A DNA stretch of 48,265 bases. It comes from an uncultured Clostridia bacterium (GTDB taxonomy: Bacteria > Bacillota > Clostridia > Oscillospirales > Acutalibacteraceae). This document shows, piece by piece, positions 1 to 48,265 of the stretch. Where the stretch lies: the NCBI GenBank assembly GCA_947652665.1, contig CANTDZ010000006.1, positions 1-48,265 on the forward strand, given 5' to 3'. The position numbers and the translations under genes are program-made. Position 1 is the first letter of the stretch, and each line of letters opens with the position of its first letter. The notes beneath the pieces were generated by a model that did no database searches, was not told the DNA's origin, and saw only the letters and a program-made list of their open reading frames with translations.

Positions 1-39
1 GAACTGGCTTTCTCCCAATGAGTTCTTTGTACAAGATGT

Positions 40-441
40 TTGACAATCCTACATATTGAATTTTCGGACTGTCCAAACGAGTATTTAAAGGAAATCAAAA
101 AGAGAAAAAGGAGGAGAAGCGCGAGGATATCGAGAAGAAAAATGAGCCTTTGCGATGCCAAAGAGGTTATAAGCTCTGACAAAGACAGTCAGGACGGTCT
201 GGAGATTTTCCAGTTTTCGCAGGAAGCATCGGCTGCGTCTGGCAAGTGTTGGGATATAGTGGCGCAGGTCAGCGTTGACACCCTCTACGGTAAAGATGTC
301 TTTTTTGTTGTGGATATTGAAGATGTGCTTGGATATCTGGAATATGACTTAGACAAAGAAACGAAGAAGCTGACTTATCAAATTGAACCGCCCCAGATTG
401 TGCGGACAGCAGAAAAAGCCCCCCTAAGAAGGAAATATTGA
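40..441 (+). CDS. Doubtful small ORF, unknown function
   Basis: This 133-codon frame opens with TTG and has no convincing ribosome site. I recognise no family. The first 35 codons are very basic and probably not real: in that stretch another frame (about 99-180) reads a Lys/Glu-rich helix ending at a stop near 178, and a third frame is open at the extreme left edge, so coding signal seems to hop between frames. From about codon 55 on it looks protein-like, with hydrophobic beta-type segments (VAQVSVDTLYG, VFFVVDIEDVLGYL). A more credible protein could start at ATG 142. It ends just before a hairpin. It is best read as the decayed end of a mobile-element gene, next to the IS3 remnant. Expression is uncertain. 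Confidence 0.25.
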   Translation: MTILHIEFSDCPNEYLKEIKKRKRRRSARISRRKMSLCDAKEVISSDKDSQDGLEIFQFSQEASAASGKCWDIVAQVSVDTLYGKDVFFVVDIEDVLGYLEYDLDKETKKLTYQIEPPQIVRTAEKAPLRRKY

Positions 442-444
442 GTT

Positions 445-606
445 TTAAGCGGAGTGGCGGAGCGTGAGCGGCGCCACTCCCGTTTTTAACTGGATGCGCT
501 CGTGGTTGTAGAAGAAGATAAAATCATCAATCAATTTGATGGTGCTGTCTGGCTGCTTAATGCCGTTAATCAATCTGGTCGCAAAGAGGTGCCCATAGGG
601 TATAAT
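445..606 (-). pseudogene. IS3-type transposase (OrfB) 3' remnant
   Basis: Read on the reverse strand, the frame ending at the TAA at 447-445 encodes about 50 residues containing IDDFIFFYNHERIQLKTG. This is the conserved C-terminal block of IS3/IS150-group DDE integrases (I-x-FYNxxRxQ...). No start codon, DDE core or partner OrfA is present, and the frame loses similarity above about 606, so only the tail of the gene survives. No terminal inverted repeat or target-site duplication could be recognised. Assignment rests on this short motif only. Confidence 0.5.
451..487 (+). terminator. Rho-independent terminator candidate
   Basis: A 9-bp perfect stem (GGAGTGGCG, 451-459, with CGCCACTCC, 472-480) is followed by TTTTT at 483-487, ten bases after the stop codon of the preceding ORF. 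The same bases lie inside the 3' codons of the reverse-strand transposase remnant, so the hairpin may also be IS-derived. Confidence 0.5.
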
Positions 607-721
607 AAGGACAAATCGGAAAAACGCAATTAATTGTCCGATGAAGAACTGAAGTGAAAATTAGCCAGACTTTGATCTAGCTTTTCTTTGGTTCATGCGG
701 CGTAACCTTAGAGTGCCTGGA
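607..721. other. Intergenic, nothing recognised
   Basis: AT-rich spacer between the transposase remnant and the araC promoter. I see no gene, hairpin or repeat that I can support. It may be further decayed IS sequence. Confidence 0.4.
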
Positions 722-750
722 TTGACTTCTAACAACTGCTTTGTTAAAAT
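722..750 (+). promoter_or_regulatory. Sigma-A promoter of the AraC gene
   Basis: TTGACT (722-727), a 17-bp spacer and TAAAAT (745-750). The predicted start near 757 gives a leader of about 35 nt to the ATG at 792. Confidence 0.5.
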
Positions 751-791
751 GAAATCCAAAGAAAGCCAAAATGCAGAGCATTGGAGGCCTT

Positions 792-1649
792 ATGAAAACC
801 ACACATTCAAAACACCAAATTCTGGAATACAACACCGGCCACCCCTTTTGGGCAGGTGTGGCAACTTATGCAGATACAGATTATATCTATGTAAAAAACA
901 GCCATTGGCACGAGGATTTGGAATTGGCCTATGTACTGGACAACCGTAATTATCACTATATCAACGGCACATGTGTCGAAGCCGTTCCCGGCTCCCTGGT
1001 CATCACCAACTGCGAGAGCATCCACCGCATTGAGGTGGACCGTTCCTCCTGCACTTCCCCCTTCGCGCCGGCAACGCTGGTACTTACCATCAGCAGGCCC
1101 TATCTGGATGGGGTGTTCCCCCAGCACCAGGAGCTCCGTTTTACAAACGAGGACCTCTCTGCCACAGCAGAAGAAAAGAGGATTTTGCAGGAATTTATCC
1201 GCTACGCTGGGGAAGGCGAGTACAGTCTCCAGCAGTCCCTTTTCATGCAGGGTTTGCTCCTCCAATTATTGGCGTCCCTGTTAGGGCACCGGGCCGTAAA
1301 ATGCAGTCACAGCCATCGCCAGGACGTCCATGTAAAAGCCATCAAAGACATTCTGGACTACGTAGAAGCCCATTACAGCGAACCGCTCACCCAGGCAAAA
1401 GTGGCGGAAATGTTCTATTTCTCTCCCCAGAACTTCTCCCGCTTCTTCAAAAACTGCACGGGCACGACCTTTTCCGAGCACCTGACCGCTGTCCGGCTGA
1501 GCCAGGCGCGAAAGGAATTGCTGCAAACAGACAAGCAGGTGCGGAACGTGGCTGTCAGCAGCGGCTTTGTTGATGACAAGGTGTTTATCCGAGCCTTCAA
1601 AAAATCCTTTGGTACAACACCCCTGCAATATCGGAAAAATGCAAAATGA
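792..1649 (+). CDS. AraC-family transcriptional regulator
   Basis: A 285-residue one-component regulator. The N-terminal two thirds look like the cupin-type sensing domain of AraC proteins (HWHEDLELAYVLDNRNYHYINGT, with the typical H-x-H-x-x-x-E core near residue 35). The last 100 residues form the double helix-turn-helix AraC domain (SEPLTQAKVAEMFYFSPQNF, then VAVSSGFVDDKVFIRAFKKS). ATG 792 is preferred over the in-frame ATG at 771 because GGAGG (783-787) precedes it. The GPH transporter and esterase follow on the same strand after their own promoter, so this gene is probably their activator and the ligand a sugar or glycoside. The ligand is inferred from neighbours only. Confidence 0.88.
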   Translation: MKTTHSKHQILEYNTGHPFWAGVATYADTDYIYVKNSHWHEDLELAYVLDNRNYHYINGTCVEAVPGSLVITNCESIHRIEVDRSSCTSPFAPATLVLTISRPYLDGVFPQHQELRFTNEDLSATAEEKRILQEFIRYAGEGEYSLQQSLFMQGLLLQLLASLLGHRAVKCSHSHRQDVHVKAIKDILDYVEAHYSEPLTQAKVAEMFYFSPQNFSRFFKNCTGTTFSEHLTAVRLSQARKELLQTDKQVRNVAVSSGFVDDKVFIRAFKKSFGTTPLQYRKNAK

Positions 1650-1654
1650 TAATT

Positions 1655-1691
1655 GGAGAGAATTTTTTGATAAATCCAAAGAATTTCTCCC
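1655..1691. promoter_or_regulatory. Imperfect inverted repeat before the transporter promoter
   Basis: GGAGAGAATT (1655-1664) and AATTTCTCCC (1682-1691) form a 10-bp arm pair with one mismatch and lie immediately upstream of the -35 element. It could be the binding site of the AraC protein, or a weak terminator of its gene (a T6 run sits in the loop). Confidence 0.3.
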
Positions 1692-1692
1692 C

Positions 1693-1721
1693 TTCAAAAG
1701 CTTCTCCTTGTGTAGTATAAT
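1693..1721 (+). promoter_or_regulatory. Promoter of transporter-esterase unit
   Basis: TTCAAA (1693-1698), a 17-bp spacer and perfect TATAAT (1716-1721). The poor -35 match fits a promoter that depends on the AraC activator encoded just upstream. Confidence 0.5.
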
Positions 1722-1754
1722 TTTATAAAATCTATTCACAAAGGAGAGGTAGGC

Positions 1755-3081
1755 ATGGCAACAGAAACAAAAGAACATCGGCTGGGCTTTGTCGAAAAGC
1801 TGTCTTACGGCTTTGGCGACTGCGCGGCCAACGTCTATGTAGCGATGGCAGGCACCTTCCTGACCGCCTTCTACACAGACACAGTGGGGATCGGCGTAGC
1901 GGCAGTGGGCACCATGATGCTGCTGGCCCGTATCTTTGACGGCGTTACCGATTTGCTTATGGGCGCTGTGGTGGACAAAACCAGGAGCAAATACGGCAAA
2001 GCACGGCCCTGGGTTTTGTGGTCGGCGCCGTTTATGTGCATTGGGCTGATTCTGCTTTTCACGGTGCCCTCGGGCCTCAGTAGCGGCGGCAAGCTGGCTT
2101 ACGCCTACATCACCTACATATTCATGAACTGCATCGTGTACACCGCCAATAATCTGCCCTACAACGCCCTCCTGTCCCGCATGACCCTGAACGTGCAGGA
2201 CCGGGCCACCACGGCCTCCATGCGGTTCGTCATGACCCAGGCCACCACCCTTATCATCAATGCCGTCACCATGCCCTTGGTGGGCAGCATTGGCTGGGTA
2301 TGGGCGTCTGTGATTTTCGGCATTGTGGAAATGGTGATGCTGCTTATCTGTTTCGTTGGCTGTAAAGGTGGAGAGCATCCCCTTGAAAGAAGCCTTGCCC
2401 GGCGTGCTGCGCAATAAATACTTCTATTTGCAGGCTTTGACCTTCCTGTTCCTGTTTGTTTACACAGTGGGCGCGGGCATGTCTACTGCTTACTTCTGCA
2501 ATGTGGTGCTGATGAACCCCAACCTCATCGGCCTTTTGAGCGCCTGCCAGACCATCCCCGCCATGATCGTCAACTTTATCAACCCCACGCTGGTTGGCCG
2601 CTTTGGCAAGCGCAAGGTCATGATGGCCGGTGCGGTGCTGATGATGCTGGGCAGTTGCGTGATTGGCCTTGCGGATACCAACCTGACTATGATTATGATC
2701 GGCATCATTATCCGTGGCTTTGGCATGGGCCCCATCAGCTCCGGCGTCTTTGCCATGACCGCCGACGTGGTGGACTACGGCGAGTGGAAAACCGGTATCC
2801 GTTCGGAAGGCTTAGTCAACTCCTGCACCTCCTTCGGCATGAAGGTGGGCATCGGCCTGGGCTCTGCGGTGGGCGCGGGCATACTGGCTATGGGCGGCTA
2901 TCTAGAGGGCTCTGCCCCCATGGACCAGCCCGCTTCGGCAATCGCTTCCATCAAATTCGCCTTTGGCTACTTTGGCGCTATCATGTCCATCATTGTGCTG
3001 GCGCTTATTTTCCTGATGAACATCGACAAGGATATCAAACAGATTCAGGCTGACCTGGAGAAAAAACACGCCAACTCATAA
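1755..3081 (+). pseudogene. GPH-family sugar:cation symporter, frameshifted
   Basis: Two overlapping frames (1755-2417 and about 2356-3081) make the two halves of one glycoside-pentoside-hexuronide symporter related to MelB and the xyloside/glucuronide carriers. The first half carries the family start (KLSYGFGDCAANVYVAMAGTF) and the loop-2 motif DKTRSKYGKARPW. The second carries the C-terminal six helices (VVDYGEWKTG, SFGMKVGIGLGSAVGAG). Joined, they give about 440 residues, near the usual 450-470. The frame changes in the central cytoplasmic loop, where some 10-15 residues also seem missing. SD AGGAGAGG (1742-1749) precedes ATG 1755. Either the gene is broken in this strain or the assembly has an error. 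The second half has no good start of its own, since its first codon is TTG without an SD. Confidence 0.75.
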
Positions 3082-3094
3082 GGAGGAACCGAAA

Positions 3095-3973
3095 ATGTCC
3101 CAAGCAAGCGACAACATCCGTACCATGTTCAAAAAAGGCGACGATGAGCGGGACGCCGGACTGACCACCCCCGAGGATATCGTCCGCTATGACGACATTG
3201 CCTACGGCCCCGACCCTGCCCAGCAGTCTCTGGACGTATACCGACCCAGAAACGCGGAAGGGAAGAAGCTGCCTGTAATCGTCAGCGTGCACGGCGGCGG
3301 CTGGGTATACGGCGACAAGGAACGCTATCAGTTTTACTGCATGAATTTAGCCCAGCGGGGCTTCGCCGTGGTCAACTACACATACCGGCTGGCCCCGGAG
3401 AACAAATTCCCGGCGTGCTTGGAGGATACCAACAGCGTATTCACCTGGGTGCTGGCAAACGCTGAAAAATATGATTTTGACACCGACAACATCTTCGCCG
3501 TGGGCGATTCAGCCGGCGGGCATAATCTGGGTCTGTATGCCTCCTTCTGCACCAACCCGGATTATGCAGCTCGGTTTGAATTCACGCCGCCCAAGGGCTT
3601 TGTGCCCAAGGCCATCGCGCTCAACTGCGGTGCCTATACCCCCGGCGTGGCGGCAGACGGCTCCACCGATGCCCTCATCGCCGACCTGATGCCGAATGGC
3701 GGCACGCCCGAGGAATTGGAGCTTATCAACGTGCTGGGCTATATTACGGAAAAGTACCCACCCACCTTCCTCATGACGGCGGTGGATGATTTCCTGAAAG
3801 ATCAGGCCCCGGTGCTGGCCGCCAAGCTGGCAGAGGTGGAAGTGCCCTTTGTGTACCGGTTATACGGCAGCAGGGAGCACCGGCTGGCCCATGTGTTCCA
3901 CTTGAACATCCGGACAGAGGACGCCAGGTTCTGCAGTGATGAAGAGTGTGATTATTTCAAGAGATATATGTGA
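3095..3973 (+). CDS. HSL-type alpha/beta-hydrolase (esterase)
   Basis: A 292-residue carboxylesterase of the hormone-sensitive-lipase class (alpha/beta hydrolase fold 3). It shows the oxyanion-hole motif HGGGW (residues 66-70) and the nucleophile elbow GDSAGG (Ser139). A plausible acid and base are the Asp in TAVDDF and the His in LAHVFHLN near the C terminus. There is no signal peptide, so it acts in the cytoplasm, probably removing acetyl or other short acyl groups. An AGGAGG site precedes the ATG and it starts 13 bases after the symporter frame ends, so it is co-transcribed with it. Deacylation of an imported glycoside is the natural reading. The substrate itself cannot be read from sequence. 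Confidence 0.85.
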   Translation: MSQASDNIRTMFKKGDDERDAGLTTPEDIVRYDDIAYGPDPAQQSLDVYRPRNAEGKKLPVIVSVHGGGWVYGDKERYQFYCMNLAQRGFAVVNYTYRLAPENKFPACLEDTNSVFTWVLANAEKYDFDTDNIFAVGDSAGGHNLGLYASFCTNPDYAARFEFTPPKGFVPKAIALNCGAYTPGVAADGSTDALIADLMPNGGTPEELELINVLGYITEKYPPTFLMTAVDDFLKDQAPVLAAKLAEVEVPFVYRLYGSREHRLAHVFHLNIRTEDARFCSDEECDYFKRYM

Positions 3974-3984
3974 AAGCAATAATA

Positions 3985-4012
3985 CGAGGACCCGGCATCT
4001 GCCGGGTCCTCG
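3985..4012. terminator. Hairpin between convergent genes
   Basis: A perfect 12-bp stem (CGAGGACCCGGC with GCCGGGTCCTCG) around the loop ATCT lies between the esterase and the end of the sulfatase operon. Neither side has a clean T-run, so it may block read-through in both directions or protect mRNA ends rather than act as a classic intrinsic terminator. Confidence 0.5.
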
Positions 4013-4041
4013 TCCTATCAGGAGAATCTATCGTTTTTTCA

Positions 4042-5523
4042 CTATTTCGCATTTAGGCCCAGACGCTCATACTGCTCTACGGGAGCGTCGTTTTCCCGCA
4101 TCAGTTTCGCCATAAGTTGTTCCATCCGGCCTTTTATCTCCGCGTCCTCTATGGGATGTTCCTGTTTAGGATCTGTCTCCAAATCAAACAGCAGATCGCC
4201 ATAGCCGTGGCCGCCGCCGTAATTGCCGTCTGCTTCCATACGCATGACCGGCGCCCCTTTTGTAAAGCTGAACGGTTCCTGCGCCTGCATAGAGCGAAGG
4301 GCCCGGGGGCTAAAGAAGCCAGCCATATGGGTGGGCATCATCGTGTATTCGTACAACGGGAGGTTCTCGGGGGACTTGGGCGCTTTCATCAGCACATAGC
4401 GCCCGTCCGTACAGCAGACCATCCCGCCGTGTATGCCGAACAGCGCTGCCTGCCGCACGCCCTCGTCCCTCTCTATCACTTCATGCAAATCCTCACCCAG
4501 CATATCCTTCGGCACCGGGATGTCAAAGAAGCGCAGCAGCGTCACCGGCAAGTCGATGGTCTGTACCAGCTCTTTCCGGCGCTCGCCCTTTTTCCCGCAC
4601 CGGGGGTCCCAGATATAGAGCGGGATGTGGGTGATCTCCTCATATAAGGGCATATAGTTTTTGGCCCAATATCCGTGCTCCCCCAGCATATAGCCGTGGT
4701 CGGTGTTGACGATCAGCATGGTGTCCTTCCACATGTCGTTCTCGTCCATCAAGTCCAGCACTTTGCCCAGCTGCGCGTCGCACATGGAAAGCAGCGCGGC
4801 ATAATTATACCGGCCCTCCTGTATCTCTTCCGGCGTTTCCTTTACCAAAGCGTAGTCCGGCCAGTCGAAGCGTTCGCCGCTGTACTCATGGGGGTACAGG
4901 TCCTTATATTTGTCATAGGTGAAGAAGGGCTCGTGGGGGTCAAAGCACTCGATCTGCAAAAACCAGCGGTCGGCATCCTTGTTGCGCTCTATAAACTCCA
5001 TTCCTGCCGCAAAACACTTTACCTGCGGGTGATCCTCCTCCCGGGGCATATAGCTGCGGTTTACCAGATCCTGGCGGTACAGCTTCCCCCTGTACCCGGT
5101 AAAGCGAATCAAGTTGGGGTCAGTGTCTTCTACGCCGCCCACTACGCCTTTCCAGGGGTCGCCCTCCTGGCCGCGGAAATTCTCCCAGGTCTGGTAGCGG
5201 GTGTGGTAGGTAGCGCCGCCGTCCTCCCAATAGTGCCCGTGGTCGCTGACCAGGTGGGAGTGCACGCCGTTTTCCTTTAAAATCTGGGGCATGGAATCGT
5301 CAAAGGGCTCTATGGGCCCCCAACTGCGGTGCAGGAAGTTGTACCGCCCGGTATGAAGCTCCCGGCGGGCGGGCATACAGGGCAGGCTGGCCGCGTAACA
5401 GGTGTCAAACTGCACGGCCTTCTCCTGCAGGCGCAGGAAATTCGGCGTCAAAGTCTCTGTGCAGCCATAGGGCTGCAGCATATGGCGATTGAGGGAATCG
5501 AACATGACCATAATGGCTCTCAT
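4042..5523 (-). CDS. Type I sulfatase, cytoplasmic
   Basis: A 493-residue sulfatase of the alkaline-phosphatase fold. The sulfatase signature is CMPAR at residues 49-53 (C-x-P-x-R); Cys49 must be converted to formylglycine for activity. Metal-site candidates are Asp9 (MFDSLNRH, so D-S rather than the common D-D) and NTDHGYMLGEHG in the C-terminal half. The protein begins directly with the first beta strand, so it has no signal peptide and should work inside the cell. AAGGAG precedes the ATG. It is the last gene of the leftward operon, 16 bases after the other sulfatase. The long insertions and family are unlike classic arylsulfatase A. The substrate (sugar, steroid, peptide or phenol sulfate) is unknown. 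Confidence 0.9.
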   Translation of the reverse strand: MRAIMVMFDSLNRHMLQPYGCTETLTPNFLRLQEKAVQFDTCYAASLPCMPARRELHTGRYNFLHRSWGPIEPFDDSMPQILKENGVHSHLVSDHGHYWEDGGATYHTRYQTWENFRGQEGDPWKGVVGGVEDTDPNLIRFTGYRGKLYRQDLVNRSYMPREEDHPQVKCFAAGMEFIERNKDADRWFLQIECFDPHEPFFTYDKYKDLYPHEYSGERFDWPDYALVKETPEEIQEGRYNYAALLSMCDAQLGKVLDLMDENDMWKDTMLIVNTDHGYMLGEHGYWAKNYMPLYEEITHIPLYIWDPRCGKKGERRKELVQTIDLPVTLLRFFDIPVPKDMLGEDLHEVIERDEGVRQAALFGIHGGMVCCTDGRYVLMKAPKSPENLPLYEYTMMPTHMAGFFSPRALRSMQAQEPFSFTKGAPVMRMEADGNYGGGHGYGDLLFDLETDPKQEHPIEDAEIKGRMEQLMAKLMRENDAPVEQYERLGLNAK

Positions 5524-5539
5524 GATAACAGCTCCTTTT

Positions 5540-6883
5540 TTATAGGGTCAGGCTGTAGTTGGCGGCAAATTTTTCGTCCCAGTTTCTCTCCAGACGCTCC
5601 CGCCAGGCCAGGGCCTTTTCGGACAGCTCTTTTGTAAGCTCCGGAAGCTCCCCGGCCAGATTGTGCTCCTCCCCCGGGTCGGCCTCCAAGTCGGACAGGA
5701 ACACCGGGTCCTGCACAGGCTCGCCTTCCACCAGCGTTCCGTTTAGCACCAGCTTGTACTTGCCATGGCGCACGGCGGTCTGGCCGTCCATTTCCCAGAA
5801 AATGTCCTCGTGGGGGCTTTCCCCACCCTGGGTAAGCACATCCCAGATATTGGCGCCGTCCAGCTCATAGGCGTCCGGCGAGCCCCCCGCCTGGGCTAAG
5901 ATGGTGGGGAACACGTCCATGGCGGCGCAGGGCTGGTCGATGACCTGTCCGCCCGGGATGGTGCCAGGCCAGGAGAAGATGCCCGGCACGCGCACGCCGC
6001 CTTCAAAAAGGCTGTACTTGTGGCCCTTGAACCCCCCGGTCTGGCCGCCGTAATAGGGATCGGGGGTGCCGTCCAGCCAGTTGCGGGATTCCCGGGAGGG
6101 CCCGTTGTCGCTTTGGAAGAAAATGCAGGTGTTTTCATACTCCCCGCAGCGCTTGAGCTCGTCTACAATAGCTCCCACCCCGTCGTCTACCGCCGAGATC
6201 ATCGCTGCCATTACCTGCCTGTCCCAGGGCAGATGGGCAAAGCGCTGCATATATTTTTCCGGCGCGTGCATGGGGTAGTGGGGGGCGTTATAGCCTACAT
6301 ATAATAGGAAGGGCTCGTCCTTTTGGGCGTGGCCCCGTATGCTCTCCACGGCTTTCTCGGTAATGAGCTCGGTCATATACTTGCCGTTTTCCCGGACCTC
6401 CTTGTCGTTTTCCCAGAGGTCATGGGTGGGATCGGTGTGGCCGTCCGCCATGCCCCAATAGAAGATGTGGGAGTAATAATCGATGCAGCCCGCCATAAAC
6501 CCGTAAAAGTCGTCAAAGCCGTTCTGGTTGGGGCGGCACTCCTCTTTTAAGCCCAGGTGCCATTTCCCTACCAGGGAGGTCTTATATCCCTGCTCCTTCA
6601 GCGCAGCGGCAATAGTGGGCACCTTGGGCGTCAGGCCGGAAGCCTTTCTGTGTCCGGCCAGAATCGCCCGTACCCCCGCATTGCCCGGGTAGCGCCCGGT
6701 AAGCAGCGAGGCTCGGGAGGGCGAGCACACCGGGCTGCCCGAGTACCAGTTGGTAAACCGGGCCCCCGTCTGGGCCAGGGCGTCGATGTTGGGTGTGACG
6801 AAATCCTTGCTGCCCATGCAGGACAAGTCGCCATAGCCCTGGTCGTCGGTCATGATCATAATGAAATTTGGCTTTTTGCTCAT
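5540..6883 (-). CDS. Type I sulfatase (arylsulfatase A-like), cytoplasmic
   Basis: A 447-residue arylsulfatase-A-type enzyme. It starts with the canonical strand and metal ligands (NFIMIMTDDQGYGDL, Asp13/Asp14), then the formylglycine motif CSPSR (Cys53-Arg57) followed by ASLLTGRYP, the KWHLG motif, and the second metal site FFQSDNGP. The motif is Cys-type, so it needs the maturase encoded at 16212-17327. No signal peptide is present, so action is on imported substrate. It lies 24 bases after the ABC ATPase gene and 16 before the second sulfatase in the same operon. The two sulfatases are dissimilar outside the motifs and probably remove different sulfate groups or act on different substrates. 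Confidence 0.93.
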   Translation of the reverse strand: MSKKPNFIMIMTDDQGYGDLSCMGSKDFVTPNIDALAQTGARFTNWYSGSPVCSPSRASLLTGRYPGNAGVRAILAGHRKASGLTPKVPTIAAALKEQGYKTSLVGKWHLGLKEECRPNQNGFDDFYGFMAGCIDYYSHIFYWGMADGHTDPTHDLWENDKEVRENGKYMTELITEKAVESIRGHAQKDEPFLLYVGYNAPHYPMHAPEKYMQRFAHLPWDRQVMAAMISAVDDGVGAIVDELKRCGEYENTCIFFQSDNGPSRESRNWLDGTPDPYYGGQTGGFKGHKYSLFEGGVRVPGIFSWPGTIPGGQVIDQPCAAMDVFPTILAQAGGSPDAYELDGANIWDVLTQGGESPHEDIFWEMDGQTAVRHGKYKLVLNGTLVEGEPVQDPVFLSDLEADPGEEHNLAGELPELTKELSEKALAWRERLERNWDEKFAANYSLTL

Positions 6884-6907
6884 AGGGTATCCCTTCTTTC
6901 TCCTATA

Positions 6908-7933
6908 CTATTTTACCTTATTGTAAATGGAAACGTCAATGCCCACCTCTTCCGCCGTGGCGGCGTGCTCGTAGAGGAAGCATTTTACCAGCCTGCCCCC
7001 TACCCTGTAATCCTCCGGCTTTTCTCGGCGGCACCGGTCGGTGGCCTTGGGACAGCGCTCGGCAAAGGGGCACTGGTTCATTTCGCCGGTCAGGTCGGGC
7101 AGATTCTCGCTGGCGTATATCTCGATTTTCTCCTCCCGGAAGGGCTCCGGCGTGCTGGAGAGCAGCAGGATCGTATAGGGGTGCAGGGGCTGGGCAATGA
7201 TCTCGTCGGTAGCGCCCTGCTCCACGCAGTTGCCGGCGTACATAACCACCATGCGGTCGGCCATATACCGGGCCGATGCCAGATTGTGGGTGATGTACAT
7301 ATAGGTGAGCCCTTCCTTTTTTTGCAGGTCGATCATCAGGTTCATGATGTCGATGCCGATGGACACGTCCAGCATAGAGGTGGGCTCGTCTGCCACCAGG
7401 ATGGAGGGCTTTACCGCCAGCGCCCGGGCAATCACGATGCGCTGGCGCTGGCCGCCGGAAAGCTGGTTGGGATGCTTTTCCATAAAGTCTGCGGCGGGGG
7501 TAAGGCCCACGGTCTCAAAAAGCTCTACGACCCGCGCCTTCACCTCTGCCTTGCTCAGCTCCGGGTAGTGCAGCTCTACGGCCCGGCCTACAATATAGCT
7601 GGCCTTATGGGCCGGGTTCAGGGAGCCGAAGGGGTCTTGGAAAATCATTTGGACTTCCTTGCGGAACTTTGCAACGTCCTTGTTTTTCTTATAGCTGGAA
7701 ATGTCCGTGCCGTTTACATAGATGCTCCCCTCGGTGGGGTCGTAAACCTTGCAGAGCATCTTGGCCATGGTGGACTTGCCGCAGCCGGACTCGCCCACTA
7801 CCGCCAGGATCTCCCCCTGCTGTATCTCAAAGCTGACATTGTCCACGGCCTTTAAGGCGCTTTTCCCAAAAAGGCCCTGGCGCTTGACGAAATGCTTTTT
7901 TACATGGTCGAATTTTATGACCGGGTTCCCCAT
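6908..7933 (-). CDS. Peptide-family ABC importer ATPase (OppF/DppF type)
   Basis: A 341-residue ATP-binding subunit. It has Walker A GESGCGKST, Q-loop FQDPFGSLNP, signature LSGGQRQR, Walker B ILVADEPTSMLD and the switch His in YITHNL. The C-terminal oligopeptide/dipeptide extension has the Cys cluster CPFAERCPKATDRC, which in this family holds an iron-sulfur cluster. It starts directly after the stop codon of the partner ATPase, so the two are translationally coupled. It powers uptake through the two permeases upstream. DPP/OPP-family transporters also carry nickel, oligosaccharides and other small molecules, and its position in front of two sulfatases suggests a sulfated ligand. Confidence 0.93.
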   Translation of the reverse strand: MGNPVIKFDHVKKHFVKRQGLFGKSALKAVDNVSFEIQQGEILAVVGESGCGKSTMAKMLCKVYDPTEGSIYVNGTDISSYKKNKDVAKFRKEVQMIFQDPFGSLNPAHKASYIVGRAVELHYPELSKAEVKARVVELFETVGLTPAADFMEKHPNQLSGGQRQRIVIARALAVKPSILVADEPTSMLDVSIGIDIMNLMIDLQKKEGLTYMYITHNLASARYMADRMVVMYAGNCVEQGATDEIIAQPLHPYTILLLSSTPEPFREEKIEIYASENLPDLTGEMNQCPFAERCPKATDRCRREKPEDYRVGGRLVKCFLYEHAATAEEVGIDVSIYNKVK

Positions 7934-8917
7934 TTACTCTCCCTCCTTTTTGAGCCTGTGGTAGCACGCACAGGTATGGTTTTCCCCCACGGCCTCCAGG
8001 GGGGGCGGCGCGGACAGGCAGTCCTTCTGCCGGTAAGCGCAGCGGTCGTAAAACAGGCAGCCCGGCGGCGGGGTGATCAAGTCGGGCACGCTGCCCATAA
8101 TGCCCTTTAAGGGCTTGCGGGGCCCCACCAAAGAGGGGAACGCCTGCAAAAGCCCGCTGGTGTAGGGGTGCGAGGCCCCTTCCAGCAGGTCGCCCACCGG
8201 GGCGATCTCCGCCATGCGCCCGGCATACATAATGGCGATGCGGTCGCACATTTCCAGCATCAGGGGCAGGTCGTGGGTGATGAACAGCACCGAAAAGCCC
8301 ATCTTCGCCTTCAGCTCCTGGATGCGGCGGATGATGTTGTACTGCACCACCACGTCCAGGGCGGTGGTAGGCTCGTCAAAGATCACCAGGTCGGGCTTTA
8401 GGGCCAGGGCCATGGCGATGACCACCCGCTGGCGCATACCGCCGGAAAGCTCGTGGGGGTATGCCTTGATGCGGTTCTCGTCGATGTTTACCAGCTTCAA
8501 AAGCTCCTTGGCCCGCTGTACCGCTTCCTTTTTGGGCAGCGCCTCGTGGGCCAGTATGGCGTCCATCAGCTGGCTGCCAATGGTGACCACAGGGTTTAGG
8601 TTGTTCATGGCGCTCTGCAGCACCATGGAGCTCTTCTCCCAGCGGAAGGTGCGCAGCTCCTCCTTGGTAAAAGCCAGCACGTTTTTCCCGGCGAACTCGA
8701 TGCTCCCGCCGGAGATATGGGCCGCGCCTTTTAACAGCTGCATGATGGAAAACGCCACGGTAGACTTGCCGCAGCCGGATTCCCCTGCCAAGCCGAAAAA
8801 CTCGCCCCTGTGTATTTCAAAATTTACATCCGTAACAGCCTGCACCTGGCCCCGGTCTGCGGTATACCGGACGTTCAGGTCCTTTACGGACAGCAAGACC
8901 TCTCTTTTTTCTGCCAT
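7934..8917 (-). CDS. Peptide-family ABC importer ATPase (OppD/DppD type)
   Basis: A 327-residue ATP-binding subunit of the same importer. It has Walker A GESGCGKST, Q-loop LQSAMNNLNP, signature LSGGMRQR, Walker B LVIFDEPTTALD and the switch His in FITHDL. The C-terminal region carries CLFYDRCAYRQKDC, the iron-sulfur-type Cys motif usual for DppD/OppD. It pairs with the ATPase that follows to make the heterodimeric engine on the cytoplasmic face of the membrane. It begins 23 bases after the DppC-type permease. The sequence gives no ligand information, because specificity lies in the binding protein. Confidence 0.93.
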   Translation of the reverse strand: MAEKREVLLSVKDLNVRYTADRGQVQAVTDVNFEIHRGEFFGLAGESGCGKSTVAFSIMQLLKGAAHISGGSIEFAGKNVLAFTKEELRTFRWEKSSMVLQSAMNNLNPVVTIGSQLMDAILAHEALPKKEAVQRAKELLKLVNIDENRIKAYPHELSGGMRQRVVIAMALALKPDLVIFDEPTTALDVVVQYNIIRRIQELKAKMGFSVLFITHDLPLMLEMCDRIAIMYAGRMAEIAPVGDLLEGASHPYTSGLLQAFPSLVGPRKPLKGIMGSVPDLITPPPGCLFYDRCAYRQKDCLSAPPPLEAVGENHTCACYHRLKKEGE

Positions 8918-8940
8918 TGAAATCGCTCCCTTCCCTCAAC

Positions 8941-9828
8941 TTAGAGTTTGACGGCGCCGCCCCGGTCATTTGCGTAAATGTCCAGGAAGGAATTGCCGAT
9001 GAGCATGAAGCTGAACCCCAGCGTAGCAATGGACAGCCCCGGCGGCAGCATCCACCACCAAGCGTTGTAGAGGATGGCGTTGTTGTCAAAAGCCACGGAG
9101 AGCATCTGCCCCCAGCTGATGAGGGTGGGGTCGCCCAGGCCTAAGAAGCTCAGGGTGGCCTCCGTCAGCATGGCGGAGGTGATGACCATGACCATGTTGG
9201 CCGTCACCACGGGGATGATGTTGGGCAGGATCTCCTTGAACATGATTTCCAGGGTGCCCATGCCCTGCACCTTGGCGGCATCCACATATTCCCGCCGGGC
9301 TTCCGACAGGGTCTGGGAGCGGATGCTGCGGGCCATCCACAGCCAGTTCAGGCCGCCGATGATGATGACCAGGTTCCAAATGCCCATGCTGGGCAGGAAA
9401 GCCGCCAGCACGATCATAAAGGCCAAGGTGGGCACCACCAGGAACACGTCCACAATGCGCATCAGGATCTCGCCCGTCCGGCCTCCCTTATAGCCGGCCA
9501 GCAGCCCCACAAAGACGCCGATGAAGCTGGTGAGCAGCCCGGCTAAAACGCCCACCACCATGGTCACCTGGGTGCCGTATACCACCTGGGAGAAAATATC
9601 CTGCCCATAGCTGTTCACCCCCAAGGGGTGGGCAAGCGACGGCTTTTCCCAGGGCATAAAGCTGATATCCTTGGGCCCATAGGGCGCGATCACCGGGGCG
9701 AATATGGCAACCAGGGCAAAGAACACCAGTATGCCCACGCCCACCTTTGCACGGGTATTTTTCAAAAAATATTTTTCCAGCACCAGGTAGCTGTCGGACT
9801 TCTCTTTTTTCTGCTTCTTTTTGTCCAT
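8941..9828 (-). CDS. Peptide-family ABC importer permease (DppC type)
   Basis: A 295-residue membrane subunit. It starts with a Lys-rich cytoplasmic tail (MDKKKQKKEK), then one helix (VGVGILVFFALVAIFAPVIAPYG), then the BPD_transp_1 domain with its remaining helices. The EAA loop that docks the ATPase reads EYVDAAKVQGMGTLEIMFKE. I place the start at the ATG ending at 9828, because AAGGAGG lies just upstream and the longer frame would run back into the upstream permease gene. That puts it 17 bases after the DppB-type stop codon. It forms the channel with the DppB-type partner. Confidence 0.92.
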   Translation of the reverse strand: MDKKKQKKEKSDSYLVLEKYFLKNTRAKVGVGILVFFALVAIFAPVIAPYGPKDISFMPWEKPSLAHPLGVNSYGQDIFSQVVYGTQVTMVVGVLAGLLTSFIGVFVGLLAGYKGGRTGEILMRIVDVFLVVPTLAFMIVLAAFLPSMGIWNLVIIIGGLNWLWMARSIRSQTLSEARREYVDAAKVQGMGTLEIMFKEILPNIIPVVTANMVMVITSAMLTEATLSFLGLGDPTLISWGQMLSVAFDNNAILYNAWWWMLPPGLSIATLGFSFMLIGNSFLDIYANDRGGAVKL

Positions 9829-9845
9829 CCCGTTTTCCTCCTTCC

Positions 9846-10832
9846 TCATTCCAAAGATACCCTGGGGTCGATCAGCGGGTAGATCAGATCGGCCAGGAAA
9901 TTCAGCAGCACCACGCTTAGGGCGATGATGGCAAAGCATCCCTGCACCAGCGGGTAGTCGTGGCTCAAGACCGCGTTCATAATGGTAAGGCCGATGCCGG
10001 GATAGGAGAAGATCATCTCCGTGGCAATGGCGCCGCCCACAGCTTGGCCCAAGCTGAGCATCAACCCGGTGAAGGAGGGCAGCATGGCATTGCGCAGGGC
10101 GTATTTGGTCAGGATCTTGCTGCGGCGCAGGCCTTTTGCCTGGGCCAGCACGATGTAGTCCTCCGAAAACACCTGCAGGATGTTGCTTCGCATCATGATC
10201 ATGCGCCCGGCCAAGGACACGATGACCAGCGACAGCACCGGCAAAAAGGCGTGGTAGGCGATGTTCTTCACTAGCGCCCCCATGTTCGCCAGGTCCGCGC
10301 CGGGGGTCATGGCGTGGCCCATGGGGAACCAGTTGAGATGGTAGCCCAGGCCCATTACCAGCAGCATGGCTACCAGGAAATAGGGCACGGACTGGATGTA
10401 GAAAGAGACACCCACTACCGTGTTGTCAAACAGCGAGCCCTTTTTCAGGGCCGCCACCGTGCCTACCAGCCACGCGATCAAAAAGGAAAGCAAGGTGGAG
10501 ATCAGCACGATCAGCAGGGTCCAGGGCATGGCCTGCAGGATAATATCCTTTACCGGAATGGGAAAGTTCGTGTAAGAGACGCCCAGGTCCCCCTGCAGCA
10601 GCCCCCCCAGATAGCGGGCGTACTGTTCCAGGATGCCCTTGTCCAGGCCAAACTGCTCCCGTATCTGCTGGGCGTATTCCGCCGAGCCCATGGCGTTCTG
10701 CGAGGCCAGGTACTCAGCCGGGTCGCCGCCCATCATACGGGGCAGCAGGAAGTTGAAGGTCAGCGCCACCCACAGGGTAAAAAGGGCACTGAGCAGACGT
10801 TTGCAAACATATTTTAGCGTAATGCCTTTCAA
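9846..10832 (-). CDS. Peptide-family ABC importer permease (DppB type)
   Basis: A 328-residue membrane subunit. The N-terminal helix and periplasmic-type loop (LPRMMGGDPAEYLASQN) are typical of DppB/OppB/NikB. The EAA loop reads YIVLAQAKGLRRSKIL, and the C-terminal helix ends in the family's PLIDPR block. The start codon is TTG, supported by GGGGAGG six bases upstream. It lies about 100 bases after the binding-protein gene, separated by a stable hairpin, so permeases are probably made at lower levels than the binding protein. It forms the membrane pore together with the DppC-type subunit. Confidence 0.93.
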   Translation of the reverse strand: MKGITLKYVCKRLLSALFTLWVALTFNFLLPRMMGGDPAEYLASQNAMGSAEYAQQIREQFGLDKGILEQYARYLGGLLQGDLGVSYTNFPIPVKDIILQAMPWTLLIVLISTLLSFLIAWLVGTVAALKKGSLFDNTVVGVSFYIQSVPYFLVAMLLVMGLGYHLNWFPMGHAMTPGADLANMGALVKNIAYHAFLPVLSLVIVSLAGRMIMMRSNILQVFSEDYIVLAQAKGLRRSKILTKYALRNAMLPSFTGLMLSLGQAVGGAIATEMIFSYPGIGLTIMNAVLSHDYPLVQGCFAIIALSVVLLNFLADLIYPLIDPRVSLE

Positions 10833-10855
10833 GCTTTTCCTCCCCTTTGTAAAAG

Positions 10856-10894
10856 AGAGGATACTCCATGCTGTTTCGGTCTGGAATATCCTCT
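10856..10894 (-). promoter_or_regulatory. Intercistronic stem-loop after the binding-protein gene
   Basis: A 13-bp arm pair (10856-10868 and 10882-10894, AGAGGATAytCCA type, one mismatch) sits in the mRNA between the binding-protein and permease genes. On the operon strand it is followed by CTTTTAC, a short T-run. It probably acts as a partial terminator or 3'-end stabiliser, giving more binding protein than permease. On the opposite strand it is followed by a longer T-rich tract, but no gene there needs it. Confidence 0.5.
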
Positions 10895-10930
10895 GCTTTT
10901 TATTTTTTTACGTTATGCGGTCATCTTCGG

Positions 10931-12670
10931 TTATCCAACAGGATGCACGTTGATGAGGTTGCGGTTGCTTATGACCGGTGCCTCGTAATCCGTCCAGCCG
11001 GTCATGGCAGTCCCGTCATAGTAGGGGATGTGGCCGCTGGAGTTGTACATGGGCAGGAACACGAAGTCCTTTGCCAGCAGGTCCTGCATCTGGCCGTACA
11101 GGTCCTTGAGCACCTCTTCGTCCGTCTCGGAGGAAGCCTGGGCCAGCAGGGCGTCCATCTCGTCGCTGCGGTAGCGGAAGTAGTTCAGGCCGGGGGTGGG
11201 CTCGCCCGTGGGGGCGGTCATGGAGGAGTTGAAGCAGCTGTTGAGGGCGGCATAGGGGTCCGGCGGGAAGTTGATGCCGTTTTGCAGCAGGTCATACTTG
11301 CCGGTCTGCAGCAGGGTGGTCAGCTCGGGCCAGGTGGCCAGCTTGGGGATGATCTCCACGCCCAGGTTCAAAAGCCACTGCTGGATGAGGCCCGCTTCCA
11401 TCTGCTGGGCCGGTGCGCCGGAGGCGTTGTGGTAGGTAAAGGACAACCGCTTGCCGTCCTTCTGATAGATGCCGTCATCGCCCTTGGTGTAGCCGGCTTC
11501 TTCCAGCACGGCCTGGGCACCTTCCAGGTCAAACTCCAGGGAGTTCTTGGCCTCTTCGTTTACATAGTCGCCGAACAGGTCGGGCAGCCAGCTGATGCTG
11601 GTAGGCAGCACGCCGTTATATTCGCCGCGGGAGATGAGCTCCGGCTGGTTGATGGCCATAGCCATGGCCTTACGCACGGCGGGGTCGGCCAGCAGCTCGT
11701 TTTCGTGGTTCATGATAACGGAGTAGTTGCCAAGGCCTGCGTAGATATCCATTTTAGCGTTTTCCTTGGAGAGGAACTCCGGGATGCTGGACATGGCGAT
11801 GGTGCCGGTAGTGGCGTCAATCTCGCCATTGAGGAGGCCCAGGGTGCAGTTGGGCGAAGAGTTGTACATGACGATAAGCATCTTGTCCACCTTGGGAGCG
11901 CCGCACCAGTAATCGGGGTTGGCGTTCATCTCAATGGAGGTGCCTACGGTGTACTTTTCAAAAACGAAGGGCCCGGTGCCGATGGGGGTGTCGTTGGTAA
12001 AGGTGGCAGGGTCTTCCTTCTCCCACAGGTGCTTGGGCACAATGCGTACCTTGGAAAGGTACTGGGCCAGGGAAACGAAGGATTCCTTGCAGGTAAACAC
12101 GACCTTGTCGCCGTCGGCCGTTACGTCGCTGAGCTTGTCCCACAGGGCATACTGGTCATAGGTGGGGTTGTCCTTCAAAACGGACATGGTGTAGGCCACG
12201 TCCTCCGCGCTGAAGGCGGTGCCGTCGTGCCACTTGGCGTCGGAGTTGATGGTGAAGGTCAGCTCGGTCATGGCGTCGTCCCATTCATACTCGGCAGCCA
12301 ACGCGGGCTCCAGCTCGCCCTTTTTCTCGTTGTAGGTGAGAAGGGGCTCGTAGATGCGGTCCAGCATAAAGGTGAAGGTGCCGGAAGTTGCCAGGGGGTT
12401 TTTATTGGCAAGCTCGGTGTCCAGCACGTAAGCGCCGATGCGCAGGGTGCCGCCGGTGGCGGTACTGTCAGCCTTGGGCTCGTCCGCAACGGACTCCTCC
12501 GGCTCTTCAGTGGGCTTGCTCTCCTCCGTCTGGGAGGATGCCTCGGAAGCTTTCGATTCCTGGGGCGCCGCCGTACTGCTGGTGGATGCGGGTGGGCCGC
12601 CGCAGCCAGCCAGCAGCAGCGCTACGGCCAGTGCCAGGGCCAGCCATTTGCTAATGCCTCTTTTTTTCAT
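10931..12670 (-). CDS. ABC importer substrate-binding lipoprotein (SBP family 5)
   Basis: A 579-residue lipoprotein and the first gene of the seven-gene operon. It has a Lys/Arg start, a hydrophobic core and the lipobox LLAGC, so the mature protein is anchored outside the membrane at Cys23. A 50-residue Ser/Thr/Glu linker follows, then a full solute-binding domain of family 5 (DppA/OppA type: LTFTINSDAKWHDGTAFSAE, the hallmark W-H-D-G-x-x-F block, and KAMAMAIN further on). The upstream site is AGGAGG. Family 5 proteins bind peptides, nickel, sugars and other ligands. Here the operon context points to a sulfated molecule, which is inference. Confidence 0.93.
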   Translation of the reverse strand: MKKRGISKWLALALAVALLLAGCGGPPASTSSTAAPQESKASEASSQTEESKPTEEPEESVADEPKADSTATGGTLRIGAYVLDTELANKNPLATSGTFTFMLDRIYEPLLTYNEKKGELEPALAAEYEWDDAMTELTFTINSDAKWHDGTAFSAEDVAYTMSVLKDNPTYDQYALWDKLSDVTADGDKVVFTCKESFVSLAQYLSKVRIVPKHLWEKEDPATFTNDTPIGTGPFVFEKYTVGTSIEMNANPDYWCGAPKVDKMLIVMYNSSPNCTLGLLNGEIDATTGTIAMSSIPEFLSKENAKMDIYAGLGNYSVIMNHENELLADPAVRKAMAMAINQPELISRGEYNGVLPTSISWLPDLFGDYVNEEAKNSLEFDLEGAQAVLEEAGYTKGDDGIYQKDGKRLSFTYHNASGAPAQQMEAGLIQQWLLNLGVEIIPKLATWPELTTLLQTGKYDLLQNGINFPPDPYAALNSCFNSSMTAPTGEPTPGLNYFRYRSDEMDALLAQASSETDEEVLKDLYGQMQDLLAKDFVFLPMYNSSGHIPYYDGTAMTGWTDYEAPVISNRNLINVHPVG

Positions 12671-12752
12671 GTTTTGTTACCTCCTAAAAAATTTGGTTTT
12701 CAGACGTTTTTCTCTCCTCCCGCTTGCAAGGGGCCCGTCTGTATTGAGCTCC

Positions 12753-12758
12753 ATTATA
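12753..12758 (-). promoter_or_regulatory. -10 element of the importer-sulfatase operon
   Basis: A perfect TATAAT (reverse strand) lies about 85 bases upstream of the binding-protein ATG. No good -35 is found at the proper distance, which fits a promoter that needs an activator such as the divergently encoded response regulator. Confidence 0.45.
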
Positions 12759-12829
12759 TCGCCTGATTTCCTTTGAAAACATGTAAAATGTTCAGGTTCG
12801 TTTGTATTTTCTTCATATATTACATAAAT

Positions 12830-12869
12830 TAGCAAGAATATCCACTTGACTTTTTGGGGATTCTTGCTA
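12830..12869. promoter_or_regulatory. Inverted-repeat operator candidate in divergent region
   Basis: TAGCAAGAAT (12830-12839) and its exact reverse complement ATTCTTGCTA (12860-12869) are 30 bp apart centre to centre, about three helical turns, on the same face of the DNA. The -35 of the rightward promoter lies between the arms and its -10 overlaps the right arm. It is a good candidate site for the AraC-type response regulator encoded next door. Confidence 0.55.
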
Positions 12870-12873
12870 TATT
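12846..12873 (+). promoter_or_regulatory. Promoter P1 of the regulator-maturase operon
   Basis: TTGACT (12846-12851), a 16-bp spacer and TATATT (12868-12873), embedded in the inverted repeat. The predicted transcript start near 12880 leaves a leader of about 55 nt that keeps the AAGGAGG site. Confidence 0.5.
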
Positions 12874-12889
12874 AAGAGTACGACAGCTT

Positions 12890-12919
12890 TTGACAAACCT
12901 CGTGCAGGATGTGTATAAT
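12890..12919 (+). promoter_or_regulatory. Promoter P2, fully consensus, overlapping the ribosome site
   Basis: TTGACA (12890-12895), an 18-bp spacer and TATAAT (12914-12919). Transcription from it would start about 12926, inside the Shine-Dalgarno site and ten bases before the TTG start codon, so its transcripts would be almost leaderless. Confidence 0.45.
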
Positions 12920-12935
12920 AAAGGAGGTGGAGGCC

Positions 12936-13667
12936 TTGTACCGCATCGTTTTGATTGATGACGAACCCTGGAGCGCCGCCGTGCTCAAGGACAGCATCGA
13001 CTGGGGCCAGCTGGGGTTTTATCTGGACAAACTGTACACCCATCCAATAGAGGCATTGGAGGCCATTTGCGCCGACAGCCCCGATGTGGTGATCACCGAC
13101 ATCTCCATGCCCCGGCTGGACGGGCTGGAGCTCATCCGCCAGGCCCAGGCCCGGGGATGCCGCAGCCGGTTTTTGATCCTCTCGGCCCACCGAAATTTTG
13201 ACTACGCCAAAGCCGCCCTTCAGCTGGACGTGGTGGATTACTACCTGAAGCCCATCCGCCCGGAAGAGATTGCCCTGCTGTTTTCTTCCATCAAGGCCTC
13301 GCTGGACGAGGAAAACGGCCTGCCCGTGGAAGAGCCCCTGCCCGGCGCGCGGTTCGAGGAGATCCTGCACTACATCGACAGCCACCTGGATTCCCGGCTG
13401 ACGCTGCAGTCCATCAGCGAGGCCTTTTACCTGAACCGCACCTATATCTGCAGCCTTTTCAAAAAGCACCTGGACACGACCTTCTCCCAATACCTGACCA
13501 ATGCCCGCATCAAAAAAGCCAAGTTCTATTTATCCCACACAAACCTAAAGCAGATGGAGATCGCCGCAAAGGTGGGGTTTAATGATGAATTTTATTTCAG
13601 CAAGGTTTTCAAAAAATCCGAAAAAATGTCCCCAGGCGCCTACCGCAAGCGCGCTGGCCCCCACTGA
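12936..13667 (+). CDS. YesN-type response regulator (REC + AraC HTH)
   Basis: A 243-residue response regulator. The receiver domain (1-120) begins MYRIVLIDDE, has the acceptor Asp55 in VVITDISMP and the conserved Lys in YYLKPIRPEE. The C-terminal 100 residues form an AraC double helix-turn-helix (RLTLQSISEAFYLNRTYICS, then AAKVGFNDEFYFSKVFKKSE). I choose the TTG at 12936: AAGGAGG (12921-12927) is eight bases before it and the protein then starts exactly at the first receiver strand. The in-frame ATG at 12909 would put that SD inside the gene. It is the first gene of a four-gene operon with kinase, exporter and maturase, and probably controls both this operon and the divergent importer-sulfatase operon. 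Confidence 0.9.
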   Translation: MYRIVLIDDEPWSAAVLKDSIDWGQLGFYLDKLYTHPIEALEAICADSPDVVITDISMPRLDGLELIRQAQARGCRSRFLILSAHRNFDYAKAALQLDVVDYYLKPIRPEEIALLFSSIKASLDEENGLPVEEPLPGARFEEILHYIDSHLDSRLTLQSISEAFYLNRTYICSLFKKHLDTTFSQYLTNARIKKAKFYLSHTNLKQMEIAAKVGFNDEFYFSKVFKKSEKMSPGAYRKRAGPH

Positions 13668-13704
13668 GGGCGCGCCCTCCGGCAGGGGCCAGGAAAAGAG
13701 CGTT

Positions 13705-15399
13705 TTGAAAATGCTCCTGCACTTTTTCCTGTTCACCTGCATCCTGTTTTTAATGCTGCTGCTCCTGGCGTCGGTATGGTTTTTCAGCTTGCAGAAGAAG
13801 ACCGCCAACGACTACCTGGAGTCTTCCATGAGCGCCATGGCGGACAACATCGAAAGCTATTTTGGCACCCTGGAAAAAATCGGCTTCGGCATTTCCTCCA
13901 ACCGCTCGGTCATCAACCTCTATTCCAGCGACCGCTCGACGGACATTGACGACGCCGTAGGCTCTTTCCAGACCATGACCCTTCTGTGCAGCATCGAGCC
14001 CTCCATTGCGGATATCATGATCGTAGACATAAACGGCACGGGCAAAAGCTATTTTGCCGGCATCGACTACGGGATTATCGAAGAGATACCCCTGTATGAA
14101 AGCTTTTACGACTCCCACATTTTGGAGCGCAGCCTGAAATTCTTCCCGCCGGAAAGCAAGTGGAGCGATGTCTATTTCGTTTACATCGTCCCTATCCTCC
14201 ACCTGGACGTGTGGCCGGAGGATTCGCAAAAGGTAGCCACCGGGCTCCTGCTGTGCACCAAGACCCGCCTGGCCAGCCTGATGAAGGCCGGCAGCACCCA
14301 CATGAACGAGGAATACGCCCTGTACCAGGGGGACGCCTGCGTGCTCAGTTCTTCCGGCACGCCGCCGGAGCCGGGCCCCAACACCATCACCAAGGAAGTG
14401 GCCCTTTCCCGGGGCGGGCTGACCTTAAAAGGCATGGCTACTCCCCGGCACCTGTCGGAAAACACCCACCTGCTTTTGCTGTTTGGCGTGGCGTGCTTCG
14501 GTGCCGTAGCGCTGGTTCTTTTCCTGCTGGCCAAGCAGCTGCGCCGTTATATTTTGAATCCCATTTATAATACCACCGTGCAGCTGGTGGGTTACCGCGG
14601 GGAGAACCTCTCGGCGCACATCACCTATTCCGGCATTAAGGAGATCGACACGATTATAGCGGATATCAACCAGATGATCGACAAGATCAAGATGGCGACC
14701 CGGCAGATCCTCTCCACCCAAAATATGCTCTATGAAACCGAGCTGCGCACAAAAGAGGCACAGCTTTACGCCCTGCAAAGCCAGGTAAACCCTCATTTCC
14801 TCTATAATACCCTGCAATGCATCTGCGGCCTGGCCGCTATGGGCCGCACGGCCGATATCCAAAAAATCACCCTGGCCATGTCCGACGTGTTCCGCTATTC
14901 CATCCACCCGGGCAACTTTATCGGCTGTGCGGAGGAGATCGAGATCATCTACCAATATCTTTCCATTTTTGAGATACGATATGACGGAAAGATTTCCTAC
15001 GAGATCCAAATCGACGAAGACGTGCTGGACTGCCGGATCTTAAAAATGATTATACAGCCTACGGTGGAAAACGCTCTCCTGCACGCCTACCAGGATATAG
15101 ACGAGGAACCCTTCATACAAATATGCGGGGAAAAGGAAGGCCATGGCCTGGTGTTCACCATTGCCGACAGGGGCTCGGGCATATCCCAGGACAAGCTGCT
15201 GGAACTGCAAAAACAATTGGAGCGGGATTTTTCCGAATCCATCCAAAAGGCCTCGTCCTTTGGCCTGGGGCTTTATAATATCAACCGGCGCATCAAGCTG
15301 GCTTATGGGGACCGCTATGGCATCAGCATCACCAGCAGCCCGGAGGGCACCCAGGTGAAAATACGCGTCCCCGACACGCCGCCTGGACCGCCGCAATAA
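13705..15399 (+). CDS. YesM-type sensor histidine kinase
   Basis: A membrane sensor kinase of about 565 residues. Helix 1 (residues about 3-28) and helix 2 (about 255-277) enclose an extracellular sensing region of some 220 residues, presumably a Cache-like domain. A HAMP-like linker follows, then the His_kinase domain with the phospho-acceptor in QVNPHFLYN (His near 364) and an HATPase domain (N-box PTVENALLHA, G-boxes DRGSGIS and GLGLYNI). The frame is open back to 13582, overlapping the regulator gene, but that extension has no SD. TTG 13705 (AGGAAAAG six bases upstream) or ATG 13711 is more likely. It is expected to sense an extracellular sugar-like ligand, or the loaded binding protein, and phosphorylate the preceding regulator. 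Confidence 0.9.
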   Translation: MKMLLHFFLFTCILFLMLLLLASVWFFSLQKKTANDYLESSMSAMADNIESYFGTLEKIGFGISSNRSVINLYSSDRSTDIDDAVGSFQTMTLLCSIEPSIADIMIVDINGTGKSYFAGIDYGIIEEIPLYESFYDSHILERSLKFFPPESKWSDVYFVYIVPILHLDVWPEDSQKVATGLLLCTKTRLASLMKAGSTHMNEEYALYQGDACVLSSSGTPPEPGPNTITKEVALSRGGLTLKGMATPRHLSENTHLLLLFGVACFGAVALVLFLLAKQLRRYILNPIYNTTVQLVGYRGENLSAHITYSGIKEIDTIIADINQMIDKIKMATRQILSTQNMLYETELRTKEAQLYALQSQVNPHFLYNTLQCICGLAAMGRTADIQKITLAMSDVFRYSIHPGNFIGCAEEIEIIYQYLSIFEIRYDGKISYEIQIDEDVLDCRILKMIIQPTVENALLHAYQDIDEEPFIQICGEKEGHGLVFTIADRGSGISQDKLLELQKQLERDFSESIQKASSFGLGLYNINRRIKLAYGDRYGISITSSPEGTQVKIRVPDTPPGPPQ

Positions 15400-15415
15400 A
15401 AGGAGGGCACTGCCT

Positions 15416-16201
15416 ATGGAATTTCTGCTTTATCTTGCCATCTGTTTTTTTGCCACGGTAGTGGGAGCCATCAGCGGCATAGGGGGCGGGGTCATCATCA
15501 AGCCGGCCTTTGACCTGTGCACAGACCTTTCCGCTTCCACCATCAGCTTTTTGTCCGGCTGCACGGTGCTGGCCATGACGTCGGTCTCCCTGCTGGGGGC
15601 CAGGAACGGGCCCATCCGGGTAGAAAAGCGCCGGGGCACCCTTTTGGGGCTGGGCGCCACCGCCGGGGGCATACTGGGCAAGCTGCTGTTTAACGCCCTG
15701 CGCGCTGCCGTTCAAAACGAAAAACTTGTGGGGGGCACGCAGAACGCCGTCATGGTGTTGCTGTGCCTGGGGGTGTTTGCCTATGTGCTGAACAAAAAGC
15801 ACATCCACACCCGCGACGTGGAGGGGGCGGCCCTGTGCATCGCCATCGGGCTGTTTTTGGGGGCTTCCGGCGCTTTCCTGGGCATCGGCGGGGGGCCCAT
15901 CAACCTGGTGGTGCTCTACTACTTTTTCTCTATGGACCCCAAAACCGCCGCCCTCAACTCCCTGTACATCATCTTTTTCTCTCAGGCCGCCAGCCTGCTT
16001 TCGCTGCTGTGCTCTGGGAAGATACCGGATTTCCACCCAGCCGTCCTGTGTATTATGGTAGCCGGGGGGATCGCCGGGGCCTTTTGGGGCCGGGCCGCTG
16101 CTAAAAAGCTTTCTGCGGCCCAAACAGACCGCCTGTTTCTCCTAGTGCTGCTGTTGATACTGCTTATCAGTGGTTATAATATTTTCCATTCTATCCTGTA
16201 A
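15416..16201 (+). CDS. TauE/SafE (TSUP) family sulfite/sulfate-type anion exporter
   Basis: A 261-residue membrane protein with about eight hydrophobic helices arranged as two repeats. Each repeat carries the family's glycine-rich block (GAISGIGGGVIIKPAF near the N terminus and GASGAFLGIGGGPINL in the second half). TSUP proteins move sulfite, sulfoacetate, thiosulfate and related anions. AAGGAGG precedes the ATG, 16 bases after the kinase gene and 10 before the sulfatase maturase. Its place in a sulfatase regulon suggests it removes the sulfate (or sulfite) released in the cytoplasm by the two sulfatases. Direction and exact anion are inferred, and the family also includes importers. Confidence 0.88.
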   Translation: MEFLLYLAICFFATVVGAISGIGGGVIIKPAFDLCTDLSASTISFLSGCTVLAMTSVSLLGARNGPIRVEKRRGTLLGLGATAGGILGKLLFNALRAAVQNEKLVGGTQNAVMVLLCLGVFAYVLNKKHIHTRDVEGAALCIAIGLFLGASGAFLGIGGGPINLVVLYYFFSMDPKTAALNSLYIIFFSQAASLLSLLCSGKIPDFHPAVLCIMVAGGIAGAFWGRAAAKKLSAAQTDRLFLLVLLLILLISGYNIFHSIL

Positions 16202-16211
16202 GGAGGCCTTT

Positions 16212-17327
16212 ATGCCACCCCTCTATCTTCTGATAAAGCCCGCCTCCAGCCTGTGCGATATGCGGTGCCGCTACTGCTTTTACTGCGACGTGGCCCAAAA
16301 CCGCCAGGAAAGCTCTTACGGCGTGATGGAGCTTTCTACGCTGGAAACCATTATACAAAAGGCACTGCTCACAGCCGACGGGGAGTGCACCTTTGCCTAT
16401 CAGGGCGGGGAGCCCACCGTGGCGGGGCTTGACTTTTTCCGGCGTTCCATCGAATTGGAAAAAAAGCACAACACGAAAGGGCTGAAAATCCACCACCTGA
16501 TCCAGACCAACGGCTTTAGCATGACCGAGGACTGGGCCCGGTTCCTGGGCGAAAACCGCTTCCTGGTGGGCGTCTCTCTGGACGGCACCCGCGACACCCA
16601 CGACGCCTTCCGCCGGGACCCCCAGGACAAGCCTACCTTTTCCACCGTTATGCGCGCCACCAGGCTTTTGCGCAAGCATCAGGTGGACTTTAATATCCTG
16701 ACGGTAGTGCACTCCCAAACCGCCCGGCATATCCATAAAATCTATGATTTTTATAAGCGGGAAGGGTTCTCGTATCTGCAGTTCATCCCCTGCCTGCAGC
16801 CCTTTGGGAAGGAACAGGAGCAGGCTCCCTACACCCTGACGCCCAAGGCCTACGGGCGGTTTTTGAAAGAGCTGTTTTCCTTATGGGAGCAGGACGTGCT
16901 GGCCGGGCGGGAAGTGCACATACGGCAGTTTGAAAACTACATAGAGATGCTGCTGGGCTGGCCGCCGGAGTCCTGCGGCATGAGCGGCATCTGCTCGGTG
17001 CAGCACGTGGTCGAGGCTTCTGGGGAGGTGTATCCCTGCGATTTTTACGTCACCGACCCATACCGCTTGGGCGACCTGCGCACAGACTCTTTTGCCGATC
17101 TGGAGAAGAAGCGGCGGGAGCTCCGGTTTATTGAAATGTCCCGCCAGCCCCATGAGAAGTGCACGGGATGCCAATTCTTCCCCATCTGCCGGGGCGGCTG
17201 CAAGCGGTACCGGGAGCCTTTTACGGATGGCTATCAGTTGAATTGTTTTTGCGAGGCCTATGAGGATTTCTTTCAGGATGCCCTGCCCAGGCTGTATAGG
17301 CTGGCCAAGCTTTTTTCGTCGATGTAG
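16212..17327 (+). CDS. Anaerobic sulfatase-maturating enzyme (radical SAM, anSME)
   Basis: A 371-residue radical-SAM SPASM enzyme that converts the active-site Cys (or Ser) of sulfatases to formylglycine without oxygen. The SAM cluster ligands are Cys15, Cys19 and Cys22 (CDMRCRYC). It then shows the family block YQGGEP and LIQTNG. The auxiliary-cluster region has YPCDFYV, whose Asp matches the essential base of anSME, and the SPASM cysteines in CTGCQFFPICRGGC and CFCEAY. I start at ATG 16212 because AGGAGG lies just before it; the longer frame begins inside the exporter gene. The target Cys motifs CMPAR and CSPSR of the two operon-linked sulfatases are suitable substrates. It implies an anaerobic lifestyle. 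Confidence 0.95.
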   Translation: MPPLYLLIKPASSLCDMRCRYCFYCDVAQNRQESSYGVMELSTLETIIQKALLTADGECTFAYQGGEPTVAGLDFFRRSIELEKKHNTKGLKIHHLIQTNGFSMTEDWARFLGENRFLVGVSLDGTRDTHDAFRRDPQDKPTFSTVMRATRLLRKHQVDFNILTVVHSQTARHIHKIYDFYKREGFSYLQFIPCLQPFGKEQEQAPYTLTPKAYGRFLKELFSLWEQDVLAGREVHIRQFENYIEMLLGWPPESCGMSGICSVQHVVEASGEVYPCDFYVTDPYRLGDLRTDSFADLEKKRRELRFIEMSRQPHEKCTGCQFFPICRGGCKRYREPFTDGYQLNCFCEAYEDFFQDALPRLYRLAKLFSSM

Positions 17328-17340
17328 GCGAGGGCAGACA

Positions 17341-17383
17341 AAATCCCCCTGTGTAGTCGTTTTCCTACACAGGGGGATTTTTT
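17341..17383. terminator. Strong bidirectional terminator
   Basis: A 16-bp perfect stem (17341-17356 with 17365-17380) around TCGTTTTC, followed by T6 (17378-17383) on the plus strand and TTTT on the minus strand. It ends the maturase operon and the convergent MATE gene. Confidence 0.88.
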
Positions 17384-17405
17384 GTCTATTGTCCGTACTG
17401 ATTTA

Positions 17406-18794
17406 TCACAGCTTCAGCTTCGTCCACTGCCCCTTCCTAAACCGCACAAAGCTCATCCCGAACCGCACGATCTGGTCGCAGAAGGTGCCCAGCCAAGCGC
17501 CGATAAGGCCCATCCCCAGGGGATAGCACAGCAGCCAGCTGATGCCTGGGCGGATAAACGTCACGCTGATCAGCGAGACCATGGCCGTAAACCGGGTGTC
17601 CCCCGCGCCGCGCAGACAGCCAAACTGCACCACCTGCTCGATCTGGAAGAAGAGCATAATGCTCAAAATGCGCATGATAATGACGCCGTAATCCAAAATG
17701 ACCTGCTCATTCGTGAACAGACCGAAGAAGCCTTTTCCAAAGAAGAAGTAAACCGTCGCCACCACAAAGGCGCATATCAGGCCGATGCGCTGGGTCACGC
17801 TGCCGTAAATTTTGGCCATGTCCGGGCGTTTGCGGCCCAGGCTTTGGCCGATGAGCGTCACAGAAGCCACCGACAGCCCGTCGCCAAAGGTGAAGGACAT
17901 ATGCATCATGTTCATGCCGATCTGGTGGGCGGCAAACTCGGTAGTGCCCAGGTTCGCCACGGTCATGGAGAACAGCAGGAAGCCTATGCGCAGGCAGATC
18001 TGTTCCACAAAGGCGCTGGAACCCACATTCAAGAGGGACTTTATGCTCAGCTTGTCCGCGATCCAACCTTTCACCGCGCCCAAATATACAAAGCCATCCT
18101 TATGTAAAACCGAACGCACGCTCAAAATGCAGGCGCACACCGTGCCCAGCACCGTGGCTATGGCCGCGCCCCGCACGCCCATGGCCGGGAAGCCCATATG
18201 CCCCCCAATGAGCAGGTAGTTGAACACCACGTTGACGATGTTGGAAATCATGTTCGTCACCATGGCAATGCGGGTATTCCCCGCGCCCCGCTGGGCCGCA
18301 TTTAAGACCAGGGACACCGTGGAGAACACCTGTCCGCCCATAATGATGCGCAGGTACTCCACCGCATACTCATGGGTGTCCGGCTGGGAGCCCACCATTT
18401 TGATAATCGGGCTGGCAAAGACCACGAAAACAGCGCCAATGAGCAGCGACAGCAGCACCGTGCCCAAAAGCAGCATCCGCACCACCCGGTTGGCGCTTTC
18501 CCGGTCGCCCTCGCCCTTGCGGCGGGCCACAATGGCCGAAACGGCCACGTTCAGCGACAGGAACACCGCCAGGCCGATGAACTTCGGCTGCGTGGTAAGC
18601 CCTACGGCCGCTATGGCAAAAGAGCCCAGCGAACCCACCATGATAGAGTCGACCATGCCGGCCAGGCCCACAAAAAACGACTCCAGCACCGACGGCCACG
18701 CCACGTTCAGCACATCCCGTATGATGCGTTTCTCCGAGGGGATTTCCCCCATCTCCATCCCTTTACATACCCGCTGCGGGTTTACAAAATGCAA
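17406..18794 (-). CDS. MATE-family multidrug/metabolite exporter
   Basis: A 462-residue membrane protein of the MATE (NorM/DinF) family with twelve predicted helices. The first helix pair carries the typical AWPSVLESFFVGLAGMVDSIMVG, and the second half repeats the fold (VGSSAFVEQICLRIGFLLFS). It probably exports cationic drugs or metabolites in exchange for Na+ or H+. The TTG at 18794 has AAGGAG upstream, and an internal ATG twelve codons later is an alternative. The gene is monocistronic, with its own promoter and an overlapping palindrome that suggests control by an unlinked MarR/TetR-type repressor. Which compounds it moves cannot be told. Confidence 0.9.
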   Translation of the reverse strand: MHFVNPQRVCKGMEMGEIPSEKRIIRDVLNVAWPSVLESFFVGLAGMVDSIMVGSLGSFAIAAVGLTTQPKFIGLAVFLSLNVAVSAIVARRKGEGDRESANRVVRMLLLGTVLLSLLIGAVFVVFASPIIKMVGSQPDTHEYAVEYLRIIMGGQVFSTVSLVLNAAQRGAGNTRIAMVTNMISNIVNVVFNYLLIGGHMGFPAMGVRGAAIATVLGTVCACILSVRSVLHKDGFVYLGAVKGWIADKLSIKSLLNVGSSAFVEQICLRIGFLLFSMTVANLGTTEFAAHQIGMNMMHMSFTFGDGLSVASVTLIGQSLGRKRPDMAKIYGSVTQRIGLICAFVVATVYFFFGKGFFGLFTNEQVILDYGVIIMRILSIMLFFQIEQVVQFGCLRGAGDTRFTAMVSLISVTFIRPGISWLLCYPLGMGLIGAWLGTFCDQIVRFGMSFVRFRKGQWTKLKL

Positions 18795-18812
18795 AACACC
18801 CTCACTCCTTGA

Positions 18813-18859
18813 ATAGTTTACTTTGCAACTATTATAGCACGGTGTGAGAGTGTTTGCAA
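18813..18859 (-). promoter_or_regulatory. MATE promoter with palindromic operator candidate
   Basis: On the reverse strand TTGCAA (18859-18854), a 17-bp spacer and TATAAT (18836-18831). Overlapping the -10 and start site is a near-palindrome, ATAGTT-N8-AACTAT (18813-18832), placed where a repressor would block initiation. Confidence 0.6.
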
Positions 18860-18870
18860 CCCTGCCGGGT

Positions 18871-20013
18871 TCAGTCTTCGAATAAATCTTTCAGCTTCGA
18901 GAAGAAGCTTTTGCGCTTTTGATAATTCTTGTCGTCCGACGCGTTGTCCAGCTCGCTGAGCAGCTCCTTCTGCCGCTTGGAGAGGTTTTTGGGCACCTCC
19001 ACCGTCACTTGCACGTACTGGTCGCCCCGGGAGCGTCCATGCAGGCTCTGGATGCCTTTGCCCTTTAGCCGGAACACGTCGCCGGGCTGGGTGCCCTCAT
19101 GGATGTGGTAGCTAACCTTGCCGTCCAGGGTGGGCACTTCCACGTCCGCGCCCAGGGCCGCCTGGGTGAAGGTCACGGGCATTTCGCACCAGACATCGTT
19201 GCCCCGCCGCTGGAAGATGGGGTGGGGGCGCACCGACACGTATACGTGCAGATCGCCGTTGGGGCCGCCGTTCTGCCCCGCGTTGCCGCGCCCGGATACG
19301 TTCAGAATCTGCTCGTCGTCGATGCCTGCCGGGATGCTCACCTCTACCGACTTCTTCCGGCGCACGCGGCCCTTGCCGTCGCAGGTTTTGCAGGGGGTCT
19401 CGATGATCTTGCCGGTGCCCCGGCATTTGTCGCAGGTCTGGGAGGACTGCACCACCCCAAAGGGCGTGCGCTGGTTGATGCGCACCTGGCCCGTGCCGTT
19501 GCACTGGGGGCAGGTCTTGGGGCTGGTGCCCGATGCCGCGCCGGTGCCGTGGCAGTCGGAGCAGGTTTCGATCTGCTGGTATTCCACTGTCTTCTTGGTG
19601 CCCTTGGCCGCTTCCTCAAAGGACACCGCCACGCTGGCCTGCACGTCCGAGCCCCGCCGGGGGGCGTTGGGGTTCTGCCGCCGGGAGCTGCCGCCGAAGC
19701 CACCCCCAAAGAAGCTGTCGAATATGTCCGTAAAATCGAAGCCCCCCTGGAAGGGGCTGCCCCCGGCGCCGCCGCCGAAGTTGGGGTCCACCCCCGCGTG
19801 GCCGAACTGGTCGTACCGGCTGCGCTTGTCGCTGTCCGAAAGGACCTCGTAGGCCTCGTTTACTTCTTTAAATTTCGTCTCGGCCTGGGCATCCCCAGGG
19901 TTCAGGTCGGGATGGTACTGCTTTGCCAGCTTCCGGTAAGCTTTCTTGATCTCGTCCTCTGACGCGCCCTTCTGCACGCCCAGCACCTCATAAAAATCCC
20001 TTTTGTCCGCCAA
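18871..20013 (-). CDS. dnaJ: Chaperone DnaJ (Hsp40)
   Basis: A 380-residue type I J-protein that stimulates DnaK. The J-domain (1-70) has the catalytic HPD in QYHPDLNP. A Gly/Phe-rich region follows ([15 protein letters not shown]), then the four zinc-binding repeats ([32 protein letters not shown]) and the C-terminal substrate-binding domains ([20 protein letters not shown]). The start codon is TTG ([11 protein letters not shown] is the standard DnaJ opening) with only a weak SD. It stands alone here: hrcA, grpE and dnaK, its usual operon partners in Firmicutes, are not in the window. Confidence 0.97.
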
Positions 20014-20052
20014 AGCTTCTCGCCCTTTCTATTTTTATATATTCATCGTATT

Positions 20053-20081
20053 ATTATAGCAAATGTTGGGGCGTTCGTCAA
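20053..20081 (-). promoter_or_regulatory. Sigma-A promoter of dnaJ
   Basis: Reverse-strand TTGACG (20081-20076), a 17-bp spacer and TATAAT (20058-20053), about 40 bases before the gene. No CIRCE element (TTAGCACTC-N9-GAGTGCTAA) is seen, so HrcA control is not indicated. Confidence 0.6.
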
Positions 20082-20085
20082 TGTG

Positions 20086-20811
20086 TCAATCCTGGCTGTC
20101 GAGCAAATAGTGCAGCATTTGTTCCGGTGCGTCCAGAAACTGTTTGGTGATGATGTAGTGCTCCGTATCCCGGTACTGTACTCTGGCAAGGCCGGACTGG
20201 GAGAATTGGTATATCTCTGCCTGGGGAAAGGCCATCAGGACGGGGGAATGGGTGGCGATGATGAACTGCGAACGGGCTTTTACAAGATGATCCATCACCA
20301 CCATAAGGCTCAGAAGACGCTGGGGAGAAAGGGCCGCTTCCGGCTCGTCCAGCAAATAGAGGCCCTCCCCTTCAAAGCGGTTTTCGATAAGTGCCATAAA
20401 GGACTCGCCGTGGGAGTGCCTGTGCAGGGAAGCCCCGCCGTAACGGAGCAATTTGCTGCCGCTGTCGTCCAGATAGCTGGCAGTGTTGTAAAAGCTCTCG
20501 GCCCGGAGGAAGAAGCCGTCTTTGGGGCGCACGGATTTTATGGTCGTGATGTGCTCCCACAATCCCGAATGGGTCTCCCGGGTGGAGAAGGAAAAATCCC
20601 GTGACCCGCCCTCCGCATTGAACCCCATGGAAACCGCGATGGCTTCCAGCAGGGTGGATTTTCCCGACCCGTTCTCCCCCACAAAAAAAGTGACCGGCGC
20701 GTTAAAATCCAGGCTTTCCATTTGGCTTATATGGTGGATTGCCGGGATAGCGTCCCAATAAGAGCCTTCCTCCGGCTCATCCCGGAGCATTATGCCTTTC
20801 AGGTAGTTCAT
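20086..20811 (-). CDS. AAA family ATPase (SMC/ABC-like, COG3910 type)
   Basis: A 241-residue soluble ATPase. Walker A is GENGSGKST (residues about 47-55), the signature-like region is SHGESF, Walker B LYLLDEPEAALSP and the switch His lies in IIATHSP. This arrangement (RecF/SMC-like ATPase with no DNA-binding coiled coil) is the small predicted-ATPase family often found with nucleases or alone. No nuclease partner is adjacent. It begins 20 bases after the FMN-barrel protein gene, with GGAGG upstream, so the two are co-transcribed. Its biological role is not known. Confidence 0.85.
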   Translation of the reverse strand: MNYLKGIMLRDEPEEGSYWDAIPAIHHISQMESLDFNAPVTFFVGENGSGKSTLLEAIAVSMGFNAEGGSRDFSFSTRETHSGLWEHITTIKSVRPKDGFFLRAESFYNTASYLDDSGSKLLRYGGASLHRHSHGESFMALIENRFEGEGLYLLDEPEAALSPQRLLSLMVVMDHLVKARSQFIIATHSPVLMAFPQAEIYQFSQSGLARVQYRDTEHYIITKQFLDAPEQMLHYLLDSQD

Positions 20812-20831
20812 TGCATCCTCCCCACCAAGTT

Positions 20832-21287
20832 CTACTTGCCGCCGTATTTATGCAGGCGGTACTCCTGGGCCTTTACGTCAAACAATTCCACATACGGCAC
20901 CTTATCTATATACAGCCATCTTTCTATTAATATAGGCTCTACCGCAAATAGCCTTTCGTCCTCCAACGCCGTATAGGCCTCGAAGGAGCTTTTAAAGCAC
21001 CGCCGGTACGCGTCACAAAACCCGGCGTGCCTTAAGGGATGGCCCAGCTCTTTGCACACTCCTTCCAACTGAATGTTGTCGATACATAACGCCACATGGG
21101 GGTTGCTTTTGAGCTGGCGGTACTTTTTCATCGTCCGGTCCGTTTGAAAATAGAACACCCCGTTTATTTGCACAACGCTCATCATCCGGGAAGACACCCT
21201 GTCCTTTTCCGAGGTGGAAAGCACCATTTTCCGGCTTTCGCCAAATTCTAAAAGGAATTCGCGGTAGTGGTCATAAAATGCGTCCAT
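20832..21287 (-). CDS. Pyridoxamine 5'-phosphate oxidase-like FMN-barrel protein
   Basis: A 151-residue split-barrel flavin-binding protein of the PNPOx-like family. The N-terminal strand pair (KMVLSTSEKDRVSSRMMSVV) and GVFYFQTDRTMKKYRQLKSN-type segment match the family's FMN-phosphate region, followed by HVALCIDNIQLEG. It is too short and too divergent to be PdxH itself. Such proteins are usually small FMN-dependent reductases or oxidases of unknown substrate. A GGGGGG site lies six bases before the ATG and a sigma-A promoter lies upstream. It is first in a two-gene operon with the ATPase. Confidence 0.82.
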   Translation of the reverse strand: MDAFYDHYREFLLEFGESRKMVLSTSEKDRVSSRMMSVVQINGVFYFQTDRTMKKYRQLKSNPHVALCIDNIQLEGVCKELGHPLRHAGFCDAYRRCFKSSFEAYTALEDERLFAVEPILIERWLYIDKVPYVELFDVKAQEYRLHKYGGK

Positions 21288-21310
21288 AGTTCTGCCCCCC
21301 CTTTAGGCCT

Positions 21311-21339
21311 ATTATATCACGCACGTCCTAAAAGGGCAA
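21311..21339 (-). promoter_or_regulatory. Promoter of the FMN-barrel/ATPase operon
   Basis: Reverse-strand TTGCCC (21339-21334), a 17-bp spacer and TATAAT (21316-21311), 24 bases before the ATG. Confidence 0.55.
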
Positions 21340-21363
21340 AGAAAAACGCGAAACCCCTTGCAA

Positions 21364-21490
21364 TTTTCCTCAAAATGGAGTACCCTTATCCATGCGGCCC
21401 TGTATAGCTTTGGGGCCCCGGTCAGTCGGGAGATCCTGACCTTAAACAAAACTAGCAGGCGCGGCCACTTCTTCGGGCCGGAGCCTGCAG
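21364..21490 (+). promoter_or_regulatory. Probable preQ1 riboswitch (class III type) of queT
   Basis: The 150-base leader of queT is highly structured. It has hairpin ATGGA/TCCAT (21375-21379, 21389-21393), hairpin GGCCC/GGGCC (21396-21400, 21413-21417), hairpin GGTCAG/CTGACC (21420-21425, 21436-21441), an A-rich single strand (21444-21452) and a GC-rich hairpin GCAGGC/GCCTGC (21455-21460, 21482-21487) just before the SD. queT genes are a classic target of preQ1 riboswitches, and class III is known upstream of queT in Ruminococcaceae. The class call comes from context and general architecture, not from an alignment. Confidence 0.5.
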
Positions 21491-21510
21491 AAAGAAAGGA
21501 AGAAACTAAA

Positions 21511-22047
21511 ATGAAAATGTCCGAAAAAACTCGCTTCCTGGCACAGGGAGCCATGATCTGCGCCCTTTACACGGTGCTCACCTACGCGGCCGCCAGCCTG
21601 AACCTGGCTTATGGCCCCATCCAGTTCCGCTTCTCCGAGGCGCTTACCGTCCTGCCAGCCTTCACACCGGCTGCGGTGCCGGGCCTGGCCATCGGCTGCT
21701 TTTTGTCGAACCTGGCAAGCCCCCTGGGCATTGTGGACTGGGTCTTTGGCACCTGCGCCACGCTTTTAGCTGCTTTGTCCACCCGCGCGCTGTCCGGCGT
21801 CCGGGTGAAAAATATACCCGTCCTGGCCCCCATCCCGCCCGTCCTTTTTAACGCCGCCATCGTCGGCCTGGAGGTCGCCTGCCTCTCCGACGCCGGAGCC
21901 TTTGCTTGGCAGAACTTCTCCTGGGCCGCGTTCGGGGCCGGGGCCCTGTCGGTGGGATTGGGCCAGCTGGTGGTCTGCACCGTGCTGGGGTACCCGCTCA
22001 TGATCGCCCTGGACAAGACCCGCGTGGCCCAGCGCGTGCTGGGATAA
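21511..22047 (+). CDS. queT: Queuosine-precursor transporter QueT
   Basis: A 178-residue membrane protein of the QueT (DUF988) family, the S-component of an energy-coupling-factor importer for a queuosine precursor (preQ1 or related). It has about five to six helices and the conserved FRFSEALTVLPAFTPAAVPG and FLSNLASP blocks, followed by DWVFGTCATLLAAL. I start at ATG 21511 (AGGA ten bases before); ATG 21517 is an alternative. The open frame continues upstream only because the leader has no stop. Uptake of a precursor implies the cell does not make queuosine entirely itself. ECF energising subunits are not in the window. Confidence 0.9.
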   Translation: MKMSEKTRFLAQGAMICALYTVLTYAAASLNLAYGPIQFRFSEALTVLPAFTPAAVPGLAIGCFLSNLASPLGIVDWVFGTCATLLAALSTRALSGVRVKNIPVLAPIPPVLFNAAIVGLEVACLSDAGAFAWQNFSWAAFGAGALSVGLGQLVVCTVLGYPLMIALDKTRVAQRVLG

Positions 22048-22069
22048 ATTTGGGAAAGGGGGGCCTGCC

Positions 22070-23455
22070 GTGCCCATCATGACAAAAGCGAAACCAAAAA
22101 CCCCGCGCAAAGCCACTCCGCCCGTGCGGCTCATTGTGGCAAGCTTTGCGCTGGTCATCCTGCTGGGCACGCTGCTGCTGACGCTGCCCGTCTCCTCTGC
22201 CGCCCACAGGTTCACCTCCCCGCTGGACGCCCTCTTTACCGCCACCTCGTCCACCTGCGTAACGGGCCTTTCCGTGGTGGACACCACCACCCACTGGAGC
22301 ACCTTCGGCCACGCCGTCATCCTGGTGCTCATCCAGATTGGCGGGCTGGGGCTGTCTACCTTTGCCATCGGCTTTTCGCTGCTGGTGCGCAGGCGGCTGG
22401 GCATCCGCGAGCTGGTGCTGGCCAAAGAGGCCTCCGGCGGCGATATGCAGGAGATCGTGCCCCTGCTAAAGCTGATGCTGGGCTTTACCTTCCTCTGCGA
22501 GGCCCTGGGCGCGGGGCTTTTGATGCTCCGTTTTGTACCCGCCTACGGCACGGGGGGCATTTGGCCCTCGGTGTTCGTGGCGGTGTCGGCCTACTGCAAC
22601 GCAGGGTTCGACATCCTGGGCTTCGTGCCCGGCAACTCCAGCCTGACCGCTTTTGCTGGGGACCCCCTGGTCAGCCTCACCATCAGCCTCCTGATCGCCA
22701 CCGGCGGCCTGGGCTTTGTGGTGGTGCAGGATATCTACCGCTGCAAGCTTTACCCCACCTTCCACCGCAAAAACCGCGAACGCCTCAACTTCCACAGCCA
22801 GGTGTGCCTGCGCGGCACCTTGATCCTGCTGGGAGCCGGGACGCTTATCTTCTTTATCTGCGAGTTCAACAACACCATGGCCCACCTGAATATCTTCGAG
22901 AAGCTGGTGGCCGCCATCTTCCAGTCCGCCAATACCCGCACGGCTGGCTTCGCCTCGGTGGACATCGCCGGGATGAAGGACATCACCAAGGCCGCGTCCG
23001 TGGGGCTGATGTTCATCGGCGGGTGCCCCGGCTCTACCGCAGGCGGGGTCAAGGTGACGACCATGGTCGTGCTGGCCGCCACCCTGCTGTGCACCATCCG
23101 GGGCCGGGAGGAAGCCGTCGTGCTGAGCCACCGGTTCCCCACAGGGCTGGTGTTTAAATCCATGACCGTGGTGGCCTTTGGCATGGCCATTACCCTGATC
23201 GACGCCGGCATCATCGGCGCCCTGAACCCCCAGGTGCCCTTTATCGACGTGCTTTACGAAGCCGCCTCGGCCTTTGGCACCGCTGGGCTCAGCGCCAGCC
23301 TGACCCCGCAGCTGGATACGATCTCCCATCTGATCCTCTGCGTCACCATGTTCATCGGGCGGGTGGGGCCGCTGTCCTTCGGGCTGTCCATCCTGATGAA
23401 GGCCAAGAAGCCCAACGGCTCCATCCTGCCCGAGGGCCGGATGCTGATTGGATGA
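22070..23455 (+). CDS. ktrB: TrkH/KtrB-type potassium channel subunit
   Basis: A 461-residue ion-translocating subunit of a Trk/Ktr potassium uptake system. It has four repeated membrane-pore-membrane units whose filter loops are visible: SSTCVTGLS, SAYCNAGFD, SANTRTAGF and SAFGTAGLS, each with the central glycine of the selectivity filter. Length fits KtrB better than the larger TrkH. The start codon is GTG at 22070 with GGGGGG six bases upstream (ATG 22079 is possible). It follows queT by 22 bases, so it may share its transcript. The RCK gating partner (KtrA/TrkA) is not adjacent and must be encoded elsewhere. Confidence 0.93.
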   Translation: MPIMTKAKPKTPRKATPPVRLIVASFALVILLGTLLLTLPVSSAAHRFTSPLDALFTATSSTCVTGLSVVDTTTHWSTFGHAVILVLIQIGGLGLSTFAIGFSLLVRRRLGIRELVLAKEASGGDMQEIVPLLKLMLGFTFLCEALGAGLLMLRFVPAYGTGGIWPSVFVAVSAYCNAGFDILGFVPGNSSLTAFAGDPLVSLTISLLIATGGLGFVVVQDIYRCKLYPTFHRKNRERLNFHSQVCLRGTLILLGAGTLIFFICEFNNTMAHLNIFEKLVAAIFQSANTRTAGFASVDIAGMKDITKAASVGLMFIGGCPGSTAGGVKVTTMVVLAATLLCTIRGREEAVVLSHRFPTGLVFKSMTVVAFGMAITLIDAGIIGALNPQVPFIDVLYEAASAFGTAGLSASLTPQLDTISHLILCVTMFIGRVGPLSFGLSILMKAKKPNGSILPEGRMLIG

Positions 23456-23485
23456 AAGTTATTTTTTCTGTGAAAAACATATAGT

Positions 23486-23521
23486 AAAAAAGCAGGTCTT
23501 CACAAAAGGGCCTGCTTTTTT
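23486..23521 (+). terminator. Intrinsic terminator after ktrB
   Basis: An 11-bp stem (AAAAAAGCAGG, 23486-23496, with CCTGCTTTTTT, 23511-23521) ending in a T6 run. Confidence 0.88.
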
Positions 23522-23522
23522 C

Positions 23523-23552
23523 TTGACATTTTTTGCCGGCCGGTGTTACAAT
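23523..23552 (+). promoter_or_regulatory. Promoter of the GNAT gene
   Basis: TTGACA (23523-23528), an 18-bp spacer and TACAAT (23547-23552), immediately after the preceding terminator. An AAGGAGG site lies close before the ATG. Confidence 0.65.
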
Positions 23553-23582
23553 AGGTGAAATACTTAAAAAGGAGGTACAACG

Positions 23583-24428
23583 ATGGAACGCAAACTTTAC
23601 CAAAAACCGCAAGAGTTCTTAGAGGACAACCGCGCTTTCCTGCTGGAAAACGAAGCCCTCACCCAGCTCAACTACGGCAACGCAGCGGCCAACGCCGACG
23701 CGGACTGCCACCCCGGCCTGCTCTTTGGCCGGTATGAGGAGGACGGCCGAATGGTACTGCTGTTTGGCAACACCGCGCCCTGGAACGTCTGCTTAAACGC
23801 CCCGGCCGAGGAGCCCCTCGCGATGCAGGCGGCGCAAGAACTGGCCCGGTATCTGCGGGAAGAACAGATTGAAATCACCGGCGTGAATGCCCGGGAGGAT
23901 TTGGCGCAGGCTTTCATGCAGGCGTATGGCGGGGAATTTTCCCCGTGGGCGGCTATGGATATCATGGTACAGCGGGAAGTCCTTGCACCTCCTGCGGTGC
24001 CGGGGCGGATGCGCAAGGCAACCATGGACGATTTGGATTTTGTGCTGAACGGCGTGTGCGGGTTCATGAAAGACATACATGGGCAGGACAGCCAGCCGGA
24101 CGAACACAGGGAGCGATATATTCCCCGCGTCCAGAATGGGCAGCTGTATCTGTGGGAGACGCCCGAGGGAGAAATCGTTTCCATGGCGGGGACGGTCCGC
24201 CCGCTGCCCCACGGGGAAACCATTAACGCCGTGTACACGCCGCCGGAGCACCGGGGCAAGGGCTACTGCCAGAACACGGTGGCGGCGGTCTGCCGGGAAA
24301 AGTTCGCGGAGGGCAAGGAATACTGCACGCTGTTTGTGGAGAAGAAAAACCCTATTTCCAACCGGGTGTATAAGAAGATTGGGTTTGAGATCGTGGAGAA
24401 CTGTTACGAGTACAAGCTGGTAAAATAA
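23583..24428 (+). CDS. GNAT-family N-acetyltransferase
   Basis: A 281-residue acetyltransferase. The C-terminal half (from about residue 140) is a GNAT domain: the start RKATMDDLDFV, then the acetyl-CoA pyrophosphate loop in VYTPPEHRGKGYCQNTVAAV (the R/Q-x-x-G-x-G/A type motif) and the closing NPISNRVYKKIGFE. The N-terminal 140 residues look like a degenerate second GNAT-like domain, as in other proteins of this double-domain group. It is monocistronic between two terminators. The substrate is unknown; related proteins acetylate small amines or act in resistance. Confidence 0.85.
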   Translation: MERKLYQKPQEFLEDNRAFLLENEALTQLNYGNAAANADADCHPGLLFGRYEEDGRMVLLFGNTAPWNVCLNAPAEEPLAMQAAQELARYLREEQIEITGVNAREDLAQAFMQAYGGEFSPWAAMDIMVQREVLAPPAVPGRMRKATMDDLDFVLNGVCGFMKDIHGQDSQPDEHRERYIPRVQNGQLYLWETPEGEIVSMAGTVRPLPHGETINAVYTPPEHRGKGYCQNTVAAVCREKFAEGKEYCTLFVEKKNPISNRVYKKIGFEIVENCYEYKLVK

Positions 24429-24437
24429 GCACAAAAA

Positions 24438-24474
24438 AACTGGCGGGGCCAAAACCCTGCCAGTTCTTTTTTTC
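24438..24474. terminator. Bidirectional terminator
   Basis: AACTGGCGGGG (24438-24448) pairs with CCCTGCCAGTT (24455-24465). T-runs follow on both strands, so it ends both the GNAT transcript and the convergent rplJL transcript. Confidence 0.88.
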
Positions 24475-24485
24475 GGTGGTGAAAC

Positions 24486-24863
24486 TTACTTAACCTCAAC
24501 CTCAGCGCCGGCCTCGGTCAGCTTAGCCTTCAGGGCCTCGGCGTCGTCCTTGGAAGCGCCTTCCTTGATGGGCTTCGGAGCCTCGTCAACCAGAGCCTTG
24601 GCTTCCTTCAGGCCCAGGCCGGTGACTTCCTTGACAACCTTGATGACGTTGATCTTGTTGGCGCCAGCGGACTTCAGGATGACGTCAAACTCGGTCTTCT
24701 CCTCAGCAGCGGGAGCAGCAGCGGCGGGAGCAGCGGCAACGGCCATAGCGGGGGCAGCAGCGGATACGCCGAACTCTTCCTCCAGGGCCTTTACGAGCTC
24801 GGAGAGCTCCAGAACGGTAAGAGCCTTAACTTCTTCAATCAGGTTGGTTACTTTCTCAGACAT
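24486..24863 (-). CDS. rplL: 50S ribosomal protein L7/L12
   Basis: A 125-residue stalk protein that recruits translation factors. The N-terminal dimerisation domain ([20 protein letters not shown]) leads through an Ala/Pro-rich hinge (about 38-55) to the conserved C-terminal domain ([20 protein letters not shown], then [15 protein letters not shown]). The ATG at 24863 is chosen because GGAGG lies seven bases before it; an upstream in-frame ATG would begin within that site. It follows rplJ by 42 bases. A strong terminator follows, so rpoB is not part of this operon. Confidence 0.98.
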
Positions 24864-24905
24864 GGTAAAAACCTCCATTATAATCTTTTTTAGTCTGCGG
24901 GAGCT

Positions 24906-25436
24906 TTACGCACCCTGTTTTTCTGCGATGGCGTTCAGAACGATAACCAGGCCGCGCATGGTGCCATGGAGCACATTGGCAAAGCCCTGGATGGGGCCGT
25001 TGAGGCCTCCCAGTACCTGGGCCAGCAGGACTTCCTTGGGAGGAAGCTTGGCCAGTGCGTCGATGCTCTTGGCGTCTACGGCGCCGCCGTCAATAAAGCC
25101 GGCCTTAACCTGGAAATTGTCGTTGTCCTTAGCATAGTCGGACAGAATCTTAGGAGCCTCGGTGTAGCCCTTCTCGCTGTAGGCGATAGCCGTGGTGCCG
25201 TTAAGATGCTCGTCCAGCCCTTCGATCCCGGCATCCTTAAAGGCGCGGGACAGCAGGGTGTTCTTGACCACCTTGTACTCACAGCCAGCCTCGCGCAGCT
25301 GCTTGCGGAGCTTCGTATCCTTTTCCACCGTGATGCCGCTGTAATCCACCAGCACGCCCACGTTGGCCTTCTCAAAGGCTTCCTTCAAAGCGGCAACCTG
25401 CTGCTGCTTTTGTTCCAAAATTTTCTCGCTGGGCAA
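24906..25436 (-). CDS. rplJ: 50S ribosomal protein L10
   Basis: A 176-residue L10 protein, the base of the ribosomal stalk, which binds 23S rRNA and the L7/L12 dimers through its C-terminal helix. The conserved block VGVLVDYSGITVEKDTKLRK, then KVVKNTLLSRAF, is clear. The start is TTG (MPSEKILEQKQQQV), supported by GGAGGTG seven bases upstream and by the normal protein length. It is preceded by an autoregulatory leader and followed by rplL. Confidence 0.97.
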   Translation of the reverse strand: MPSEKILEQKQQQVAALKEAFEKANVGVLVDYSGITVEKDTKLRKQLREAGCEYKVVKNTLLSRAFKDAGIEGLDEHLNGTTAIAYSEKGYTEAPKILSDYAKDNDNFQVKAGFIDGGAVDAKSIDALAKLPPKEVLLAQVLGGLNGPIQGFANVLHGTMRGLVIVLNAIAEKQGA

Positions 25437-25612
25437 TTCGTTTCACCTCCGGTTTGCGTGTTGAAAAGTACAAAAAAGCGCCTTCCCGGGTAAACCGCGG
25501 AAAGGCGCAGAAACGCTGTAGAATCAAGTCACAACGCTCATCTTTCCCTCGGCAGGCCGGTCAATCCGTTTACACAGCGCTTGCTGTACCTGCTGTCTTT
25601 GGTCTGGACAGC
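25437..25612 (-). promoter_or_regulatory. L10 ribosomal-protein leader with attenuator
   Basis: The 175-base leader of rplJ contains, on the reverse strand, the CCTGCCGAGG segment and the paired AGACAGCAGG region expected of the L10 leader that L10-L7/L12 binds to repress its own synthesis. Near its end a hairpin (GCGCCTT, 25478-25484, with AAGGCGC, 25502-25508) followed by six T on the reverse strand (25472-25477) forms an intrinsic terminator, so control is by premature termination. Confidence 0.75.
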
Positions 25613-25618
25613 TCCTAT

Positions 25619-25647
25619 ACTATAGCACATGGGGCCGCCCTTGTCAA
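25619..25647 (-). promoter_or_regulatory. Promoter of rplJ-rplL
   Basis: Reverse-strand TTGACA (25647-25642), a 17-bp spacer and TATAGT (25624-25619). It begins eight bases after the sigF stop codon, with no terminator between. Confidence 0.75.
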
Positions 25648-25654
25648 GTGTTTT

Positions 25655-26299
25655 TTATCCGTCGAACATCTGCCGCATATACTGCAGCAGCTTCTTTTCC
25701 CGGCGGCTCACCTGCACCTGGGTCATGCCCAAGAGCTTTGCGGTCTCCGTCTGGGTTTTGCTTTGGTAGTAGCGGTAGCCGATGAGCTTTTGGTCCCGCT
25801 CCTCCATGGTGCGCAGGATGGACTGGAGCGTCAGCTGCTCGGTCATTTTTTCCTCCGGCGCCTCCACCGGGATCTCGATCTGCTCCCCCTCCTCGCCCCC
25901 GGTCAGCGACACCGGCGCCCGGCACGCGCCCAGGGCCAAGGCGGCTTTTTCGGGGGTCACCCCCAGCTTGTCCGCGATTTCCCCCACGCTGGGGCTGAAG
26001 CCTCTTTGGCTTTGCAGCTCCTCCGAAAGCTGCTGCGCCTTCTTGCCCAGCTCCCGCAGCCCCCGGGACACCCGCAGCGCCCCGCCGTCCCGGAACAGGC
26101 GGCGCACCTCGCCCAAAATGACCGGCACCGCATACGTGGAAAACCGCACGCCACGCTCCGTGTCGAAGTTCTCCGCCGCCTTAATCAGCCCCAGGCACGC
26201 CGCCTGGAACAGGTCTTCGTACTCAATGCCCTTCCCCTGGAACCGCCGCGCGCACAAATGCGCCAGCCCCAGGTTGTCCTCCACCGTCTGCGCTTTCAT
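25655..26299 (-). CDS. sigF: Sporulation sigma factor SigF
   Basis: A 214-residue sigma-70-family factor of the SigF/SigG/SigB group, with regions 2, 3 and 4 but no region 1. Region 2 shows NLGLAHLCARRF, then DLFQAACLGLIKAAENFD and RGVRFSTYAVPVILGEVRR. Region 4 ends with the helix-turn-helix TETAKLLGMTQVQVSRREKK. The start is the ATG at 26299, which overlaps the spoIIAB stop as ATGA; the longer frame would run into spoIIAB. Its position behind spoIIAA and spoIIAB identifies it as the forespore-specific factor. Confidence 0.95.
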   Translation of the reverse strand: MKAQTVEDNLGLAHLCARRFQGKGIEYEDLFQAACLGLIKAAENFDTERGVRFSTYAVPVILGEVRRLFRDGGALRVSRGLRELGKKAQQLSEELQSQRGFSPSVGEIADKLGVTPEKAALALGACRAPVSLTGGEEGEQIEIPVEAPEEKMTEQLTLQSILRTMEERDQKLIGYRYYQSKTQTETAKLLGMTQVQVSRREKKLLQYMRQMFDG

Positions 26300-26730
26300 G
26301 GCTTGCGGCCAAAGTGCTTGGTCAGCGTGACGCTGGTGCCCCGCCCCACCGCCGACGTCACCCGGACGCTGTCGCAAAAGCTCTGCATCACCGCGAACCC
26401 CAGCCCCGCGCGCTCCTCGCCGCCGGTGGTGAACAGGGGTTCCATGGCTTGCTCAATGTCGGGGATGCCGCAGCCCTTGTCCCGCACCCGCACCACAGCC
26501 TTGCCGTCCTCAAAAATCTTGATGGTTATGTACACCGTCCCCATCCGGTCTTTATATCCGTGCACGATGGCGTTGGTCACCGCCTCCGAGACCGCCGTCT
26601 TCATGTCGGTCAAATCCGCCACCGTAGGGTCCAGCTGCGACAAAAACGCCGTCACCGCCGCGCGCCCAAACCCCTCGTTCACCGAGTTGCTGGAAAAGCA
26701 CACCTGTGCCTGGTTCAGCGCTTTCATCAC
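26296..26730 (-). CDS. spoIIAB: Anti-sigma F factor/serine kinase SpoIIAB
   Basis: A 144-residue GHKL-fold kinase. It has the N-box in DMKTAVSEAVTNAIVHGY, G1 box VRDKGCGIPD and G2 region TTGGEERAGLGFAVM, as in SpoIIAB. It holds SigF inactive and phosphorylates SpoIIAA on serine in the presence of ATP. The gene overlaps spoIIAA (stop and start share four bases) and sigF (ATGA), so the three are made in fixed ratio. Confidence 0.95.
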   Translation of the reverse strand: MMKALNQAQVCFSSNSVNEGFGRAAVTAFLSQLDPTVADLTDMKTAVSEAVTNAIVHGYKDRMGTVYITIKIFEDGKAVVRVRDKGCGIPDIEQAMEPLFTTGGEERAGLGFAVMQSFCDSVRVTSAVGRGTSVTLTKHFGRKP

Positions 26731-27044
26731 CCCGCCCTCCTCTCAATGGCCGCCACCCCGGCAATGCCGGACAGCTCCACCATCTTGTTTAGGTTCCCGG
26801 ACAACCCGCACAGCACCACGTGTCCCCTCCAGAACCCGCACAGGCGCACCCTTCCCAAGATCAGCCCAATCCCCGAGCTGTCCATAAACGGCACCCCCGT
26901 AAAGTCGATCCGCAGGCAGTAAGGCTTCAGCTTCTGCGCCGTATCGTCGATGGTCTCTCGCATCTCCTTGGCGCTGTGATGGTCAATCTCCCCAAAGAGC
27001 TTCGCCGTCAGCACGCCCTCTTTATAGCTAAGCTGTACGTTCAT
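26727..27044 (-). CDS. spoIIAA: Anti-anti-sigma factor SpoIIAA
   Basis: A 105-residue STAS-domain protein. The phosphorylated serine is in FMDSSGIG (Ser57), flanked by LRIDFTGV. When unphosphorylated it pulls SpoIIAB away from SigF and so starts forespore gene expression. The start is the ATG at 27044, with AGGAGG eight bases before; the longer open frame through the leader is not protein-like. It is first in spoIIAA-spoIIAB-sigF, preceded by two palindromes in the leader. Confidence 0.95.
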   Translation of the reverse strand: MNVQLSYKEGVLTAKLFGEIDHHSAKEMRETIDDTAQKLKPYCLRIDFTGVPFMDSSGIGLILGRVRLCGFWRGHVVLCGLSGNLNKMVELSGIAGVAAIERRAG

Positions 27045-27065
27045 TTTGACATCCCTCCTAAGACC

Positions 27066-27108
27066 TTGGGGCGCCGCCCCAAACCCTGCAAGGGGCCTAA
27101 CGCCCCTT
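27066..27108. repeat. Double palindrome in the spoIIA leader
   Basis: Two adjacent perfect hairpins: TTGGGGC-GCC-GCCCCAA (27066-27082) and AAGGGGC-CTAAC-GCCCCTT (27090-27108). They lie between the spoIIAA start and the folC terminator. It has the look of a dispersed intergenic palindromic element rather than gene-specific control. Confidence 0.55.
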
Positions 27109-27128
27109 GACCGCGATTTCTTTGGCAA

Positions 27129-27154
27129 ATAAAAAATGCTCCTGCAAAGAGCAT
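27129..27154 (-). terminator. Terminator after valS-folC
   Basis: On the reverse strand ATGCTC (27154-27149) pairs with GAGCAT (27141-27136) and a T-rich run (27136-27129) follows. The stem is short (6 bp). No clear sigma-H or sigma-A promoter for spoIIA could be placed downstream of it. Confidence 0.55.
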
Positions 27155-27211
27155 AAAGCTTCTTGCAAGAGCATTGTAGCAAAATTATTCCGCGCTTTTT
27201 CGGGAACCTTG

Positions 27212-28504
27212 TCAGGTCCGCAAATTCTCCAGTTTTCCTTTTAATTGTTCCCGTATTTCACTAGCCAGGTAGAACGACCCGCACACAATCAGCGCATCGT
27301 CCCTCCCCATGTCCTTCATAGCGGCGGCAATGGCCTCCCCGCAGGTCTCCGTAGGCTGTACCTGGGGGCAGAACTCCCCCGCCACCTCCGCCAGCTCCTC
27401 AGCCGGCAGAGCCCGGCCCCAGTTGGGCGTAATCGTGATGAGCTTGTCGAACAGCGGCCCCACCGCCTCCAGGAACTTGCGGCTGTCCTTGTCCGCCATG
27501 ATGCCCATAATGGCCACCTTCCGCTGGGGCACGAACTGTTCCAGCGCCCCCCGCAGCGCCTGCGCGCATCCGGGATTGTGCCCCCCGTCCAGCAGGCACA
27601 GCGGCCGCTGGGAAACGACCTCCATCCTCGCCGGGATGAACGCTTTCCGAAACCCTTCCGCAAGCGCCTCGTCCGTAATTTTCCACCCTTGCGAGCGCAA
27701 AATCCGCACGACCTCCAGCACCGTGGCCGCGTTCTTCACCTGATGCGCCCCCAAAAACGGCGTATGCAGCTTGAGCCCGTCCACCGTAAGGTCGGTGCCG
27801 AAAATACTGGCCTCGCCCACCTGGACTTTCTCCATGTCCGGGATAAACAGCTCCGCGCCCTTTTCCCGGCACGTTTCTTTTATCTGCTCGAGAACCTCCG
27901 GTTCCTGCTCCGGGTACAGCGCCACCCGCCCCTGGGGCTTGATGATCCCCGCTTTCTCCCGTGTAATCTTATCCAGCGTATCTCCCAGATAAGCCGTGTG
28001 GTCAAAAGAGATGGACAGGATAGCCGCCGCCTCCGGCGTCTTGATTACATTCGTCGCGTCGGTGATGCCGCCCAGGCCCACCTCCAAAACCACGATGTCG
28101 CACTTCTTCCGGGCAAACCAGTCAAAGGCCAGCGCCGTAATGCACTCGAACTCCGTAATATACTCGTCCCGCGCATCCATCCGCTCAATAGCCGGCCAAA
28201 TGCGCTCCACTTCTTCCGCCAGCTCTTCCTCGGAAATCATCTCCCCGTCCACCTGGAACCGCTCCCGGAAATCCAGCACATAAGGCGACGTGTAAAACCC
28301 CACCTTATAGCCGCTTTCCCGCAAAACGCTGGCGGTCAGCGTACAGGTCGTGCCCTTGCCGTTGGTGCCCGCCACGTGCACAAATTTCAGCGCATCCTGC
28401 GGGTCGCCCAGCTCGTGCATCAGGGTCGTGATATTCTTGAGCCCCGGCTTGATTCCAAACAGCAGGCGGCTGTCGATCTTAGCAGTTGCTTCGGCGTAAG
28501 TCAT
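27212..28504 (-). CDS. folC: Folylpolyglutamate/dihydrofolate synthase
   Basis: A 430-residue Mur-ligase-family enzyme that adds glutamates to folate, keeping it in the cell. The ATP site is VHVAGTNGKGTTCTLTASVL (P-loop GTNGKGT). Other family blocks are GFYTSPYVLDFRERFQVDG, FDHTAYLGDTLDKI and EKAGIIKPQG in the centre, and LDGGHNPGCAQAL in the C-terminal domain. It starts four bases after the valS stop codon, the usual valS-folC coupling of Firmicutes. Confidence 0.95.
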   Translation of the reverse strand: MTYAEATAKIDSRLLFGIKPGLKNITTLMHELGDPQDALKFVHVAGTNGKGTTCTLTASVLRESGYKVGFYTSPYVLDFRERFQVDGEMISEEELAEEVERIWPAIERMDARDEYITEFECITALAFDWFARKKCDIVVLEVGLGGITDATNVIKTPEAAAILSISFDHTAYLGDTLDKITREKAGIIKPQGRVALYPEQEPEVLEQIKETCREKGAELFIPDMEKVQVGEASIFGTDLTVDGLKLHTPFLGAHQVKNAATVLEVVRILRSQGWKITDEALAEGFRKAFIPARMEVVSQRPLCLLDGGHNPGCAQALRGALEQFVPQRKVAIMGIMADKDSRKFLEAVGPLFDKLITITPNWGRALPAEELAEVAGEFCPQVQPTETCGEAIAAAMKDMGRDDALIVCGSFYLASEIREQLKGKLENLRT

Positions 28505-28508
28505 GCTC

Positions 28509-31136
28509 TCACCCGAACGCTTTCAGCGAGTCCTCAATCATGCGGACCTTCTCGCGCAGCTTGTCGCCGTTCTGCTTCACGCCGTCAATAACCTTCTGGG
28601 GCGCCTTAGACATAAACGTCTCATTGGCAAGCTTCGCATTGACGTTGTCCAGCTGCTTCTGGGCGCTCTGCAGCTCCTTGGTCAGCCGGGCCACCTCAGC
28701 CGCCTTGTCCACCAGCTCGTCCATGGGCAGATAGCCCCGGCAGGCCGCCGTCACCACCGTGACCGCGCCTTCCATATTCTCAAACTTCTCGCCGATCTCC
28801 ACCCCGCTGCAATAAGCCAGTCGGGCAATGGCGTCCTTCTCCGTCTCAAAAGCCGCCGGGGACTGCGTCTCAATATACAGATGCGCCTTCTTGGACGGCG
28901 GCACGTTCATCTCGCTGCGGCGGGTGCGCAAGGCCGTAATCAGCTCCTTGACGCTCTGCATCTCCTCCTCAGCCTCCGGGAAGTGCAGCGCTTCGTCATA
29001 CACCGGCCACTCCGCTACAATCAGCGCCTCGCCCTCGTGGGGCAGGCTCTGCCAGATTTCCTCGGTAATAAACGGCATGAACGGATGCAAAAGCTTCAGC
29101 GTGTTGCCCAGCACCCAAACCAGCACCTGCCTTGCCGACTGCGCCGCGTTTTCATCCGTGCCGGTCATAGGCAGCTTGGCCAGCTCAATGTACCAGTCGC
29201 AGAACTCGTCCCACAAGAAGTCGTAGATTTTCTGCACCGCAATGCCAATCTCAAACTTCTCCAAATTCTCCGTGACCTCCCGGGCCACCGAATTAAACCG
29301 GCTGACAATCCACTTGTCTTCCATTGTCAGCTTTTCAGGCAGGGCGCAGGGCACGTCCTTCCCGTCAATGTTCATGTGGATAAACCGCGCGGCGTTCCAA
29401 ATCTTGTTGGCGAAGTTGCGGCTGGCCTCCACCTTCTCCGTAGAGAACCGCATATCGTTGCCCGGCGTGTTGCCGGTAATCAGGAACAGCCGCAAAGCGT
29501 CCGCCCCGTACTGGTCAATGACCTTCACCGGGTCCACGCCGTTGCCCAAAGACTTACTCATCTTACGCCCCTGGGAATCCCGCACCAGCCCGTGGAAGAA
29601 CACGGTGTCAAAGGGGATATCCTCCATGTGCTCCAGGCCCGAGAAAATCATCCGCGCCACCCAGAAGAACACGATGTCATAACCCGTCACCAGCGTATTG
29701 GTGGGGTAGAAATATTTCAGCTCCTCGGTCTCCTCCGGCCAGCCCAGGGTCGAGAAGGGCCACAGCGCCGACGAGAACCAGGTGTCCAGCGTATCCTCAT
29801 CCTGCTTCAAATGCTTCGACCCGCACTTGGGGCAGGTGTCAATATCCGTCTCCGAAACGATGGTCTCGCCGCAATCCTCACAGTACCACGCCGGGATGCG
29901 GTGCCCCCACCAGATCTGCCGGGAAATGCACCAATCCTTGATGTTCTCCATCCAGTTATAATAGACCTTCTCCATGCGCTCGGGTATGATTTTGATCTTC
30001 TTCTCCCGTACCACGTCGATGGCCGGCTTTGCCAAGCCCTCCATCTTCACAAACCACTGGGTGGAAATGCGCGGCTCCACCACCGTGTGGCAGCGCTGGC
30101 AGGTGCCCACGTTGTGGGTCAGGGGCTCCACCTTGATAAGATAGCCGCCCTCCTCCAGGTCTTTCACGATCTGCTTGCGGGCCTCCAAACCCGGCATTCC
30201 AGCATACTTGCCGCCGTTTTCGTTGATAACGCCCCCCTCGTCCATCACGTTCACAATGGGAAGGTTGTGGCGCTGGCCCACCTCGAAGTCGTTGGGGTCG
30301 TGGGCCGGGGTAATCTTCACCACGCCGGTGCCGAAGTCCATCTCCACGTACTCGTCGGCCACAATGGGGATTTCCTTGCCCACCAGCGGCAAAATCACAT
30401 TCTTGCCAATCAAATTCTTATACCGCTCGTCATCCGGATGCACAGCCACAGCCGTGTCGCCCAGCATGGTTTCGGGACGGGTGGTAGCTAATTCAATGTA
30501 CCCGCTGCCGTCCGCCAAGGGATAGCGCAGGTGCCAGAACGACCCCTGCTGTTCCTCAAAAATAACCTCCGCGTCCGACAGTGCCGTGTGGCAGCTGGGG
30601 CACCAGTTGACCATGCGCTCGCCCCGGTAAATAAGCCCCTTCTCATACAGCTTCACAAACACGTGCCGCACGGCCTTCGAGCAGCCCTCGTCCATGGTAA
30701 AGCGCCGCCGGTCCCAGTCGCAGGAGGAGCCCAAAAGCTTCAGCTGCTCCACAATACGGCTGCCATACTTGTCGTTCCAGGCCCAGGCGCGCTCCATAAA
30801 GCCCTCGCGGCCCAGGTCGGCTTTGGTAACGCCCTCCTTGGCCATGGCCTCCACAATTTTCACTTCCGTAGCCAGAGCCGCGTGGTCCGTGCCCGGCAGC
30901 CACAGGGCCGAGTACCCCTGCATCCTTTTCCAGCGGATGAGGATGTCCTGCATGCTCATGCACAGGGCGTGGCCCACGTGCAGCTGGTCGGTGATGTTGG
31001 GCGGGGGAATCACAATGGTGTAAGGCTTCTTCTTCGGGTCGACTTCCGCGTGGAAATACCCGCCCTGCATCCAGAAGTCATAGATGCGGCGTTCCACCTC
31101 TTTAGGCTCGTAGGCTTTAGCCAATTCTGTACTCAT
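28509..31136 (-). CDS. valS: Valyl-tRNA synthetase
   Basis: An 875-residue class I synthetase, full length for the family. The HIGH motif is HVGH in [15 protein letters not shown], and the KMSKS motif is in [14 protein letters not shown]. Between them lies the editing domain with [17 protein letters not shown]. The C terminus has the coiled-coil arm that contacts tRNA-Val ([20 protein letters not shown]). It starts only 30 bases after the SLH/transglutaminase gene, with no promoter, T-box or terminator in between, which is unusual for an essential synthetase. Confidence 0.98.
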
Positions 31137-31166
31137 TTTCCTCTATCCTTTCTTTTATGGGGGTTT

Positions 31167-33275
31167 TTAGTGGCAGACTTTGCAGGGGTTGCGCTTCCCC
31201 GCGGTCTGTGCCTGCGCGACGGTGCCGCTGAAAATTGACGTCGATGCGTGCAAGGACGCGCAGCTCCTGGTGGAATGATATACCTTGCCATTCGGCACCC
31301 AATACACCGTGGCGTCTATGCTAGGCTTAGGGGTCGGCGCCGGGGTTGCCGATGGCTCCGGGGTAGAGGTCGGGGGAGGGGTCGGCGTAGGGTTAGGCGT
31401 GGGGGTCGGGGGCGCCGTGGTGGGCTCCGTTGTGGGCGGGGGCCAAGGGAGGGTCACGTCACCCGTAAGGTCACGGTACCGCACGAACATGGTTGCCGCC
31501 ACACACCGCATAGAATTGGAGGCAGGCATCAGCGCGCCATTGGCATCGCCTTGTACAAGGCCCAGCTCTTTGCAAACATATACGGCTTCTTGGGCCCAGC
31601 TGGCGATGCTGTTATGGTCGCTGAACCGTGTACTGCTGCTTGTCAAATCCAGTTTCTGTACTTTTGCCAGGTTATACAGTACCACGCACATCTCCTGCTT
31701 GGCGATGCCCTCGGTAGGCCTAAACTGGCCGTTGCTCCCCTGCATCAGGCCATATTCCTTTATCCAGCTGACCGCTGGGGCATACCAGGCATTGGCCGGC
31801 ACGTCCGAGAAAGGCGAGCCGCTGTAGCTGCCCAGCTGGGCGTGTACCATATTGGCGATTACCTGGGCAAACTCCGCCCGGGAAATATTGGCCCCCGGAT
31901 TGAACCGCCCGTTCTCATTGCCCTGCATAAGCCCTGCCACAGCGGCCTGCTCCACGTAGTCATAGTACCACTCGTCGCGGCCCACGTCGGCAAACCGCAG
32001 GGGCTCGTAGTCATGGCCCAGGTACTCATAAGAGGACTCGCGCTTGGTGGGGAAGTACAGGGTAAAGGCATTGGTGTTGGTGTTGGGCTTAAAGGGGTTT
32101 TCCTCCACATGGCTGGACTGCTTGCAGAACGCCTGCCCGTCCACCCGGGTCTGGGAGCCAATGAGGAAGTAGTCGTGGCAGACCGGCTCCTGGTCATCGT
32201 CGTCCCAGGTCACGTCCACGTTATACCAGCGGCCGTCGTCCATCTTGATGTTGTTCCACATATGGGTCAGGCTGGTGGCGGTCACGCAGGGAATGCCCAT
32301 GCGGTCCAGGATGATCTTCATGGCCTCGGAGTAGCCGTCGCATACGGGCTCGTAGTTGTCGTTGATAACCAGGGCGCTGTAGGCGCAGTGGGCCATTTCA
32401 TAGGGGATGCCCGTGATCTGCTTGTCTGCCGCCGCATGGTTGTAGGTGCTGCCCAGGGCCAGCACGTCGTGCACCAGCATGACCTGGAGGTAGCGGTCGG
32501 GCAGGCTGCGGGCCTCTTCGACCACCACGTCGGCACAGGACAGCATAAAATCGCGCATCTCCCGCTCGTTCTCGTTAAATTCCAGCTCAAAGGAATAGTT
32601 GGCGGTGGTCACCCGCGCCGAGGAGCTGGTCATACGCTGGCGACCGTACCCGTAGGTCATATCCCCCAACCAGATCATGTCCGGCCGGTCGTACCGCAGG
32701 GCCACGATGGCCAAGCGCAGGTCCGTAAAAAGGCTCTTGCGCACCTGAGCCCCGGCCGCATCCGGCGAAAAGCTGTTTCCAATGAATTGCCCGGTAATAG
32801 TGACGCCTTGTATGCCGGCGATGGTCAAACGCACCTGGCGGCGGCCGTTCTTGTCCCGGGCGGCGGTCAGGATGCGGTCAATGGAGACCCCGGCCAGGGC
32901 ATCATAGCAGTTGCGCTGGCGCTCGTTGAGCTGGCTGTACATGGTGCCGTCCGCGTCCTGTACGGCATCGTAGAGCTGCTGCTCCAGCTGCTGCATTTCT
33001 TCTTCGAAAGCGGCATCGAACTCCTCCGCCTCTATTCTTTCCATGTCGTCTTCCATGCCGTCTTCCCCGGCATCGTCCAGCTGGGGCGCGGGGTCAAACG
33101 GCAGGGCTTCTTCGTCTATCTCCGGTACCGGCATGGCCTGCAGGCGCTCCACGGCCGAGCGCACATGGCCCTCATAAACGTTTTCCAGGACGCTCTCCTG
33201 GGCCAAAGCCCCTGCCGGCACCAAGGCGAACAGCAGCGCCGCCAGCAGCCCGGCGGCCAGCTTCTTTATTTTCAT
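31167..33275 (-). CDS. SLH-domain wall protein with transglutaminase-like domain
   Basis: A 702-residue exported protein. A signal peptide ends at about residue 25 (AGALAQ). An acidic, helical region (50-105) leads to a transglutaminase/protease-like core with a visible triad: Cys312 (VCDGYSEA), His338 (THMWNN) and Asp354 (YNVDVTWDD). Three SLH repeats follow (first RFADVGRDEWYYDYVEQA), which should bind the pyruvylated cell-wall polymer. Then come a 40-residue Pro/Thr linker and a C-terminal 45-residue Cys module (YHSTRSC...NPCKVC). The ATG at 33275 has AAGGAG eight bases before. Such proteins cleave or crosslink peptides at the surface; the exact reaction is unknown. It is divergent from the SLH gene at 33500. 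Confidence 0.88.
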   Translation of the reverse strand: MKIKKLAAGLLAALLFALVPAGALAQESVLENVYEGHVRSAVERLQAMPVPEIDEEALPFDPAPQLDDAGEDGMEDDMERIEAEEFDAAFEEEMQQLEQQLYDAVQDADGTMYSQLNERQRNCYDALAGVSIDRILTAARDKNGRRQVRLTIAGIQGVTITGQFIGNSFSPDAAGAQVRKSLFTDLRLAIVALRYDRPDMIWLGDMTYGYGRQRMTSSSARVTTANYSFELEFNENEREMRDFMLSCADVVVEEARSLPDRYLQVMLVHDVLALGSTYNHAAADKQITGIPYEMAHCAYSALVINDNYEPVCDGYSEAMKIILDRMGIPCVTATSLTHMWNNIKMDDGRWYNVDVTWDDDDQEPVCHDYFLIGSQTRVDGQAFCKQSSHVEENPFKPNTNTNAFTLYFPTKRESSYEYLGHDYEPLRFADVGRDEWYYDYVEQAAVAGLMQGNENGRFNPGANISRAEFAQVIANMVHAQLGSYSGSPFSDVPANAWYAPAVSWIKEYGLMQGSNGQFRPTEGIAKQEMCVVLYNLAKVQKLDLTSSSTRFSDHNSIASWAQEAVYVCKELGLVQGDANGALMPASNSMRCVAATMFVRYRDLTGDVTLPWPPPTTEPTTAPPTPTPNPTPTPPPTSTPEPSATPAPTPKPSIDATVYWVPNGKVYHSTRSCASLHASTSIFSGTVAQAQTAGKRNPCKVCH

Positions 33276-33314
33276 AATGCAATCGCTCCTTTCCCACAAG
33301 GGATATATAGGTTT

Positions 33315-33343
33315 ATTATGCCGTACCCCAGGGGAATTGTCAA
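33315..33343 (-). promoter_or_regulatory. Promoter of the SLH/transglutaminase gene
   Basis: Reverse-strand TTGACA (33343-33338), a 17-bp spacer and CATAAT (33320-33315). It is probably also the nearest promoter for valS-folC. Confidence 0.65.
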
Positions 33344-33436
33344 TGAAAACTTTATCTAGCCCTTGGGCACGCCCCGCCGCCCTCCACAACACCTTGCCTT
33401 CTGGTGTGAATACAATGTAAATTCTTGGTATATCCC

Positions 33437-33482
33437 TTGCAAAACCGTTCCAGATGTGTTAGAATGTAACCGTTTTGTAACC
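33437..33482 (+). promoter_or_regulatory. Promoter of the SLH/NlpC gene with TGTAACC repeats
   Basis: TTGCAA (33437-33442), a 17-bp spacer and TAGAAT (33460-33465). Two direct copies of TGTAACC (33465-33471 and 33476-33482) follow, 11 bp apart, covering the transcription start up to the SD. Confidence 0.6.
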
Positions 33483-33499
33483 AATGGAGGTATCCCATC

Positions 33500-35299
33500 A
33501 TGACAAAATCACTTTCAAAACCGACTATATACCGCAAGCTTCTTTGCATCCTTCTGGCCCTGGCGCTCACCGCCTTGTGCGCGGCCGTCCCTTCGGCCAA
33601 AGCCGTCGATTTTGCCACGTCCATCGGCCTGGCCGAGCACGGCATCAAGGCCTATAACGAAGGCTGGAAATACTCCTACGGCGGCAAAGGGCAGTATGTG
33701 GGGGACACCCGCGTGTCGGACTGCGCGGGCCTGATCTACGCTTACTTCTCCGACATGGGCATGAACGACCCGGCCGGCAACTGCTCCGGGCACGTGGCCT
33801 TGAGCAAGTTCCACGGTTCGCTGGACGAGTGCCTGCCCAACATTCACGGCCTGCTGCTGACCATGCCCGAGTACTATGCCCCTGAAACCGGCATCTACAG
33901 CCACATCGGCATTTACATCGGTGCCGGCATGGCCACCGACAACAGCGACTATACCTATAATATGCGCCTTCTGCCCGTAGACGCTCCCGGCCGCGACTGG
34001 AACGCCTGGCATCTGCTGGACAACGGCCTGCTCTATCCCAGCAACGGCTGGTATGAGATGGACGGCAAGCTGACTTATTATTCCAATTACGAATACGTGA
34101 CCGACACCGTCATAGACGGTCTGAGCATCAACGACGAGGGCTATGCAGTCGACAGCCTGGGCGAATACCTGCCGGTAGACGAGAGCCTCCTGAGCAGCGA
34201 CTTCGTGGCCGCGTCTATTGTGGCCGACTACCTGGCTACCCGTTACAGCGGCGTCGACAACACCAGCGACCTGGTCTACGGCACCAAGCCCGACCCGGAG
34301 GACCCCACTTATAACGGCACCATCACCGGGGCCGGGGTGAATATGCGCGAAGAGCCCACCACGGAAGCCAAGGTTGTATCGGTGCTGCACCGGGGCGACC
34401 TCATCAAGATCACCGGCGAGGAGGAAGGCCTGGAGGTCACCAGCGACGGGAAGAAGTCGTCGGTGTGGTATGCGGTAACCACCTCCTCCGGCAAGACGGG
34501 CTATGTGTGCAGCCTGTTTGCCAAGTACCGCACAGTGACCGGCGATTTGGAGGCCCCCACGGTCACCAGCGACGGCCTTTCCGTAACCATTTCCACCAGC
34601 GACCCGGACGCTTACATTTATTATACCACGGACGGCTCTGAGCCGACGGAAGAAAGCACGCCCTATATCAGCCCCGTTTATATGACCGGGTTCACCTATA
34701 AGGCCATTGCGGTCAAGGACGGCGTGTCCAGCCCTGTTACCAAGGCTACGGTCGTGGCGGGGGGCTCCGTGTTCACCGATTTCACCTATGACGACTGGTT
34801 CGCGCGCAACGTGGAGGAGGCCGTCGGGTTCGGGCTCCTCAAGGGCGTGGGCGACAACAAGTTCGACCCGGGCAGCCAGATCTCCCGCGGGCAGTTCATC
34901 CTGGTGCTGGCCAACATCGACGGGGTTAACCTGGACAATTACTCCGGCACCACCGGGTTCCACGATGTGGCCCCGGACGCCTACTATGCCAAGGCCGTCC
35001 AATGGGCCAGCGAGCGCGGCATCTCCAACGGCAGCGGGGACGGGCTCTTTAAGCCCGAGGACCTTATCAGCCGCCAGGAAATGTGCCTGCTCATCTACCG
35101 GTTCCTGGGCTTCTCGTCGGTGGCCGACCATTCGAAGTTCGCCGATGACGGGGTCATTGCCAGCTGGGCTAAGGATGCCGTTTACACCTGCCGGGCGCAG
35201 GGGATCATCAACGGCAAAGGCGACAACCTCTTCGACCCCCTGGGCACCGCAACCCGCGCCGAAGCCTGCGTGGTGGCGGTCAACTGCTACAAAGCGTAA
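33500..35299 (+). CDS. SLH-domain NlpC/P60-like wall hydrolase
   Basis: A 599-residue exported protein. A signal peptide ends near residue 35 (PSAKA). An NlpC/P60-like cysteine peptidase domain follows, with Cys75 (VSDCAGLIYAYF) and His135 (SHIGIYIG). Then come an SH3b domain (about 270-350: GAGVNMREEPTTEAKVVSVL), a chitobiase-C-terminal-like beta module (AYIYYTTDGSEPTEES) and three SLH repeats at the C terminus (first VFTDFTYDDWFARNVEEA). GGAGG lies nine bases before the ATG. It is probably a peptidoglycan endopeptidase held on the wall polymer. It is divergent from the other SLH gene, has its own promoter and terminator, and is monocistronic. Confidence 0.9.
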   Translation: MTKSLSKPTIYRKLLCILLALALTALCAAVPSAKAVDFATSIGLAEHGIKAYNEGWKYSYGGKGQYVGDTRVSDCAGLIYAYFSDMGMNDPAGNCSGHVALSKFHGSLDECLPNIHGLLLTMPEYYAPETGIYSHIGIYIGAGMATDNSDYTYNMRLLPVDAPGRDWNAWHLLDNGLLYPSNGWYEMDGKLTYYSNYEYVTDTVIDGLSINDEGYAVDSLGEYLPVDESLLSSDFVAASIVADYLATRYSGVDNTSDLVYGTKPDPEDPTYNGTITGAGVNMREEPTTEAKVVSVLHRGDLIKITGEEEGLEVTSDGKKSSVWYAVTTSSGKTGYVCSLFAKYRTVTGDLEAPTVTSDGLSVTISTSDPDAYIYYTTDGSEPTEESTPYISPVYMTGFTYKAIAVKDGVSSPVTKATVVAGGSVFTDFTYDDWFARNVEEAVGFGLLKGVGDNKFDPGSQISRGQFILVLANIDGVNLDNYSGTTGFHDVAPDAYYAKAVQWASERGISNGSGDGLFKPEDLISRQEMCLLIYRFLGFSSVADHSKFADDGVIASWAKDAVYTCRAQGIINGKGDNLFDPLGTATRAEACVVAVNCYKA

Positions 35300-35319
35300 C
35301 ACTCTCATTTCCATACATA

Positions 35320-35354
35320 GGGCGGCGTCCTTACGGGGATGCCGCCCCCTTTTT
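35320..35354 (+). terminator. Intrinsic terminator after the SLH/NlpC gene
   Basis: An 11-bp GC-rich stem (GGGCGGCGTCC, 35320-35330, with the complementary arm ending at 35347, one G-T pair), followed by C2 and T5 (35350-35354). Confidence 0.85.
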
Positions 35355-35366
35355 GTGAAATCCCCC

Positions 35367-35395
35367 TTGACAAACCAGCACCCCCATGCTATAAT
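35367..35395 (+). promoter_or_regulatory. Perfect consensus promoter of tRNA-Leu
   Basis: TTGACA (35367-35372), a 17-bp spacer and TATAAT (35390-35395). The predicted start about 35402 is a few bases before the tRNA. Confidence 0.85.
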
Positions 35396-35409
35396 ACACC
35401 TTGTGATTT

Positions 35410-35493
35410 GCGCGAGTGCTGGAACTGGCAGACAGGCACGTTTGAGGTGCGTGTGTCTTCGACGTACGGGTTCAAGTCCCGTCTCGCGCACCA
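35410..35493 (+). tRNA. tRNA-Leu (anticodon GAG)
   Basis: An 84-base class II tRNA. The acceptor stem GCGCGAG (35410-35416) pairs with CTCGCGC (35483-35489), then A73 and an encoded CCA. The anticodon stem CACGT/GCGTG holds the loop TTGAGGT, so the anticodon is GAG and it reads CUC (and CUU). A long variable arm (GTC-TTC-GAC) and the T-arm CGGGTTCAAGTCCCG are clear. Confidence 0.95.
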
Positions 35494-35498
35494 GTTGG

Positions 35499-35532
35499 AA
35501 CCGCTTGAACCGTAGAGTTTGAGCGGTTTTTC
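35499..35532 (+). terminator. Terminator after tRNA-Leu
   Basis: AACCGCTTGAAC (35499-35510) pairs with GTTTGAGCGGTT (35517-35528) with a two-base mismatch, followed by a T-run. It also lies in the leader of pth. Confidence 0.75.
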
Positions 35533-35558
35533 TATGCTTTTGCGAAGGAGGGCGCAGG

Positions 35559-36125
35559 ATGGATTTTATCGTGGTGGGCCTGGGCAATCCCGGCCGTGAA
35601 TATGAGAACACCCGACATAACGCAGGATTTATGGCCCTGGACTTGCTGGCGGAGAAGCATCACGCCGAAATAAAGCGCATCAAGTTCAAGGGGCTTACGG
35701 GGGAGTGTAATCTGGGCGGCAAAAAGGCGCTGCTTTTAAAGCCCGGCACGTATATGAACCTCAGCGGCCAGTCGGTGCAGGAGGCGATGGCCTTCTACAA
35801 AGTCCCGCCGGAGAGGGTGCTGGTGCTGTTCGACGACATCAACTTGGCCCCCGGCAAGCTGCGCATCCGGCGGAAAGGCAGCGACGGGGGGCATAACGGC
35901 ATGAAAAATATCATCTATCTTAGTGGGTCCGACCAGTTCCCCCGGATTAAGCTGGGCGTGGGGCAGAAGCCCCGCCCGGACTTCAACCTGGCGGACTGGG
36001 TGCTCTCCAAGTTCACCGACGGCGAACGGAAAGAGCTGGACACCGCACTGGAGAACGCCTGCGCCGCCTGCGAGCTCATCGCCAAGGGCGACGTGGACAG
36101 GGCCATGAACTTATATAATAGTTGA
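35559..36125 (+). CDS. pth: Peptidyl-tRNA hydrolase
   Basis: A 188-residue enzyme that frees tRNA from stalled peptidyl-tRNA. The family motifs are complete: VGLGNPGREYENTRHNAGF with the catalytic His of TRHN, KPGTYMNLSGQSV, and LFDDINLAPGKLRIR followed by GSDGGHNGMKNI. GGAGG precedes the ATG. mfd follows after 10 bases, a pth-mfd pairing common in Firmicutes. Confidence 0.97.
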   Translation: MDFIVVGLGNPGREYENTRHNAGFMALDLLAEKHHAEIKRIKFKGLTGECNLGGKKALLLKPGTYMNLSGQSVQEAMAFYKVPPERVLVLFDDINLAPGKLRIRRKGSDGGHNGMKNIIYLSGSDQFPRIKLGVGQKPRPDFNLADWVLSKFTDGERKELDTALENACAACELIAKGDVDRAMNLYNS

Positions 36126-36135
36126 TGGAGGGTCT

Positions 36136-39100
36136 ATGAAATTTATTCGCAATGCAGTCAAGCAGTCGCCGGAGTACGCGGGGCTCAGCCGGGCCGTAAA
36201 GGCAGGGGCGCTGCCGGGGGCGGTCACGGGGCTTTCGGGGGTGCACAAGTGCGTGGTCATGGCCGCCCTGTGCCAGGAGGCCGGGCGCAAGGCCCTGGTT
36301 ATCGCCGCCGACGAGGCCGAGGCCCAGCGCTTCGCCCAGGATTTGGAAGCGTTAGGGCTGCACACCGTCCAGTACCCCCTGCGGGACTTTAATTTTCGGG
36401 ACACGGCGGCGTCCCACGAATACGAGCAAGCCCGGATACAAGCCCTGACCCGCCTGCAGAACGGCGAATGCGACTGCGTCATTTCCTGCATCGATGCGGC
36501 GCTGCAGTTCACCCTGGGGCCGGGGGAGCTGTCGGCCCGGCTTTTCCAGATCGAGGCGGGGGCGCAGATGGCCCCAGAGGAGCTGCTGTCGGCGCTGGTA
36601 AGCTGCGGCTACACCCGGGAGGACCAGATCGAGGGAACGGGGCAGTTTTCCCACCGGGGCGGCATTGTGGACTTTTTCTCCCCCAGCGCCCGGGAGCCGG
36701 TGCGCGTAGAGTTCTGGGGGGACGAGATCGATTCCGTCTCCTTTTTCGACCCCCAGACCCAGCGCCGCACCGAGCCTGTAGAGAGCATCGCTCTGGCCCC
36801 CTGCGTGGAGGTTCTGCCGAAAAACGTGCCGGGGCTCATCAAGAAGATTGAGAAGCTGGCGTCTTCCCTGCGGGGCAAGCGCGCCCCTAAAGCACGGGAG
36901 GTCCTGGAGGCCGAGGCCCAGAAGCTCAAGGATGGCCTGCATCTGGGCTCGATGGATAAGTTTATCTCGCTGGTCTACGAGCCGCCTGCCACGCTGTTCG
37001 ACTACTTCCCGGCGGAAAGCAGCCTGCTGTTTTTCTCCGAAGGCAACAAGCTCAAGGAGCGTATGCGCACCACCCTGTGGCAGTGGGGGGAGGACGTGAA
37101 GTCCTACCTGGAGGAGGGCCTTCTGTGCAAGGGCCTGGATATGTACAGCGAGACCTGGGAGTACGCCCTGACCAAGGCCGAGCAGATACCCACGCTCTTT
37201 TTCGACATCTTTGCCCGGGGCAGCTACGAGGTGCCCACCAAGACCCTGGTCAACATGACCGCCCGGCAGTTCCCCGTGTGGGGCGGCGGGGTGGAGCTGC
37301 TGGTGGACGACCTGTCGGCGCTGCTCCAGCAGAAGCGGGCCTGCGTGGTGCTGTCGGGCACGAAAAGGGCCGGAGAGGCCTTGGCCCAGGATTTGAAGCA
37401 GGCGGGCCTGCCGGCCGCTTATATAGAGGCGCCCTCCACCTGCCAAAGAGGCACCGTCACCGTGACGGAGGGGACGCTCTCGGCCGGGTTCGACCTGCCG
37501 GACGCCCAGTTCGCCCTGCTGACCCACGGGCGGCTAGGGGCCGTGAAGACCAAAAAAACAAAGCGGGACAAGAACAGCAAGGAGATTTCCAGCCTGTCCG
37601 AGCTGGCACCGGGGGACTACGTGGTGCACGCCGCCCACGGCATCGGGGTATTCGAGGGCATACACAAGCTGGAAATGAACGGCGTTGTGAAGGACTATAT
37701 TAAGGTGCGGTACGCCAAAAGCGACACCCTCTATGTGCCCGTGACCCAGCTGGACATGGTGTCCAAGTATATCGGCCCCCGGGAGGACGCCGGGGTAAAG
37801 CTCCACCGCCTGGGCGGCCAGGAGTGGCAGAAGCAGAAGGCCCGTGTACGCGCGGCGGTCAAGGACATTGCCAAGGAGCTCATCCAGCTGTATGCCCAGC
37901 GGATGCAGGAGAAGGGCTTTGCGTTCCCGCCGGACGGCGAGTGGCAGCGGGATTTTGAAGCGCGGTTCGAGTTTGACGAGACCGAGGACCAGCTGCGGTG
38001 CGTGGGGGAGATCAAGGACGACATGGAGCGCGAGGCTCCCATGGACCGCCTGCTGTGCGGCGACGTGGGCTTTGGCAAGACCGAGGTGGCGCTGCGTGCG
38101 GCGTTCAAGTGCATCACGTCGGGGAAGCAGTGCGCTATCCTGGTGCCCACCACCATTTTGGCCTGGCAGCATTACCAGACCATCCTGCGCCGGATGGAGG
38201 GCTTCCCGGTAGACATCGAGCTGCTGTCGCGGTTCCGCACGCCGAAGCAGCAGGAACAGATTCTGCGCCGGGTCAAGCGGGGCAGCGTGGATATTGTGGT
38301 GGGCACCCACCGGCTGGTCAGCAAGGACGTGGGCTTTAAGGATTTGGGGCTGGTCATTATCGACGAGGAGCAGCGTTTTGGCGTGGCCCAGAAGGAGAAG
38401 CTCAAGACCCTGTGCAAGTCGGCGGACGTGCTGACGCTGTCGGCCACGCCCATCCCCCGGACGCTGAACATGGCGCTGTCGGGCATACGGGATATGTCGG
38501 TCATTGAGGAAGCCCCCCACGACCGCCACCCCGTGCAGACCTACGTGCTGGAATACGACCAGGGGGTCATCAACGACGCCATCTTCCGGGAGCTGCGGAG
38601 AGGCGGCCAGGTGTACTTTTTACACAACGACGTGGCGTCCATCCAGCGGGTGGCGGCGCGCATCCAGCAGAACGTGCCCCAGGCGCGCATCGGCATCGGC
38701 CACGGCAAGATGAACGAGGAAGAGCTCTCCGAGGTATGGCGGCAGCTTCTCGACCACGAGATCGACATTTTGGTGTGCACCACCATCATCGAGACCGGCG
38801 TGGACGTGCCCACCGCCAACACCCTTATCATCGACAACGCCGACCGCATGGGCCTTAGCCAGCTGCACCAGCTGCGGGGCCGGGTGGGCCGCAGCAACCG
38901 CCGGGCTTACGCGTACCTGACCTATGCGCCCAACAAGTCCCTAAGCGAGATTGCCCAAAAGCGCCTTTCAGCCATACGGGAGTTTACGGAGTTCGGCTCG
39001 GGCTTTAAGATTGCCATGCGCGACTTGGAGATACGGGGCGCTGGCAACATCCTGGGCGGCGAGCAGCACGGGCACATGGAAACCGTGGGGTACGATATGT

Positions 39101-39624
39101 ACATCCGGTTGCTAAACGAAGCCGTGGGGCTCATGAAGGGCGAGGAGCCCACCCGCAAGGTGGACGAAGGGTGCCTGGTGGATATGCAGGTGCAGGCGCA
39201 CATCCCGGAAAGCTATATTGAAAGCCTGAACCTGCGCTTGGACATCTATCGGCGCATCGCGGAGGTGGAAACCCAGGAGGACGCCATGGACGTGACCGAC
39301 GAGCTCATCGACCGGTTCGGCGACCCGCCCGCTTCCGTAAGGGGGCTTATTGACATCGCTCTGCTGCGGGGAACGGCCAGCCGCTTGGGGCTGACGGAGG
39401 TCAAGCAGCAAGGGGACGCGCTGCTGCTATACGTAGCCAAGCTGGATATGGAGCAGGTGGGCCGGCTGGTGAAGCTTATGAACGGGCGGGTGCTGTTAAG
39501 CGCTGGGAGCAGACCGTACCTGAGCGTGAAGCTGGCAGGCAGGCCGCCGCTGGAGGCCCTGGCGGAAGTGCTGGGGGCTATGGAGGAAGCAAGCGGAGAA
39601 AAGGGCTCGGTTGTCCCGGATTAG
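36136..39624 (+). CDS. mfd: Transcription-repair coupling factor
   Basis: An 1162-residue ATP-dependent translocase that removes RNA polymerase stalled at DNA lesions and recruits UvrA. The N-terminal UvrB-like domains include EGTGQFSHRGGIVDFFSP. The RNA-polymerase-interacting domain contains PGDYVVHAAHGIGVFEG. The helicase core has Walker A DVGFGKTEVA, the DEEQ box IIDEEQRFGV, LSATPIPRTL, and the TRG-type motifs TTIIETGVDVPTANTLI and LHQLRGRVGRS. The C-terminal TRCF domain closes the protein (ESLNLRLDIYRRIAE). The length is normal. It is co-transcribed with pth. Confidence 0.98.
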   Translation: MKFIRNAVKQSPEYAGLSRAVKAGALPGAVTGLSGVHKCVVMAALCQEAGRKALVIAADEAEAQRFAQDLEALGLHTVQYPLRDFNFRDTAASHEYEQARIQALTRLQNGECDCVISCIDAALQFTLGPGELSARLFQIEAGAQMAPEELLSALVSCGYTREDQIEGTGQFSHRGGIVDFFSPSAREPVRVEFWGDEIDSVSFFDPQTQRRTEPVESIALAPCVEVLPKNVPGLIKKIEKLASSLRGKRAPKAREVLEAEAQKLKDGLHLGSMDKFISLVYEPPATLFDYFPAESSLLFFSEGNKLKERMRTTLWQWGEDVKSYLEEGLLCKGLDMYSETWEYALTKAEQIPTLFFDIFARGSYEVPTKTLVNMTARQFPVWGGGVELLVDDLSALLQQKRACVVLSGTKRAGEALAQDLKQAGLPAAYIEAPSTCQRGTVTVTEGTLSAGFDLPDAQFALLTHGRLGAVKTKKTKRDKNSKEISSLSELAPGDYVVHAAHGIGVFEGIHKLEMNGVVKDYIKVRYAKSDTLYVPVTQLDMVSKYIGPREDAGVKLHRLGGQEWQKQKARVRAAVKDIAKELIQLYAQRMQEKGFAFPPDGEWQRDFEARFEFDETEDQLRCVGEIKDDMEREAPMDRLLCGDVGFGKTEVALRAAFKCITSGKQCAILVPTTILAWQHYQTILRRMEGFPVDIELLSRFRTPKQQEQILRRVKRGSVDIVVGTHRLVSKDVGFKDLGLVIIDEEQRFGVAQKEKLKTLCKSADVLTLSATPIPRTLNMALSGIRDMSVIEEAPHDRHPVQTYVLEYDQGVINDAIFRELRRGGQVYFLHNDVASIQRVAARIQQNVPQARIGIGHGKMNEEELSEVWRQLLDHEIDILVCTTIIETGVDVPTANTLIIDNADRMGLSQLHQLRGRVGRSNRRAYAYLTYAPNKSLSEIAQKRLSAIREFTEFGSGFKIAMRDLEIRGAGNILGGEQHGHMETVGYDMYIRLLNEAVGLMKGEEPTRKVDEGCLVDMQVQAHIPESYIESLNLRLDIYRRIAEVETQEDAMDVTDELIDRFGDPPASVRGLIDIALLRGTASRLGLTEVKQQGDALLLYVAKLDMEQVGRLVKLMNGRVLLSAGSRPYLSVKLAGRPPLEALAEVLGAMEEASGEKGSVVPD

Positions 39625-39639
39625 GGTATGCGCTATACT
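39611..39639 (+). promoter_or_regulatory. Promoter of the Nudix gene
   Basis: TTGTCC (39611-39616, inside the mfd 3' end), a 17-bp spacer and TATACT (39634-39639). Confidence 0.5.
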
Positions 39640-39678
39640 GTATGTTAGTCTAATTTTAGCGAAATGCGAGGGAATGTT

Positions 39679-40125
39679 ATGAGCTATATTTCTGATATGC
39701 GCAAATTTGTGGGTCACAGCCCTGTTATGGCAACAGCGGCTATGTGCATTCTTTATGACGCCGAGAAGGGGCTCCTGTTGGAAAAACGCTCGGACAACGG
39801 CATGTGGTGCGTGCCCGGCGGCGGTATCGAGCTGGGGGAAAGCCTGGAGCAGGCCCTGGCCAGGGAAGTAAGGGAAGAGACCTCCCTGGAGATTGCCGAC
39901 CCCAAACTTTTCGACGTAAAGGCCAGTGTGCACATGGTATACCCGAACCAGGACGAGGTTTATTATACCGATGTGGTTTATATTGTGGAAAAGTATTCCG
40001 GGACACTGAATCCCGATGCGGAAAGCACGCAGCTGAAATGGTTCCGAATCGAGGAGCTCCCGGAAAACATCATGCCGACCCAAACCGGGTATGTGGAGAA
40101 ATTTGTCCGGATGATGAAACTATGA
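39679..40125 (+). CDS. Nudix hydrolase
   Basis: A 148-residue Nudix enzyme, with the box GGGIELGESLEQALAREV followed by REETSLEI fitting G-x5-E-x7-REUxEExGU except for the last Gly. It hydrolyses a nucleoside-diphosphate-linked compound with Mg2+; which one cannot be told. ATG 39679 has GAGGG six bases upstream. An ATG five codons earlier (39664) lacks a ribosome site. It has its own promoter. Confidence 0.88.
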   Translation: MSYISDMRKFVGHSPVMATAAMCILYDAEKGLLLEKRSDNGMWCVPGGGIELGESLEQALAREVREETSLEIADPKLFDVKASVHMVYPNQDEVYYTDVVYIVEKYSGTLNPDAESTQLKWFRIEELPENIMPTQTGYVEKFVRMMKL

Positions 40126-40134
40126 AGAGGGCCA

Positions 40135-40163
40135 TTGACAGAGCAGGGAAAAGTCGTTACATT
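40135..40163 (+). promoter_or_regulatory. Promoter of the RimJ-type acetyltransferase
   Basis: TTGACA (40135-40140), a 17-bp spacer and TACATT (40158-40163). An AAGGAG site follows before the ATG. Confidence 0.6.
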
Positions 40164-40177
40164 TTAAGGAGTATTGC

Positions 40178-40720
40178 ATGATGAACCACGAAAAAATCAT
40201 TATGGAGACTGAACACCTTATTTTACGCCGCTACAAAGAAAGCGACCTGCAAGACCTGTTCGAGTACCTTTCCGACCCGGAGGTGGTGCGGTACGAACCC
40301 TATAAGCCCAAAAACCTGGATGAAGCCCGGGAGGACTTGTCGTGGCGCATCTCTACGGAGGAAATGGTGGCGGTGGAGCTGAAAGCCAATGGGAAAATGA
40401 TTGGCAACGTGTATTTGGGCCAGCGCGATTTCCAGGCGGTGGAGATAGGCTATGTCTTCAATCGCCAATACTGGGGGCAGGGCTATGCGTCCGAGGCCTG
40501 CCGGTCCCTGGTAAAACAGGCCTTTGCCCAGGGGGCGCACCGGGTCTTTGCGGAGTGCGACCCGCAAAACGAAAGCTCTTGGCGGCTGCTGGAGGCCTTG
40601 GGGTTCCGGCGGGAAGCACACTTTTTGCAAAACGTTTACTTCTGGGAGGACGAAAACGGACAGCCTATCTGGAAGGACACGTATGTATATGGTCAGATAA
40701 AATCCGCGAATCCCAAATAA
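40178..40720 (+). CDS. GNAT acetyltransferase, RimJ/RimL type
   Basis: A 180-residue acetyltransferase. It opens with the RimJ/RimL-type ETEHLILRRYKESDLQDLFEY, has the central strand VEIGYVFNRQYWGQGYASEA (acetyl-CoA loop QYWGQGYA) and ends with NESSWRLLEALGFRREAH. Members acetylate ribosomal protein N termini, aminoglycosides or small amines, and the target is not evident here. It lies between a Nudix gene and a lipoprotein gene, each with its own promoter. Confidence 0.88.
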   Translation: MMNHEKIIMETEHLILRRYKESDLQDLFEYLSDPEVVRYEPYKPKNLDEAREDLSWRISTEEMVAVELKANGKMIGNVYLGQRDFQAVEIGYVFNRQYWGQGYASEACRSLVKQAFAQGAHRVFAECDPQNESSWRLLEALGFRREAHFLQNVYFWEDENGQPIWKDTYVYGQIKSANPK

Positions 40721-40725
40721 AACTG

Positions 40726-40762
40726 TAGACAACCCGCTTTTTTTGCGGTATAATAAGCGGGT
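40726..40762 (+). promoter_or_regulatory. Promoter with inverted repeat, lipoprotein gene
   Basis: TAGACA (40726-40731), a 17-bp spacer and TATAAT (40749-40754). The perfect 8-bp repeat ACCCGCTT (40732-40739) and AAGCGGGT (40755-40762) starts directly after the -35 and ends just after the -10, as an operator would. Confidence 0.55.
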
Positions 40763-40800
40763 ATGCAACGTGAATAATAATGTGAAAGGCATGATACCCA

Positions 40801-41916
40801 ATGAGAAACATTTTGAAGAAAGCCCTGTGCCTGTGCCTCGCCCTGTGCATGGCCGTGAGCCTGGGCGCCTGCTACAGCGAAGACAACACCTGGGTCGCCA
40901 AGCACGGCGACGACGTGATGCCCGTAGGCGCGTACCTCTATTACCTGACCAGCGCTTACACCGAGGCTGGCAACCGCGTATCCGCCAACGAGAAAGTCTG
41001 GGACGCCAGCATTGACGGCCAGAGCGTGAAGGACTGGTCCAAGGACCGGGCCCTGCAGTACGTGGGCGCTTACTATTATATATGCGACAAGTTCGACGAG
41101 CTGGGGCTCACCCTCACCGAAGCCGACCTGAACGCCATCGACAACGGTGCAAACAGCCTGTGGGCTTACTACAAAGACAGCATGGAGACCGCCGGCATCT
41201 CCGAGGCCTCCTTCAAGAAGGCTTACGCCGAGCACAACGTTCGGGCCCAGCTGGTGCTGCAGGCCATGTACGGCGAGGGCGGCGAGAAGGAAGTCTCCGA
41301 AAGCGAGCTTTCCGACTATTACACCGAGAATTACTGGAGTTATGAGTATATGTACGTTTCCAAGTCGAAGTTTGACGAGGACGGCAACAGCGTGGCCCTG
41401 GAGGACGACGAGGTAAAGGAACTGCAGGACACCCTGCAGGAGTACGCAGATAAGGTCAACGACGGCGACATGACCTTCGCCGAGGCCTACAGCGAGTATT
41501 CCACCCTTTCCGCCACCACTCCCCAGCACGAGGCTCCCGGCGCCACCAAGAAGGACAGCGTGCACACGAACATCTCCTCTGAGCTGCCGGACATGGAAGA
41601 CGGCGAGGTCAAGCTGGTCGAGGTGGACGCCGGCATCTACCTGGTGGAGAAGCTCTCCATTGAGGACTACTTTGACTCCCTTATGGAGGACGAGTCCCAG
41701 AAAAACGAGCTGCTCACCGAGTATAAGGGCACGGAGTTTAACGACGACGCCATGGAGCAGGGTAAGGCCTTGAACGGCGTAGAAGTCAACCAGAAGTGCA
41801 TCAACTCCGTGAAGCTCGACAAGGTCGTGGCGAACAAGGACCAGACCGGTGCTTCCGTGGCCCCCACGGACGATAACGCCGAGAGCCAGGCCGAAAGCGA
41901 AGCGGCAGACGAATAA
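40801..41916 (+). CDS. Lipoprotein with SurA/PrsA-like chaperone fold
   Basis: A 371-residue exported lipoprotein: basic start, hydrophobic core and lipobox SLGAC (Cys24). The next 150 residues are helical and resemble the SurA/trigger-factor N-terminal chaperone fold (LTLTEADLNAIDNG, then SESELSDYYTENY). The region where PrsA has its parvulin rotamase domain (about 180-300) lacks clear active-site motifs, so isomerase activity is doubtful. The C-terminal 30 residues are acidic and disordered. It may help fold exported proteins. It has its own promoter and terminator just upstream of the V-ATPase operon. Family assignment is moderate. Confidence 0.65.
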   Translation: MRNILKKALCLCLALCMAVSLGACYSEDNTWVAKHGDDVMPVGAYLYYLTSAYTEAGNRVSANEKVWDASIDGQSVKDWSKDRALQYVGAYYYICDKFDELGLTLTEADLNAIDNGANSLWAYYKDSMETAGISEASFKKAYAEHNVRAQLVLQAMYGEGGEKEVSESELSDYYTENYWSYEYMYVSKSKFDEDGNSVALEDDEVKELQDTLQEYADKVNDGDMTFAEAYSEYSTLSATTPQHEAPGATKKDSVHTNISSELPDMEDGEVKLVEVDAGIYLVEKLSIEDYFDSLMEDESQKNELLTEYKGTEFNDDAMEQGKALNGVEVNQKCINSVKLDKVVANKDQTGASVAPTDDNAESQAESEAADE

Positions 41917-41926
41917 AAAACCATCC

Positions 41927-41959
41927 TGTACCCCTGTTTAAAGCAGGGGTACATTTTTT
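41927..41959 (+). terminator. Intrinsic terminator after the lipoprotein gene
   Basis: A 10-bp perfect stem (TGTACCCCTG, 41927-41936, with CAGGGGTACA, 41944-41953) followed by T6. Confidence 0.92.
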
Positions 41960-41993
41960 GTTCACTTTTTTGCCTTTGGGCACTCTATTACCC

Positions 41994-42022
41994 TTTACTT
42001 TTTTGGGGGTTGAGTGTATAAT
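41994..42022 (+). promoter_or_regulatory. Promoter of the V-ATPase operon
   Basis: TTTACT (41994-41999), a 17-bp spacer and TATAAT (42017-42022), about 80 bases before the first gene. Confidence 0.6.
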
Positions 42023-42100
42023 TATGGTGTAATGCGCGCCTAAAGCAATCATATATTTTATAGGCCACATTGAGGAATCTTTTGCAGGAGGTGAGAAATT

Positions 42101-42418
42101 TTGGCAAAAGACACCATGCAGGCCGTGAGCCAGGCGGAGCAGGACGCCCGCCAAGCGGTGCTGCGTGCCAAAGAGGAAGGCGATCAGCTGGTGGCAAAGG
42201 CTGCCCAAGAGGGCAAAGACGCTGTGGCCGCCGCGGTGAAGGAGGCTAAGAAAAAAGCCGACGTTCTCCGGGGCGTGGCCCGTGCCGATGCCGAAAAGCT
42301 GCACGCCCAGTCTGTGCAGGCGCTGGAAGAGACCCAGCAGCGCCTGAAAGCCAGTGCCGGGGACGCCCGAGGGAAGGTCGTCGGGGAGATCCGGAAAATC
42401 GTTTTGGGGCAGCCCTAA
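42101..42418 (+). CDS. V-type ATPase subunit G/H (peripheral stalk)
   Basis: A 105-residue, almost wholly helical, Ala/Lys/Glu-rich protein (AEQDARQAVLRAKEEGDQLV) that should pair with subunit E as the peripheral stalk of a V/A-type ATPase. Assignment rests on composition, length and its place as the first gene before subunit I. The start is TTG, with GGAGG (42087-42091) nine bases before; ATG 42116 is a weaker alternative. It corresponds to ntpF of Enterococcus hirae or ahaH of archaea. Confidence 0.85.
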   Translation: MAKDTMQAVSQAEQDARQAVLRAKEEGDQLVAKAAQEGKDAVAAAVKEAKKKADVLRGVARADAEKLHAQSVQALEETQQRLKASAGDARGKVVGEIRKIVLGQP

Positions 42419-42433
42419 AGGAGGTCGAGGCAG

Positions 42434-44945
<2,512 letters not shown>

Positions 44946-44985
44946 TCCGCTGCACGCTGACACCCGATAGAGAGGAGGGACTGGG

Positions 44986-45576
44986 ATGACCGGACTGGAA
45001 TCGATCATCAAACAAATCGCAGGAGACGCCCAAGGAGAGGCCGACGGCATCTTGGCAGAGGCGAAACAGAAAGCCGACAAGGCCCTGGCCGAAGCCAAAG
45101 AAGAAGCCAAGCGCCAGGCAGACGCCATCCTGCAAAAGGGCGAGCAGGACGCTAAGGATATCCGCGACCGTGCCGAATCTGCCGCGGAGCTCGCTAAGCG
45201 CAACCAGATGCTCTCCTTCAAGCAGGGCCTCATTGGAGAGGCCATCGAGGGCGCCCGGGCCTCTTTGGAGGATGCCCCGGACAAGGAGTATTTCGACTCG
45301 CTTTTACAGCTTTACAAACGCTTTGCCCAGAAGGGCCAGGGGGAAATGCGCCTGAACCAGAAGGACTTAAAGCGCCTGCCGGACGACTTCCTCGCCCGCA
45401 TGAAGCAGGCCGTGCCCGAGGCGGATATGCATATCTCCCCGAAGCCTTCCGACATAGAAAGCGGGTTCCTGTTGGTGTACGGGGGCATGGATATCAACTG
45501 CACCTTCCGGGCCGTTTTTGAAGACGCCGCAGACGCGCTGCGGGACGCGGCCGGCAAGCTGCTGTTCCAAGCCTGA
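44986..45576 (+). CDS. ntpE: V-type ATPase subunit E (peripheral stalk)
   Basis: A 196-residue subunit. The N-terminal 80 residues are a long charged helix (KADKALAEAKEEAKRQADAI), which coils with the G/H subunit. The C-terminal domain (LKRLPDDFLARMKQAVPEAD, then SGFLLVYGGMDINCTF) binds the top of the A3B3 head. The block around GGFxLxYGxxDIN is typical. GGAGG precedes the ATG. It lies between the K and C genes. Confidence 0.93.
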   Translation: MTGLESIIKQIAGDAQGEADGILAEAKQKADKALAEAKEEAKRQADAILQKGEQDAKDIRDRAESAAELAKRNQMLSFKQGLIGEAIEGARASLEDAPDKEYFDSLLQLYKRFAQKGQGEMRLNQKDLKRLPDDFLARMKQAVPEADMHISPKPSDIESGFLLVYGGMDINCTFRAVFEDAADALRDAAGKLLFQA

Positions 45577-45611
45577 CGCCCCAATAAGCATCAAAGAAAG
45601 GAATCCCATCT

Positions 45612-46577
45612 ATGAGTGACGATTATATCTACGCGGTGGCGCGGGTGCGCTCGAAGGAGCTCTCGCTGCTGGGCCGTCAGGACATCGACCTGCTCATGGC
45701 CTGCAGGGGGTTCGACGAGTGCCTGCGGGTGCTCTCCGACAAGGGCTGGGGCGGCGCGGACGGTTCTTCCGCTGAGGCCGTTTTGGCGGCGGAGGAGGAA
45801 AAGACCTGGGCTTTTATCCGCGAGCTGACGGACGACCTGGCCCCCTTCTCCGTGCTGCTGTACCCCATCGACTACAATAACATCAAGGCGGCGGTCAAGT
45901 GCGTGGTCACGGACACAAAGCCTCAGGACGTCTTTTTAAGCGGCGGCTCTATTGACCCGGAAACCATGATGCGCTGCGTGCGGGAGAACGATTTCTCCCC
46001 CCTGCCCCCTGTCATGGCCCAGGCGGCCGATGAAGCCTACCACACCCTGCTGCAGACCGGCGACGGCCAGCTGTGCGACATCCTGCTGGACCGGGCCTGC
46101 ATGGAGGGCATCCTCCAGTGCGGGAAGGACAGCGGCAGCGAGCTGCTGATGCAGTACGCCGAGCTGAAGGTGGCCGTGTCCGACATCAAGACTGCGGTGC
46201 GCGCCTGCAAGACGGGCAAGTCCAAGGCCTTCATCGACGAGGCTTTGGCCCCCTGCGGGAGCTTGGACGCCTCCTCTCTGGCCAGCGCCGCCTGCAAGAG
46301 CCCCGAGGACATCTACGGCTACCTTGCCTCCACCCCCTACGGCGGGGCGGCAGAGAAGCTGAAGGAATCCTATTCCGCCTTTGAGAAATGGTGCGACGAC
46401 CAGGTCATGGACCTTATCAAGGAACAGAAGCGCAACCCCTTTACCATCGGGCCCCTGTTCGCTTACGTCCTGGCCCGGCAGAACGAGATCAGCACCGTGC
46501 GGATCATCCTCTCCGGCAAGCTCAACGAGCTGGACGACGGCATGATCCGGGAAAGGTTGAGGGATATGTATGTATAA
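45612..46577 (+). CDS. ntpC: V-type ATPase subunit C (central stalk cap)
   Basis: A 321-residue helical protein of the V_ATPase subunit C/AC39 (d-type) family, the funnel that joins the central shaft to the K ring. It has the family's three similar helical repeats (YIYAVARVRSKELSLL; YPIDYNNIKAAVKC) and the C-terminal block GPLFAYVLARQNEISTVRII. Its stop overlaps the start of the F gene by eight bases, so the two are coupled. Confidence 0.94.
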   Translation: MSDDYIYAVARVRSKELSLLGRQDIDLLMACRGFDECLRVLSDKGWGGADGSSAEAVLAAEEEKTWAFIRELTDDLAPFSVLLYPIDYNNIKAAVKCVVTDTKPQDVFLSGGSIDPETMMRCVRENDFSPLPPVMAQAADEAYHTLLQTGDGQLCDILLDRACMEGILQCGKDSGSELLMQYAELKVAVSDIKTAVRACKTGKSKAFIDEALAPCGSLDASSLASAACKSPEDIYGYLASTPYGGAAEKLKESYSAFEKWCDDQVMDLIKEQKRNPFTIGPLFAYVLARQNEISTVRIILSGKLNELDDGMIRERLRDMYV

Positions 46578-46890
46578 GATAGCCGTTTTAGGCGACCGGG
46601 ACAGCATCTATGGCTTTGCTGCATTGGGCCTGGAGGTGTTTCCCGTGTCGACCCCCGAGGAAGGGGCCAAGGCGCTGCGGAACCTGACCGAGCAGAATTA
46701 CGCCGTCATCTACATCACCGAGGCCCTGGCCGCCGAGCTTCCCGCCGAGCTGGACCGCTACCGGGAAAGCATCCTGCCCGCCGTCATCCCCATCCCGGGC
46801 GTGCACGGCAACACGGGCATGGGCATCCAGATGGTCAAGCATTCGGTGGAGCAGGCCGTTGGTTCTGACATTATCTTTAACGGAAATTAA
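46570..46890 (+). CDS. V-type ATPase subunit F (central stalk)
   Basis: A 106-residue alpha/beta protein of the V/A-ATPase F family (ntpG in E. hirae). It opens with YKIAVLGDRDSIYGFAALGL, the standard start. The middle strand is YAVIYITEALA, and PAVIPIPG lies in the last third. It binds the D shaft and regulates ATP hydrolysis. It overlaps the C-subunit gene and precedes the A-subunit gene. Confidence 0.94.
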   Translation: MYKIAVLGDRDSIYGFAALGLEVFPVSTPEEGAKALRNLTEQNYAVIYITEALAAELPAELDRYRESILPAVIPIPGVHGNTGMGIQMVKHSVEQAVGSDIIFNGN

Positions 46891-46932
46891 TTTTGTCCTA
46901 TAAAATCATCAAGAAACGGGTGATCGAGAAAC

Positions 46933-48265
46933 ATGAGTAAAGGCACCATCAAAAAAGTGGCCGGACCTCTCGTTATCGCCAAGGGCATGCGCGACGCCAA
47001 TATGTTCGACGTGGTGCGCGTCAGCGACAGGCGCCTGATCGGCGAGATCATCGAGATCCACGGCGACGAAGCCTCCATCCAGGTTTACGAGGAGACTTCC
47101 GGCCTGGCCCCCGGGGCCCCGGTAGAGTCTACCGGCGAACCCATGAGCGTTGAGCTGGGGCCCGGCCTTATCAGCAGCATTTACGACGGCATCCAGCGTC
47201 CCCTGGACGACATCATGAAGATCGCCGGCAACAACCTGACCCGCGGCGTGGAAGTGCCCTCTTTGAAGCGCGACGTGAAGTGGGAGTTCGTGCCCACCAT
47301 GAAGGCGGGGGACGAGGTTTCCGGCGGCGACATTATCGGCACCGTGCAGGAGTCCGAGATCGTGTCCCACAAGATCATGGTCCCTCCCGGGGTCAAAGGC
47401 ACCATTAAGGATATCAAGGCCGGCAGCTACGTGGTCACCGACACCGTCTGCACTGTCACCACCAAGGACGGCGCGGACGTCCCTGTGACCCTGATGCAGA
47501 AGTGGCCTGTGCGCCGCGGCCGCCCCTACAAGCAGAAGCTCTCCCCGGATATGCCCCTGATCACCGGCCAGCGCGTGGTGGACACCCTGTTCCCCATTGC
47601 CAAGGGCGGCGTGGCGGCTGTCCCCGGGCCCTTCGGCAGCGGCAAGACGGTCGTGCAGCACCAGCTGGCCAAGTGGGCTGAGGCGGACATCGTGGTCTAC
47701 ATTGGCTGCGGCGAGCGCGGCAACGAGATGACCGACGTTTTGAACGAGTTCCCTGAACTGGTGGACCCGAAGACGGGCCAGTCGCTGATGAAGCGCACCG
47801 TGCTCATCGCCAACACCTCCGACATGCCTGTGGCGGCCCGTGAGGCTTCCATTTACACGGGCATCACCATCGCCGAGTACTTCCGCGACATGGGCTACTC
47901 CGTGGCCCTGATGGCCGACTCCACCTCCCGCTGGGCCGAGGCCCTCCGCGAGATGTCCGGCCGTCTGGAAGAGATGCCCGGCGAAGAAGGCTACCCCGCA
48001 TACCTGGGCAGCCGCCTGGCGCAGTTCTACGAGCGCGCCGGCCGCGTCATGACCCTGTGCTCCGGCGACCGCGAGGGCGCGCTGTCCGTTATCGGCGCCG
48101 TATCGCCTCCCGGCGGCGACATTTCCGAGCCGGTCTCCCAGGCCACCCTGCGTATCGTCAAGGTGTTCTGGAGCCTGGACTCCTCCTTGGCTTACAAGCG
48201 CCACTTCCCGGCCATCAACTGGCTGACCAGCTACTCCAACTACATGGACACCATGCAGGACTGGT
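46933..48265 (+). CDS. ntpA: V-type ATPase catalytic subunit A, cut by window end
   Basis: The first 444 codons of the catalytic A subunit (family length about 590); the 3' end lies outside the window. It begins [19 protein letters not shown]. The family-specific non-homologous region is present ([11 protein letters not shown] and PPGVKGTI). The P-loop is GPFGSGKTV. It then has [35 protein letters not shown] and [11 protein letters not shown]. The ATG at 46933 has only a weak SD. The B and D subunit genes presumably follow. Confidence 0.97.

Follow-up and report, generated by a model that had tools for sequence, protein, structure and literature searches.

A candidate cassette for import, internal desulfation and anion export of a small sulfated compound in an uncultured Clostridia bacterium

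The window analysed here, a stretch of 48,265 nucleotides from an uncultured Clostridia bacterium of the gut (GCA_947652665.1, contig CANTDZ010000006.1), carries eleven genes in two divergent operons, one on the minus strand (4042-12670) and one on the plus strand (12936-17327). The minus-strand operon is read in the order SBP-OppBCDF-Sulf2-Sulf1 and the plus-strand operon in the order RR-HK-TSUP-anSME, with intergenic gaps of 0 to 98 bp within both. Each operon is ended directly 3' by a strong terminator-like stem, located behind Sulf1 at 3984..4013 (minus strand; 13 pairs, 10 GC) and behind anSME at 17340..17381 (plus strand; 17 pairs, 8 GC). Ten of the eleven gene families are supported by Pfam and the maturase by NCBIfam. 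The initial annotation had placed two divergent operons with eleven tightly spaced genes at 4042..17327, together with the formylglycine motifs CMPAR and CSPSR and a maturase cysteine motif; all of the genes are present, their families and spacing agree with that description, and the motifs can be read from the translations.

The import genes, all on the minus strand, comprise a family 5 lipoprotein solute-binding protein with a LAGC lipobox read from the sequence (SBP, 10931..12670; SBP_bac_5 1.1e-69), an OppB-type permease (9846..10832; BPD_transp_1 1.5e-43), an OppC-type permease (8941..9828; BPD_transp_1 1.1e-28, OppC_N) whose start was placed at ATG 9828 from the sequence, and OppD-type (7934..8917; ABC_tran 7.9e-28, oligo_HPY) and OppF-type (6908..7933; ABC_tran 3.5e-37, oligo_HPY) ABC ATPases. 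With an SBP_bac_5 protein, two permeases and two oligo_HPY ATPases, the set constitutes an Opp/Dpp-type importer. None of the NCBIfam equivalog cut-offs (peptide, nickel, other) is reached by SBP, and its nearest solved relatives are Vibrio peptide/chitin-oligosaccharide binding proteins (7.6e-50 to 3.5e-44). The earlier remark that the importer is of the peptide family thus gives no indication of a peptide ligand, chitin-oligosaccharide binders being the best solved relatives of SBP.

Sulf1 (4042..5523, minus strand; Pfam Sulfatase 2.8e-29) and Sulf2 (5540..6883, minus strand; 2.1e-62) are both S1-type formylglycine sulfatases, as judged by the CxPxR motif and the active-site set. The formylglycine cysteine is Cys49 in the CMPAR motif of Sulf1 and Cys53 in the CSPSR motif of Sulf2. 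In Sulf2, all ten expected residues (D13, D14, C53, R57, K107, H109, H202, D259, N260 and K289) are invariant in 12 of 12 rows, and in Sulf1 all 36 aligned rows agree at D9, N12, C49, R53, H95, H97, H197, D275, H276 and K288; Sulf1 carries His-x-His at the place where Lys-x-His is found in most S1 enzymes. The best PDB match of Sulf2 is 6bia (1.7e-73), and its nearest solved relatives are carrageenan S1_19/S1_16 and GalNAc sulfatases. The resemblances of Sulf2 to carrageenan sulfatases and of SBP to chitin binders amount to 25-35% identity, which does not fix specificity. The closest PDB match of Sulf1 (1e-19) covers half of the protein, and no close solved structure exists for it. By sequence, Sulf1 is a member of a large, conserved family of signal-less sulfatases, with at least 562 relatives in the scan, the best 80 of which are 57-80% identical.

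A simple hydrophobicity scan found no membrane segment in either sulfatase, and both begin directly at the fold core with no room for a signal peptide. Because the open frames extend just 8 codons beyond the used starts (501 versus 493 aa for Sulf1, 455 versus 447 aa for Sulf2) and no membrane segment occurs, there is no hidden signal peptide. The lack of export signals noted earlier is therefore borne out, which supports a cytosolic location for both enzymes.

On the plus strand, RR (12936..13667) is a YesN-like response regulator with a receiver and an AraC-type HTH domain (Response_reg 3.1e-19, HTH_18 9.8e-19), most likely starting at TTG 12936, which is preceded by AGGAGG. HK (13705..15399, start at 13705 or 13711) is a YesM-like sensor kinase (His_kinase 2.2e-20, HATPase_c), in which the hydrophobic segments 1-31 and 253-280 correspond to two membrane segments around an external domain; these segments and the domain profiles agree with the YesMN-type sensor-regulator pair proposed earlier. 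A putative plus-strand promoter, TTGACA-18-TATAAT, lies at 12890..12919 (12/12 consensus positions). For the SBP operon, a putative -10 box, TATAAT, was read at 12753..12758 (minus strand), and directly upstream of it is a conserved 30-bp element (12775..12804, minus strand), the proposed RR binding site. TSUP (15416..16201, plus strand) is a membrane carrier of the TauE/SafE type (TauE 5.3e-30; 105 bits against 32.6) and is the proposed sulfate exporter. The radical-SAM maturase anSME (16212..17327, plus strand; start placed at ATG 16212 from the sequence) carries the cysteine motif CDMRCRYC, matches PDB 4k36 (3e-121) and exceeds two NCBIfam equivalog cut-offs (NF010321, 471 versus 441 bits; TIGR03942, 388.3 versus 349.45), confirming its earlier designation as an anaerobic sulfatase maturase. 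It is the sole match above the maturase family cut-off in the genome.

A search for this layout elsewhere, as the initial annotation had proposed, recovered all eleven genes in Neglectibacter sp. X58 (NZ_QWEO01000017.1, L021/L134), and shorter versions in Faecivicinus, Blautia and Treponema (L022, L024, L025, L026) and in L109. The SBP-OppBCDF-sulfatase layout is syntenic in all six of these loci; a further version, on contig L023, is cut inside OppF at the contig end. Since the layout is syntenic in other genomes and terminator-like stems lie behind both operons, the locus is more than a chance assembly. Identity between Neglectibacter and the window is 83-92% for the Opp proteins, 89% for Sulf2, 80% for Sulf1, 81% for SBP and 79% for RR, and 64%, 54% and 44% for HK, anSME and TSUP, respectively; the Neglectibacter locus differs in that anSME precedes TSUP. 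It also shares the 30-bp element, with one difference at an N position only, and the putative SBP -10 box at the same spacing. The spacer around the element is otherwise poorly conserved between the two. Both genomes contain the element once, and four other genomes searched gave no match; a wider regulon was considered and set aside, the match being found at the SBP promoter only. Next to the import operon lies a kinase/regulator pair, or at least its kinase, in L134, L022, L024, L025 and L026, and none was found in L109. An anSME-type match at E<=1e-60 is present in 12 of 12 examined genomes, above the cut-off in 8 of them; in L134 and L025 the maturase gene directly borders the unit, and in L113 it is divergent beside Sulf2.

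The export leg was approached through the genomic context of TSUP. Of 20 other genomes of the order that were sampled and carry a TSUP gene, 9 have it next to or near a sulfatase or anSME. L109 shows a Sulf2-TSUP arrangement, and L135, L136 and L137 show TSUP-sulfatase arrangements. The chance of at least 9 of 20 being linked is 7e-11, 2e-7 or 6e-5 at assumed backgrounds of 2, 5 or 10%. For the other 11, including the nearest homologues (52-57%, L161-L165), no sulfatase or anSME was seen in the examined stretch. TSUP was not found in the two Treponema cassette genomes, and the Faecivicinus match is weak. A TSUP tree was built from 25 rows, with the window, L134, L135, L136 and L027 added as cassette or sulfatase loci, so that its 14 linked rows are not a rate. 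The linkage recurs, since at least four changes are forced by well supported branches. Sequence alone does not predict it, as the 8 changes compare with a shuffled mean of 8.5 and 232 of 500 shuffles were as low. This recurrence on scattered branches supports, short of proof, an export role.

The initial annotation saw no glycoside hydrolases here, and this holds for the eleven genes; among relatives, however, the Blautia cassette is followed by GH125 and GH38, and GH3 occurs near Sulf1 in 17 of the best 80 related loci. SBP_bac_1-type proteins lie nearby in 16 of these 80, FGE in 20 and anSME in 10, all tallies being graph clusters without a background control, in which one representative per named family was checked by Pfam and anSME by profile. 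A cluster of 61 loci consisting of frames opposite Sulf1 was left out. Sugars lead the substrate list because of the GH125/GH38 genes behind the Blautia cassette and the GH3 genes near Sulf1 relatives. No match to GH125, GH38 or GH88 (PF07470) was found in the window genome (bin 94.6% complete); there is consequently no single downstream glycan pathway common to the cassette genomes, and a mannose-type substrate cannot be transferred from Blautia. Fucose, considered because a Sulf2 relative lies near a fucose operon (L111), was also rejected, as this is a single case with MarR-like and peroxidase-like genes (by eye) in between. Of the substrates listed initially, small sulfated glycans gain support, and no positive evidence emerged for peptides, steroids or bile acids. 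From the solved relatives of SBP and Sulf2 together with these neighbourhoods, the favoured substrate is a sulfated glycan or glycoside of small size.

Overall, the locus is probably a dedicated catabolic cassette for such a compound. The lipoprotein SBP would capture the intact sulfated compound outside the cell and OppBCDF, judging from its family, would import it. In the cytosol, anSME would activate Sulf2 and Sulf1, which may act at two sulfated positions or on a pair of related substrates; the desulfated sugar would enter general metabolism and TSUP would expel the released sulfate. HK may sense a signal outside the membrane, with RR turning on the import operon through the 30-bp element. 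Import, internal desulfation and anion export, the circuit first suggested, remains the best reading in view of the cytosolic sulfatases, their cognate maturase, the conserved unit with its own regulator and the TSUP genes recurring beside sulfatases, although the original substrate list was too broad.

The same circuit could serve a sulfated non-sugar, such as a sulfotyrosine peptide or a steroid, phenol or bile-acid sulfate, as the Opp/Dpp grouping of the importer, the lack of a glycoside hydrolase among the eleven genes and the detectable relationship of Sulf2 to human steryl sulfatase (5.9e-50) might suggest. However, carrageenan sulfatases (1.7e-73) match Sulf2 better than steryl sulfatase does, SBP resembles chitin-oligosaccharide binders (7.6e-50) more than it does Salmonella-type OppA (3.7e-15), sugar transporters and glycoside hydrolase families occur near relatives, and inspection of the cassette loci by eye showed neither a peptidase nor a steroid gene, so that we consider this rather improbable. 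Many free-living bacteria use sulfatases for sulfur scavenging, and desulfation might here feed sulfate assimilation instead of carbon metabolism; this is very unlikely, as regulation is by a dedicated sensor pair and not by a regulator of sulfur limitation, and the product has a putative exporter.

For TSUP itself, a role other than sulfate export is unlikely, yet a serious alternative: the protein may move sulfite or an organic sulfonate outward, take up sulfate or another anion, or have no functional link to its neighbours. The substrate range of TSUP carriers is poorly defined (PMC5840216), the closest homologues of this one are unlinked to sulfatases and two cassette genomes lack it; against this stand the 9 of 20 linked homologues, the recurrence on the tree and the same pairing in published operons. 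A glycosaminoglycan disaccharide importer, in which an unsaturated glucuronyl hydrolase cuts the disaccharide after desulfation, would follow the logic of Streptobacillus moniliformis (PMC5430744) but is very unlikely, GH88 being missing from the window genome and matched in only 3 of 8 cassette genomes, two of them weakly.

Most discussion of gut sulfatases concerns extracellular or periplasmic enzymes that act on polysaccharides. A conserved unit for import, desulfation in the cytosol and export points to small sulfated glycans as a basis for cross-feeding. Should TSUP be the exit, it is a concrete candidate for cytosolic sulfate disposal by fermenting bacteria, and the expelled sulfate would become available to sulfate reducers. 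Because the Sulf1 family is large, conserved and without a close solved structure, one Sulf1 assay could annotate hundreds of genes. More tentatively, the unit may be a portable module for desulfation in the cytosol, shared by gut Clostridia and Spirochaetes, with TSUP as a dedicated sulfate exporter repeatedly recruited beside sulfatases and with the cytosolic Sulf1 family, which ranges from Streptomyces and Paenibacillus to Lokiarchaeia bins, acting on one shared small sulfated sugar.

The logic itself is less novel than the initial annotation suggested. In S. moniliformis (Smon0120-0127), sulfated chondroitin disaccharides enter the cell intact through an ABC transporter that depends on a binding protein, the sulfatase is predicted to be cytoplasmic and no outside sulfatase activity was detected; that cluster involves a lyase and a GH88 hydrolase, and the accessible text mentions no TSUP, maturase or YesMN pair, all three of which are in the window (PMC5430744). 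The Streptococcus pneumoniae island SPH1922-1930 likewise combines in one operon an importer, a sulfatase, a sulfatase-modifying enzyme and a TauE-family exporter, but with a lactose-type PTS importer, a ROK/MarR-type regulator and one sulfatase, where the present cassette has an ABC importer instead of the PTS, a YesMN pair and two sulfatases (PMC3302838, PMC3283741). Bosea acesulfame degradation cluster 1 also has an ABC importer, a cytoplasmic sulfatase and a TauE-like exporter, through which the sulfur-containing product is proposed to leave the cell; it differs in its metallo-beta-lactamase-type sulfatase, its product sulfamate, its ABC family and its nature as an aerobic plasmid system (PMC10413263). 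In the GlcNAc-6-sulfate cluster of Bifidobacterium breve UCC2003, an intracellular sulfatase acts on a scavenged sulfated monosaccharide (reviewed in PMC7326374). A literature search, with subscription papers mostly outside its reach, found this Opp-type cassette described nowhere among the papers listed. Import followed by desulfation is thus already known, and the present Opp-type assembly looks like a new version of it.

Pfam and NCBIfam bear out the gene families of the two divergent operons proposed in the initial annotation. The window is a complete contig (C6, 48,265 bases) from a genome bin of 2.6 Mb in 213 contigs (94.6% complete). The import-desulfation operon occupies 12670 down to 4042 on the minus strand and encodes, in order, a solute-binding lipoprotein (SBP), OppB, OppC, OppD, OppF and two predicted sulfatases, Sulf2 and Sulf1, while the plus-strand operon (12936 to 17327) encodes a response regulator, a sensor kinase, a TauE/SafE-type (TSUP) carrier and an anaerobic sulfatase maturase (anSME). 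Intra-operon gaps are 0 to 98 bp, and 265 bp separate the operons. Terminator-like stems directly follow the last genes, Sulf1 (3984-4013, 10 GC pairs) and anSME (17340-17381, 8 GC pairs); because the scan returned 21 sites versus 15.3 in shuffles, these two are backed by position and strength alone. A putative sigma-70-like promoter at 12890-12919 matches 12 of 12 consensus positions, in a scan giving 10 sites versus 6.4 in shuffles.

Elsewhere in the window, a GPH-type sugar carrier (1755-3081) is broken into two overlapping frames, 1755-2417 and 2356-3081, perhaps by a frameshift or an assembly error. Beside it lie a regulator of the AraC type (771-1649) and, at 3095-3973, an esterase with Pfam BD-FAE/Abhydrolase_3; the group converges on Sulf1 as an operon of its own. 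Two large divergent surface-type proteins at 31167-35299 carry, by eye, SLH-like repeats, one with a transglutaminase-like part and the other with an SH3-like part.

Sulf1 and Sulf2 are cytosolic and probably active sulfatases, judging from their sequences. The reported absence of export signals held, as the frames extend at most 8 codons upstream of the starts and a search for a hydrophobic stretch found none in either protein. The first active-site Asp lies at residue 9 in Sulf1 and at residues 13-14 in Sulf2. The ten positions at which an S1 active site should be conserved do not vary in 12/12 aligned Sulf2 rows, nor do D9, N12, C49, R53, H95, H97, H197, D275, H276 and K288 of Sulf1 in 36/36 rows. 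The maturase exceeds the two equivalog cut-offs for anSME, and no other match in the genome passes that of TIGR03942. Besides Sulf1 and Sulf2, the genome holds three more Sulfatase-profile matches, one of which (contig C159) has a CAPYR motif.

A scan of named genomes confirmed at least 562 relatives of Sulf1; the 80 best, which were retained, come from Clostridia, Paenibacillus, Streptomyces, Chloroflexi, Lentisphaerae and Lokiarchaeia/Lokiarchaeota bins. Within the host's own family Sulf1 is rare (4/150 sampled genomes at E<=1e-60), and Sulf2 occurs in 5/345 genomes of the order and 2/391 of the class (E<=1e-110), own genome included in each case. The import-desulfation operon is syntenic in Neglectibacter (L021/L134), Faecivicinus (L022), Blautia (L026), two Treponema bins (L024, L025) and locus L109; in another Blautia copy (L023) the contig ends inside OppF. 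All eleven genes of the seven-plus-four layout recur in Neglectibacter, where anSME precedes TSUP. Treponema L025 is without Sulf2, and Sulf1 was not found within the 32 kb fetched for L109, where the cassette is broken up by a transposase-like gene at 13494-14675 (by eye, IS110-like) that separates OppF from Sulf2. Cassette-free Sulf2 relatives occur in four loci: L107 (same genus, 85%), L111, L113 (divergent from an anSME) and L115. In the last (784-8770), the 55-56% relative adjoins, by eye, a LarA-like gene and a tripartite tricarboxylate transporter set, which hints at a different class of sulfated substrate.

A YesMN-like kinase and/or regulator lies next to the operon in L134, L022, L024, L025 and L026; in L109 neither was found. 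The kinase is 64% identical to that of Neglectibacter (58% in the first 300 residues, 72% in the remainder). The inter-operon spacer is mostly unconserved between the two, except for a 30-bp block (12775-12804) that lies about 16 bp from the SBP -10 box and differs at one position only. With up to 3 mismatches, its 27-base core has a single match in this genome and a single one in Neglectibacter, both at the SBP spacer, and is absent from the four other genomes searched. This element is the natural candidate for the site of the response regulator.

Export was addressed through TSUP homologues in 345 genomes of the order (E<=1e-15), which yielded 20 besides the window's own; all 20 loci were inspected over about 6 kb per side, less at contig ends. 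A sulfatase or anSME lies within this stretch in nine, and in eight of these a sulfatase immediately adjoins TSUP, the sulfatase profile having been seeded in part with two of the linked sulfatases. The closest TSUPs (52-57%) belong to the 11 unlinked loci, and a tree of 25 TSUPs shows no clustering of the linkage label, which changes 8 times; well supported branches force at least 4 of these changes. Among cassette genomes, 5/8 have a TSUP at E<1e-40, always no more than 3 kb away from a sulfatase or anSME; Faecivicinus has a weak match only (5.8e-8), and none was found in the two Treponema bins. With 9/20 loci linked and TSUP missing or weak in some cassette genomes, the TSUP-sulfatase pairing is therefore recurrent, not obligatory. 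Outside the cassette, Clostridia loci L137 (6801-8941), L172, L173, L177 and L178 hold TSUP and other sulfatases in two- or three-gene units, with sulfatases on both sides of TSUP in L177.

The initial annotation had left sulfopeptides, small sulfated glycans and steroid, phenol or bile-acid sulfates as possible substrates. Homology and gene neighbourhood favour a small sulfated glycan or glycoside, ahead of peptides, steroids and bile acids. The best solved relatives of SBP are Vibrio periplasmic proteins (7.6e-50 to 3.5e-44), one named a chitin oligosaccharide binding protein, followed by a Thermotoga group including a mannoside binder; Salmonella-type OppA (3.7e-15) ranks below both. For Sulf2, iota-carrageenan (S1_19), kappa-carrageenan and GalNAc sulfatases rank above steryl sulfatase and arylsulfatase A; no close solved relative of Sulf1 was found. 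GH125 and GH38 mannosidases come after the Blautia cassette; this genome has no GH125, GH38 or GH88. The neighbourhoods of Sulf1 at the 80 loci, taken out to 8 kb and counted without background control, include GH3 (17 loci), SBP_bac_1-type binding proteins (16), a cluster of binding-protein-dependent permeases (24), LacI (12) and MFS_2 sugar carriers (6). Maturases in the same tally were of the FGE type in 20 loci (L036, L030 and 18 further) and anSME in 10 (L029, L074 and 8 others), as if one sulfatase family were served by either; the loci with FGE looked mostly aerobic.

Import-desulfate-export logic already has published parallels. In Streptobacillus moniliformis, ABC import of sulfated chondroitin disaccharides was shown and their cytoplasmic desulfation proposed (PMC5430744), and in B. 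breve a sulfatase inside the cell reportedly serves the use of GlcNAc-6-sulfate (PMC7326374). A pneumococcal operon combines PTS genes, a sulfatase, a sulfatase-modifying enzyme and a TauE-family exporter (PMC3302838, PMC3283741), and sulfamate export was proposed for an ABC-sulfatase-TauE cluster of acesulfame degradation (PMC10413263). The present cassette looks like a new assembly on this known plan, in which such elements are joined by an importer of the Opp type, a set of two sulfatases and a YesMN pair of its own.
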